DNA of 64,000 bases from Cloeon dipterum (taxonomy: Eukaryota > Arthropoda > Insecta > Ephemeroptera > Baetidae), in the NCBI RefSeq assembly GCF_949628265.1, contig NC_088787.1, positions 362,501 through 426,500 on the forward strand, given 5' to 3'. The position numbers and the translations under genes were made by a program. Of this stretch, positions 1 through 64,000 are shown in pieces (position 1 is the first letter of the stretch; every line of letters begins with the position of its first letter). A model generated the notes under the pieces. It made no database searches, had not been told where the DNA came from, and was given only the letters and a program-made list of their open reading frames with translations.

Positions 1-553
1 CCAATTTTCGAATTAATACGATTTTTTAAAGGGCTAAATTTAGGAAAAAGTCAAATTTTTCAAATAATTATGTAACCATAACCGAGATTTTTCCCGGTTA
101 TGCAGCCTGGAATAATTTAGAGAACAATTAAGATCCAATTGAATTAAAATCTTAGGACTAGATAGGTTTTGAAAATAAAAAATCATGAATTTTGGGGATT
201 TTTGGATTTTTCTCCATTAGGAAATGGAAAATTCGGTATTTCTTTCCGAACGGGGACCCAAAATGGGTTTTCACCTATTTCATCGCACGTGCAAGTGCAA
301 CGCCGGTCTAGAAACCGATTTTTAGATATTTAGCGCCCGTAGAAAAATTAAAATTCATTTTTTACTGTTTTTTCTTACGTGTAAAAATGGTTTTTATTTT
401 GTTAAAATTCGCCGGGTTGATGGATTTCAAGTTCACGAGGTCTCAAATGAAAGGTCTGGGTGAGTCCTACCACCTGACGACCTTTTTCAGGGTACCGTAC
501 CCTGAGATGGGCAATAATTAATTATAACCGATTTTGTGCTGTTTTGGCGTCAG
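1..553. other. Non-coding left edge (intron of the GM2-activator-like gene)
   Basis: AT-rich sequence with no convincing coding region. It should be the intron upstream of the terminal exon beginning at about 554. Positions 469-505 share roughly 25 bases (around the core gacctttttcagggtaccg) with 16755-16790, so part of it may be a dispersed repeat. A polypyrimidine stretch and an AG at 552-553 give the splice acceptor. Confidence 0.5.
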
Positions 554-934
554 ATGTCGGTGCAGGTGGAGAAGGAAGTGGCGCTTCCGCTGGGCCTGGG
601 CAGCACGTGGGTGCAGCTGCCGTGTCCGGGCGACTCGTGCTCGGTGCCGGACGTGTGTTCGCCGGAGCTGCTGCCGCGGGACGGCTCCGTGTGTCCGGCG
701 CCGTCGCTGGACGGCCGCCCGGCCGACTACAACACGACAAGCGCGTGGCGGGCCTGCGCCTGCCCCATCCCCAAGGGTTTGTACGCGATGCCGCCGCTCG
801 AGTTCAACTTGTCGAGTCCGGCGGTGCTGCTGCCCGACTACCTGCTCAACGGCGGCTTCTACGTCAAGATGAAGCTGACGAGGCACAAGCGCCGCCTCGC
901 CTGCATCGAAACCCAACTCGATCTCGACTTCTGA
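554..934 (+). CDS. Ganglioside GM2 activator-like protein, terminal exon (partial)
   Basis: This is the last coding exon of a gene that begins left of the window. The acceptor AG is at 552-553, the stop TGA at 932-934, and a poly(A) signal AATAAA at 1037-1042. The 126 residues match the C-terminal half of the ML-domain GM2 activator family: a CxxxxxC cluster, then CACPIPKGLY (CHCPFKEGTY in the human protein), a hydrophobic LPDYLLNGGFYVK stretch, and a final RLACIETQLDL like the human RLGCIKIAASL ending. There is an NTT glycosylation sequon. In vertebrates the protein lifts glycosphingolipids from membranes in the lysosome. Insect relatives are secreted or lysosomal lipid carriers, so the exact lipid is unknown. 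The signal peptide and N-terminal half are outside the window. Confidence 0.75.
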   Translation: MSVQVEKEVALPLGLGSTWVQLPCPGDSCSVPDVCSPELLPRDGSVCPAPSLDGRPADYNTTSAWRACACPIPKGLYAMPPLEFNLSSPAVLLPDYLLNGGFYVKMKLTRHKRRLACIETQLDLDF

Positions 935-1315
935 CTCCACCCCCCAACCCTAACCCTATTTATTTAATTGTTAGAGCACCCCAAAGACTCGTTCCGACAG
1001 TGGCTGTATTTTATTTTCACCTCAGACTTAATAATTAATAAAAATAATGTGTTGCACTTAATTGAGATTTTTTTGGGTGCGTCACTCTATCAATATTCTA
1101 ATCTGGCGCGAGATGAAGGGCCTCTTTATTTGTTTCAACGAGCCCTTATCACGCTCAATTCGGCTAATGGACCGTGGGTAGCCCTCCGATCTTCCAAAAA
1201 TTCAGGTATGGCGTTTTAAATTTATTTAAACGTCATTTATTAAGAAAATTTTAATGTCCTGGTTCTTGAACTAAATGAAAATATCATCTTTTGACCCGTA
1301 AATGTTAATGATTTC

Positions 1316-1570
1316 TTAGAAATGACGGTTTAAAAACAGGCAGACTTCTCAATTTGAGTGAAGAACGAGAAATTCGCAGACAAAATGGGATCTATTTTCG
1401 CTCGGCGGAGGACCGCGGACGTTCTGATTGGCCAAATGTGACGTATACCGCCGCCGGGCCAATCAGTGCCTCCGTGGTCCTCCGCCAAGCGAAAAAAGGT
1501 TCGCTCAAAGCGGGAAATTCGTCTCTTAAAGTACAACTTGCCGCCATATTGAAGCAAATTTAAGTTCAAA
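1316..1570. repeat. Repeat family A, palindromic MITE-like element
   Basis: The arms ctcggcggaggaccgcggac and tccgtggtcctccgccaagcg are inverted copies around an ATTGGCC/GGCCAAT-containing core. Close copies occur at 52630-52880, 53090-53165 (right arm only) and 62590-62765. The length of about 180-250 bp, terminal palindromy and lack of coding capacity suggest a non-autonomous DNA transposon. Confidence 0.75.
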
Positions 1571-1772
1571 ATGGTTGTTTTGCTTAACCTTGACCACTTT
1601 TAAAATCAAATTCAGAAAATGATGGCGTTGTTCAAGAATATTTTGATCGATTTTGTCAATTTTCTTTTATTTAAATAAAATTCATTTACCACGTGTAAAG
1701 GGCGACCCGCACACTCGAGAGCGGAGCGAGATTAGGCTCGATGAAAAATAATCAGAGTTGATTCAGTCGAGG

Positions 1773-3104
1773 ATGCAGCGGCTGCAGGGCAAGGTGGGCG
1801 TCGTGGTCGGCGCCAGCGAGGGCATCGGCGCCGCAATCGCGCGCCAACTGGCCGACGAAGGCGCCGTCGTCGTTCCGGTGGCCAGGAACGTCGCCAAAAT
1901 CCAGGTTAAAAACGCACGATTAATTAAACTGATCGAGAGAAAATTATTTGATGGAAATTCAGGAATGGGCGGCCGAGTGGCTGCGTGAAAAGGGCGTCGA
2001 GGGCCGCGTCCACCCGCTGCAGTGCGACAACACCCGCGAGGAGGACATCGACAGGGTCATCGCCTTTGTCGAGAAAACCTTCGGAAAACTGCATTTCCTC
2101 GTCAACAACGCTGCCACCTGCCCTCACGCCACCCTCTACGGTTCGTTATATTTTTTTATTCAATTTTACTAATTAAAAATTAATTTGACATTTCTGAGCC
2201 CACTAATCGATTCCTGAGGGTCAAATTAGGTAGAATTGATGGTTTTTTACGCTTGAAAAGTGCAGCGCGATGTGCGAATTTTTTTCCCGCCAAAACAATA
2301 TGACAGAGTACTGCGCACGCGTCACAGCTGCTTTGAGAACTGCCTGTGCGAATGACTTCTTTGTCAGATCCGCTTGCGCACTTCTCGCATTCATTTGTTT
2401 TGGCGGGAAAAAAAGTTCGCACGTCACGCTGCACTGTTTTTAACGGGAAAAACATCCACCCTAACAAATTCGACCCTCAGGAATCGATTGGTGGGCTCAA
2501 AATGTTCACCAAAGGCGGTCTTTGATAAAATTTGAAACAGACGGGAAGACCGAGGACTTGCGTCGGACGCTGGAGGTGAACGTGCTGGGCCTGAGTTTGT
2601 TCACGCGCGAGGCGGTGCGTTTGATGCGTCGGACGGGCGTGGACGGCCACATCGTGCACATCAACAGCACGTCCGGCCAGTCGATCGTGCAGGAGCCCGA
2701 GGGCAACTACATGTACGCCGCCAGCAAACACGCCGTCAGGGTGCTCACCGAGGGCCTCCGCAGGGAGCTCAGGGACATCGGCACCAAGATCCGCGTCTCC
2801 GTATGCGCGCCGATAAATTTTAAAAATAAATTTAATTGTAATAATTAGAGCGTGAGCCCCGGGCTGGTGCGGACCAACATTTTCGCCAACAGCGGCGTTC
2901 CTCAAGAGACCAACGACGCCATTTTCAGCGAAAACGTGTGCCTCGAGCCCAAGGACATCGCCGACGCCGTCATCTACGTCCTCACGGCGCCGCCCCATGT
3001 CCAGGTTAGCATTTTTTTTCGTTAAAATTTATTAAAATATAATTTATTTCTCGATTTCGAAGGTTCACGAGCTGACCGTGCAGCCGAACGGGGAAAAGTG
3101 GTGA
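1773..3104 (+). CDS. Short-chain dehydrogenase/reductase (DHRS11 / farnesol dehydrogenase-like)
   Basis: Five exons join to 255 aa: 1773-1904, 1963-2140, 2541-2800, 2849-3004 and 3063-3104. This is the usual length of a classical SDR. The Rossmann glycine motif is G-A-S-E-G-I-G at residues 13-19, the NNA motif is at 92-94, N117 follows, and the catalytic S148, Y162 and K166 form the Y-x3-K centre. SPGLVRT after the active site is typical of the DHRS11 / insect farnesol-dehydrogenase group, which oxidises or reduces small alcohols and ketones with NADP(H) in the cytosol. The first in-frame ATG after an upstream stop is taken as the start. Intron 2 holds a family B element. A poly(A) signal AATAAA lies at 3161-3166. 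The gene converges on the serine protease gene. Substrate cannot be inferred. Confidence 0.88.
2182..2526. repeat. Repeat family B copy 1 (in SDR intron 2)
   Basis: Long terminal inverted repeats run from tttctgagcccactaatcga (about 2190) to its inverse near 2480-2500. The element ends about 15 bp before the acceptor of SDR exon 3. Internal sequence has no coding capacity. Confidence 0.8.
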
Positions 3105-4006
3105 AGAAAAAGGCGGGTTTGAGCCTCGATCGTGTTTTTTTATGGAACACGCATCTCCACAATAAATAAAATAAAAGAGAGAAACAATTTATATAAGTCT
3201 TTTTCGCCTTAACACCTAGTGAGCACTTTTTTCGGGTGAAAATCACACACTGCTTTGTCTCTGTCAAAGGTTGCGTTCTTTTCAGGGCGGCAGGCAGAAG
3301 TCGCGGTCGCACTGGTCCGCCGCCGCCACCGCCATGCACTGTCCAAGGGCGCAACGCCGCTGTCCGCTCGGACACGCCGTCTCCTTCCTCTCCTGCTTCG
3401 AGTCCATCCTGAGAAATTTAAGGAATTTAGCATTTCCGTTGCCGTTGGAAGCTTCTGACAGCCGGCTACAGGTGGCGCTCCGCAGCTTTAATTTTATTTA
3501 AAGCAAAGGGTTGAAGACTGTCTTTGACGAGGTTTCTGATCCCACCAATCGATTCCTGAGGGTCTAATCAGGTAAAATTTCGAATCTTTCAGTTAAAAAC
3601 GGGAAAATTTTTTTCCCGCCAAAACAATATGGACGTATTTGCGAGAACTGCGCATGCGTGAGAGCTGGCTGGATCTACCAAAGAAGTCATTCGTACAAGT
3701 GGTCTCTCTGCAAGTGCTCAAACCAGCTCTCACACATGCGCAGTTCTCGCAAAAACGTTCATTTTATTTTGGCGGGAAAAAAAGTTCGCACGTCGCGCTG
3801 GACTTTTTTAACGGAAAAATTGTTCATTCTGACTAATTCGACCCTCAGGAATCGATTGCTGGGCTGAGAATCTTCGTCAAACACGGTCTTACCAGCATTT
3901 CAGGGCAAAGGAACCTAAATCAGTCTCAAGATAAATTTTAAATCGAGTTGAGCGCCTTCTATCGGCTTCACCGACGTTCGCTCATGGCAACGAGAAATCA
4001 GAGTGC
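3105..4006. other. Intergenic region between convergent SDR and protease genes, with family B copy 2
   Basis: It contains the SDR poly(A) signal at 3161-3166, a family B element at about 3510-3890, and TTTATT at 3493-3498, which on the minus strand could serve as the protease poly(A) signal. Positions 3438-3487 reappear inverted at 9562-9600, next to another family B copy. No gene is seen. Confidence 0.6.
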
Positions 4007-7000
4007 TTACGGGGCATCGAGGACAGCGTTGATCCAGTCGAGGTAGTTGGCCACCTTGGTGTAGACGCCGGGCCGGTTGGCCCTGCCGCAGCCATAGCCG
4101 TTGCTGGTGATGCCGGTGAGGCGCCAGGCGTGCGAGCGGCGGTCGCGGCACATGAGCGGCCCTCCCGAGTCGCCGAGACACGCGTCGCGGCCTCCGCGCT
4201 CCAGCCCCGCGCACAGCATGTCGTCCGTGACCTTGTACAGCGGCAGGAATACGGTCCGCCGGCGACACTCCTCCGCAGAGATCACCGGCAGCGAAACCTC
4301 CTGAAGGGTGTCCGCTGGAATGACGAAATGTCAGCCATTTTGTATTAAAAAGTCAAAGGGCACTCACGGAAAATGCGTCCGACTTCGGAGAGCTGGCCCC
4401 AGCCGACGACGAGGCAGTGCTCGGCGTCCTGGGCGGGCTCAGGGTCCGGCTCAGGGCTGGCCTGCGGCAGGCAGATGGGGCGGACGTAGTCGCTGAATTC
4501 GACGGGCCGCTCCATGCGCAGAAGGGCCAGGTCGTTGAGGAAGCCCTTGTCGAGGTAGCCAGGGTGCAGGACGACCCTGGCGACGCGACGCGTTTGCTCG
4601 AAGGGGGACGGCAGGTCGGTGCCCCTGCGCAGGGCGCCCAGCCGCGCCACCCAGTGCGCGTCGAGGCTGTGCGCGAAGCAGTGGCCGGCCGACAGCAGCC
4701 AGGACGCGCCCACCAGACTCGCGCCGCACTGGAACTGGCCCTCCTTGTACATGGCCGCCTGCCACGGCCACGCGCCAGGGCCCGCGTTGCTCCCGCCCAC
4801 CACCCTGGAAGCACGAGACCTGGTATTCTTCACTCAAAATGCTCTACATGCACCTCATTCCCCTCCGTGCGGCGTCCCGCTCGTGGCGGGAATTTTTAAA
4901 ATTCAAAATGGTGGGTTTTTTATTTATTATTGGCAGAGGATTTAAAACAGGCATATCCAGGATTTTAATGTTCAAAATGGTGGATGCAGCTATTCCTTTA
5001 AAGTTTTTATTATGTATGAATATTCGATCCTTTAAACTCTTACCTGGACCATTGATTGACAGCTAAAGGACGTTCGCCGCACTGCAGCTCGTTGCAGCCA
5101 AGCCGGATTGCCGTCTTGCTCATGCACTTGGATGACGTCACTGCTAACCTACAAATTTATTTGTATTACAATATTTGAATAAGCCTTTGATTGTACCTGG
5201 GAGTGGCACCCCTGCTGCCGTTCCTCTCGAAGTTAAACTGGAAGAAAGGTCCGCTGATGGCAGGGTCGACGACCTGCTCGGCCAAGTCAAAGTCGCTAAA
5301 AATCAAGCCGTTCTATTTTCTAGCAATTTTTTATTTTCTTTCGAGCTTACTGGTAGGTGAGCGACTTGCAGACGGCCCTAGCCACGTTGCCGAGCCGCAA
5401 CGACGACTCCTCCAGCATCTCCATGCACAATGGACCCCACTCACCCTTCTGCTGCACCATTAAAATGCCTAAAATAATCATATTTCCCCGTAAGGTAAGC
5501 AAAAACGCTGTTCTAAAGTAATGTTAAAGGCCGATAATTAAATAAATTTTGTAAGACACACACTTGACCCCCTTCAATGTATGGAAGTCAAGCCTTTTGG
5601 CTTTTATCGACTGTTCCAACCACCACTCTATCATTAGGAGGGGATCAAGTGTGTTGATATCAGGGTGTGTGTCCACAAACCTTCGTCGTAGTAGTGGACA
5701 GCGTTGGCGGAGTCGGCGTGGGGCACGATGGCGACGCAGGTGCGCTCGTCGTCGCCGAAGGGACAGTCCTTGTGGCCGTCGCACAGCTTTTCGCGCGGCA
5801 CGCAGGCCCTGCTGCGCGCGCACACGTACTGCCCCTCCTCGCACCACTCTGCGGGCCAATCAGAGACTCAGTTTCCAACCGTTATGAGCGCGAAATTTAA
5901 ACTGACCGCATGAGGTTTCGTCCGAAAAGTCCCAGCAGTCAACAATGCCGTCACAGAGCTTGCGCGAAAGGCCCTGCGCCTCCAGACGGTTTGCGCAGCT
6001 GCAGTTGGACGACGACTCGGACATCGTGATCACCGTTACCGGTGCCTGCCAATTGAAAAATCGTTAGAAATTAAATTTTCAGGGGTTTTAATCGGAAATC
6101 TCTTAATTTTTCAATCTTCCGGCATCAAAGGGTCATAAAAATCGGTTAATTCACCAATAGTGTCGCGGAAATTTGGCCGATCCCTCGCCCCGCCCATTTT
6201 TATATCCCTCTGCATAGCGCGCACAAGTCAGCTGATCGGAGTGACGTTAGCTCCATCTGATAGACCTCTCCTAAAGCTAACTTCACTCACGCACGCGATG
6301 CAGAGGGACATACCAGTGGGCTGGGCGATCGATCGGCCAAATTTCCGCAACACGAACGAAATTTAATTATTCTAGGGTTGATTACCGCAGTGGTGGTGGT
6401 CGAGGTGGCCTTCAGGGTGTTGTTCCTGCGGAGGAAGGCGGGCACGCTGTTGAACTCGCTCTTGGGGAAGGCGGGCAGGACGGACTGCTTGGACGGCGGC
6501 CCCGACTTGGGCTCCCTGCTCGGGAAGAGCAGCAGACTCGCTTTCACGGGGTCCACCTCGGCCGTGCGCTGCCCGGCGGCCACCGGCCGCGGCATGCTCA
6601 CCTTGGCCACGGCCGCCAGGGCCGCGGGAGTGGTCGCCTCGGTGTCGGCGGTCGTCGTTTCGGCCGTGTCGATGGTGAAAATAGGCTCGGTCACCGCCTC
6701 GTCACCGTCGTTAGACTCCACCACGAACACTGGGATCGTGCTGCTCGGCACCTCCTCATCGCTCGTCTATGTAAAAACAAAAAAAAATGAAATTTAATTT
6801 ATAGAGTTCGAGTGAGCATCCCTGCGCATGCGTTATAAAAGCAAAAATCACTTCTGCGCATGCGTAAAACAACCAAGATTCTTCTGCGCATGCTCAGAAT
6901 AATCTAATAAGGACTCACAGTTTCGACTTGTTCATCTTCTTCTTGGGCTTCCACCCTGGTGACAGGGTTGTAGTGGACGCCGGCCATCTTGATCGAGTCG

Positions 7001-10000
7001 TCCTGGCTCAGGTGGCGGTCGGTCTCTTGCACCCTGACGTGCGTGTTGGTGAGGACGGCCTGCTGCTGCTCCTGCTTGTAGGTGGCGCTGATGCGGGGCC
7101 GCGGGGTGGTCAGCGACGCCTGGAAGAAGGGCGAGTCCACCTCGGCGGGCTCCTCGGGGGTGGAGGGCGTGGTCGAGGAGGTCGGCGGCGCAGGGTCGGT
7201 GCCCTGAGACGCCGCAGGGAACAGCGTGGGCATCGGACGCAGCCGGAGGCCGCTGTACGACCGCGACGGCAGCTCTGCCGCCTCCGGGAGGCCGCTAACC
7301 TCGGCCACGCCCACCGCGGGCTCGGCCACGCCCACTGCAGCGCCGACAACGCCACCTGACGGCCTGGCCAGCGGCGTCCACTCGAAGTCGACGCCGCCGC
7401 GCACCTCGTAAGGGGGTGGCGTCACCTGCGGCGGCCGTTTTGGGGCGGGGGCGGCCGTCCGCGGGCTGCTCGGGCGAGGGCTGGTCGTCCTGGGGGCCGC
7501 TGTGCTCGGGGTCGGCGCCATGCTGCTCGATGGGGGCGGAGGGGGTGGTGGAGGCACCGGTGGCTTGGAAGTCTGCAGAAAGAAAAATGAGAATTTTTCG
7601 ATTAAAAGTCGCAGAAACACTCAAATCGGAGAAATCATTAAGAATTCTGTGCTCGCAAAATCCTCGACGCTGATTGGCTGACTCAAAACGCTACCGCGCA
7701 ATTTGAGATGTTGCTAGGCAACCGAGGCAGCTGTTGACAATCGCGATGAGCCAGCCAATCAGCGCCGATTATTTTTTTAGTCAAAGAATTTTTAACTGTG
7801 AATGAATAATAATTGAAGAAAGCATAATTATTAAAGAATTCTTTGCTCCCGCAGAATCCTAGACGCCTATTGGCTGAATGCAAAAATTCTTGCTGCTTTT
7901 CCGATTTTTATTTTATATATCCGCTAAAAATAAAATTTTCTGTGATTTTAAACCGTCAGTTTTGTATTTTACATTTGGTGAGGCATTACCTGCAAAATGA
8001 TTTGTCTTTGCGGCAAGTCAGAGTACTTGATCGGCGCTTCGTCTGCTGCATCCTCGCCCCAGGAGGCCGAGGGCCGCGTGTCCGAGGAACTGGTCGCTTT
8101 TCCCGCACTGTAGCCTGTTACAGAAATAATCCCGTTATTAAAAAGAAACAATTGATCGATGCAAAAAGCCATCCCTTATGGGGATCGAACCCATGACCTC
8201 TGGATTAGAAGTCCAGCGCGCTATCCTCTGCGCCAAAGGGACCACGTTAGAGAGGGGAGAAAAAAGCGTTATTTGTAGTGATGAGTTTTCACGCATGCGC
8301 TCGGATTTTCGGAAGTGAGAAGCGAGAGGAAAATAAAATTGTTATCATTTTGTTGGCTGTGTGGCGGCGGGCGGCGCCGTTACGAGCATACACGCGCGCG
8401 TGCGATTGTTGTAAAACGAAATCAGCAATGCTAAAATGCTAATGACATTGGCGCGCGTGCATCCTGCGAAACGAACGACAACACAACACACAACACTCGA
8501 CATTAAAATCTCATTATTTTATCTGTGATGAGGAAGAGAAGTAATTTATATTTCTGCATACAAATTGAATTATTGAAATGAAACGAGATTAAAGTTGGTA
8601 CCTGAGAGAACGAGCGCGAGTGCGACGACGCTGAGCACGGCCAGGGTCACGATGCACACCATGAAGACGAGCAGCGCCGTCCACAGGTGGCCGCGACCTT
8701 TGCCGCCGGCCGAGTGCTGCGACCACGTCGTCTCGCTGCCTCCCTGCGCAGAGCAAAAAACAAACAAAAAACATGAGGAAAATTATTAAAAATCGAAAAC
8801 CCGAAGGAATGACGCAAAAATTCTGCAGGAGTTACGTCAGGGTTCACCTTTGCTATGAATCGTGTCGCCGCGCGGCGCGGCTCAATGAGAATTACGTAGA
8901 AACAAGGTTGACGCAATTTTCCGTCCATTGTGTTCGCATTTGCATGCACGCTCCATCGATCGCAGCTAATTAATTAATCAAACGCCGCGATTAAAATTTA
9001 TTATTAATTCAAATTAATCACCGAGGAGGCCCTTCATTGTCTAAATCTCACGGAAGCTTTTAATTAGACCTGATTAATTGTCCTTGACACAAAGGAATTA
9101 ATTAAAGACGGCAGTTGACAGGCTAAAAATTCAGTTTTTTTAAATTAAAATTAAAGGGCCGTCTCTGACAAAGTGTCTGAGCCCACCAATCGATTCCTGA
9201 GGGTCGAATTAGGTAACATGGACATTTTTTCCGTTAAAAAAGTGCAGCGCGACGTGCGAATTTTTTTCCCGCCAAAACAAAATGAACGTATTTTCGAGAA
9301 CTGCGCATGTGTGAGAGCTTGTTTGAGCACTTGCAGAGAGACCGCAGGTACGAATGTCTTCTTTTTCACATCTTCACGCATGCGCAGTCCTCGCATTCAT
9401 TTGTTTTGGCGGGGAAAAAAATTCGCACGTCGCTCCTGGACGTTTTTAACGGAAAAAAGGTCCATTTTATCTAATTCGACCCTCAGGAATCGATTAGTGG
9501 GCTCAGAAACCTCATCAAAGACGGTCTTTTGCTCATTTCGCTTCAAATAAAATTTTTAAACTGCAGAGCGCCACCTGTAGCCGGCTTTCAGAAGCTCTCA
9601 CGTCAATGGCAAGGGAAACGCCAATAATGCCAAATTACTGTCTTTTTTTTAAATTTATCATCGCAGTGAATTGTTCCTCTAGAAGCGAGATAAATGAAAA
9701 AAAGTGTGCGATTTATGGGTGCTGTGTGTGTGCGTGCGACGAAGGAAAAGCGACCTTGGCGCGGCGTTACATCAGCGAGGGACCTTCGCTTTGCCTCATC
9801 TTCCTCTTTTTGATCTTGTCTCGGCCATTCATTGCTTTGCTTGGACCATTAATTGCTTGTTTCTCTGCGCCTCTGCTCACTGGGAAAGCAGAGAACCGTG
9901 TCATCGATTACCAACGACCGCGCGCTTGCCTCAACAACGTACCTGCCTTTTTTTCCTTTTGTTTGTTTGTCGAAACGTCTGCCGCGTCGCCAAGGACCGA

Positions 10001-13000
10001 GCAAACACGACAAATTTATAAATTAAATTAAATCAATTAATTTTAGATGAGAGGAAATTAACAGCAGCCTTGAGAGCGAGCGAAATGAAAATTTTGCCCT
10101 TTTCCGAGCCGAGAAATGATGGAGCGACGTCAGAGCGCGCGCGGCGGCGAACGAGTTTCCAAAGAAGGAATTAGAAGGAAGAAGTACGCGTCTTTGTTGA
10201 CGTCTCGTAAATCATAAATATATTTTCCTATTTTATTTATCGCAAGGCCGGCAAAACAGCTGGCCCGATTTTCCCGGGAAATAAGCGCGAACGCGTGATG
10301 CGTGGGCCAAGGGCGTCGAAGCAAACGATTCTTTTGTTTTGTTTTGCATCTCGGCTGGGATGCTGCGCCGAGAAATGAAGATGATTTCGCCCTTGGCAAC
10401 CCGATCTCACCTCGAGCGCCGCCGCTTCTGTCGAAAACACTCGTGCCGCCGAGCCACGTAACTCGATTTTTGCGAAAATGCCCAACAAAGTGGCCGCCCA
10501 TTCGCCGCCTTTATCGCACATTACAGACAAATGCAATTATTCCTCGAAGAAAAATTGCCTGCCTGCCAGTTTTCAACGAAGGCGTTTCGTAATTTCATTT
10601 TATCTTTTCTTTAATGACAAATTGATCCTCCAAACGTCAAACCACAAGCCATTTCGAACTTTACAACTCTGAAATAATAAAACTTAGCGAGAAGAAATCT
10701 TCGGCCTAGAGAATTGATTTTTTTTAAATAAATATTTTAACTAAATTTCCATAATTAATCTCCCTCGATAGAGTTTTCTGGACAGCAATTTTATATAAGT
10801 GCCGCGTGTGATTTTTTGCCGAGGATTCGGGTTTCACTACGAGCTGGAATCGCATTTCGACCGCAGCCACGTCAAACGCAAATTGTTTTTTTATTTTACG
10901 CAAGGAGACGAGCTCAAGGCCCAAGATGCGATTAAAAATCATCCCAACCATTCGGATTAATTTGCCAATTCTGCAATGCGCAAAAATGCAACTCCATCTT
11001 CTAATATTCTGCGTTGTTAATTTTTTAAATGTTAAAAAGAGCTCGAAATATTTTAAACTGAAGCTTAAAATTAAAATTTTGCCCGAAAACATGTGACCAG
11101 TACCAAAAATTTGAAGACGAATATAATTAAAAGCGAAAATCTGTCAAATTTTTGGCTGCACTTGAACTTGCGCGAGGTAAACAATCTGGTTTTTTAATCA
11201 GTGCGTCTCGTCGGCACGCAACGCGATTAATTTTATGATTCTTCGCAGCGTGCGGCGTCTCGAGAGCAAAAGTCGTGAGAAAATCTCGTCGCACTCGCTG
11301 TTTGTCGTTCGCGCCTCGCTAATTCCGCTGATGAGTTTCAAAGGTCGCGGTCGCGTTCTCGCAAATCGCGCAGCCAACAACCCCGACAACTGCGAAAACT
11401 CATTTTTATCTCGTTTTCCGCGCGTTAACTTCCGAAATTATTGATGCAAAGGCAAATAAAGCGATTAGCGCCTCTTCTCGAGCAAAACATTAATTCGAGG
11501 GGGTCGACAACCGTCCGGCGCAACCGCAAATCGATCCCAGGAATTTGAATTATTTCCGAATTGGCGCCGAGTGAATGAACGCAGCGAGTGCTGTCCGATT
11601 GGGCCGCGTGCCAATTTAGAATCGTGATTCGCATTCTCGTGCGCCGCGCGAGAGGACAGCTGCACCAAACGCGGAGGCGCGACAACTGTATCTCTCGAAT
11701 ATTCATAACAGCACCCATAACAGGTTCCGTTTTCTTCAAAAAATGACCCGCGTGCGACAGATTGCAGATTGTGCACCGCGGAAATGCTTTATTATTTTAT
11801 CTGCCTTCAATCCACAGGAGCAAGCTGGCAATTTGGACAGATGCTTCTCTCAGGAAAACGGTAACACGCGCGGATTTTTTGTTTTTCATTTAGGTTTGCA
11901 GTTTTGTTTTATTTTGAATAAATTAATTTAAAGATTGGCGCAGATATGGCGTCTGGTAGAGCACGGCGGGAAAATTACAAACGTAAAATTTCTTTACTAA
12001 CCGCTGATTGGCCCGGTAATTGGCGAATCGACCGTTAGATGGCTCATCAGGCTGATGGAAATGTAAAAAAAATGCGCGGGAATTAAATTATTAGGTGGGC
12101 ACGCCTCTTTTTCGACGCTTCTAATTGGCCGCTGGACTGTCTCCTGATTTGCCTCCATTATTTCAACGCCATATTGACTTCTGACCGGTGGGAAAACCAA
12201 CACAGATTGCAATCCGGACCCCGGTGGGAATTACGACTGCGCAGAAGGTTTTAATTTGGGTCACGCATGCGCAGTGATGAGTTTCAGGCTCCCTGTAAGA
12301 TTTAAAAGCGATCTGAACTCACTGCGCATGCTTAGGATGCGCACAACTTTACTGCGCAGCTGTAAAATTCCAATATAATTTCTTTACAAACAGCTGATAA
12401 CGCCTGCAATTAGCAAATTAATCGTTAGAAGGCGAATGGAAATGTTACAAAATACGCGGGAATGAAATTATTAGGTCAGCACGCCTCTTTTTAGACTGCG
12501 CAGCAGGTTTTAATTTGGGTCACGCATGCGCAGTGATGATTTTCGGGTTTCCTGTAAAATTATGAAGCGATCCTAACATACTGCGCATGCTTAAAATGCG
12601 CAAAAATTTACTGCGCAGCTTCAAAACAGATCGCAATCCGGCCCGGGGTGATTATTTTTTAAAAATTTACTCGTTCTCTCCATCCTTTTGCTAAACCCTG
12701 GATTTTTTGTATCACAATTTAAAAGCGCCGCGAATAAAGATCTCAGCGGAATGAATGAATTCGTCCATTCGGCAAAGTGTCATTGTTGTTAATTTGGCAG
12801 AAAAAAGGAGGCGCGCCGATCGAGCGTGTCGACGGCCACAGCACGCGTTCGCTCGGAAAATTGCCGAATTTTTGTGTCTGGGCGCGCGGCCGAGCGTTGC
12901 CAATGCGAAATTGGAGTAGTTATTATATTGCAAATTTATTATTTGTTGTTGTTGTCGGGCGGCGGAGCGGCGGCTGCGGCGGCGATCGGAGAGCAAAAGT

Positions 13001-13559
13001 GGCCGCGCCGACAGCCAGGCCAATGATCCCTATCCCTGCACTCGACTCTCGTCTCTCGCAAGGCGAAAACAACTCTTCCTCTTCTTCTTCTTCTTCTTCT
13101 CTTCGTCTGTGGGAAAATTGCTAACACCGCCGCCGCGCATAATTAGCCAAACATTTGGGAAAATTCCGCTCGAGCACAATCAAAGCCGATGAAACATTTT
13201 TCGGTATTGCCAAAATTCGGCTTCTGTTTCAAAGTCAATTAGCGACGAGATGTGAGCTTCTCTTGCAACCTTGAATTCGTGGCCTGACCTTTTCCTTGAA
13301 AAATAAAACCGAAAAGCGTACGAGGCGGAAAAAATATAAAATAATTAGAGAAGATGACACACGGCGTGAATGAAAAAAGCAATTAGGAAGCGCGACCCGC
13401 ACGCAAACCTGCGGGTGTCACTGACTCTCAAGCCGCGACCAATAAATAAAAAATTATAAAATGAAATTTATCGAAATAAAAAATGGTACTCACAGGGTAG
13501 GAGTGGTAGGCCCTGAGGGAAGGGTAGGCATGGTCGCTGGCGGCCGAGGAGGACCACAT
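4007..13559 (-). CDS. Type II transmembrane serine protease, LDLa-LDLa-SRCR-trypsin (Corin/enteropeptidase-like)
   Basis: Twelve coding exons read right to left give 913 aa: 13494-13559, 8602-8743, 7990-8114, 6919-7572, 6386-6766, 5907-6045, 5681-5848, 5351-5468, 5197-5295, 5044-5148, 4368-4804, 4007-4314. A short cytoplasmic N-terminus is followed by one membrane helix (about 42-67). A long Pro/Thr/Ser-rich stem runs to about 456. Then come two LDL-receptor class A modules (about 470-542, with CDG-x2-DC and DDERTC signatures), a degenerate SRCR domain (about 559-660) and a trypsin domain. The zymogen site is R666-VVGG. The triad is H707, D757 and S861, and D855 predicts cleavage after Lys/Arg. 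Insect homologues are annotated as Corin-like, but I find no Frizzled domain, so the orthology is tentative. Intron 1 is about 4.7 kb. Confidence 0.85.
6163..6358. repeat. Repeat family E copy 1
   Basis: Terminal inverted repeats gtgtcgcggaaatttggccga and its inverse near 6335-6357 bound about 195 bp in a protease intron. On the minus strand it contains a TATAAAAATGGGCGGGGCG-like segment. A second copy is at 50278-50452. Confidence 0.75.
6825..6900. promoter_or_regulatory. Three tandem TGCGCATGCG motifs in a protease intron
   Basis: Three copies of ctgcgcatgc(g/t) occur within about 75 bp at about 6829, 6855 and 6882, between two coding exons. The palindrome resembles the NRF1/Ewg binding consensus. 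Function is not shown, because the same palindrome is abundant in the surrounding repeats. Confidence 0.4.
7625..7870. repeat. Repeat family D copy 1 (diverged)
   Basis: It has aagaattctgtgctcgcaaa at one side, an internal gacgctgattggctga with inverse agccaatcagcgccg, and a second aagaattctttgctc at about 7835. Better preserved copies are at 41445-41605, 41725-41905, 45450-45645 and 49190-49355. Confidence 0.6.
8170..8242 (-). tRNA. tRNA-Arg (anticodon UCU)
   Basis: Read on the minus strand this 73-nt segment folds as a tRNA. The acceptor arms are GTCCCTT (8242-8236) and AAGGGAT (8177-8171), with the G1:U72 pair being a wobble. The D-arm is GGCGCAGAGGATAGCGC. The anticodon stem TGGAC/TCCAG frames the loop with TCT. 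The T-arm is ATGGG-TTCGATC-CCCAT. The discriminator base is G. A T-run follows within a few bases (ggctttttg), as expected for a Pol III terminator. No intron is present. It lies in an intron of the serine protease gene, on the same strand. Confidence 0.93.
9151..9530. repeat. Repeat family B copy 3
   Basis: TTAA at 9151-9154 starts the left arm (gtgtctgagcccaccaatcg). The right arm is inverted and ends near agacggtcttt at about 9530. Two inner inverted segments surround gaactgcgcatgtgtgag. No coding capacity. Confidence 0.85.
11938..12640. repeat. Repeat family C copy 1 (composite, two TGCGCATG units)
   Basis: A head segment starting gcgcagatatggcgtctg is followed by an ACC-GTTAGATGGC block, a GATTGGCC block, then two successive units of about 110 bp each containing cacgcatgcgcagtgatga and ctgcgcatgctta. 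The same order is found at 34150-34830 and, on the opposite strand, in part at 14375-14895 and 55560-55800. Confidence 0.8.
13077..13102. repeat. CTT/TCT microsatellite
   Basis: About eight uninterrupted trinucleotide units, in the protease first intron. Confidence 0.85.
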
Positions 13560-14374
13560 GTCGCGCGCGCTGGAGGCTCAGGGCGGCTCGGGCGCCGGCA
13601 TTCGAATGAACCTGAGCTGAGCGCGCGCGCCGCACCAACCTGCCTCGCTGCTGCCTTTGGTCATCAACCTCGGCCGCAAGGTCAGCCGCCTTCCGCAGCG
13701 CGCCGACAGGTGCCGCCTCCGCCCTCCGCTCTTTAATTCCCGCACCTTTGCCTGTTAATTCCATTCATTCAAACATTTTATTTGCTGCGCTCTCAAAATA
13801 AATTAATTTTTTAATTTTTTCTTGTTTTCCCCGTACCAGAAATTAAATTTATTTTTTTATAAATTAAAATTTAGTTTTGCGGAATATCAGCTTCCTCTAC
13901 AGAATTTCGATTCAAATTAAAATTGAAAAGACCAATTTAATATTTTTTTAAACTCGCTCAGCTGGTTGCGTGCAGAAAAACGTGCATGGCAAGCTGCTCG
14001 CTTCATAATTTGACGCCTCAGCAGGTTTATAATTTTTTCTTAGAAATTCCTGAATATTTATTCCCCGAAAAAACGGAACATTTTCAGTTTTTATCTATGG
14101 AATCAAGAGCAAGTTATTCTTTTTGTAGTTTTTTGCGTCGGATTGCAGTAAAAACAAAACAAAAATGTGATACATAGATAAAACACCAAATTTGGAATTT
14201 CCCTCAATTTTCCTTGAATTTGACAGCCATGGAACACATGTATTTTGCGCAAAACAAGAAAGAAAAGGATGGGAAAGTCACTTTAATGGCCCCTGAAGCG
14301 AACGCTAAATAAACTGTGCACTGGATTTCCGAAAATTGATTTGCAAAACGCGTAAAGAAATTTCATTGGACCCA

Positions 14375-14895
14375 TTTTGAAGCTGCGCAGTTAACTTTTG
14401 CGCATCTCAAGCATGCGCAGTATAATCATATCGCTTCTAAATCTCACTGAGAAACCGAAACTCATCACTGCGCATGCGTGACCGCAATCAAAACCTTCTG
14501 CGCATTCGAAAAAGAGGCGTGCTGACCTAATAATTTCATTCCCGCGTATTTTGTAACATTTCCATTGGCCCTCTAACGGTTCATTCGCCAACTACAGGCG
14601 TTATCAGCTGTTTTTAAAAAATAACATTGGAATTTTGAAGCTGCGCAGTAAACTTGTGCGCATCTTAAGCATGCGCAGTATGTTCAGATCGCTTCCAAAT
14701 CTCACTGAGAGACCGAAACTCATCACTGTGCATGCGTCACCGCAATCAAAACCTTCTGCGCATTCGAAAAAGAGGCGTGCTGGCCTAATAATTTCATTCC
14801 CGCGCATTTTGTTACATTTCCATCAGCCTGACGTGCCATCTAACGGTCGATTCGCCAATTACCGGGCTAATCAGCTGTTACTAAAGAAATAACAT
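14375..14895. repeat. Repeat family C copy 2 (reverse orientation, two units)
   Basis: Two successive units carry gaagctgcgcagt(t/a)aactt, catgcgcagtat and cactgcgcatgcgtgac. They are followed by the gcgtgctg(a/g)cctaataatttcattcccgcg block seen in the other copies. Confidence 0.8.
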
Positions 14896-15002
14896 AAAAA
14901 ATATCCATTAAGTAAAAACAATTTATTATTTTACAGAAAAAAATAAAAAGCACAAATTTAATATTATTTATTTTTGAAAACATGTGTTCGCCTTATGCAA
15001 GG

Positions 15003-15655
15003 GAATATTTTCTTGGACCCTGGATAAACCTCCTAGCAGTCTCAGGTACATAGGGGAGTTGCGTTCGCAGCGCCACAGTTTGGACGTGCGCTATAGCCAA
15101 TTCTCCTTGTATTCCAGAATCCAGAAATCATTCAGCATCCAGCTGCAGGAGAGGCAACACTAGCACGCATCAAGCAGTCCTCTTTCTTGCCACCAAAAAC
15201 ACCACGTGCGTCAAAACTTCCTCGCTGTTCTGCTGTTTCTAACCCCTAAAGCAACGCACAGTGGTTGAAATATTAACAGGATTGGCTCTGCAACGCTCTA
15301 TTCAGGTAATTAATTGATATTGAAATTCAGGAATATTTTGTTGGACCCTGGATAAACCTCCTAGCAGTCTCAGGGATATAGAGGAGATGCGTTCGCAGCG
15401 CCACAGCTCAGAAGGTGTGCTATAGCCGATGCTCCTTGTATTCCAGAAAGCATTCCATTCAGGCGTCCGCAGCTGCAGGAGAGGCAACAATAGCACGCAT
15501 CAAGCAGCCGTCTTTCTCGCCACCAAAAACACCACGTGTCAAAAATTCCTGCGGATTTTACTCGCTTTTCGGCTGTTTCTACCCCTAAATCAACGCGTGG
15601 TGGTTGAAATAATAACAGGATTTGCTCTCTGCAACGCTCTATTCAGGTAATTAAT
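15003..15655. repeat. Tandem duplication, two units of about 327 bp
   Basis: Unit 1 begins gaatattttcttggaccctg at about 15006 and unit 2 begins gaatattttgttggaccctg at about 15331. Both continue through gataaacctcctagcagtct, ctccttgtattccagaa, gcaggagaggcaac and the closing gcaacgctctattcaggtaa. Neither frame stays open across both units. Origin is unknown. Confidence 0.85.
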
Positions 15656-17061
15656 TTTTATTGACTCTTTTAATTTAATAATCCCGATCTGTAAAACGGC
15701 TCCCTAATTCCCTATGCTCGCGGGTTAAAATCGGCAAAACCGCGCCGACAGACGCCAAACCCGGCAAATCAACGTGCGGGGGTTTGAAATCAAGTGGCCG
15801 AAGACCAGGAGGGGGTGGTCAGGGGCGGCGAGGGGTTGAATCCTACGCTGAATTGTGCAGAGAGTACGGGGAACATTCGTTTTTGATCGTGCCACCCATA
15901 GGAGCTGAGCTATGAATTTTTAAAGTTGAAAAAACACGCATCGCGACATTTAAAAATTTTTGTTCTCGGGGCCTGGCCGGGGCCCAGCGGGTCGGCGGGT
16001 GGTTTTGCTGCACCAAACGATCCGCCTCGACGATGCCGGTCTGCTTGTGGTTAGTTTTTCAAAATCGGATAATTTTTCGGGACGCGGCGTCATTTTTTCA
16101 ACAATATTTTTAAAAAAGTCAAAATTTTCAAAAAATGTGTTCATCCTCACCCGTATTTTAATTGAAAATGCCGCCTAGCCATCTTGAATAAAAATTATTT
16201 TGGGGGATTTTTTTCAAAATCGTTTGGAGGGTTTGGCTTGAGCGGTGCTGCAATGGAAAATGCGTGTTTTTGCCAAAAGCTGCAAATTCCGGCCACTGCA
16301 TCTCGCGATTGGGGAATTAAATCGAGCAAAACTCACGATAAAATTGTAAACAGTTAATCTGGCTATGCTTTAAGACCAAGTATCACCCGATTCCATTAGC
16401 GAATTTCTAGAAGATTGATTTTGAATATTGAAAAACGTGATTTTTGGACTTGGCTCATAAGATTAAAAATTGAAATAGAAAATTGGCGATTTTTTCAAAA
16501 CGCCAACTCCAAATGGAAAGACAGTGACTCCACCCAACGCTGGTGACCACCTCCCATCTGCGTAGCAATTTTCTATTTTTTCGAGCAAATTGAAAAATTA
16601 AAAATCGAGTTTTTGTGGTTTTTGAGCTGGTTGTCGAGAAAGTTCACCAGCCGAGAATGGTTTAATTTGCCGCAAAATTCGACGTTTCGAACTACCCTCG
16701 ACCACGACCACTCATTCAATAGGTAATCGTTTCGGCTTTCGTGGGCAGTAACCTGATGACCTTTTTCAGGGTACCGCGACCTGAGATTGCTCCAGAGGCT
16801 GTTTTTTATGCTTATTTTTTGCACTTTCCGGCAGTGTTGGTCGTACATAGACTTCGCCCGCCAATGATTAACTTCTAGAAAATCATCTAACCAACTTTTG
16901 GTGATTTTTAATTGCCTCGAAAAGATGTTGAAATTTTGAATTAATTATAGTTTGCACTGCCGGGAATAAATTTCTCTTCGGTTAATTAAATAAACTTTTA
17001 TAAACACTGTTTCTTCGTGACTCAAAATTTGCTAACCTCCATTCCGTGCAGGAAGATCATC

Positions 17062-19205
17062 ATGGACAACAAGGAGAAATTGCAGTTCGCCGAAAACAAG
17101 TTGCAGGCTTTGAAGCCCGTTGCTGTCAAGAGTTTGCAGCAGTTGGCCGCCGAGACAGTTCGACACAATGCTCCGCTTTACCTGTACAACAAAGAACGCA
17201 CCTTGCTTCTAACAAGCTTATGTAAGACGCTGAAATCACGTGAAAGTAAAAATTTATTAATTAATAATTTATTAAAATTCCAGCAAATGACGTGAAAAAT
17301 CTAGTGTTGGAGAGACTTATTAGAACTGAGTACGGCGGACCAAACGGCATTCCAAATACCGAATTCGTCGATTATTTTCAAGCGTTTTCCGATTTGCTTA
17401 ATTGGAAAACGACGGAAATGGACCTCGACGCACTGATGACATTTTGCCGCAAGAAGTTGCGCGCAAAATTCTATAAAAAGGTTTGTGTAAATTAAATTTA
17501 AAATTAAAGAACGCCTTTGATGACGTTTCTGAGCCCACTAATCGATTCCTGAGGATCGAATTAGGTAAAGAGGATGTTTTTCCATTAAAAAAGCCTAGCG
17601 AAACTTTATTTCCCACCAAAATAAACGAATGAACCAGCTGTGTATGGTTCTGACATAAAATTCGGTCTTTCTGCAAGTGCTCTAACCAGCTGTGACGCAT
17701 GCGCAACTCTTGCATTCATTTGTTTTGGCGGGAAAAAAGTTCGTACGTCGCGGTGCAATTTTTTAACGGAAAAAACATATTTTCTGACTATTTCGACCCT
17801 CAGGAATCGATTGTTTGGCTGAGGAACCTCGCAAAATTAGTCTTTCTTTAACCAACATCATTTTTTTGAGCAGGCTCTGTATCTCCTGGCAGAAAAATCA
17901 ACCCATCTGCAAACTCTGGAGATTACGAAAAACTGGAACGCGATCATCGGCGAGCAACACGTGCTTACGTCGGTTTGCAGGCTGCGCAACCTCCAGACCC
18001 TGACCGCGCCTGACCTCTACCTGGACCTGAGCGACGTGATGCACACGTGCAAGGAGCTCGAGTACCTTACGCACATTGAGCTCAAAGGAATAAACGTGTG
18101 CGGGGCGAACTACCAACACGTTGAAGAGTTTAAAAAGTGCCTGTCGCGTCTGGAGGTTTTCCTGTTCATGCCAGTAGCAGATTTGAGCGAGGGAATAGAC
18201 AAATTCAGGAGGCACTGCATCAAAAACCTGCCAAACGTGCAGATATTTGAATGCCGCGTGGAGAAGCAAGAACTTCCTCTCGGCTTCCTGGAAGAGGACG
18301 ATCTGCCCTTTGAAGCGTCTGCCCTGCAGCACTTGTACACCGTTCCCACCATGATGCCGTTGGACCAATTTTTCCCTGAAGTCAAGTCCCTCAAGGTCCT
18401 CTACTGGGTGGTGCCCGAGGAGAAAATCGACTCGCTGCTGAACTTTGGACACGTCGAGTGCCTCGAGTTGAACTGCAGCTACGACGTCGAAAACGTGGTG
18501 GACAAGTTTGTGGCGTCCTATGGGCGTGGGCTTCTTGAGTTGAACATTAGTGGCGGACCCTACAGCCTTTACCTCAATGAGATTGGTGAATCGTGTCCAC
18601 TGCTGAGGAAGCTGTCAATTGCCAATGTCATCATTGAAAATGAATGTGGCAGTAGGCCAGCAGTCTTCCCGACAATCACGGAATTCAGCTGGACAATTTC
18701 CAGGTAATTGATCAATTTACTCATTTTATATTGAGGCACTAATAACATTTTAAATTCTTTTAGCAACCAATCGAGATATTTCCTGTCTGGTCTTCTGCGT
18801 TCGTTGCCGAATTTGGAGCGGCTGACACTCAAGAAGACGCAAGTTGGGATCTTCGAGTTGGAAGACCTGCAAAAAGTGGCAGAACTCGTGGCTGAAGGGC
18901 GATTGGGGAAGCTCCTCGAGTCTTTCACGCTGAATTTCGGCGTTTATTCAGTTGAACTGCACGGACTGGCTATTGACACTTTGAGTGCGTTTACAGAACT
19001 GATCAAGAACTCGAGTGTTTTCCTGCCGAATTTCAGCACGGTGGAATTGAGCATCAATTTAGGAAGGGAATTCCTGCCGATGCTGCCTCGACGCGGCACT
19101 GTCCTCCACTACACTCCGCTTGTTCCTTTCTCCAAGGAAATTATGCTGCTTGGTGGCGACCAGAACTTTTTGCAATTTCTTTTTGCTTTCAGAAGTAAAG
19201 AATGA
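17062..19205 (+). CDS. Leucine-rich-repeat-like protein of unknown function
   Basis: Four exons give 542 aa: 17062-17221, 17284-17480, 17874-18703 and 18764-19205. An N-terminal helical region (about 1-120) is followed by irregular leucine-rich segments such as LRNLQTLTAPDLYL, VECLELNCSY, LLRKLSIANV and LPNLERLTLKKT. These resemble the non-canonical LRR arrays of insect F-box/LRR proteins. No signal peptide or membrane segment is seen and there is no clear F-box, so it is probably cytoplasmic or nuclear. An acceptor-like gtgcag just upstream suggests an untranslated first exon. Intron 2 is almost entirely a family B element. I do not recognise an orthologue, and it may belong to a lineage-specific family. 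Confidence 0.75.
17504..17851. repeat. Repeat family B copy 4 (in intron 2 of the LRR-like gene)
   Basis: It is bounded by TTAA at 17504-17507 and 17848-17851, with inverted arms tttctgagcccactaatcga and its inverse at about 17795-17825. Its end is 22 bp before the acceptor of exon 3. Confidence 0.85.
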
Positions 19206-19618
19206 ACTATATTCACGACTTTCATGACATTTTAGCTGTGTGATATTAATTAAACATAAAACTTATTGTTCAACAATTAAAAAAAATATTTAGTCATTTC
19301 TGTGACGGAACTATGCAAGGAAGGGTGCCGTGGACGCATCTAGGTTGTGTCGTTGTGTTCGCCCTTCCATCCCACCTGGCAAAGGTTCTCTTTCGGCCTT
19401 GTTCTCGTGAAAGGAACTACTAATAATTTTCGGGTTGTTTGTTTTAAGTAAAACTAGGAATCAATTTCCCTGAAAACATTTATTATCCAACTACTACTAG
19501 TCTATTTTTTTCCGAGGTCACAGAGCTTTATGGAAGTTGGTCAGGTTTTGGTTGCGATTTTCGCCCTTCCATCCAACCTTGCAACGGAATTCTCCCGACC
19601 TTGTCACGAACTAGAGCA
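19206..19618. other. Intergenic region between the convergent LRR-like and Yellow 1 genes
   Basis: Two segments (19350-19400 and 19535-19600) share a diverged ttcgcccttccatcc(c/a)acct(g/t)gcaa sequence, so this looks like an old local duplication. It may carry the Yellow 1 3' UTR. No coding region is seen. Confidence 0.5.
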
Positions 19619-20938
19619 TCCTAAAAAAATAACGTTACATGTTCAAGAGGGGGTTCTTTTTTATATTGGTTAAAATTTTGTATCAAATCGTTGACCAATG
19701 TAACGTATTTTATAATTTCAGTAACTAAAAACTTACATGCCGCGGCTTTGAAGGATTTTCCTCCAACTGCAGCTTTCAAAAGCCTGTATTTTGGCTTCCT
19801 ATTTTGATCAAACACTGTCACCCAAAGAGTTCCATTTTGGTCCAAGGCCAAAGTATACGGCCAAGAAAAATTCAGTCCAGTGACCTGAAATAATTCAAAG
19901 AACCCTTAATAATTCAACAAATATCCAATAGCTTTTGATATTATATTAAATCTATGTTTATTTAAAATTTGGTCTCATTACCTCGTGAAAACGCTGCTCC
20001 TGAAATGGCTGGGCAGTGATCCAAGAGGAAATGTAGTTTTCCCGATCAAAGGTGGCGTACATGGTCCCGTGGTTGTCAATCAGCATTTTGTATGGTTTTC
20101 CAGTCCACTTTCCGATTAGTTTAGGATTCGAAGTTCGAGTTCCGTTGCGGAGAGCGGCGACAGGAATTGAAAACAATTCTTTGGAGTCCATGTTGCCAAG
20201 GTAGAGCTGTTCCTCCTTAAGGGACAGGGCAGCGGACGATTCCTCGATTCCTGGTGTGTCCACTGTCCAAGATTCATTTCTTTCCAAACTAAAGACGACA
20301 ATGCGTTGTCCACCCGACCGCGAGATGTAGGCGAAGGTTCCGCTGGCCGTTTCGTCGATCACAAAGTCGTTTATCGGTTCGCTTGACGGAAACCGATGAA
20401 TGAGTTCGATTTCGTCGGTGTTTAAGTTGAAAATCATTAGTGTGGTATTGCAGTCGGGGCTTTCTAGGTTGAGCGCCCACAACCTTCCAACGGAGTCCAC
20501 TTGAAGCCCTTCTACGAACCGGATCTTGCTGCAGTTTCCTGTTCCCTGCAAAGAAAAAGGAATCGAGAACAATTTTACCCATTTATAAACCGAATAGTAT
20601 TTATTTTTGTTACTTACATTGAGATGCATGTCCCAGGAAGGGAACGGAGTGAGCTTCGGTGGTGCGGAGGACGCGCTGCCCGTCGGCAAAGACACCAGAG
20701 TGGCCGGGACGCCATTTTCTTTGTGCAGGCTAATGAAGAGTCTTGTTCCGTGCAGAGCTATGTAGAGAGGAAGCATATTTTCTGGTTTGAAGCTTCCATT
20801 TTCCAAGGCCTGTGTCCTTTTGGCCTCGGAGGGCCACTCGTAGTCCAATTCATCCCACTGGAAGACTTGATTGAAGTTGGCGCCGGTGGTCAGGGATGAA
20901 AGGCCGAGCAAGAAAATAGCCACCAAGAACGGAGCCAT
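19619..20938 (-). CDS. Yellow/MRJP-family protein, probably secreted (Yellow 1)
   Basis: Exons 20618-20938, 19982-20545 and 19737-19884 encode 344 aa. The stop TGA is completed by splicing to a last exon starting at 19620. Residues 1-19 are a signal peptide (MAPFLVAIFLLGLSSLTTG), followed by the family hallmarks: FQWDELDYEWPS near the N-terminus, FPSWDMH, a VDSVGRLWALNLE segment, and a WPYTLALDQNGTLWV repeat. Family members are secreted six-bladed propellers with roles in pigmentation, cuticle and other processes. Exon boundaries match those of the two paralogues to the right, but this gene lacks their membrane exon. Intron 1 is only 72 bp and stop-free. If the final donor at 19736 were unused, the frame would run to a stop at 19621. 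Confidence 0.82.
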
Positions 20939-20992
20939 TAGTGATGCGTTGCGCTGCTGTTTTCGACTTATCACATATAATTCGAGAGCGCC

Positions 20993-21000
20993 TTTTTATA
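20993..21000 (-). promoter_or_regulatory. TATA box of Yellow 1
   Basis: On the minus strand the sequence is TATAAAAA, 55 bp upstream of the ATG at 20938. Transcription would start near 20965, leaving a short 5' UTR without an intron. The two paralogues instead have a 5' intron. Confidence 0.65.
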
Positions 21001-22467
21001 TCAGAGAAGCAAGGCTGAGGGAAGGGCAAACGATTTCGGGTCAAACTGCGAAGATATTGTTTGCTGTTGCCAGGCAGCGATTATTGGCAAATGTGTATAA
21101 ATTCAATGCTGCTGGGGGCGAAGACAGTTATTTTTAAAATATATTTGCGGCTTTAATTCATAAAACGCCAAACTGCCGCAAATATTCTTGCTGCTGTTGT
21201 CACGCGAGTGTTTTTTTTTAAATTAAAACCATATTTCCCATCAATTTAATGAAGCTCAAATAAAATTATTGCAAAATCGAATTCTGGTGGTTTATGTCTC
21301 TTTATAATTAATTCTCGCCAGTCACAATGTTCGTACGTGTGAGCTGTAGATTATTTTTCTGCAAGAGAATTGCGCGTCACAAGAGGTCGGAAAGGTTACT
21401 GTCAATCTTTGATCTTGGCCTCTCTCCATCTCTAACAGCGAAAAACAATCCTCTTGAGCAAATTTTTCTCAAACTTACTATTTTCGCACAAAATTTGTCT
21501 GAAAATTTCAACTGGACGTTAGAGAACCTTTATGTTTTTTGGGGAAACATCAAAATACCCAAAATTAAGATTATTTATTCGAGAATCGAATCTGAAAAAA
21601 ATTATTATTTTATTTTAATAATTTCTGAGATTTTCAAAGGCTATCCGAGACTACGCGTAACACAAAGAAAATTTTTATTGATATGAAATCACAAATTCAT
21701 TGCTTACTACGTGAGGAAAATTTCAAATGAAAACGGAATTAAAATGCTTCGGAAAATTTGGTTGCTTTCAGATGACGCAGGAGCCGGGAAGTTGATCACC
21801 TGCATACCTTCCCTTTCAGCAAACAACCAGGGTTTCAACTGCACCAAGGCTTTAAATTTCGCCTTGGAACGGTGGGTCGATCATAAAAATATTTTGCCAC
21901 TCACAATCAATCGCTTCAAATAAAACTAAAAAAATTACAAAGCAATTTCCGATGAAGATTTGATTAAATTTTTATTGGTAAGCTCAACACACTAAATTAA
22001 AATCAAACTCTGTTAATAGTATTTATGCACACATTGATTCCGAATATATATTAATACTGCATGTATAAATTATTGTTTATTGCTCATTTTAATTACGAAC
22101 CTGCATAAATTTTTAAGTCTAATGAACAATGGCAAGAAATGAAAAGCAGGATCTGCATTAACGCCCGAAACAAAATATTGATTCGTCGACGTCACGTGCG
22201 TAAATTAATAAATTAACACTCGCAAACACTTGTGAAATTGCAACACAGGAACTTCTCGCACAAGGAAGGGAATTTCGATGCGTCACATCAGTCCTTTAAA
22301 CTTGGTGGCAGGTCGTCTCAGGGCTTGCATACCCTGTAAGAAAGGGCCCTTCGGCCAAAAGCGGTTCTCGCCCGGGGCGGCTTCCCCGTTGGGAATTGTA
22401 GAATACAAATATGTAATTACTAATTAGGGGAATATATAATGTTTAATAAAGCTAGTGGTTGGGCTTG
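21001..22467. other. Intergenic region between Yellow 1 and Yellow 2
   Basis: It is AT-rich and no gene is seen. From about 21895 to 22030 it resembles 29178-29300, which lies downstream of Yellow 3, so the tandem duplication includes 3' flanking DNA. A GC-richer segment at 22260-22400 is absent from the Yellow 3 side. Confidence 0.5.
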
Positions 22468-24882
22468 CTAGTCCTGCAGTTTGAGATAAAGCTCTGATCC
22501 AGGAGGCGATGGATTGACTTGATCGTAAATATGTGGGTCAGAATAGGGCCTGGCAGTTCCAGGCTCGACTTGGCCAGAAGTGGAGGCGTCGTCGGGGGGA
22601 GCGACGTCGTCGTAATTATTATCATCGTCCGACTGCTCGCGTTCGACTACGTTATCAGGAGGAAAAACAGACATTTCCTGGTGGATTTCCATCTTCATCC
22701 GGTTGATAGTTTTCTTCAATCCTTTCATCCGTAAAGCCAGCCACAAGATAATGCAACATAAAATCACGATGAAAACGACCAAGCAGATCAAAGCGATGTT
22801 AAAATGGGATTCGTCGAAGGCTTCTTTCTCGGGATGCGGCTTTCCAGTCGAAATAACTTGAACGGTTGTTTGAGAGTTGTCTTTTAATACTTGGAATGGC
22901 ACAGTGCTCGAAGTTTGTTGCAATTTGGTAGGTGTAACAGTGGTTGGTTCGTATTTTTTTGGAGGGTAACTCAAGGGATTTCTTCCGCACCCTGTAAACA
23001 AAGAGAGTATTTTAAAACATTCGCCGAAAAATTACTGGCAGTACAATAATATTTTAGGGATTAAATGTTACATAGAATTTGTATGAAATTTAGCGTCTAT
23101 TCCCTTGATTTTCTGTGTGTTGGGTTTTATTAGATTATTTTGCGTGCTTTACCTTTGGGAGCAATGAGGTCGTTGTACAAATATGACTTCACGCCGACTG
23201 CCCCGCGAAGGAGCCGAAAATTTGTCGTTTTTCCTTTTTCTTTGGTCAGGATCCAAAGATTATTACACGCGTCAAAGCCGAAACTGAACTTGTAGTTAAA
23301 GTAAGTCAGTCCCTCATCCTACAACAAAGCAAAATAAGAATTATTCAAGGTGTGTTAAGTCATTGCAAATCATTCATTTTTAATTTAGAACCCTTCTCGA
23401 AAAGCAATTAATTTTTATTTTTTTGGGAAAGCATTTTTAGGAAATATAAATATCTACTATTTGTAATAACTTTGAGATAGCCAAATATAGGACTCCAAAC
23501 TTGGAATTCTATCATTTCTTAGAAAATGATTTCAGTAATTTTAAATATGTGGTCAATATTTTAGCAGAAAAAAAAGAAATAAATAAAGTCTATCAGAATA
23601 ACTAATCGCCTGCAACTGCCCATTATAATATTTTATAAAGTTTCGAATGTTTTAATGTGTATTTTAATTTTCCTAATTGGCAACTATTTATGAATATTTA
23701 ATAAAACTATGTTATTAGGTGCTCAATTGCCTAAATTTTTAAATTTTGATCAAGAAAAAATACCTTGTAAAGTTCTTCTTCCTTGAAGGGAGCAGTGGTG
23801 TCCCAAGTGCCGACGTAGTTCAAGTTATCGAGGTCAAAATATAATTTCCCTTTGTTGTCCATCAGCATTCTATAGGAAGCGGCTGTCTTTTTGCCAACCA
23901 GAGTAGGGGTCAAAAGAGAATTTCTTCCCCTCGTCCTTAATTCCGAAAGAGGAACTGAATATAGTTCTGTTTCCCAGGTAGATCCCAGGTAGACCGATTC
24001 TTTTCCCTTTATTGGCGAAAGGGCAATAGAAGTAATGTAGATGTCCTTAATTTTGATTGCCCATGAAACGTTTTCCTTCAGGCTAAATACGATCATGTTT
24101 CCCGATGTGTAGTCAGGAATGTAGGCCAAAGTGTCGTTCGGTCTCTCGTCAAGGACCAGGGAATTTAGTCCCCTCTTTTCATAATTGTATCTGACGGTAT
24201 CATTGGTGAATTGATGCACGAGGATGACTGAATCGTTTTCCGTTAGATCAAAAATCCAGAGCTTTGCTGGACAAATCTCATTTCCTCTATCAACGGCCCA
24301 AAGGCGACCACAAACGTCAACAACCATTCCCCTGATTTGCTGCATAGTCGCGCAGTTTCCTGTTTCCTATAAAAATTAAAGAAAAAATCTAGTTCAATAA
24401 TACATCACGGATGGCCGAAAAATTAATTCTCAAAAGGCAAGAAATTTTTAATTTAATCTCTTAACCGTTGCTATTTTTATCAGTCTTCCACACTTTTAAA
24501 AGATGAAAAAACCAACCTCAAATAATCAATATACAAAATAATATTGGTTTTGGTTGAGTGATTTTCTTACGTGCATTCTCCACGAATGAAATGGATTCAG
24601 TTTCGGAGATTTTGAAGACGCAGTGGTTGGAAGCCAGGTTAGGGTAAACGGAGTTGGGTAATCTGCCGATTTATAAATGCTGATGAACACTCTCTCCCCG
24701 TAAACGACATGGTCATATGGTACAACTTTTGTTTTATTATAGTCTCCCTTTCTCTCAGCTTCTTTTCGAAAATCTTCTGAAGGCCACACAAAGTCGAAAT
24801 TTTCCCACTCGAAAACGGCGGTGAAGTTGATGGAGGCCGCGGACTGGCCGAACAGCAAAGTCAAAAGGAGGATCAAACTCAT
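22468..24882 (-). CDS. Membrane-anchored Yellow/MRJP-family protein (Yellow 2)
   Basis: Exons 24571-24882, 23764-24366, 23153-23318 and 22468-22991 join to 534 aa. A signal peptide (about 1-17) precedes the Yellow/MRJP propeller (about 18-360), with hallmarks FEWENFDFVWPS, HSWRMH, VDVCGRLWAVD, DYTSGNMIVFSL and ACNNLWIL. The last exon adds a Cys-containing linker, a Thr/Gln-rich stalk (about 375-415), one strongly hydrophobic helix (about 426-447, ALICLVVFIVILCCIILWLA), basic residues, and an 87-residue tail. The tail is acidic and holds YDDV (Y487), YDQV (Y516) and YLKL (Y529). Topology is inferred as type I, with the propeller outside and the tail in the cytosol. Yellow proteins are normally secreted, so the anchored form is unusual. 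It forms a tandem pair with Yellow 3. Ligand and partners are unknown. Confidence 0.87.
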
Positions 24883-24885
24883 CGT

Positions 24886-25612
24886 TCAAGAACTGCAGGT
24901 CAAAAAGAGAATTGAAAAATATGGAATCATTGCACGATAAATCGTAAGCACAGTAACAGAATTCGATTAAACTTTTAATAAGTGCAATAAATAAAAATTG
25001 CATTTAAAAATACTTGTTCACACTTCGGTGGTAGACGAGGTCGAAAGGAACCGAACAAGGAAAGGGTTCAGCGTCATCGGACGAAGGGAAAAGGGAGGCT
25101 ACGCCCCCTCGAAGAGGACGGAACGGCCGATCTTCGACAACATTAGACCGGAGGGTTTGTAAGGGCCGTCGAAGACCATTTCGGGATTCGAGGAACCCGG
25201 CGAAGGTCTCCGGGCACAAGGTGTTGCCCCGCAATTGTTCTGAATCGTGATTCGGATTCCGGCGGAGGATTTTGAGGGGCCAGATGGGCCTGCATTAAAG
25301 TTCCCATAGACGGATTTGAGTTAACTCGAGGGCTGCAGTCGCTGTAGAGACCGCGCAGGGACCAGTAGGCCTAGCGTTTCCTCAAGGACCGGAGGGGACG
25401 CAGTTGCCGTGAATTTTTGAAGGGCCGGAGGCACGAGACGACTGACGTCTCGCAGTCCTCCTCTTTGACCGCGCGGAAAGCAAAACTGGCTGGCGGTGGG
25501 AGTCGGAGGTGACCGCGGGCGGAAGGGAGTATAATCGTAATCGATATAAACTAGAAAGGACGAAAACTAACCTTTGGTTGGCTGCGCAGAGATGAAGCCT
25601 TGCCACGTCCAT
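24886..25612 (-). promoter_or_regulatory. 5' UTR exon and upstream ORF of Yellow 2
   Basis: A non-coding first exon ends at 25572 with a GTTAGT donor; the next exon begins at 24892. The ATG at 25612-25610 opens a 15-codon frame (MDVARLHLCAANQSS) that crosses the splice junction and stops at TGA 24888-24886, three bases before the main ATG. Yellow 3 has the same arrangement with a similar peptide. Confidence 0.7.
25018..25540. other. GC-rich insertion in the Yellow 2 5' intron
   Basis: About 520 bp of G/A-rich sequence interrupts an AT-rich intron and is absent from the equivalent Yellow 3 intron. It carries several degenerate copies of a gggccggagg / gaccggaggg motif. I do not recognise it. 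It may be a mobile-element fragment. Confidence 0.5.
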
Positions 25613-25652
25613 AACTTGGATCGAGGAAATGATTGACAAGCCCAAAGCTTTT

Positions 25653-25660
25653 TCTCTATA
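25653..25660 (-). promoter_or_regulatory. Probable TATA-like element of Yellow 2
   Basis: TATAGAGA on the minus strand lies about 45 bp upstream of the upstream ORF. The same alignment column in Yellow 3 reads TTTAAAAG (31955-31962). Confidence 0.45.
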
Positions 25661-28167
25661 AGCAGTTCAGCACAAGGAAGTTTTGGTTAAATGCTGGGAG
25701 AACCAATAATAGCAGCCGGATCTGAGTGGCGTGCGCGATAAAGAGAAATAATCTAAAACACGTGACGCAATTTCTATACACTCTGGAGAAAAAATTATTT
25801 AGTTCGGCAACACAGGAAATTCCAAAACAGAAATGGTTTTCTCTGACTAATTAAAATATACATGCGACTGATTTGAGTGAAATAAATGAACCGTGTATCA
25901 GCGAATCAAATAATCACGATTAATTGTTAGGGAGAGAGCTGAATTCACTTTCATTTGGAACAAAATTATTGATTTAATTCGGTCAGTTGACCTCTTTTGA
26001 GATAGGAGACCCCTAATAGCGAAAAGCTCGCTTACTAATAACTTCCAAATGGACTCAAGAGAGCCTCATTGTTGGAAGCCCAGTCGGGAAAAGGACCAGC
26101 ACGAGATTTACAACCCCCACGCCAAGGTCTTTTATTGAAATGTCCTCTACAATTAGTCCAGACATTCTGGAAAGGTGCAAAACTGAAGTAGCGAGTCGAA
26201 ATTCCCACAAATCCGAAAGGAATCGTCAATGCAATATGCAACAGAGGCAAACACATGTTCGATTCAGCCAGCAATCAACCCCCAAACATTCCTTCGCATA
26301 CGCTTGCTTAGTTATTTTATTAAATTTAGTTCTAAAATTTGCTGAATTTATAACAATTCATATAGAAATCGTGATTAATAAAGAATATCTTATTATACCT
26401 GTTTGCACAATGGAACAATTAGACTTTGTATTTTGAGTAGATACATTTATTTGTCTCGTTGCAAGAATTATTAAATTTACTCTGTTAAATAACGCTAAAT
26501 CACCTTGAAAAAAATGAATTTATTAAAAAATTAGTTTTCTGTCGAAAAAAGCGCACTTCCTTTCAGGCCATATGAATTTTAATCTAATTTCCTGTTGGAC
26601 TCAGATTAGAGTCAAAACCAGATGTAAAGCATGCGTGTGTATGTGTGTGGTTGTGATTTAGAAAATAAATTTTAAAAAATCCTTTTTTTTCATGGTACCA
26701 GAAATTTATAGAAAATATGATATATATAAAAGACCATCAAATTAGGTATTTTCTAGATGTTTTTTTAAAATAGCAACCTGCGCATCGAGCCTATTTCTTT
26801 TGTTGTGCCACTTTTCCATGTTTTCTCTGTGGAATTGTCGATGTCGTGGCCGTCAACGCCTCCGAACTGCTGTTGGTCTCCGCCGAACCGCGCCTCCGGC
26901 TCAAAAACTGCCCTGAAATGTCCGTCGAGGCGAACCTGTATGAATAAAACTCCATTTTGCCGAGCGGAAACTCCCGGTGGCTGGCCTGGGGGTGCGGCGG
27001 CAGGGTGAAGATAGAGACTCTCAGCGGCCGCTCGTGACGGCACAACGAGTTTCTGCGAACGAAAGGAACACCTGCCTCTCCATCTTTTGTACGTAGACGA
27101 GCGGCCAGAACGAATTCAGTTTCGTGTCGATGAGGCAGGCGCGAGGATTTATTTTTGTGCAACCCCCAAAGAGTTCTGCGAGTGTCATATTCATCGCTCC
27201 GAATTTTATCAAATGTCCCGGTTTTTTTCCTTTTCCAATTTAAGTTGGTTCAACATTTTTTACGCCCTAAGCACCAGCTTTTTTAAATAATTTCGTTCCT
27301 TTAGTCGCGCGATACTTTAAAAAGGGGTAAGTGTGTTTCTGAATTTGCAAATAAGAGAGGAATTCGTCGCACTCATGATTATAAATTTTTATGATGGACC
27401 CTGAACGATCAAAAATACATTTTTGGAACGCAACAAGACCATTTTATGTAAGCAACGCAATTGGCTCAACGTGTGTGCTGCGCAGGTTGCCTAAAACCGG
27501 ATTTATGCTCGCATGAATATGAAAATAATTTTTGTTTCTCTCCCGGAAATGCTTCTTGCTGTTTAATTATCACTATTCAAACCGGAGAAGGAATGAAAAT
27601 GTCACACCTCGAAAGTTTTTCTCGGGGAATTAAAAACCATCGGTGCATCAGAGGCCGTCGGCCAAAACTCAAAATGGGCTACACATTAACTCTGTTTCTC
27701 TTTGTGAGCGTCAAGAAAATAGCACGTGCGCACGGAAGGAACGAATTCAGGCTGGCCCAAAAAATTCTCTTGACTGCCACACACCGGTAGTTTAAGGTCA
27801 TCTCTGAGCTTTACAGGCTTATTATTTTTACCAAAACAATGCGAATGCCTTTATTTTGCGGATTAGTGACCTCTTCCTGCAACAACCTTGAGTTTCTTTG
27901 TTTATAAACACAATTTAAAAGAATTGCTCGCGCGTAAACACTTTGCAATGTGTATGGTCGAAATTGCTGAAAACATTTTTAATCTCTAACTAAAATCTAT
28001 TATCGAGTTTGCGTCTGCAATCGCTTTCGGGGTCACAGCAGAGCTTTGCGTGGAATCAGGGCTGGCAGGTGCTCTCCCAGGGTTGGTCGCAGGTGCCGTG
28101 GACGCAGCCACGATCAAACCGTGTGTAACTTTGTGACGTCGACAGTTGGAAAAGATGGGCTGTAGGC

Positions 28168-28235
28168 ATGACTCCGCCGTTTTCGTGCGCCATTTTCTTG
28201 CTCGCTGACCTTTCATTCGTGCGAATCCTGCGGCC
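28168..28235 (+). pseudogene. Remnant of a Yellow-type signal-peptide exon
   Basis: On the plus strand MTPPFSCAIFLLADLSF resembles the Yellow 1 start MAPFLVAIFLLGLSSL. The 40 bp before the ATG resemble those before a second remnant at 32927. The frame then loses similarity and no further exon is found. Confidence 0.45.
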
Positions 28236-28284
28236 CCCGGCACTACAATACGATTCTCGACATGGTCATCATTAGTCATTAGTG

Positions 28285-28600
28285 GAGCTCAGAAATGTGG
28301 TTTTCGGCCAGGTCGACGTGCTTCAGGGCAGTCAGGTGTCAGGTTGTCGAACGCTCCAGCTTCGCTCGTTCTTCAGGCTCAGGTTGATGAGATGTCCGAC
28401 CTGCTGAAACCCTGTCCAGGGTGCTGTCACTGACGCTGAGCACCTCCACCTCTGAACTCGGGTTTAGTATTGAAAAGGGCCGAAGCAGGTGACGTCCTTG
28501 TGGTGCCAGCAATCTTCTTAGTAGACGCAGCCCGGCGGACACTCGGACGTCCGGTCGGAGCTGACCGTCCAGCAGCCTGATCTTATTTTTCCAAGGAACA
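28285..28600 (-). pseudogene. Decayed leucine-rich-repeat gene fragment
   Basis: On the minus strand a cysteine-flanked SECPPGCVY segment, like an LRR N-terminal cap, is followed by in-frame stops. Then GAFDNLT in one frame and LTALKHVDLAENHISELH in another form a typical extracellular LRR, broken by a frameshift and ending in a stop. No intact gene model is possible. Confidence 0.45.
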
Positions 28601-29398
28601 TCTTTTCAGGGCGTCACATTATGATTCGTGAACGAGGAAGCATTTTTTTTTTTAATTTTTAGATAGCTCTATAATAATTATTATTTTAGCTGCTGACATT
28701 GAGAATTAAATTTTGTGGTCGGAAGACAGCACCACACTTCATTTTTTTTAACATGTGTGTTGCTCTATATTTTTTGAGTAAAGTATTCACTTAAAAATTG
28801 CAGTAAAGGAATTTAATTTTTTTTATTAAAAATATTTTGATTCAAACGCGGCGCGATCTTCTTGTGGCTTTGGACTCATTTATAAATTACGTTATTGGTT
28901 TTTTTTATAGAAAATCGGGATATATGATGTTGATTTTGTTCTTTTAACAGCTCGCTTTCATTCAGTTAATCAAAGAGCCAACTGTTCAAGCTGCCAAACT
29001 ATCAGTAATTCCGATATTTGAATGAAAAAACTGCTTAGCTTCACTTGCATTATAAAAAGGATGGGATGTTTTTCTCTGTCTTACTCTTGAAAGTTTCGTA
29101 AAAACTTTATAAAACCTTTTAGAGTGTAAAAGCTGCTAAAAATTTATTCGAGGAAAAATGATATTAAATTTAACATTACGCCACTCACAATCAGTTTTGA
29201 TGATAAAAATTTTAGATAAACTCTAAAAATTAAAAAGCAATTTCAGCTAAAGTTTTTGTTCAATTTTTATTGTTTGGCTCAACACACTATAAACTTTAAA
29301 TTGTTAGTTTTGATGCGCAAAATTATTCTGAATAAATTGATAATAACACTGTATAAATATGTATGCAATTATATAGTGGAATATATATAACAAATAAG

Positions 29399-31618
29399 CT
29401 AGTGATGAGGCTCGTCCTGGAGTCTGAGATAAAGCTCTGAGCCTGGAGGCGATGGAAGGACTTGATCGTAAATATGTGGGTGAGAATAAGGTCTGGCGCT
29501 TCGGAGCTCGACTTGGACTGATGTCGAGGCGTCGGGGGGAGCGACGTCGTCGTAATTATTATCATCGTCCGACTGCTCGCGGTGGACTACGTTATCAGGA
29601 GGAAAAACGGACATTTCCTGGAGTTCATTTCTCGTCCGGGCGGCGGTTTTCTTCAACCTTTTCACCCATAGAGCCAGCCACAAAATAATGCAACATGAAA
29701 TCATGCAGGAAACGGCCAAGCAGACCAAATATGCGATATTGAAGTCGTTTTTTTCGATGGAATCTTCGTATTTTTTTGTAGGGTAATTTGAGGAAACTCT
29801 TCCGCACCCTGTACAAACAGAAAACATTTTTATAAAGATACGTTGAAAATCTAACTGGCAGTTCAATAATTGGCAGGAATTTAAAGGATTAAATTGTCTA
29901 AGAAATGAAGTGTCTTCCCTGGATTTTATCATCTCTAGTGCCCGCTTTGTGATGGTATTTATTGGTGAATTAAGAGAAGTGCATTACCTTTGGGAGCAAT
30001 GAGGTCGTTGTACAAGTACGTCTTCGCTCCGACTGCCCCGCGAAGGAGCCGAAAATTTGTATCTTTATTTTGTTCTCTGGTCAGTATCCAAAGATTATTA
30101 CACGTGTCAAAGGCGAAACTGAACGGAAAGCTATAAGTAGTCAGTCGCTCATCCTACAACAAATAAGGAAAATACGAACTATTTAAAGTGCATAATAATT
30201 GGAAAATAATACATTTTTAATGGAGGAACATTGCTCTATAGCAAACATTTTTTATTCTTTTTGTTTCATTGAAAAAATATTCTACCAGCAAAAATAAAAA
30301 AATTCCCGTCAATCAGTCCAAAAATTCGTCTAAAACTTTATTATGATAGGAAATTTTAAATATTTTCGATATGAATCTTCAATTTCATTTGACCACTATG
30401 TGAATATTTATTAAAAGCTAAGTTGTCTGTAATATTATACTTTTCACCAAGAAAAATACCTTGTAGAATTGTTCTTCCTTGAAGGGAGCAGTGGTGTCCC
30501 AAGTGCCGACGTACTTCAAGCCTCTGAGGTCAAAATATAATTTCCCTTTGTTGTCCATCAGCATTCTTAAGGAGCCGGCTGTCTTTTTGCCAACCAAAAG
30601 AGAATTTCTTGGGGTCAAAAGAGTATTTTTTCCCCTCGTCCTTAATTCCGAAAGGGGAACTGAATATAGTTCAGATTTATCCCGATGTCCCAGGTAGGCC
30701 AATTCTTTTCCCTTTATTGGCGAAAGGGCAACAGAATCAATGCTGATGTCCTTAATTTGGATAGCCCATGAAACATTCTCCTTGAGGCTAAATACGATCA
30801 TGTTTCCCGATAGATAGTCAGGAATGTAGGCCAAAGTGTCGTTCGGTCTCTCGTCAAGGACCACGGATTTCAGATCCCTTTTGCTATAAGTGTGCGACGC
30901 AATTTCATTGGTGAATTCATGGACCAGGATGACCGAATCGTTTTCCGTTAGGTCAAAAATCCAGAGCTTCGCTGGACAAATCTCATTTCCGGTATCAACG
31001 GCCCAAAGGCGACCACAAACGTCAACCACCATGCCCCTGATTCCCTGCATAGCATCGCAGTTTCCTTTTTCCTATAAAAAAATACGGAACTATTTTAAAA
31101 AAATGTATCCCTTCACAGATGTTAAAAAATTACTCTCAAAAGGCATTACGACATTTTTCATTCAATATCATAACCTTTTTTTATTTTTTGACCAGTCTTC
31201 CTCAAAATTAACAGGAAAATACCAAACATGATCCAAAAAAATGATTGTTTTAAATTAAAATTAATGACATTGAATTTGGATTATGTAAATTCACTGATTT
31301 TCTTACGTGCATTCTCCACGAAGGATATGGATTCAGTTTCGGAGACCCTGAAGACGCAGAGAGTGGCAACCAGGTTAGGGTAAACGGAGTTGGGCTGTCT
31401 GCCGCTTTATAAATGCTGATGAACACTCTCTCCCCATAAATTACAAGCTCATCTAGGAAAATTTTGGTAGGGACATAGTCTCCCTTCCTCTCAGCTTCTT
31501 TTCGAAAATCTTCTGAAGGCCACACAAAGTCGATATTTTCCCACTCGAAAACGGCGGTGAAGTTGACGGAGGCCGCGGACAGACCGAACAGAAAAGCCGG
31601 AAGAAGGAACCAACTCAT
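29399..31618 (-). CDS. Membrane-anchored Yellow/MRJP-family protein (Yellow 3)
   Basis: Exons 31307-31618, 30460-31071, 29988-30153 and 29399-29808 join to 499 aa. It is a close tandem paralogue of Yellow 2 with identical intron positions and phases. Signal peptide, MRJP propeller (about 18-363), then a much shorter linker than Yellow 2 (the Thr/Gln-rich stalk is missing), a membrane helix at about 388-412 and an 87-residue tail. The tail is highly conserved with Yellow 2 and keeps all three tyrosine motifs: YDDV (Y449), YDQV (Y477) and YLRL (Y490). It adds EPHH at the end. Exon 2 has a three-codon insertion with a repeated NSLL-type segment relative to Yellow 2. Function is unknown. Conservation of the tail against the changed stalk argues that the tail matters. 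Confidence 0.87.
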
Positions 31619-31621
31619 CGT

Positions 31622-31915
31622 TCAAGAACTGCGAGTGAAAAAATGAATAATATCGAATAAATAAATGCACCACAAAGAGTGATACGGAAACAATAAAGTC
31701 GATAATACTTGCGTGCAATATTATCAAAAATTCTTTTTCACAGCATGTAAGAGCAAATTACTTTTAGTTCTGATTATTTCACGATTACAAAAACCCCAGC
31801 AAACGATTAAATTATTTTGTGGTTTTAAACAGACGAATATACACATATGATGAAAATTAGGGACGAAAACTAACCTTTGGTTGACTGCCATCAGACCGAG
31901 CCTTGCCGCGTCCAT
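31622..31915 (-). promoter_or_regulatory. 5' UTR exon and upstream ORF of Yellow 3
   Basis: The first exon ends at 31875 (GTTAGT donor) and exon 2 begins at 31628. The ATG at 31915-31913 opens a 15-codon frame (MDAARLGLMAVNQSS) across the junction. It ends with TGA at 31624-31622, three bases before the main ATG at 31618. Confidence 0.7.
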
Positions 31916-31954
31916 AACAAAGATGTAATGGATTTTCTATAGCGAAAAGCTTTT

Positions 31955-31962
31955 CTTTTAAA
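31955..31962 (-). promoter_or_regulatory. Probable TATA-like element of Yellow 3
   Basis: TTTAAAAG on the minus strand, at the same position relative to the upstream ORF as the TATAGAGA of Yellow 2. Confidence 0.4.
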
Positions 31963-32926
31963 GCAGTTCGGCACACGGAAGTTTGTGTAAATTTCAGAGA
32001 TAACCAAAAATAGCAGCCGGATCTGACTGGGTGCGCGATTTTTAGAGAAGAAGCAAATAAATATGTGACGCAAAATCTATAGTCGAACCATATATAGAAA
32101 TAAATATTTTGGTTCGGCGACACAGGAAATTTACAAATAAACCGGAAGAAACAGAAATGGAACTCTGACTAATTAGAATATACATGGGACTCATGATTTC
32201 TGTTAAATAAAAATGAACCGTGTATCTTAGCTGTGAATATTATAATCACGATTAATTTGAACAAAATTATTAATTTAATTCGGCCAGTTCCCCTCTTTTG
32301 AGACGGGCGACCCCTGATAGCAAGAAACTCGCGCGTCCCAATATCATCCACCGGACTGAGGGCTATCATTGTGGTTTTGTACCTTTTATTGCAACCAGCG
32401 TGTCGAGCCTTATCATTTAATGTGAGTCTCTCATTCGTCGCTTGTCAGCAGGGCCGCTTCCTCACGAATCCTGAGCTTTATTCTCTTAGCCATAACTACG
32501 GAAAGGGGTTGACTGCGTATTTAGCCAGTCGATAAAGGATAGCAGGAGGGTTGGTGGTTTCAACTCCATACCCTTGGCGGTTTATTGGTGTCCATTGCGA
32601 TGAGAATTACACTGCGGCTACCCAAGGGATGAGCAGGGGGAGAGAGAGCTCGAGGTGGCCCGACCTGACCGGTCCGGTGTGCGTGCGAGCGCTCCCCTCC
32701 GTGAGGGGTGGTTGTATAACCTGAGACTCTCCCTCCACGCTCCCCTTTGGGCGCCCGAATATTTTACATGCACTGCTTCGTTACAAATAATATTGATCGT
32801 AATATCGTCAGGTAAAACCCTGACATCGCTATATCTTCATAATTTTATTCTGCATTTCCTTTTCGCGGCAGCACGTTTAAAATGTTTCCCTCCCTTTTGT
32901 GGACAGTTAGAATTAGATGGAATAAC

Positions 32927-33020
32927 ATGACTGCGTTTTTCATCGCCATTTTCTTGCCCGGCCTTTCATCACTGACAGCCAACGCCGTCAACTTCCTTCA
33001 GGATAGGCAACCTGCAGGTC
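32927..33020 (+). pseudogene. Remnant of a Yellow-type signal-peptide exon
   Basis: The plus-strand MTAFFIAIFLPGLSSLTANA and then NFLQ closely resembles the Yellow 1 start (VAIFLLGLSSLTTGANFNQ). It then diverges and runs to a stop. It has the opposite orientation to the intact cluster and no downstream propeller sequence, so it is a truncated copy. Confidence 0.6.
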
Positions 33021-33105
33021 ACGCTCGCTAAGCAGGTTACATACCTTCCAGACAGCAGGTTTGACGTAAAAATCACACACTGTAGAAAATAATTTCTGCG
33101 ATTAT

Positions 33106-33663
33106 AGACCCGTTGCGTTCGTAAAAAGGTCCTATTTTTATGATACCATGCAAAAGTTACGGATAATTGAGGATTAATTAACCCCCGTGCCACTCGGCCC
33201 CTGGGACCCCAAGGAACCCTTCGCGAAAATGATTTTTTGAGCTGACGTAACAAACCACGCATGCGTCAAGTCGTGTTTTGTAGCAAAGCAGCGCGGCGAC
33301 CAATCAGATTCGCCAGCTCTCTAGGCCCCCTAGCGAGCAACACTCTAGAGAGAGGAGTTTTAAGAGGAGTGTAAGTTGAGGAGTAGTAGAGTATCAGCTC
33401 TGATGCCTTAGTCTCCTTCTAGTATCTACTCTCCTTTCCTTACACTCTAATGTGGGCGTGGTCGTCGTGGGCAAAGAACTCCTCTCTCTCGAGTGTTGCT
33501 CGCTAGGGGGCCTAGAGAGCTGGCGAATCTGATTGGTCGCCGCGCTGCTTTGCTACAAAACACGACACTTGACGCATGCGCAGTTTTAATTTAGCCTCAA
33601 TTATCCGTAACTTTTGCATGGTATCATAAAAATAGGGCCTTTTTACGAACGAAACGGGTCTAT
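33106..33663. repeat. Repeat family F copy 1, long foldback element
   Basis: The outer inverted repeats are gacccgttgcgttcgtaaaa and its inverse at about 33640-33661, about 65 bp each. The inner inverted repeats, about 60 bp, start accaatcagattcgccagct and include the segment cctagcgagcaacactct. An extra 75 bp interrupts the left arm. A copy truncated on the left is at 59768-60190. Confidence 0.88.
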
Positions 33664-34149
33664 CGTTCGGAGGAGGTATATTTTTAAATTTATTTTAGAG
33701 AAACAATAATTTTTATTAAAAGAAAGAATGACGCACAGCCAAATTTATTCTTGCACGAGTTATAAAGTTTTATCCGAGTGGCCGCAACGCTCATTTATTT
33801 ATCTGAGAGCCGAGAGAGGAAGGGAGAGGAGATAGTGTGTAATAATTGGCGGTCCGGGCGGAAGCAGCGCGCGCGGAGCCCATTGTGTGCGTGATGCTCT
33901 CCGCTCCAGCAGCTAATTACCCTGGCAGGGTCCGCGCTCGCTCGCTCAGGTTCAGGTGGGAATGGCTCGCGTGCAGAGCAACCCTAGCAACACACGAAAT
34001 CTCGTTCCCACACACAATTCGCGCGTCTCACGTAACGACTCGCTGCGATAAGCATCGAAAATTAAATATTATGGATGTTTCTCTCCGTGCCAGCGTGAAG
34101 ACAAATCTGGGAATTTTTTTACATCTTCGGGGTCCGGATTCACGCGACG

Positions 34150-34830
34150 CGCAGATATGGCGTCTGCTAGAATGCGAACAATTAATAATTTTGTTGTTAT
34201 TTATTTACTATCAGCTGATTAGCCTCGAAATTGGCGAATGGACCGACAGATGGCACATCAGGCTGATGGAAATGTAACAGAATGCGCGGGAATGAAATTA
34301 TTAGGTCGGCACGCCTCTTTTTCGTCGCTTCTGATTGGCCGCTGGACTGTCTCCTTTAATTTCAACGCCATTTTGAATTCTGAACGGCGGGAAAACCAAC
34401 ACAGATCGCAATCCGGACCCCGGTGGGAATTGCGACTGCGCAGAAGGTTTTAATTAGGGTCACGCATGCGCAGTGATGAGTTTCGGTCTCCCTGTGAGAT
34501 TTAGAAGCGATCTGAACATACTGCGCATGCTTAAGATGCGCACAAGTTTACTGCGCAGCTTCGAAATTCCAATGTTATTTTTTAAAAAACAGCTGATAGC
34601 ACCTGTAGTTTGCGAATGAACCGTTAGAGGGCCAATGGAAATGTTACAAAATACGCGGGAATGAAATTATTAGGTCAGTACGCCTCTTTTTCGAATGCGC
34701 AGAAGGTTTTGGTTAGGGTCACGCATGCGCAGTGATGAGTTTCGGTCTCTCAGTGAGATTTAGAAGCGATCTGAACATACTGCGCATGCTTAAGATGCGC
34801 ACAAAGTTACTACGCAGCTTCACAATTTGA
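34150..34830. repeat. Repeat family C copy 3 (composite, two units)
   Basis: It has the same head and the same two tandem TGCGCATG units as 11938-12640, in the same orientation. Confidence 0.85.
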
Positions 34831-35439
34831 TTGAACCATAAAAAATAATAAAACCTTTCTCGTTATTCGCGATTTTGAATATCTCTGTAAAGAATAAATA
34901 ATTGTTTGGCGCAGTTGAGAGGAGAACAGGTGCGGATTGGCGATCTGGCGGGCGATCGAAAGCACTATATAATTTTGGTTTTCGAAGCCGGCCGCGCGCG
35001 ACAATCGCGGTGTCTGCGAGGCAGCTGCTCGCGACCTTCTGCCGCACGGGAAAAGAATCTCGGAGCGGCGAGGCACGCGAGCCGCGCTTAATGCGTAAAC
35101 AGAAAAAAAATAAGGTCTTTCCTCGGATCGACAGACGCGAACGGCAGGTGCGAGCCACAAAAAACGCGAGCAGCCTCCAAAAAATGAATTCCTCTCCGCG
35201 TTTTCGTTGCACAACAATTCTCTTTTCAACCGCGGGCACAAATTAAAATTGTTGAGCATTAATTTCGCTTTCGGCCAGCAAAACCAGTTTTCTATTAATT
35301 ACGAATTTTCTCAAATTAAAAATAAAACGTGGAATGTGGAGAACCGACTAAAACACCAATTCATTGTTATAAGATATTTTATTGTTTAAAATTCAAAGAA
35401 AAAATAATTGTTGTGGAAAAGTCGATTGTCGGACAGAGA

Positions 35440-37195
35440 ATGGCGGAAATGCGGCTGTTGGCGATCGTGGCGGCGTTTCTGTACCTGGCAAAAGGGTGCC
35501 AGGGCATGGACTGCTTCAGGAGCGAGAGCAGCAACCTGATGTGCTTCGAGGAAAACGCGTGCAACTCGACCACGCTGCGGCTCGTCAGTGAGAACCGCCC
35601 AAATTCCGTCTCGAAAACAAATTATAATTTTTTAAATCAGGCAGCGGCAGCAGTGAACTGGAAGACAGGGCGTTTCTGCACTTTTACAACAAGCTGCGGC
35701 AGATGGTGGCCCTGGGGAAGGTGCCAGGTCACCCGCCGGCGAGGAACATGCTCCAGTTGGTGAGATTTGAATTACTGCGCATGCGCGGAATGTGTCTAAA
35801 CGATCGGCAGGTGTGGGTGAAGGAGTTTCAGCGCCACATGTTGCGTCTGGCGCAGCAGTGCATGGACCCTGCGGCGGTGCGCGCCGCCGCCAACAACATC
35901 CACGGCTTCAACTCAGTGCAAAACGACGCTCAGGTGGTCGCAGGGCTGTACGCGCATCCGCTCGAGCAGGACGACGCCATGCAGCCGCTCGACGACCTCA
36001 TGGACGGCGTCTTCCGCCTCGCCGTCTGCGAAAATCGCTTCCCCTTGTCCGCCATCAGGTGTTTCGACCACGACCACTTCGCGAACGCCCACGACGACGC
36101 CTGGCTCTCCCACTGGGCCATGGTTCGCGTCTACCCTTCCGTCCCTCCCCTCTCTGTGTTTTTGGCTTCCCGAAACCTTTCCATCCCTCCCCTACTGGCG
36201 ATTTTTCTAATTAATGCTTGCTTCAGCACTCTTTATAGCCTTTCTGGTACCTTTATCCCCTTCCCTTAACCCCTCTTCCAACAACTTGCTTCCCAGAACA
36301 TCAGAAGTGTCCCTTCTGTCCCTCCCCTCTTTTGTTTTTGCCTCGCCCAAACCCTGCTGACGCTTTTCTCCGTAATTCTGCTTCTGAACTCATCCTAGCC
36401 CTTTATTTGAACTATCCTTCTGATACCTTTATCCCCTCCCCTTACCCCTCTACCCAAACCGCAATTCCCTGACCATCAGACGTGCCCCTTTCGTCTCTCC
36501 CCTCTTTGTTTTTGCCTCGAAACCTTCACCCCCTCCCTTACTAACGCTTTTATTCCACTCTTCCAAGCCCTTCTGGTACCTTTATCCCCTCCCCTTAACC
36601 CTTTTCCCGTTATCGCCCTCCCCTGACCCTGAGACGTGCCTCGCAGGTGATTTACGACAAGGCGGACGCCATCGGCTGCTCGAAGAGCCTGTTCCAGAAA
36701 ATCGGCCCTGACGAGGAGTACCTTTCCTACCTCCCCTGCTACATCGCCCCCGCGTAAGCCTATAAAAACGTGACACATTTCTCTTTCGACTGAAATTTCA
36801 AATCTGCAGCCTGGATGAAAACACTCGGCGGCTGTACAAGGCGGGCGAACCCGACTGCGAGCACCCCTCGAAGGTGTACCCTGGACTGTGCACGACTCCT
36901 CAGGTCAACAAAAAAAGCGTCGACCCGTGCACGCAGCCCGACTTCAGGAAACAATTCCGCAAACTGTGCAAGAACCGCTTCTTCACCGACTTCTGCTCCG
37001 GTTTGTGTTTCCTGATTTTATTTTGGCGCGTTTTTAATTTAAAAATTTTCAGGCGTTCCGTCCTGGCTGATTTGGGTGGCGATCGCGATGGGCGGAACGC
37101 TTTCCTCGACGCTGTTCGCCGCGCTGGCCATCGTCTACTGGGACTACATCGTCTACCTCTTCCAATCGGCCGTCGCCCTCCTCGTGGTCGCCTGA
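35440..37195 (+). CDS. CAP/SCP-domain protein (venom allergen 5-like) with C-terminal membrane segment
   Basis: Six exons give 339 aa: 35440-35587, 35641-35759, 35811-36122, 36647-36753, 36810-37000 and 37053-37195. A signal peptide (about 1-23) is followed by a CAP domain. Recognisable parts are HFYNKLRQMVALGKV, PPARNMLQLVW near the first helix, RLAQQC, and SHWAMVIYDKADAIGCS, which corresponds to the family GHYTQ-VW motif. A Cys-rich stretch (about 245-290) precedes a hydrophobic C-terminal segment (about 293-339). The last exon thus looks like a membrane anchor, unlike the usual secreted insect CAP proteins. Roles of the family in insects are poorly known. The key His of the canonical motif is kept (SHW). 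A poly(A) signal AATAAA is at 37246-37251. Confidence 0.82.
36123..36646 (+). repeat. Pyrimidine-rich tandem repeats filling CAP-gene intron 3
   Basis: Three or more units of about 180 bp share tctggtacctttatcccctc, cagacgtgccc and ctcccctctttgtttttgcc. The last unit ends in the true acceptor (gacgtgcctcgcag). Confidence 0.8.
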
Positions 37196-37868
37196 CAATT
37201 AATTTCTTACAAAAAAAAAGGTTTTAAATTGGAGGGAATTATCAAAATAAAATAATTCAAGTTTAAAACACATCTCACCAACTGAAATTTTATAAATTTA
37301 GCGTAAATAATAAAATTTTAACTGTGTTTCGGTAGTAAACAACTTATTGTAGCCATCACGTTTCTGAGTTTTATCGTACCGGTTTAAAACGGCATGGCTA
37401 AAACCGGTTTTTAACCAGTTTTAACCGGGTTTGATTAATTTAAACCCGGTTTTAACCAGTTTAATCCAGCCCGCTGGGTTTTTCGAAAAAAATGGTTTTT
37501 TCTGAACCGTGTATAGCCAATTCAATCCATTTTTTTTAAATTTTTTAATAATCCGAAAAATGTAGAGTTGCGATTTTTTATTACGTTGAAATATACAATA
37601 AAATTTATATGTCACAAAAATTCCTCACTTTAAAAAAACCCATTTATGCCCGGCCAAAAATTGCGAGCAAATTAAATGAGAACAAAGTGCTGGGAGTGAG
37701 GAAAAGAAGCGTCTTGTCTTTGGATGAGGATCTGCACGCGGCGTGAATGGGCTCGGGGGTGGGGGCCGGGGGCGGCAGGTGGCGGTCTCCCCTCCTCGGC
37801 GTGCGTGCCGGCCGGCCGGCCGGCGTCTCTTCTCGCTCTGCGGCTCGAAATTCAGTTTCAAAGCGGCG
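37196..37868. other. Intergenic region upstream of bib
   Basis: It contains the CAP-gene poly(A) signal, a cluster of accggtttaaa / aaaaccggttttt / ttaaccgggttt motifs (37376-37465), an AT-rich stretch and a GC-rich segment (37730-37868) that is probably the bib 5' UTR. No TATA box is clear. Confidence 0.55.
37376..37465. promoter_or_regulatory. Cluster of AACCGGTT-like motifs
   Basis: At least five imperfect copies of AACCGGTT/AACCAGTT spaced 13-20 bp apart. The motif resembles the Grainyhead site, but the array may simply be a degenerate tandem repeat. Confidence 0.4.
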
Positions 37869-40800
37869 ATGGAGGAGAACGGGCGCGCGGTGGAGCTGCT
37901 GCAGGAGGCGCTGCAGACGCTGCAGAACGAGGCCAACGCGGCCGGCGGCGCCGCGGGGCCCCGCGGCCACAACGGCGTGGCGTCGACGCGCGCCGAACTG
38001 CGCTCGCTGCACTTGTGGCGCGCCATCATCGCCGAGTGCGTCGGCGCCTTCCTCTTCGTGCTGCTCGTGTGCGGCGCCGCCGCCCACCACGCCGACGCCA
38101 CGGCCCTCGCCATCGGCGCCGCCGCCGCCGCACTCGTCCTCTGCTTCGACGCCGTCTCCGGTAATTAATTTTTTTATTTTTTTAAAAAAATTAAAAAATT
38201 GAAAAAAAAATTCTTAGAATTTATGAAAAAAAATCTACTATAATTTATTTAAACTCTTCAAACCCAGTTGTTACTAGTTTAACCTCCGGTAATTAATTTA
38301 TGTAATTTATAAAAAATAAATAAACTGTTTTTTTAATTTTCTTTGAGTTTATTTTATTTTAATTCAATTTAATTTGTAAATTTCCGAGCCGTAATTTTGC
38401 TCCGTTGGCATTCGGTTGGACGCGTTTAGAAATGACGTCTTTGTTTGTTTATTTTTTGCGGCTGCGCTGGCTCTCATTGGATTTTTTTTTGTCCGACATC
38501 CTCTGCGATTGAGGGCCGGAAGTGGCTGCTGCTTGCTGCTCTCTATTTGTTTCTCAAGCCCCCGGCCACCGATTGTGTTGCAGGCGCACACCTGAGCCCG
38601 GCGGTGACCTTCGCCCTGGCAGCAACCAGAAACATTTCGCCCATCAGGGCCGTCATGTTCATCGCCGCGCAGTGCGGCGGCGGAATCGCCGGCGCCGCCC
38701 TCCTCTACGGGTCAGTCTTATTTAATTTAAAATAATTAATTTTGTGTCGCGCCGTCGCGTCACAACAATTCATCTCGTCAAATTGTGGCCAATTAATTCC
38801 GAGAGCGACGCCTCGTTTTTTTTTATTTTTTAAATTTATTCCCACGAGAATCCCTGACGCATTCTTCCCTGCCAAAAGCGAGCAGATCGGCCCTTTTGTG
38901 TTTCAATCTGCCGTCTCTCGAGGCTTCAAAACCTTTTTCTGTTCCTATCGGGGAAATAAATCTGGAGTTTTATTTGCGGCCGGCGGCTACAAACGGTTTC
39001 CCGCCGGCAGATGCTGCGCCGAGCATCCCTTTCTTATATTCTTGCCGCGTTCATCCCCTAATTTTAATATTTTCCATCCGAAATTTCGCGAATCGAAGCA
39101 CCTGCGAGCGGCAAGTGCGGTTTTTCCCTCGGGATCGCACGCAGGGGTGATTTTCGGCTTTGTTTCTCGCTCCCCTGGCGCGACAGATTGTCTCAATGAC
39201 GCACAATAGGGGCCAATTACGCTACCCCTTTGTCCGCGTCCGCCGCCCCTCGCAGCCTGTTGCTCCCATTCAACACTTTGCGCCGATTCCAAAGCCAAAT
39301 GTTTCATCCACTGCGATCCAGTTTTAACAATGTTGCGGTTGATTCTTCATTTTTTATTGAATAATCCAAATTAATTGCTTCAAGGGGAGAAAAGTTACGA
39401 AATTTTCTTTCGAGTCTTGAAAGTACTTTTAAAAATATTTGAGCAATGATAAATTATTGTTGGGCAACCAGGGATAAAAAAACACCAGCTTTGACAGCTA
39501 AAAGAAATTCGTTTATCTTGAAATGTGAAAAGGACCCTCTCTGTATGATGTCCAGATCCAGATTGTGCTTTCTTTAAAAAGACTATTACCAGCAAAGGCC
39601 GATTCGGCACGCACATGTGTGTGTGAGCTTCGGAAACAGCGGGAAAGTGCGTGCCGCGCCCCCCTTTGATGGTTATTGCCAGTTTTCTGCGAAATTTCCA
39701 GCGTTAGGCCATGTTTTTTCACACGATATGGATCCTCTCGTTGAGATCTATCTGCCAGTGTGACTTTTTCTTTGGGAAAATGCGAAAATTGAGTTAAAAT
39801 CGCCATTGAAAATTTATTTTTGAACTGTACATGTGTCTTATTTGTCTGAAAATTTCAACTGACCGTTAGACAACCTTTTTAAAGAGAAATTCCCTTTTTG
39901 GACAGATCGCTGTTTAAAATAACCAATTTAATGTACCAAAAATATCCGAGTTTGTGGATTTGAAGGACCAGATGCCGCGCGTTTCTCCCTTTTTGCTCTG
40001 CGCCCGTGTGTCTTTCTTTTCTCGCAAGAGTGGATGCGCCGCTAAGGAGGGAAGAATTTTTATCCCGAACATGTGCTCATCGGCGGGACAGGGACAAAGG
40101 GAAAATTTGAGATGCGGATGCTCAGGGCAGCTGCACCTTCCTCCCCCGAGGAGCAGCCCCAATTAAGAGGCGGCAGCACGTCCCTTGGAAAGCGGCTGCA
40201 CGTGCCGGCGCATCACCTTGCCTCGCAGGAAGTCTCAAAATCTTTGACATTTTATTTTTAAATCACTCCCGAGATAAAATAAATTCATTCGAAGCGAGTT
40301 GAATTGGCGAATTGGTCTCGTTGCTCCTTCGTAATTGGGGTTAAAACACACGCAGAGGCTCGGCTCGGGAGGAATATATTGTTTCTAATGCACGTGCTGC
40401 CCGCCCGACGGACCGGAGAAGAGGCAGGCTGTTGCATCTGCCTGCCGTTTTTTTACTTTGGGTCGGGGGAGCAGAGCAGAGCAGAGAGGGGAAGAGAAGA
40501 GCAACAGCTGTCGGTTGCTTGGCCTCCCTCGCGCCGCAGTTGCCAGCTCGCGCGCGCACGCTAAATAACATTCCAGCCCGCAGCGAATTCGCTGCTTCTT
40601 CTTTTTAAATTCATGACAGGAGATGAGAATTAGAAGGGTCGAGAGAGCGAAAGGGAGCCAGCCAGCGCTCCTCGTTTTCATTCGATTGTCCAAATCGCGC
40701 AGGGAAGAAAAAAAATAAATGACAGCTGGCTAGCAGCAGACAAGAATCGAATCTGCCGTTTTAGTAAAGATTATTTAAGTAAGTGAATTTCCCCGCGAAA

Positions 40801-43635
40801 TTCTTAGGTCCTAAGGATCACGTTGAGTTAAAATAAAAATAAATTTCGAGAGAATCGGCCTCAAAGTGGAAAATAATAAACTGTTGGGTCGTGTTGTTTA
40901 AAAATCAACAGCGCACTGTTTAAAGAAACAGCGTCTTGTCAAAAGGTCGAGCACTAAACTTTTGTTATTCTTACTGAAGCAAACACACGTGCGTGCCGAA
41001 TTGGCCTTTGCTGGTCATATAGTCTTTTTAAAGAAAGCACAATTGGAGCTGGACGTCATTACAGAGAGGGTCGCCTTTTCACGTTTCAAAATAAATGAAT
41101 TTCTTTTAGCTGTCAAATCTGGTGTTTTTTTTTACATCCCTGGTCGCCCAAGGATAATTGATCATCGCACGAGCACTGAGTTTCATTTATTATTGGTTTT
41201 CCTTTGAGTTTACTGCTCTATTGATAGCAAAATTATTGTTTTAAATGGAGAATTCTCAAGTGCAATCGCGATTTTCACTGACTTTCCGCATTTCTCCAAA
41301 GAAAAAGTCACTCTGGCAGATAGATCTTGATCAGAGGATTCCAAATCATGTGAAAAAACATGGCCGAGCGCTGGAAATTCCGGAGAACACAGGCAAAAAC
41401 CAACATAAGGGGGCTTGGCACGCACTTTCCCGCCGTTGATTCTCGCAAACTAGATAAAGCAGCAAGAATTCTCTGCCAGAAAATTCCTCGTCGCTGATTG
41501 GCTGAAATAAAAGCTCGCTAGTAGTTCCCGCGCGGTTGCCTAGCAACGCGTTGTCAGCCAATCAGCGTCGAGGATTCTTCCAGCAGAGAATTCTTGCTGA
41601 TTTTTCCGATCTTCGGGTTTTCATTTGCAATTAAACCATTTTAAATGTGTTTCTGCGAGTTGAAAGAGTTAATTTATAGATTTACAAACGCAGAAATCCA
41701 TCAAAAGTCAATTTAAAACTCGAAAATCGAGGAAAGCAGCAAGAATTCTTTGCTCAGAGAATTCTCGACGTTGATTGGCTAGCGCTGAACGCACGTCAAC
41801 AGCTTCGATGTTTTACTGAATTGCGCGGGAGAATCTGACATGCGCGTTGTTAGCATATCAGCGTCGAGGATTCTTCCAGCAGAGAATTCTTCCTGATTTG
41901 AGTGTTTTCATTGGGCATGAAACCGTTTTAAATGTGTTTCTGCGATTATACATCAGTAAAAAGAGTTGATTTATATCGATTAATAACTCAGAAATCCACT
42001 TAAAGTCGATTTAAACCAACTCAAGAGTACCATTTTTTATCTTCTCACTATTTATTCTTCATAATTTTCTCAATTTATTTCATTTGCTGAAAAAGAGGGC
42101 GTAAAAACAACCGGTAAAATTAAAAAAAAAATTGATTTTTTGGCACTTTTGGGTTCGTTAGGCTTTACTTTCCATGTAATAAATTTTTTGTATAAAAAAC
42201 CCCGATTATTCCCGTTTAAAATTGAGAAGCCACCTGCAAGTGGACCTGAATGGCGACAAACACCCTTTGTTTGTTGCATCACTCACAATCAGTGTCTCGG
42301 TCTAGTGAACGGAGCGCTGCAGAGAATAACAAATAACCCGGCGCTCGTGTGTGTTTTCAGGATGAGCGCGAGCCCCGGCATGCTGCAGCTGGCGGTGCTG
42401 CCAGGTGCCACCTCCGCCGCGCCCTGGCAGCTGTTCACGCAGGAGGTCGTGCTCACCTTCCTCGTCGCCCTCTGCTACTTCGTCTCCAGCGGCGCCGCCA
42501 AGGCGCCCGCCGTCGGCGCCGCCTACCTCGCCGCCACCCTCACAGCAACGGTAATTTTATTTTTTTGTTAAAATCCTTTAAAAATTTGATTTTTTTTAAA
42601 GGACCAGTCAACTCATCCGCCATTTTGAATTTTTTTAAGTCTAATCATTTTTAAATTCCTTCAGCAGGCACCTGCGTTGAACCCTGCGAGGGCGCTGGGC
42701 CCGTCGTTCGTGCTGCACAGGTGGGAGGCCCACTGGGTCTTCTGGGTGGGGCCGCTGCTGGGCGCCCTGCTCGCCGGAGCCCTCTACGAATTCATCCTGA
42801 ACCCTAGCAAGTTCAGCCAACGCAACAAAGGCTCGAGCTACGCAGGTGAGACCGGTCCCAAACTCGACCTGACCCTGACTAAACCCCGAGTTTTCTGTCC
42901 TAGACTCGTCTAGCGTGCGTAGCGACCCTGACAACTATGAGGACCTGGACAAGGGCTGCGCCTACAACAGCCTCAGGAATCGACAGCCCATCAGCCCCAT
43001 TTCACCAGGTAAATTTTCCCTCCTGCCACGCCCCTTAAACGAAAACGACTCTTTTCCCGCCAAAAGTTCAAAATGTCGCCACTGTTATGAAAATTCTTGA
43101 GGTCTATTTCGAGAATTCTCACATGAAAAATGGCGCCGTAGGCCAACCACGCCCCTTCCTCTTCACACATTTTCCCGCCAAATATTTAAAACCACCGAAT
43201 TTATTTTCAGGCTTGGCGAGCGCGAGCAACTACTGCCTGAACATCAAGAGCGCGGCGGCGGCGAACGCGGAGCCGATCTACTCGCCGCGCTCCATGTACA
43301 GCAAGTCGCCGGCGCTGACCAGGGCGAACCTGAACCGCAGCCAGTCGGTGTACGCCAAGTCTCCGCCGGGGCCGCCGCCGGGGATGGGCGTGCCCGGCAG
43401 GGCGCCACTGTCGCCCGCGCAGTCGCTTTACCCTGGCATGGTGTGCCGCACGTTCAACGTGCCACGCCCCTCGCACACGAGCGTCTACCAGCTCAGGTCG
43501 CAGCCGCACGAGCCCATCTACGGCCAGCGGCAGCCGTCCGCCAGCCCCGAGTCCTCCTCCTACGGCTCCTACAAGCTGCCCGCCAAGCCCCCAAGGGACT
43601 TTTCCTCCCTCAACTCGCCCGCTGTCAATTACTGA
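37869..43635 (+). CDS. bib: Big brain, aquaporin-family neurogenic channel
   Basis: Six exons: 37869-38160, 38584-38710, 42361-42550, 42665-42845, 42904-43008 and 43211-43635, giving 439 aa (438 if the alternative acceptor at 42668 is used). The six-helix MIP channel spans about 45-245. SISPIRA-like NISPIRAVMFIAAQCGGGIAGAALLYG-type sequence, split here for length, and the second NPA (209-211, LNPARALGPSFVL) match insect Bib. The first NPA box reads S-P-A (102-104). The long cytoplasmic tail contains SPALTRANLNRSQSVYAKS, a conserved Bib segment, plus other Tyr/Pro-rich repeats. In Drosophila, Bib promotes Notch signalling in lateral inhibition and acts in endosome function. Intron 2 is about 3.65 kb. 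A likely poly(A) signal is at 44546-44551. Confidence 0.93.
39380..39810. repeat. Repeat family G copy 1 (bib intron)
   Basis: Segments around gctttgacagctaaaagaaa, gtgctttctttaaaaagact and ggccatgttttttcacacga recur in inverted orientation at 40945-41440. Confidence 0.75.
40945..41440. repeat. Repeat family G copy 2, inverted
   Basis: It contains agtctttttaaagaaagcac, atttcttttagctgtcaaat and tgtgaaaaaacatggccgag, the inverses of copy 1. The two copies are about 1.1 kb apart in the same intron and could pair in the transcript. Confidence 0.75.
41445..41605. repeat. Repeat family D copy 2
   Basis: Palindromic element with gcagcaagaattctctgcca and inverse cagcagagaattcttgctga at the ends. 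Inside are gtcgctgattggctg and its inverse. Confidence 0.8.
41725..41905. repeat. Repeat family D copy 3
   Basis: Same ends and core as copy 2; about 120 bp of separating DNA also looks shared. Confidence 0.8.
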
Positions 43636-43719
43636 AAATTCCGACTGAGCAAAGAATGTCAACCATTTAGTTTTTTTTTTTACTTTCGTCATCGCAAGGA
43701 TTTCTCCTTCAAAACAGCT

Positions 43720-43845
43720 GAAGAGGGGGGCGTAACCAAGAGAATAGTACATGGCGGCGCGGACATTCCGCTAATAGGGGGCGTGGTGCGCCATGTTTAT
43801 TGTTTTCCCTTGGCAACGCCCCCTCTTCAGCTGTTTTGACGCACG
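43720..43845. repeat. Repeat family H copy 1
   Basis: Inverted repeat: aacagctgaagaggggggcg and its inverse near 43820-43840, with a central gcgtggtgcgccatg. It lies in the probable bib 3' UTR. A copy is at 55978-56110. Confidence 0.75.
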
Positions 43846-43913
43846 AAACATCCCAATTGTAAGAAAACTGGGAAAACTATTCAAATTTTGTCGTGTCAGT
43901 CTTCCAATTTAGT

Positions 43914-44137
43914 TTAAGACTGTCTTTGTCGATTTCTCTGAGCCCAAAAATCGATTCCTGAGGGTCAAATTAGGTACAGAGGACGTTTTTCCGACCAAAA
44001 AATCCAGAACGACGTGCGAATTTTTTTCCCGCCAAAAAAATTCGCACGTTTTTAACGGAAAAAAGATACATTTTGACCAATTCGACCCTCAGGAATCGAT
44101 TGGTGAGCTCAGAAAACGTGTCAGAGACCTTCTTTAA
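43914..44137. repeat. Repeat family B copy 5 (internally deleted)
   Basis: Bounded by TTAA at 43914-43917 and 44134-44137. It is 224 bp, against 340-380 bp for other copies, because the central part is lost and the inner arms almost touch. Confidence 0.85.
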
Positions 44138-44545
44138 GGAGAGCGATGGTTGCAAATATTATTCCTAGCGGACGATGCATTTTTAATTTTATTTCTGCGT
44201 GTTTGAGGAATCGGCTATCACTGCCCAGGCAAAAATCGGTCTGCAGATACGTGCTGCACTCGAATTAAAAGACAAAATTTGTAATTCTAGCCTGCAATTA
44301 AATTTAGGAAAACATTCCCGGCCAGCGCCCTTTGACCGCCTGGAAACGCGATTAAAAACCTAGTTCAACGATTTACCGCGGTGCTCAATTTTGAGAAATT
44401 CCAAAAGCTGCGTAATTTATGTAAGAAAGTGTACAAACTGCGACGGTATTTACTCAATCCTAGGCTAGGACTCTTGCATTATTTTATTTTGTAAATCCAA
44501 AGAAGTATTTATACGGACTGCCTCTTTTATACAAAGATTTTCTGT

Positions 44546-44551
44546 AATAAA
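44546..44551 (+). terminator. Probable bib poly(A) signal
   Basis: AATAAA on the plus strand about 0.9 kb after the bib stop. The TMX1 signal on the other strand is 30 bp further on. Confidence 0.5.
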
Positions 44552-44580
44552 ACGAGCTTCGAATACGAATTATTATTTGT

Positions 44581-44586
44581 TTTATT
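44581..44586 (-). terminator. Probable TMX1 poly(A) signal
   Basis: AATAAA on the minus strand, about 390 bp downstream of the TMX1 stop. It makes the two 3' ends nearly abut or overlap. Confidence 0.5.
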
Positions 44587-44972
44587 CCAACAACATTCGA
44601 CGTAATTGTTTAATTAATTAATTAATATTACTTATGATAAGAAAGCGTTGCGTGTTAATTGTCCTCATTACAGAGTCACGTACATTTCTCCTCTGCTAAC
44701 AATTTCATAAAAAAGGAATGGCTGTCGACAAGTAACAACATTGTTTTCCGATTGAACACGGTTATACAAAATTAATCATTATTACACGAGATAAAGCTTT
44801 CCTTAATTTCTTTTCCAAGGCAATCAATCTCCTCCGACCGGTTGGTTAATCGCAAAAAGGACGAAAGAAAAGTGTGCGTGCTTTCAAGCCGGATTATCGA
44901 AACGAGGGAGGGAGGGGAGGGGTCGAAGGGTGCGGAGGGGAGGACCAATCACTCAGCCTTGAATCACTGCAG

Positions 44973-47101
44973 TCAGTCGGCTCGCGGCGGCTTGCGGCGC
45001 CGCACGTTCCTCGGGCTGCCCTGCGCCGACGACGGCGCCGACGCCTGGCTGCCTTCCCCTTCCTCGCCGTCCTCGTCGGACGCCCCCTCCCCTTCCACCT
45101 CGTCGCCTTCCTCGTCCTCCTCGGCTTCCGAGCCGCTCGCACCGCCGACGCGATCGTCCTTGATCACGTCGTCGTCATCGTCCTCCTAATAAAACATACA
45201 AAAAAATTGGTTTTCAGCCGCCATCTTGCAGTTGGGCGCCATTTTTTTCTATAAGCTAAGGGAAGAATGATTTTTTCAACGTTTTAAGCTACTGATGCTT
45301 TATATAAATAGGCTTTTTTTCATTGCAAAGCTTTTTATACTTTCAAAACTTCAAAATGGAGTCGATCAGCGTCCGACCAATTGCGAATAGTAGAACAGAA
45401 TTGGCCGATATGGAATGAAGTCCATTAAAAGTCGATTTAAAACACGAAAATCGGAGAAAGCAGCAAGAATTCTTTGCCCAGAGAATTCTCGACGCTGATT
45501 GGCTAACGCTGAACGCACGTAAACAGCTCCCGCGGTTGCCTAGCAACAGCTTTGATGTTGTACTGAATTGCGCGGGAGAATCTGACATGCGCGTTGTCAG
45601 CCAATCAGCATCGAGGATTCTTCCAGCAAAGAATTCTTGCTGATTTGAGTGTTTTCATTAGGAATTAAACCATTTTGAATGTTTTAAAGCGATCAAACAT
45701 AGGTAGAAAGAGTTGATTAATCGATTTATAATACGTTGTCACCATTTTTGTAATATGGCATCGAAATTAATTCAGCAAAATACATTTAAGAGCACGATAC
45801 TATAATTTCGTCGTTAAATCATCGCTAGAGGATCGAAATTTTCGCCAGACGCTGTTGGCAGCCATATTTGCGCAGAACGACAAATAAAATTTCTTGCTTT
45901 TCTCATTGGCCAGACTCCACTAGGCGCCATTTTGACATGCGCACCAGCAACAAAATTAGAAAAGTGTCCAAAATATCGGGTTTTTCGCGTAAAAAAAGGG
46001 TTTGTACTCACCGGTTCGCTTTCCCCGCGATGGTCCGCAGCGCGGCTCGAAGGCTTAGGCGGGTAGATGCAGTCGATCACGCACACCAGCAGCTGAATCA
46101 CGAATTAAATAAATATCCAGCAAGGTTTCGAGGAAGGGAAAATTGTTACCAGGCCGAGGAGGGCGCCGACCAGGATGGTGAAGAGCGCGAAGATGAGGTA
46201 GCTGCCCCAGATGGGCAGGCCGTACGTCTCCATCAGGTGGTTGTGCACCGTCTGCGCGCCGAGAACGAAAGAAAATCAAAGCCGATTATGCAAAAGCGAA
46301 ACCCAATACGCGTGAATGTCAACTCGCGATGGGAAAACCATTCACGCAGCGCATTACAACTGAAGGAGGGGTTGTGACACGACTGACATTGCTTAATTTA
46401 AATAAACAAACGATGTGACGTAACGTTTTTTCGAATTACTTTCTAACCGGTCGGTTCCAGTAATTATTTTTCGATCGAACTTAATTAATTTTCAATCATT
46501 CTGACCCTGAGGACCATGGAGAGTTTGTAAAAGTGGGCGACGACGGACATCTGGAGCGAGTCGGGCGCCTTCCAGCCGGGAATCGGCTCGATTTCCTGCC
46601 ACTTGGCGTCCTCAACGAAGGACACAAAGTCCTCGAGCTTCCTGGCGCCGCGGTACTGCCGGAACTGGCCGTCGTGCACGCTGCAGAGCCGAAATTAATA
46701 AGTCAGAATGTCATAAATTCCAAGAGAAACGCACTGGAAGATGGTGGGCAGCGCGGTGACCATGAAGCGGCCGCTGAGGCCCACGTCCACGGTGACGTCG
46801 ATGTGGCCGACGCTGATGTCCAGGTCGTCCTGCCACTGCGCCAGCTCCTGCCACACGGGGCCCAGGTTCTTGCAGGCCGGACACCACGGCGCGAAGCTGC
46901 CGAGATGACAAGAAGCAAAATAAAACAAATTCGGATTCGGTTGCGGTTGGTTGGGCGGGCAACTCACAACTCGATCATCCAGTCGCCCTGCAGCATCTGC
47001 TCCCAGTTGTCCTCGTTCAGCTGCACGATGGTGGCCTGCTGCTTGGCCGCCGCGGCCGCCAGCCAACAGGCCAAAAACAGCAAGCACACGGCACGCGACA
47101 T
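44973..47101 (-). CDS. TMX1: Thioredoxin-related transmembrane protein 1 (TMX1-like)
   Basis: Six exons read right to left give 288 aa: 46968-47101, 46735-46896, 46506-46680, 46150-46251, 46012-46092 and 44973-45185. A signal peptide (about 1-19) is followed by a thioredoxin domain with active site W-C-P-A-C (C50, C53), the TMX1 signature, and ALPTIFH with the cis-proline. A membrane helix lies at about 170-200 (IWGSYLIFALFTILVGALLG). The cytosolic tail is very acidic (DDDDDV, EAEEDEEGDEVEGEG) and ends in a basic RRRK cluster. TMX1 is an ER-membrane disulfide oxidoreductase acting on membrane-bound clients. Length and topology agree with the family. The gene is head-to-head with DHX33 and tail-to-tail with bib. 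Confidence 0.92.
45450..45645. repeat. Repeat family D copy 4 (TMX1 intron)
   Basis: Ends agcagcaagaattctttgcc and its inverse near 45625, with the internal cgctgattggctaa / gccaatcagcatcg pair. It is close to 41725-41905 in sequence. Confidence 0.8.
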
Positions 47102-47664
47102 GCCTCTGTTTGCTGCGTCCTGTCTGTCTGACACCGACACCGACAACGCCTTCCTTCGCCACTGCGCCTCGAATACACTCTGCGCGCGCTGATTGGCTCG
47201 TCTGCCGCGCTCGACCAATCACAGCCCGGCGCGCTCTTCTCGAGAATTTTACGAGAATTTCAGAAATTTTTCATAATTCTTAGGATTCTTGGGATTGGTT
47301 TCGCTTGATTTTAATTAAATGCTTGCTAGAATTAGAATCTTATGAACTTTTCTTAACGTCAGAGTTTTAGTTTTTCAAATTTACGCCGTGTTTTGTGGAA
47401 AGTACGAAAAAAGTGGTGTGCACTAAGGAGTTGACACTTCAAACTCAAATCTTTGCCTTTTTCGCATTAAAATGATAAAAAAACCTCAACATAAACACTA
47501 AATATAAATATTTGGCATTAAAAATATTTAAATTTATTGAATAAAATTGATTTAAAGTTGAAATCTGAGTTATACGTTTTGCCTTCCGTCTGTACACCCC
47601 AGTCACCACCTGGTCAATTGTAAACAAACGCACGCGGCCGTCGTGTTTGTCTCCGTCCGTGCTC
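47102..47664. promoter_or_regulatory. Shared intergenic promoter region of TMX1 and DHX33
   Basis: 563 bp separate the two divergent start codons. Near TMX1 there are two oppositely oriented CCAAT boxes (gattggct at 47190-47197 and ccaatcac at 47214-47221) within GC-rich DNA. No TATA box is evident. Positions 47300-47560 are AT-rich. Confidence 0.6.
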
Positions 47665-51415
<3,751 letters not shown>

Positions 51416-51489
51416 CCACGCCCCTCCACCTGTGTACGATATTAAAATTGTATTATTAAAGAAAGTTTTTGTAAAGAATTTATCTTTTC

Positions 51490-51760
51490 TGTGTTAATGA
51501 TTTCAATTACGCATGCTCACAAGGATTTTAACGGTATTTTTAGTGTTTAGGGCATGCGCAGTAGCTCTTAGATAACCTCTCACGTGCGCAGTGAGGCTTA
51601 AAGGATTTCTGGAAGGAAACCATGTCTTTGAAGTTCAATTGCGCATGCGCGGGATGCACAGAAATGTTCTGCGCATCCTTTTGGCCGTTTTCAACTATTG
51701 ATCTTTGATTTAACAGCGACTCCAGCTTTTAAATTAACCAATCAGAAATTTCTACTAACT
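51490..51760. repeat. Repeat family I copy 1
   Basis: It contains acgcatgctcacaaggattt, tgtttagggcatgcgcagta, tgcgcagtgaggctt, gcgcatgcgcgggatgc and accaatcagaaatttctact. Two further units are at 57330-57715. Confidence 0.8.
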
Positions 51761-52629
51761 TTAAACAACAATTTATTGTCTATTTAATTCACTGCGCTGA
51801 GGTTATAGACCCCGGCGTGCGTGGAAGTCGCGCCGGTTGCCTAAACAGCTGGTGTCGAGGCAGCTGTAAATAAAGAGGAGAGACAGAAAAAAACAAACGG
51901 ATGCTGCGCGTCTGGAGTCTGGAGATGTGTGTTTCTCCTGTTGATTTGTGAGCGAGGGTCAAGCGTGCGCGGTTGTGTGTGTGTCGCGGATCGACCTTTG
52001 AAAGGTGCTTTCTCTGCGCGCACGGACATACGGCACTGGCAGTGAGAAGAAGCGCGATTGTGGGTTTCTGTGTTAATGGAATGAATGGACCGGCCATCGC
52101 GCGCTTGCTCGCGCTCTTCGTCGTCTGCGCGCGTTTCGGCGTTTTCTCTTTCATCCGTGGGAATGCATCTCGTCGGCCCAGGAGAAAAGATGTGTTTTTG
52201 CTGCACCTCAGGCGACTCGTGACAATAACAAACAACGTACACTCTATCGCTCCTAGCGAATTTATCCGCGCGCGCCGCAACCTCAAATTCTACACAATCA
52301 GAGAGAGTCTGTGAAAAAGTTTCTTTCTTCTCGCTTTCGTCACGAATTAATTTTTTCCCTTCCGAATCGGGCCGAAAATCGCATAGACGGAGAACTGTTT
52401 CTACGAAATTAAAAATGAAAAAAGGGAAAAAGGTCCAAACTGCCGAAAATAAATTTAAATCGGGCCTCACATTCCTGCTTCAGCCGCCAATTTGGATTTT
52501 CTCTGTTTTGAGTGCTTTATTTTTATACCAATTTCCACTAATAGTTCAAAAACGTCTTACTCTTGACGAAAATAACAAATTATTTGGAGAAAATGACCTT
52601 TTGACCCGAAAATATTAATTATTTCTTTG

Positions 52630-52880
52630 AAATGATGGTTTAAAAACAGGCAAATTCCTCGATTTGAGTGGAAAGCGTGAAATTCGCAATGAAAAAGGGA
52701 TCTATTTGCGCTCGGCGGAGGTCCGTGGACGTTCTGATTGGCCAACAACAACGTACACCACCGCTGGGCCAATCAGAGCCTCTGTGGTCCTCCGCCAAGC
52801 GAAAATAGATCCTCTCAAAACGGGAAATTCGTCTCAAAAGAATGCAACTGGCCGCCATCTTACAGCATAATTTAGTTCTG
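52630..52880. repeat. Repeat family A copy 2
   Basis: ctcggcggaggtccgtggac and tctgtggtcctccgccaagc arms. A partial third arm repeats at 53090-53165 (cttccgtggtcctccgccag). Confidence 0.8.
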
Positions 52881-53938
52881 GATTGAAATTAAATCAAAAT
52901 GGCTGCTTTGCTCAATCTTAAACCACTTTTAAAATCAAATTCAGAAAATGGCGGCATTCTTAAATAATGTTTTTGTCTATTCCGCCATCTTGGAATGTTT
53001 AAAATTCAGATTAGATTTTTCCTAGAGTCTGCGCAGCAAAGTTCTTTCGTGGTTAAATCAAGAAAATTACCAAATTCTTCCGTGGTCCTCCGCCAGGCGA
53101 AAATAGATCCACTCAAAACGGGAAATTCTTCTCAAAAGAGTGCAACAACGCCGCCATCTTGAAGAATAATTCAGTTCTGGGTCGAAATTTAAATGAAAAC
53201 GGCGGCGTTCTTGAAGAATTTTTTGATCATTTTTATTTATTCCAGTGAAAAATATTTTTTATCATTCCATCAAGCTTTTTTATGTAAAAAATTCGTGTCG
53301 GTTGTCATCAAGATTAGATTTGTTTTATCCTCTCTACGAATTTTAGCCGGGTTCAAGTTTGCTCGATCTTAACCGGAATTTACGGTAGTTGCGATGACAA
53401 AGGATGGGCTCGCCTCTCTCTCTCTCGCACAGGTGCGCCCATAAAATTCTTCATTTCCTCGAAGAGTCATCGCCGCGCGTTCAAGGAGTTTGAGGTGCCA
53501 GCCTTAACCCGACCTTCGGCGCAATTGTCGCGCATTCGCAAATTCCGGGTTGAAAGGCGCGAAAAAGCTTTAACACCTCATTAAAACGAAAAGAGAGCGA
53601 ATGGAGATGAGCAGCGCGCGGTTACGTCAGCCGCATAGCAGAGCATCTGCGCCCTGAGGTCGCCAGGTTGCGTCACCTTGGAAAGCAATCTGCACCTGAG
53701 CAGATGCCTCCGCTCCACTTCTAATCCGAATATATTCGCCGTCAGGGTCGCCCTGATTGCACCCGACGTCTTCACAGCTCCGCTCGCACCCTGAACCTGA
53801 GCAAGGTCGACACTTCTTTTTGCTTGCAAATTAATAAATAAGAAAGTGATTTTATTTATAGTGTTTTTTATTCAACTAAAAACCAGGAAAAAATCAATTT
53901 TTGCACTAAATTAATTTTGTAAAACACGAAAAAAAATT

Positions 53939-54314
53939 TTAAAGACCTTTGACGAGGTTTCTGAGCCCACCAATCGATTCCTGAGGGTCGAATTAGGTAG
54001 AATTGATATTTTTTCCGTTCAAAAGTCCAGCGCAACGTGCGAATTTTTTTCCCGCCAAAAGGATTTAACGTATTTTCGAGAACTGCGCATGCGTGAGAGC
54101 TGGTTTGAGCACTTGCAGAGAGACCGCCTGTAAAAATTACTCCTGTGTCTCATCCAGCCAGCTCTGACGCATGCGCAGTTCATATTGTTTTGGCGGGAAA
54201 AAAAGTTCGCACGTCGCAATGGACTTTTTTAACGGAAAAAATATCAATTCTACCTAATTCGACCCTGAGGAATCGATTGGTGGGCTCAGAAACCTCGTCA
54301 AAGACCGTCTTTAA
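53939..54314. repeat. Repeat family B copy 6 (best preserved)
   Basis: Bounded by TTAA at 53939-53942 and 54311-54314. Arms of about 70 bp start aaagac and include tttgacgaggtttctgagcc, and are nearly perfect inverses. Inner arms include ttttttcccgccaaaa and tgcgcatgcgtgagagctgg. Confidence 0.9.
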
Positions 54315-55559
54315 GCAATTCGAGTGAAAATAAAAGTGGCGGGGAAAAAATTCAGTTCAAGCGGTGAACCGTACGAAAAAAGCACGCGCATTCCATTATT
54401 TTTACTGCTTGGAAAGTAATTTCTTTTCGAAACGCGCAATTTTGTTTCTACTTTAAACGGTTGTGAATGAATTGTCGATTGACGAGGCAAATAATGGCGG
54501 GAATTTCCCAGAGGCAGAGAGAAATAAACGCGGGCGTGAGAGAGATGCTCTTCACGTGTCGATCTCCGTGCCACGATTGCAGTGCAGAAAGAGTTGTAAA
54601 AATGGTCGAGAGCGCATTGTCTCGCTCGTTCGCTGCCGAGCTGGCGGCCCTGCGTAAAATCGGAGGCAAAATTCAGGTCGTCTTTTTTGCGCTTCTCGCC
54701 TTGAATCGAATCGACTCGCGAAGAGAAAGAAATGCACGCTCTCGTCTCGTCTCGACTCGTCGTGACGACCGTCCGCCGAAATTAAAATTAATCAAGATAT
54801 TCGTTTGTTTTATGCATTCCACCGCTTTCTTTAATTTGACGGATTTGCGGTGACAAAATTTTCTCCTCGCGAAGAAAGAAAGTGGTTTTTCAGTGTAAAT
54901 AATTTATATAAAAATTTAAATGCGTGAAAGTGGCGCAATTGGGCAGAAAAAGAAGACGAGCGCGAGAATTAATTACGCGCGCCGGCGACGGGAGGCTAAT
55001 CGATTTATTGTGCGTTTAAAGAGGCAGGCACGACTCATTCGCTCCACATTCGCTAAAAATGGAGCAGGCACGATAAAATCGTTTGTACGTTCACTCTCTT
55101 CACTTACGCAATCGGATTCATCAGCCGCAGCTGTAGCGCTTAATTGAACGCCTGCCTAATTTGCAGCCAAGGATCCTCGCAGTTTGGAAAGAAGAAAATA
55201 AATTCGGCAAGGTTTATAGCGCGAATCATTCTCGCCAATCATCCCGCACTCAGACAAAGGTGAAACGCGTTTGAATAATCGCTGTTTATCTACTCTTACA
55301 GCCGCAATAATTCTCAATTCCAAGGCTTCCCACCAGCAGCAGTTTCGGCAAATAAATCGGGAATGAAAATTATTGCCTTGGAATTCAGACATTGAATCGA
55401 AGAAATATTTTATTTCTCAGGTTTTCCCGAATATTGCGGGGAAATCCCTGACAAACTCGTCGAGTAATTTAATTTTAAACTGCTAAAAAATGTTTAAAAC
55501 TCATCGTTTAGTCTGAATTTTCCTGGAAACTATAAAAAAATCACCGCGGACCGAGTTAG

Positions 55560-55800
55560 GATCTGTTTTGAAGCTGCGCAGTAAATTTGTGCGCATCTTA
55601 GGCATGCGCAGTGTGTTCAGATCGCTTCTTAATCTTAAAGGGAGGCCGAAACTCATCACTGCGCATGCGTGACCCGAATCAAAACCTTCTGCGCAGTCGT
55701 AAATCCCACTGGGAGACCTGGTTTTGATCTGTTGGTTTTCCCGCCGGTCAGAAGTCAATATGGCGTTGAAAAAATCAGGAGATCAGAAGCGTCGAAAAAG
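55560..55800. repeat. Repeat family C copy 4 (single unit, reverse)
   Basis: gaagctgcgcagtaaatttg, cactgcgcatgcgtgac, and then the tctgttggttttcccgcc block. Confidence 0.75.
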
Positions 55801-55977
55801 AGGCTAAGAATTTCCTTCCCACGTATTTTGTCTAAAATTCGACAATAAACGGTTGAAATGTAAAAAGCATTACTTTGGTGGTTTTAGATATGAATTTAGC
55901 GAAAAGAATAATCCAGCGACCACTCAGAGATCGAGACAGCAGCGCCGCAGTGACGTGAAACCGAAATGTTCATCGTC

Positions 55978-56110
55978 GAAACAGCTGAAGAAGGGGGCGT
56001 AACCGAGGAAATAATTAAATCGCGGCGCACCACGTGACCACGCCCCCTATGAGCGGCGTGCAGTGCCATATTGCATTCCCTCAGTTACGCCCCCCTTTTC
56101 GGGCATTTTT
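55978..56110. repeat. Repeat family H copy 2
   Basis: aacagctgaagaagggggcg, central gcgcaccacgtgaccacgcc, and an inverse right arm ttacgccccccttttcggg. Confidence 0.7.
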
Positions 56111-57329
56111 AAAACCTTAAAACGCGAACGCAACTGTTTTTATAATTTAAAATGAAATTCCAGTGCTAAACGAATTAAAATAAATAAATCTCTTGGTCTT
56201 TGGGAGCGAAAGTGACGGTTATTTTGGGCTGACATGAGCGCAGAGAAATGGGAAAATAGCTTAATAAATAAAAGAGTCTTTAACGAACGAACGAACGAAC
56301 GTGTCTGCGGGCGAAAGAATAAGAAAAGGATGGCTATATTTGTGTCTGCTGCAAATAAGCCGCGAACAAAGAAAAAGAAAGTGGAATTTGGCCGTGGGTG
56401 CCGAGCGAGCGAGCGGGGAGAAAGCAAATAAGAGAAGCACAAAAGCCAAGGAAAACAAGTCGCTGCTCCTTTTACAGCCATTTCGTCTCGCGCGCAAATT
56501 GCCCAAATTAAATTCAATCTTCGACTCCTTCCTGGTCTGCTTTTAATTTTCGCAGTCACGCGCGAAAAGCGGCGATTTTCGCAATAAATTATTCGATTTG
56601 AAACTAGGATAAACACAAAGTCAGGTCGTGTGTGAGAACGAACGCGCGGCCGGCGCGCTCGCAACAATGGCAAAAAATAACAATCATTTTACATCATGCA
56701 CTCGAAGCAGTTGCACATTTGCAGCTTGCGTCACTCAAATTTCCTTCTTTATACAGATTTATTTATTTATTCTCCTAAGAGAAGAAGGCCGCGCGCGTCC
56801 AGACAAATATTAGAAGAAAGCGCAGCTTTTTATTTCGAAGGTTTTGCTCATTAGAAAAATAAATAAATGTGCAGTTCGACCGCGAGCGAGCGAATCGATC
56901 GGATTGTTTTGGCGGTCGGCGGCGGCACGATTTTTTTTATTCCAGAGTTAAATTAAAGAGGTCGTTCACTCCATTAGATAAATTTGGTCATTTCGCGTTG
57001 CCGACGAGCGATGGCTGACTGGCTGCACGCACGCTGACCTAGCTCAACCTTCGTTAGACTAATTGGCCTTCCCCGGTTAGTTCCGAGCCTTCGCTTTTAT
57101 TGTTCCTTTTCCTTTTCTAGAACAACAATACATTTGACATCGATTCGATCGAGGAAAGTTTCGTTTAATTTTTTATTCTAGACTGGGACGTTCAAAAAGC
57201 ATCAATTATTAATTTTTATACAATTAAATTGGAATATTTCCTGATTTTTGTCTTCGATTTGTTTGAAAATGTCGGCAAAATATATGAAAATATTAAAATT
57301 GTATTATAAATAAAGCTTTTATACTGAAT

Positions 57330-57715
57330 TTCTCTTTGCGCATGCTTATAACGATTTTAACGGGTTTTTTAGGGTTATAGAGCATGCGCAGTAGCTCTTG
57401 AATCATCTCACACATGCGCAGTGACGATTTTTAAATTTCCTGGCAGGTAATTCTCTATCAGTGGTCAACTGCGCATGCGTTACGGTGACTGGAAGCTAAT
57501 GCGCACGCTAATAATGATTTTTACGGGTTTTTTAGTGTTTAGGGCATGCGCAGTTGCTCTTGAGTAATCTCACATGTGCGCAGTGAGGTTTGTTAGGTTT
57601 CTTGGCGGGAAAATGTGTATTTGTTTAAAATGCGCATGTGCGGGATGCGCAGAATTCTTCTGCGCATCCTTTCTAACAGTGACTGGAGCTTTTAAATTGA
57701 CCAATCAGACATTTC
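57330..57715. repeat. Repeat family I copies 2 and 3 (tandem)
   Basis: Two consecutive units start at about 57343 and 57510. Each has gggttttttagngtta/ttta-type sequence, gcatgcgcagt and (a/t)gtgcgcagtga, ending in the same accaatcagacatttctact as copy 1. Confidence 0.8.
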
Positions 57716-58869
57716 TACTCCATTTTTCTCCATTTCTGGCACTGCTAATAAGTTCAGAGAATTAAATTATTTGTTTTTATTAAAATAAGTTTAAATATTT
57801 CCTGATTTTTTTTAAATTCCTGCTGAAATTCCCCCATTTTTTAATTTAAAACCATTGAAATCCGTACAATAGGAGTTTAAATAATGATTATTCCGGTGAA
57901 ATTACGTTTGTTTGTTTGAGGCAAGAATTAATTAATTAATTTAAAGTGAAAACTGCATTTTAATTGCGGCTGCGGCGGCGGAAGCGCGCATCCATATTGA
58001 TCGAGTTTCTCGCTTCTCACCGTGCGTCCGAAATTGTTGCTCGGCGGTTCCTTTTCCGCCGAGCGCTGAATTTTTCGAGCGAAATGGAAAGCCGCGATTG
58101 AAATGCGCGTCACGCGTGCAAGGTGGACAATAAAGAATAAAATGAAATTCCAGCGGCGTCGTGCTGTCACCCAAGGCTCGCTGGCGCGCTCGTCTCCTTT
58201 TCATTACGTGATCGGCCGACAGCAGCCGCGCGTTCGAAAAGTGAAAATAACTAGTTTTGATTTTATCGAGACGCGCACTTCCTTCCTTCCAAATAGATTC
58301 GATAGTCTCGCTCCGCAGCCATTTTCCTATGAACCTTTAGAGGAAATGCAGCAACGATTTCTTTTTTTTTTCTAATGCAGAGAATTTTCTGGAATCAAAT
58401 AAAATTAAATCTAGTCGCAGGAGGGACAATTAACATTGTTTTTTACCTTGACATGAAATTTGTTTGTAGAATAAATTCTAAGACAAGTGCGACAGTGTTA
58501 ATTTACTACAAATTTTGTCAATGCCGAACGCCGTCTTCCAAAATAAAAAATTAAAAATATTCCCTAATATGGAAATTGCGTTTAAAATTGTTTAATTTTA
58601 GCCGTTTATTTATTTTTCTAATTTCACGTGTGACGATTTGAACCCGAATAAATAGACAAAAACCACCCCTTCATCCCGAATTGTTGCACAAGATTGAGTA
58701 ATTTAATTCGGGCTCGGCGCGGTGGGTGCAAAGGTTGGCTGCTCAGGGTCCATCCCTACCCTGGCGATCGGTGAGGCAGGCATAAGGATCGGCTGCGCGC
58801 GCGTGGTGGCGTGGGTAACGGGTTAAATTTTTTCCTCTCTCGGCGCGCTGGGGCCAAAGTAGGCCGCGG

Positions 58870-58952
58870 TATAAAGCGGCGGCCGCGCAGAGAGGGGCAC
58901 CACTTGCAAACTCAATTTCGAGAGGATCACTTCGTCCGTCCCTCACGCACAC
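58870..58952 (+). promoter_or_regulatory. TATA box and 5' UTR exon of the C-type lectin gene
   Basis: TATAAA at 58870-58875 predicts a start near 58900. The untranslated exon ends at 58952 with the strong donor GTAAGT. It splices over about 1.25 kb to the acceptor at 60206-60207. Confidence 0.75.
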
Positions 58953-59767
58953 GTAAGTACCAGTACCCGCGTACTCGTCGAAAGGTGTTTTCTTTCACAA
59001 CAAACCGCAGTGCAGAGCGTGCGTGCGTGCGTTCATTTCCCGGGAAATAAAAGAGCAGGCCACGGGGCCGGCCTTTTACGGACAAAGCCGCTTTTTTTGT
59101 TTGTTTAATCTTTTCGGAGAGCGAAGAAGAAGAAGACGCGCTCGTGAGTCCCGTTTGTGCCACTGACCCGTCGCCGGAGCGCGTTAACGGGACCGCGGTC
59201 CAAGGTCTCGCACGCCTCCTCAAATTTTTTTAGTTTAGTTTTTCCCCCTGCGAAAAACCCATCCGGGACGGGTTTTTCGGAAAAACCCCCGTTTTGATTG
59301 GAATGCGAACGGTAGATAATTTATTTGGGCAACTCCTTAAATTCCTTCGGCAGCCGCAATTAACTCTCGAGAAGCAATTATTGCTCGTCTTCCGAGAAGG
59401 AGTAGGTGGAGTCGTGCATTTATTTATTTTCTCCTCGGCGCGTCTTCCTTCGACAAACAAGGTGCGCGCGCGACTTTCTACCATTCAATTACGCTCCTTT
59501 TTCAGCCACGCAAACAAAGAATTTTATGCAAATGCGTGGCCGACGGCTGTCGACAACTCCAATTGGCACGCACGCACGCTCGTTTACCGTTCGGACGCGT
59601 CTTCGCTTCACGACCATGCCCAAATCGGCCCGGAAACCAAAATAACGGAGTTTCTCCATTCCTAATCTCGTCTATTCCAAATTAACTCGCTAATAAGAAA
59701 ATTTCTGTTTTAAAAAAATGATAAATTCATGGATTGACGCTCCAGAAATAATTAATTTAATTTTTTT

Positions 59768-60190
59768 TTGCTGACGTAACAAACCACGCATGCGTCAAGT
59801 CGTGTTTTTTAGCAAAGCAGCGCGGCGACCAATCAGATTCGCCAGCTCTCTAGGCTCCCTAGCGAGCAACACTCTAAAAAGAGGAGTTTTAAGAGGAGTG
59901 TAAGTTAAGGAGTAGTAGAGTATCAGCTCTGATGCCTTAGTCTCCTTCTAGTATCTACTCTCCTTTTCTTACACTCTAATGTGGGCGTGGTCGTCGTGAG
60001 CAAAGAACTCCTCTCTCTAGAGTGTTGCTCGCTAGGGGGCCTAGAGAGCTGGCGAATCTGATTGGTCGTCGCGCTGCTTTGCTACAAAACACGACACTTG
60101 ACGCATGCGCAGTTTTAATTTAGCCTCAATTTCCGTGACATTCGCATGGTATCATAAAAATCGTGATTTTTACGAACGCAACGGGTCTAA
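59768..60190. repeat. Repeat family F copy 2, in the lectin 5' intron
   Basis: It shares gctgacgtaacaaaccacgc, the accaatcagattcgccagct inverted arms and the right end gaacgcaacgggtcta with 33106-33663. The outer left arm is missing. Its right end is about 16 bp before the splice acceptor of the coding exon. Confidence 0.88.
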
Positions 60191-60209
60191 TAAATCTTGT
60201 TCCTCAGGA

Positions 60210-60933
60210 ATGATGCTGCGGGAGTGCGTTCTGGTGCTGGTGTTGGTGGCGGCGGCTGCGTTGGCGCAGCGGCGGTTGGCGCTGCCGGACGCGCGTTCGT
60301 GCGCGAGCCGCGTGCGCCACACGACCTTCCGCGACTCTCGCGGCGTCTCGCACTCGTACTTCTTCAGCTGGGAGCACGGCCCGACGCGCAGCATCGAGGT
60401 CGACTGGCTGGACGCGCGCAACATCTGCAGACGCCACTGCATGGACGCCGTGTCGCTCGAGACGCCCCAGGAGAACGAGTTCATCAAGCAGCGCGTCGCC
60501 CGCGGCGGCGTCAAGTGAGTGAAATCAGTTTTTCTCGCGATTTTTGGCGTTTATTAATTATTTTTCTTCTCAACTCAGGTACATCTGGACGTCCGGGCGC
60601 AAGTGCAACTTCAACGGCTGCGACCGCGCCGACCTGCAGCCGACGAACGTGAACGGCTGGTTCTGGTCGGGCTCCGGCGCCAAGATCGGCCCGACGAACC
60701 AGCGCAACTCGGGCGACTGGTCGGCCACCGGCGGCTTCAACCAGCCGCAGCCGGACAACCGCGAGTCGGCGCAGGGCAACGACGAGTCGTGCCTGTCCAT
60801 CCTGAACAACTTCTACAACGACGGACTCAAGTGGCACGACGTCGCCTGCCACCACAAGAAGCCGTTCGTCTGCGAGGACTCGGAGGAGCTGCTCAACTTC
60901 GTCTCGTCCCGCAACCCCGGCATCCGTCTCTGA
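60210..60933 (+). CDS. Clect27: Secreted C-type lectin (Clect27/Schlaff-like)
   Basis: Coding exons 60210-60514 and 60579-60933 give 219 aa. A signal peptide (about 1-20) precedes a single C-type lectin domain: WLDARNICRRHCMDAVSLET, YIWTSGRKCNFNGC, the sugar-site QPD (159-161, galactose-type), and WHD (187-189) in place of WND, closing with KPFVCED. The sequence matches the strongly conserved insect Clect27 group, known in Drosophila as Schlaff, an epidermal protein needed for cuticle integrity. I assign this by recognition of conserved segments, so the symbol is provisional. A 5' UTR exon at about 58900-58952 and a TATA promoter lie upstream. Poly(A) signal AATAAA is at 61002-61007. An MM start leaves a one-residue ambiguity. 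Confidence 0.88.
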
Positions 60934-61406
60934 TCCCCGACCCGAGAAATTTAGCTTTTAACTTATTTATTTGTAAAGACCAGTGTGATTCAGGACAAAC
61001 CAATAAAGTGAATCCAAAATTATTATATTAATACGACCCAGCTTTTATTTCTCCTCTTCGTACACTCTTTCACTTGGAATTAATTAAATTATTTAACAAA
61101 ATAGTCAACTTACATTTCACTAGATTAAAGTATGGCAGTAGCGAGACTGGAAAACAGGCTGCGCAGTAGTTATTGGTGCGCCCTGCGCATGCGCAGTCGG
61201 TCATAAACTAACCGAGTTTCAATCCTCAGTCCGAAAAACCCGACTGCGCATGCGTAATGCGCACCAATAACTACTGCGCATGCCTAAAAGCTAGCTGCTT
61301 TGGAATCGCACTTTCCAAGATGGCGGCAGCGCGCACGACTTTTTATTTTCGTTAAATTAAAGCGGCGTGATTAGAATTAGAACTAGAAAGATGAGAGAGT
61401 ATCACG
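60934..61406. other. Intergenic region between convergent lectin and collagen IV genes
   Basis: It holds the lectin poly(A) signal and a hairpin at 61160-61280. No gene is seen. Confidence 0.6.
61160..61280. repeat. Perfect-stem hairpin with TGCGCATGCGCA
   Basis: The arms gcgcagtagttattggtgcg (61161-61180) and cgcaccaataactactgcgc (61260-61279) are inverses. Inside them a second inverted pair is built on ctgcgcatgcgcagtcgg and ccgactgcgcatgcg. Confidence 0.8.
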
Positions 61407-63566
61407 TCAGCCCCTGAAGGTGGGGTCGCGCCTCCGGCCCGAGTTGGGCCGCCGCGTGCGCACCGGCGCCGCCTCGAACTGCGCAGGTATCGTAGATGGC
61501 GGCGCCGCGGCGTCGCCGGGCTTCTGCTTGAGACACACGACGCAGCGGCTGATGCGCTTGGTCAGGTCGGCGGCCTTCAGGGTCTGCGGCCGTGGCCTAC
61601 GGGAACACAACCGGTCAGCAAACCTTTCTCAGGGTAAGTCTGTGTCAGGGTCTCACCTGCGGAACATGTCCATGTCGTCTAGCGTGGCCAGCCAGTACGA
61701 GTAGGCCGTCGAGTAGTAGTTGCAGCGGCCGATTCCTTGGCACTCGATGAAAGGTGACGCCCTGAACTCCTCCAGGCACGACCCTGGCGAGGCTAGCGCC
61801 TGTCCGCTGCCCTCAGCACCCGAATCCGTGTGCTGTAATAGGTGAGAAGGTTAAAAACTCCATTTTTGTGGAGAAATTAATTCCAAAATGGCGGATGAAG
61901 TGCTCCTTTAAGGTCCGCCATCTTGGATTTTCTTAAAGGATTTCTGTAGAAAAAAACGAACCATGAGGAAGCTGTAGCCCATCCAGAGCTCGGACCAGCC
62001 GTTGGGGCAGGAGGGCAGCACCATGGACTGGGAGTGGAGGGCGAGGAGGCGGGTGGGCGCCTCGCAGACGGAGCAGCGCGACACGTAGCGGCGGACGTCG
62101 GGCGCGGCGACCGGCGCCATGCTCATGGGCATGGGCTCGGAGGTGCTGAGCCAGTAGGAGTAGTCGGAGCGGCTGGCGTAGTCGCACACGTTGTTCAGAT
62201 TGCAGAAAAGGTAGGGCATGGCCGAGAAGCGGCGCAGGCAGCTGCCCGGCGCGCCCAGGTCCTGCCCGTGCGCCTTCGCGTTCCCCGTGAAGTGCAGCAG
62301 CGAGTAGCCGTCCCAGAGACGCGTGCTGCCCGCCGGACACGCCGGCACCAGCACCGACTGCGAGTGACGCGTGAACACGAAGCCGCGGCTCTTCGGACCC
62401 GAGTGCTGCAGCGCCGGAGGACCTCGACCCCCGGGAAGACCTGAAACAGAGTGAGAATTTTTTTTAGAAAGGGGCGTGGCAGAAATATACAAAATTGATC
62501 AAAACATTCTTTAAGAACGCCGCCATTTTGTGAATTTGATTTAAATTGTGGTCAAGGTTAAGAAAGGCGGCCATTTTGAATTTTAATAAGCTTCAAGATG
62601 GCGGAATTGTTGCACTTGAGACGAATTTCCCGTTTTGGGTGGATCTATTTTCGCTTGGTGGAGGACCACGGAGGCTCTGATTGGTGGTGTACGTTGTTGT
62701 TGGCGAATCAGAATGTCCGCGGTCCTCCGCCGAGCGAAAATAGATCCCCTTTTTACTTCTCAAAAGAAAAATATTAAAAGTTGCATCATATTGCGTAATA
62801 GTTTCAAAATGTCGTACCTGGAATGCCGGGTTGTCCGGGGAATCCGTCCCTGGCCCTGTCCCCTGGGAAGCCACGCTGTCCTGGAGGTCCCGGTAAGCCC
62901 GGCCGGCCGTCGATGCCCATTCCTCCGCGCATGCCCGGCAGTCCGTCGAGGCCGCGGTCGCCGGTGCCGCCCTTGATGCCCCACATGCCCGGCAGCCCTG
63001 GCTCTCCCTTTTCCCCTGGCGGCCCTGGTTTGTAGAAGTCCGAGGGAATCGGCGCTGGATCTCCAGGATCGCCTACGTCACCCTGAAAATTTATAAATAT
63101 TAAAATGGCGGGGAATTAATAATTTTCAGTTCTCACCGGTAGGCCAGGTGGGCCGCCAATGCCGGGCACACCCTCAGGGCCGGGCACTCCGGCCTCTCCG
63201 TTGGGTCCCTTCCTGCCAGGTATGCCGTCCAGGCCCCTCAGTCCGATGTCACCTTTGACTCCCGGCCAGCCGTCCAGTCCCGGCATTCCGATGTCGCCCG
63301 GCTGCCCCTTTGACCTGTGGAATTTTAAAATTAGCTCTTAATTTCAGGTCGAAATACCCTGAGCTTACCCTGCGGGAGGTCTGCCAGGGTCGCCACGCAT
63401 TCCCTTCAAACCAGACAGACCAGGATCACCTGAAAATTGATTTTTTAATTCATTCCGGATTATTTAAAAAAAATTAATTGTTACCAGTCTCGCCAGGGTA
63501 TCCGTCGCGTCCGTTGATTCCCGCGGCGCCCGGGAGACCCACGTTGCCGATCAATCCTTTCACGCC
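61407..63566 (-). CDS. Collagen type IV alpha chain, C-terminal part (partial)
   Basis: Seven exons of a minus-strand gene continuing beyond 64000: 63485-63566, 63369-63429, 63137-63314, 62818-63082, 61962-62440, 61657-61832 and 61407-61596. The first four encode Gly-X-Y triplets with interruptions such as APIPSDFYK and DRARD. The rest encode the NC1 domain: [69 protein letters not shown] and [17 protein letters not shown] mark the two C4 repeats. NC1 drives trimer and network assembly in basement membranes. Similarity is closest to alpha-1-type chains. About 31 residues follow the last Cys, an unusual Arg/Pro-rich extension. Intron 62441-62817 holds a family A element. Confidence 0.93.
62590..62765. 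repeat. Repeat family A copy 4 (collagen IV intron)
   Basis: ttttcgcttggtggaggacc and gtccgcggtcctccgccgag arms, with gattggtggtgtacgttgtt in the loop, as in 52630-52880. Confidence 0.8.
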
Positions 63567-64000
63567 CTGCAACACGAAAGTTCGGTTTATTCTTTTAATC
63601 TTGGCGCCTGCCAACACGTTGGGTAGACTGTGCCGCCGAGCTGCTTTTTAGCGCCGGTTGCCTAATCTTTCGATCATGAAAAAAAGGTTTCCTTTCTTCC
63701 TGTGTTAAAAAATCGCCAAAAACGCAAATTTCGACACGAAACTCGGCCATTCGATGCCTCTGGGTGCCAAACGAAGGAAAATAAAGTCAAAAACACCCTG
63801 TGGCACATAGGTGAATTAATAAAAAAATCAGAAGAAAAGGGGTATTTTAGAGAATTTTGGGGGCTTTTCGCGTACGGGTCCCACGTTCAAGTTCTTTCGA
63901 CGCAGAATTTCACCGCGAGTCCAAACAACATTGGTTTTTTCCTCTGCGACTCACACGAGCCGAGTTATTGATTTTTTAATGTGAAAAAACGTAAATCGGA
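63567..64000. other. Right edge, intron of the collagen IV gene
   Basis: No further Gly-X-Y exon is seen up to the edge. An open plus-strand frame at 63702-63971 has no recognisable similarity and crosses no splice site. Confidence 0.5.

What the first reader, a model, noticed from the sequence alone, without database searches (positions are those of the whole stretch)
22468..31618. Two Yellow/MRJP proteins with a transmembrane helix and a tyrosine-motif cytoplasmic tail
Seen: the last exon of two tandem Yellow genes encodes one hydrophobic helix of about 22-25 residues followed by basic residues and an 87-residue tail. The tail keeps YDDV, IYDQV and LYL(K/R)L in both copies, while the stalk between propeller and membrane differs strongly. 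The last two tyrosines are 13 residues apart (YxxV-x9-YxxL), just outside the classical ITAM spacing of 10-12. Known: Yellow/MRJP family members are described as secreted proteins. Inference: these may be cell-surface receptors or scavengers that signal through SH2 proteins, or that are internalised through AP-2 by the YxxPhi motifs.
Basis: partly seen in the sequence, partly recalled or inferred. Interest (0 to 1): 0.88.

Follow-up and report, generated by a model that had tools for sequence, protein, structure and literature searches.

The report
Yellow proteins turned into membrane receptors
In a mayfly, proteins of the Yellow/royal-jelly family, usually secreted, appear to have become a very large family of cell-surface molecules, many with tails full of tyrosine signalling motifs and others with the tail cut short.

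Summary
Both genes have clean four-exon models: signal peptide, MRJP propeller, stalk, one transmembrane helix, 87-residue tail. The source is taken to be the mayfly Cloeon dipterum. Capped searches find at least 284 Yellow exon-2 loci, 258 on one chromosome, and 123 places like the helix/tail exon; 95 of 123 lie within 4 kb 3' of a same-strand Yellow exon, against 1 on the opposite strand.

Strict ITAMs are absent (0 of 32 long tails). The signature is YDxV: 73 occurrences against a shuffle mean of 1.0, the Nck-SH2 motif of nephrin. Of 68 tail exons read, 35 are long and 33 short, some of the short ones broken long tails. A-B dN/dS is 0.40 in the tail, 0.54-0.78 in propeller exons.

Best reading: type I membrane Yellow receptors whose long forms dock SH2 adaptors (Nck/Dock first guess) on clustering, with short forms as silent or decoy members. 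Ligand, kinase, partner, expression and presence in other mayflies are unknown. No RNA reads were available; 12 of 22 Cloeon database proteins join propeller to helix.

The parts
24571..24882 (-). Gene A exon 1: start codon, signal peptide, start of propeller
23764..24366 (-). Gene A exon 2: propeller
23153..23318 (-). Gene A exon 3: end of propeller, phase-1 donor
22468..22991 (-). Gene A exon 4: stalk, helix, tail, stop codon
22732..22797 (-). Gene A transmembrane helix, residues 426-447
22603..22614 (-). Gene A YDDV
22516..22527 (-). Gene A YDQV
22477..22488 (-). Gene A YLKL
31307..31618 (-). Gene B exon 1: start codon, signal peptide, start of propeller
30460..31071 (-). Gene B exon 2: propeller
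29988..30153 (-). Gene B exon 3: end of propeller, phase-1 donor
29399..29808 (-). Gene B exon 4: short stalk, helix, tail, stop codon
29663..29737 (-). Gene B transmembrane helix, residues 388-412
29543..29554 (-). Gene B YDDV
29459..29470 (-). Gene B YDQV
29420..29431 (-). Gene B YLRL

Best explanation
Genes A and B belong to a family of type I membrane proteins greatly expanded in this mayfly: signal peptide, Yellow/MRJP beta-propeller outside, variable stalk, one transmembrane helix, and a disordered tail with Y[DE]xV motifs (YDDV, YDEV, YDQV, YEEV) and often a terminal YLxL or YLKI. Proposed mechanism: the propeller binds an extracellular ligand; clustering lets a Src-family-type kinase phosphorylate the tail; several phospho-YDxV sites recruit SH2 adaptors, first guess Nck/Dock, which drive actin assembly and dynamin-dependent uptake as for nephrin. 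Short-tailed paralogues share stalk and helix, stop before the tyrosines, and would be silent or decoy forms. Shown: gene models, hydrophobic helix, family size as a lower bound, motif excess, long and short forms. Inferred: topology, phosphorylation, kinase, partner, ligand, decoy role.
For: Clean models; Pfam MRJP; AlphaFold of the relative P0001: propeller, disordered stalk and tail, one long helix, best PDB matches are Yellow/MRJP proteins. 28 of 28 places with Yellow exons upstream of the tail; 95 of 123 tail places linked, 1 of 123 on the opposite strand. 12 of 22 Cloeon database proteins carry propeller then helix. YDxV 73 against shuffle mean 1.0, maximum 4; Y[DE]xV in 26 of 61 tail tyrosines and 1 of 209 ectodomain tyrosines, sequons 65 in 4853 ectodomain residues and 5 in 1294 tail residues. 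Tail dN/dS 0.40. 17 type-2 exons with 27-33-residue tails and no YxxPhi. Nephrin YDxV and Nck: passages of PMC12203975 and PMC4238058.
Against: No transcript reads and no experiment. 5 of 22 Cloeon database proteins have no helix, one of them (P0004) joining a tail directly to the propeller, so soluble or cytoplasmic-looking products may exist or be annotation errors. Shuffles and the Fisher test ignore relatedness. Y-motif columns are only slightly more conserved than other tail columns (0.69 to 0.61, 0.92 to 0.83, 0.80 to 0.79). Type-3 tails hold an unexplained conserved non-tyrosine block. YxxPhi (131 against 35) and ITIM-like (25 against 6.2) patterns are in excess too. No Nck/Dock gene was sought.
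Confidence: 0.65

Rival explanations
1. Scavenger or sorting receptors: the YxxPhi motifs bind adaptor-complex mu subunits, so the proteins take up a ligand without phosphotyrosine signalling.
For: YxxPhi 131 in 32 long tails against a shuffle mean of 35; sand-fly salivary Yellow proteins bind bioamines as scavengers (abstract start of PMC5094789).
Against: The excess lies in acidic Y[DE]xV (90 against 2.5), and tails carry several such sites where one sorting signal would do (recalled).
Confidence: 0.17
2. Paired-receptor type of regulation: long tails act through ITIM-like or loose ITAM-like pairs by SHP- or Syk-type SH2 proteins, and short tails oppose them.
For: Long and short forms with shared stalk and helix, interspersed on a small tree with 7 changes of state; ITIM-like 25 against 6.2, loose ITAM-like in 24 of 32.
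Against: Strict ITAM 0 of 32; none of the 16 short exons has a charged residue in the helix for an adaptor (the exons were not counted).
Confidence: 0.08
3. Membrane-tethered Yellow proteins with a structural or enzymatic role (cuticle, eggshell, melanin); the tail only anchors or sorts.
For: Relatives have such roles (abstract start of PMC13147567); short-tailed members exist.
Against: Tail dN/dS 0.40 for A-B and the YDxV excess argue that the tail has a task of its own.
Confidence: 0.08
4. Artefact: exon 4 belongs to a separate gene and is not spliced to the Yellow exons.
For: One tail-like exon (L102) has its own ATG and no Yellow gene was found in 12 kb.
Against: 28 of 28 places with Yellow exons upstream in order; matching phase-1 junction in A and B; joined models in 12 of 22 Cloeon database proteins.
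Confidence: 0.02

Closest known systems
Yellow/MRJP family (PF03022): Aedes dopachrome conversion enzyme 9w1k, MRJP1 5yyl/7asd, Lutzomyia salivary protein 3q6k
   Same: Ectodomain: Pfam match and the eight best PDB fold matches; N-terminal signal peptide.
   Different: The typical Yellow protein is one MRJP domain with a signal peptide, taken as extracellular (passage of PMC6678240); here a stalk, helix and tyrosine tail follow, and the copy number is far higher.
Nephrin and other YDxV/Nck receptors
   Same: Several YDxV motifs in a cytoplasmic tail; nephrin has three, which bind Nck multivalently when phosphorylated (passages of PMC12203975).
   Different: Ectodomain is an MRJP propeller, not Ig domains; phosphorylation and Nck binding untested here; no sequence homology of tails was tested.
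Vertebrate paired receptors (KIR, LILR, CD300, CEACAM)
   Same: Clustered, expanded family with long-tailed and short-tailed members sharing the membrane region (listing only).
   Different: Propeller, not Ig; YDxV rather than strict ITIM/ITAM; no charged helix residue in the 16 short exons counted.

Membership tests
Yellow/MRJP (PF03022) | MRJP domain above the curated cut-off | tested here: met
   80.9 and 78.5 bits against 19.8
Yellow/MRJP (PF03022) | Beta-propeller fold | tested here: met
   Tested on relative P0001, not on A or B: model, best PDB matches 9w1k, 5yyl, 7asd, 3q6k
Yellow/MRJP (PF03022) | Single-domain secreted protein (typical, not obligatory) | tested here: not met
   Helix and tail in the last exon; membership rests on the domain, so it stays a member of the domain family
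ITAM receptor | YxxL/I-x6-12-YxxL/I | tested here: not met
   0 of 32 long tails; with V allowed 24 of 32
ITIM receptor | [SIVL]xYxx[LIV] | tested here: inconclusive
   25 matches in 19 of 32 tails against a shuffle mean of 6.2
YDxV/Nck-type receptor (works like) | Several YDxV motifs in a cytoplasmic tail | tested here: met
   73 YDxV in 31 of 32 long tails; two each in A and B
YDxV/Nck-type receptor (works like) | Phosphorylation and Nck SH2 binding | not testable with these tools
   Needs a pulldown
Paired receptors (works like) | Long- and short-tailed members sharing the membrane region | tested here: met
   17 type-2 exons with 27-33-residue tails beside long type-2 tails; mixed groups on the tree
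Paired receptors (works like) | Charged helix residue in short forms for an adaptor | tested here: not met
   0 of 16 short exons; exons not counted

The most novel reading that the evidence does not exclude
An early-branching winged insect has built a germline-encoded recognition repertoire of hundreds of Yellow propellers, with soluble, short-tailed (decoy) and long-tailed (signalling) members, for immune, self/mate or chemical recognition: an invertebrate counterpart of paired-receptor systems on an MRJP fold, wired through multivalent YDxV-Nck clustering, perhaps with a stand-alone LAT-like tail protein (L102).
Probability: 0.2. Interest if true: 0.95.

Novelty: new variant of a known kind. 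Interest (0 to 1): 0.83.

Why it matters
Yellow/MRJP proteins have been studied as secreted proteins, and how they act on cells is largely open (recalled). A branch with its own transmembrane tail gives a direct handle: the tail can be assayed for phosphorylation and partners, and the propeller used to seek the ligand. A family of this size with long and short tails would be an unexpected large receptor repertoire in an early-branching winged insect; the main text of the 2020 genome paper PMC7250882 holds none of the terms yellow, royal jelly or MRJP.

Tried and rejected
Strict ITAM reading: rejected (0 of 32). Separate-gene artefact: rejected for A and B, open for L102. An extra intron in A's stalk, suggested when B's protein was aligned to A, was taken as an artefact of stalk length. 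The place C2:590905-594536 pairs a type-3-like propeller with a type-1 tail 2 kb away: chimera or remnant, not resolved.

Tails without a Yellow gene: of 123 tail places 28 had no listed exon 2 within 4 kb. One of these (C2:2973936) does have Yellow exons in its model. Ten more were opened: L103 is a Yellow gene; L098 has a partial Yellow upstream; L104 has a listed exon 2 about 5 kb upstream, not modelled; L099, L100, L101 and L105 gave only tail fragments; L102 has no Yellow in 12 kb; L106 and L107 were fetched with too little upstream to judge. The other 17 were not opened upstream.

Counts: 284 is a lower bound, since each stopped at 150 matches and one search scored 113 of 734 candidates; it merges 150, 150 and 111 exon-2-like matches and four loci known from models, includes possible pseudogenes, and leaves out Yellow loci found only by the Pfam search. 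The 68 exons read are not a random sample: and part were chosen because only the helix region had matched, which favours short tails. Dropped before counting: L096 (no helix) and 352850 (same place as 352675). At least 4 of the 33 short ones (352675, 1664887, L084, L086) show remains of a long tail after the stop or in another frame, so they are broken long tails. Six of the 35 long ones run off the fetched DNA. The same-strand control (Yellow exon on the 3' side of the tail) gave 50 of 123, as tandem arrays would.

Other species: tail searches gave 4 and 7 hits, all Cloeon dipterum; whether other mayfly proteomes are in that database was not established. Not done: binding-pocket or site-selection analysis. 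PMC9631960, PMC11597413 and PMC11491810 were searched for terms and held nothing of use.
Full report
What was checked. The window lies at C2:362501-426500 of G000, 190 Mb in 10 contigs. C2 is 37,456,129 bases long, the length of the contig that carries database proteins named 'protein yellow-like [Cloeon dipterum]', so I take the source to be the mayfly Cloeon dipterum. Both genes read cleanly: four exons, introns GT-AG, phases 0, 0 and 1 in both, 534 and 499 residues, no in-frame stop. Pfam MRJP scores 80.9 and 78.5 bits against a cut-off of 19.8. The last exon encodes a stalk, a hydrophobic helix (residues 426-447 in A, 388-412 in B), net charge +5 in the next 15 residues, and an 87-residue tail. 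YDDV, YDQV and YL(K/R)L stand at matching places; the last two tyrosines are 13 apart in both.

Selection. Between A and B, Nei-Gojobori dN/dS is 0.76, 0.54 and 0.78 in exons 1, 2 and 3, 1.81 in the stalk (16 changes only), 0.34 in the helix (12 changes) and 0.40 in the tail (36 changes). The tail is thus at least as constrained as the propeller. Among paralogous long tails the median ratio is 0.63, 0.46 and 0.50 in the three tail types, over 17, 28 and 88 pairs with dS between 0.1 and 1.

A family, not two genes. A search of the genome with B's last exon gave 30 matches, all on C2. Exon-2 matches of three subfamilies, merged, give at least 284 distinct loci: 258 on C2, 14 on C1, 9 on C5, 2 on C3, 1 on C4. 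each stopped at 150, so this is a lower bound; possible pseudogenes are included. Tail searches (207 matches) merge to 123 places. Of these, 95 lie under 4 kb 3' of a same-strand exon 2 (median 809 bp); 1 of 123 does so on the opposite strand; 50 of 123 have a same-strand exon 2 on their 3' side, as tandem arrays would give. Of 28 places whose DNA I held, 28 have at least two Yellow exons upstream in order on the same strand; one of them (594171) pairs different subtypes.

Is the last exon joined to the propeller? I have no RNA reads. Of the 22 Cloeon proteins returned by three searches, 12 carry a propeller followed by a helix in one protein: ten 'Hypothetical predicted protein' entries on shorter contigs (P0001, P0002, P0005, P0010, P0016, P0018, P0020, P0021, P0023, P0024) and two on the 37,456,129-base contig (P0003, P0014). 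I infer, from names and contig lengths, that these are two annotation efforts; what evidence they used I did not see. Three more (P0015, P0017, P0022) have part of a propeller before the helix (P0015 and P0022 by eye). Against: P0004 joins a tail to the propeller with no helix, P0007, P0008, P0009 and P0011 have no helix, P0006 has its helix before the propeller, and P0019 lacks the propeller; P0003 uses a different exon 3 end from my model. A retained intron 3 in A or B would end the protein within a few residues, so soluble forms are possible.

Structure. AlphaFold on P0001 with a 10-row alignment has mean pLDDT 71.7. Ten-residue blocks of the propeller run from 61 to 93, most above 80; residues 368-431 (stalk) and 475-519 (tail) are under 50; 434-480 is one helix. 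The eight best PDB matches are Aedes dopachrome conversion enzyme 9w1k, MRJP1 5yyl and 7asd, and the sand-fly salivary protein 3q6k. A and B themselves were not folded.

What the tails say. Of 48 tail exons, 32 are long (70 residues or more), with 6.0 tyrosines on average. Observed and shuffle mean: YDxV 73 and 1.0 (maximum 4 in 300 shuffles; 31 of 32 tails); Y[DE]xV 90 and 2.5; YxxPhi 131 and 35; YxxP 28 and 24; YxN 7 and 9; strict ITAM 0 and 0.3; ITAM-like with V allowed 36 and 1.0 (24 of 32 tails); ITIM-like 25 and 6.2. Shuffles ignore relatedness. As a within-protein control, in 12 proteins Y[DE]xV takes 26 of 61 tail tyrosines and 1 of 209 ectodomain tyrosines (Fisher 2.4e-18, again ignoring relatedness); N-glycosylation sequons number 65 in 4853 ectodomain residues and 5 in 1294 tail residues. 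Y-motif columns are only slightly more conserved than other tail columns, and type-3 tails also hold a strongly conserved non-tyrosine block around SPRSARRVKAMPERPRTFEKFG, unexplained.

Long and short forms. Of 68 tail exons, 35 are long (33 with at least one Y[DE]xV, 28 with two or more; six run off the fetched DNA) and 33 short (3 with Y[DE]xV, 24 with no YxxPhi, 14 with no tyrosine). At least four of the short ones are broken long tails. The clean group is 17 type-2 exons with tails of 27-33 residues that end around where long forms read EMSVFP, before the first YDDV. On a tree of 25 type-2 stalk-plus-helix rows the state changes 7 times and two well-supported groups hold both kinds, but only 4 of 21 inner branches are well supported. 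The sample was partly chosen for short matches, so no ratio can be drawn from it.

Mechanism. YDxV is described as the SH2-binding motif of nephrin's group B tyrosines, with affinity for Nck adaptors when phosphorylated; three motifs bind Nck multivalently and recruit actin regulators and dynamin (passages of PMC12203975). Nephrin, Nck and N-WASP form clusters on membranes that assemble actin (abstract and passages of PMC4238058). By analogy the long-tailed Yellow proteins would be clustering-driven receptors and the short forms silent competitors. That is inference: kinase, partner, ligand and tissue are unknown, and no Nck/Dock gene was sought.

Known or new. A typical Yellow protein is one MRJP domain with a signal peptide, taken as extracellular (passage of PMC6678240). 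Searches (69 papers, 30 titles seen; 13 listed; 0; 6; 0; 0; 2) of the open-licence library showed no paper on membrane-anchored Yellow proteins or on this expansion; subscription papers, preprints and supplements were not searched. The genome paper PMC7250882 has no occurrence of yellow, royal jelly or MRJP in its main text (term search). Tail searches hit only Cloeon dipterum.

Verdict. I rate it a new variant of a known kind: MRJP ectodomain and a known type of phosphotyrosine tail, in a new combination and at a new scale.

Noticed in passing
L102 (G000 C2:4098177-4098809, - strand): A tail-like exon with its own ATG (short ectodomain, helix, tail with YDDV, YEEI, YDYV, YDDV and QYLKVLP) and no Yellow gene found in 12 kb: perhaps a stand-alone LAT-like protein, tail donor or relic.
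   Followed up: partly
window 19750-20938 (-): A third Yellow gene (exons 20618-20938, 19982-20545, 19750-19884 or a little further) with no helix seen by eye; splicing at the usual phase-1 donor would give a stop at once, so probably a soluble form.
   Followed up: partly
G000 C1 about 18954000-18990000; C4:26817814; C3:18399564; C1:1187102: Other Yellow/MRJP loci found by the Pfam search, with stronger scores than the tailed family and probably the conserved insect Yellow genes.
   Followed up: no
type-3 tails, e.g. L042 and L057: Strongly conserved non-tyrosine block around SPRSARRVKAMPERPRTFEKFG in the middle of the tail, with no known role.
   Followed up: no
P0006 (database protein): Before its propeller it carries a helix and a tail of another kind with YLPM, YVEM, YAEI and YEEL; by eye a fusion with an upstream gene, perhaps a further tail type.
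   Followed up: no
P0012, Danaus plexippus Yellow: Ends in a hydrophobic stretch after a Ser/Asn-rich linker, by eye like a GPI-anchor signal: membrane attachment of Yellow by another route may exist elsewhere.
   Followed up: no
window 2180-2476 (-), 3568-3867 (+), 9155-9550 (+), 17398-17715 (-), 53868-54149 (-): A dispersed repeat whose frames read LPNS(T/I)LRNRLVGSETSSK or close to it; also in L102.
   Followed up: no
window 60102-60933 (+), 61908-62498 (-), 47562-50972 (+), 37728-42913 (+), 4007-4833 (-), 17841-19205 (+): By eye from translations: C-type lectin-like, collagen IV end, DEAH-helicase-like, aquaporin-like, trypsin-like and leucine-rich/F-box-like genes; ordinary neighbours.
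   Followed up: no
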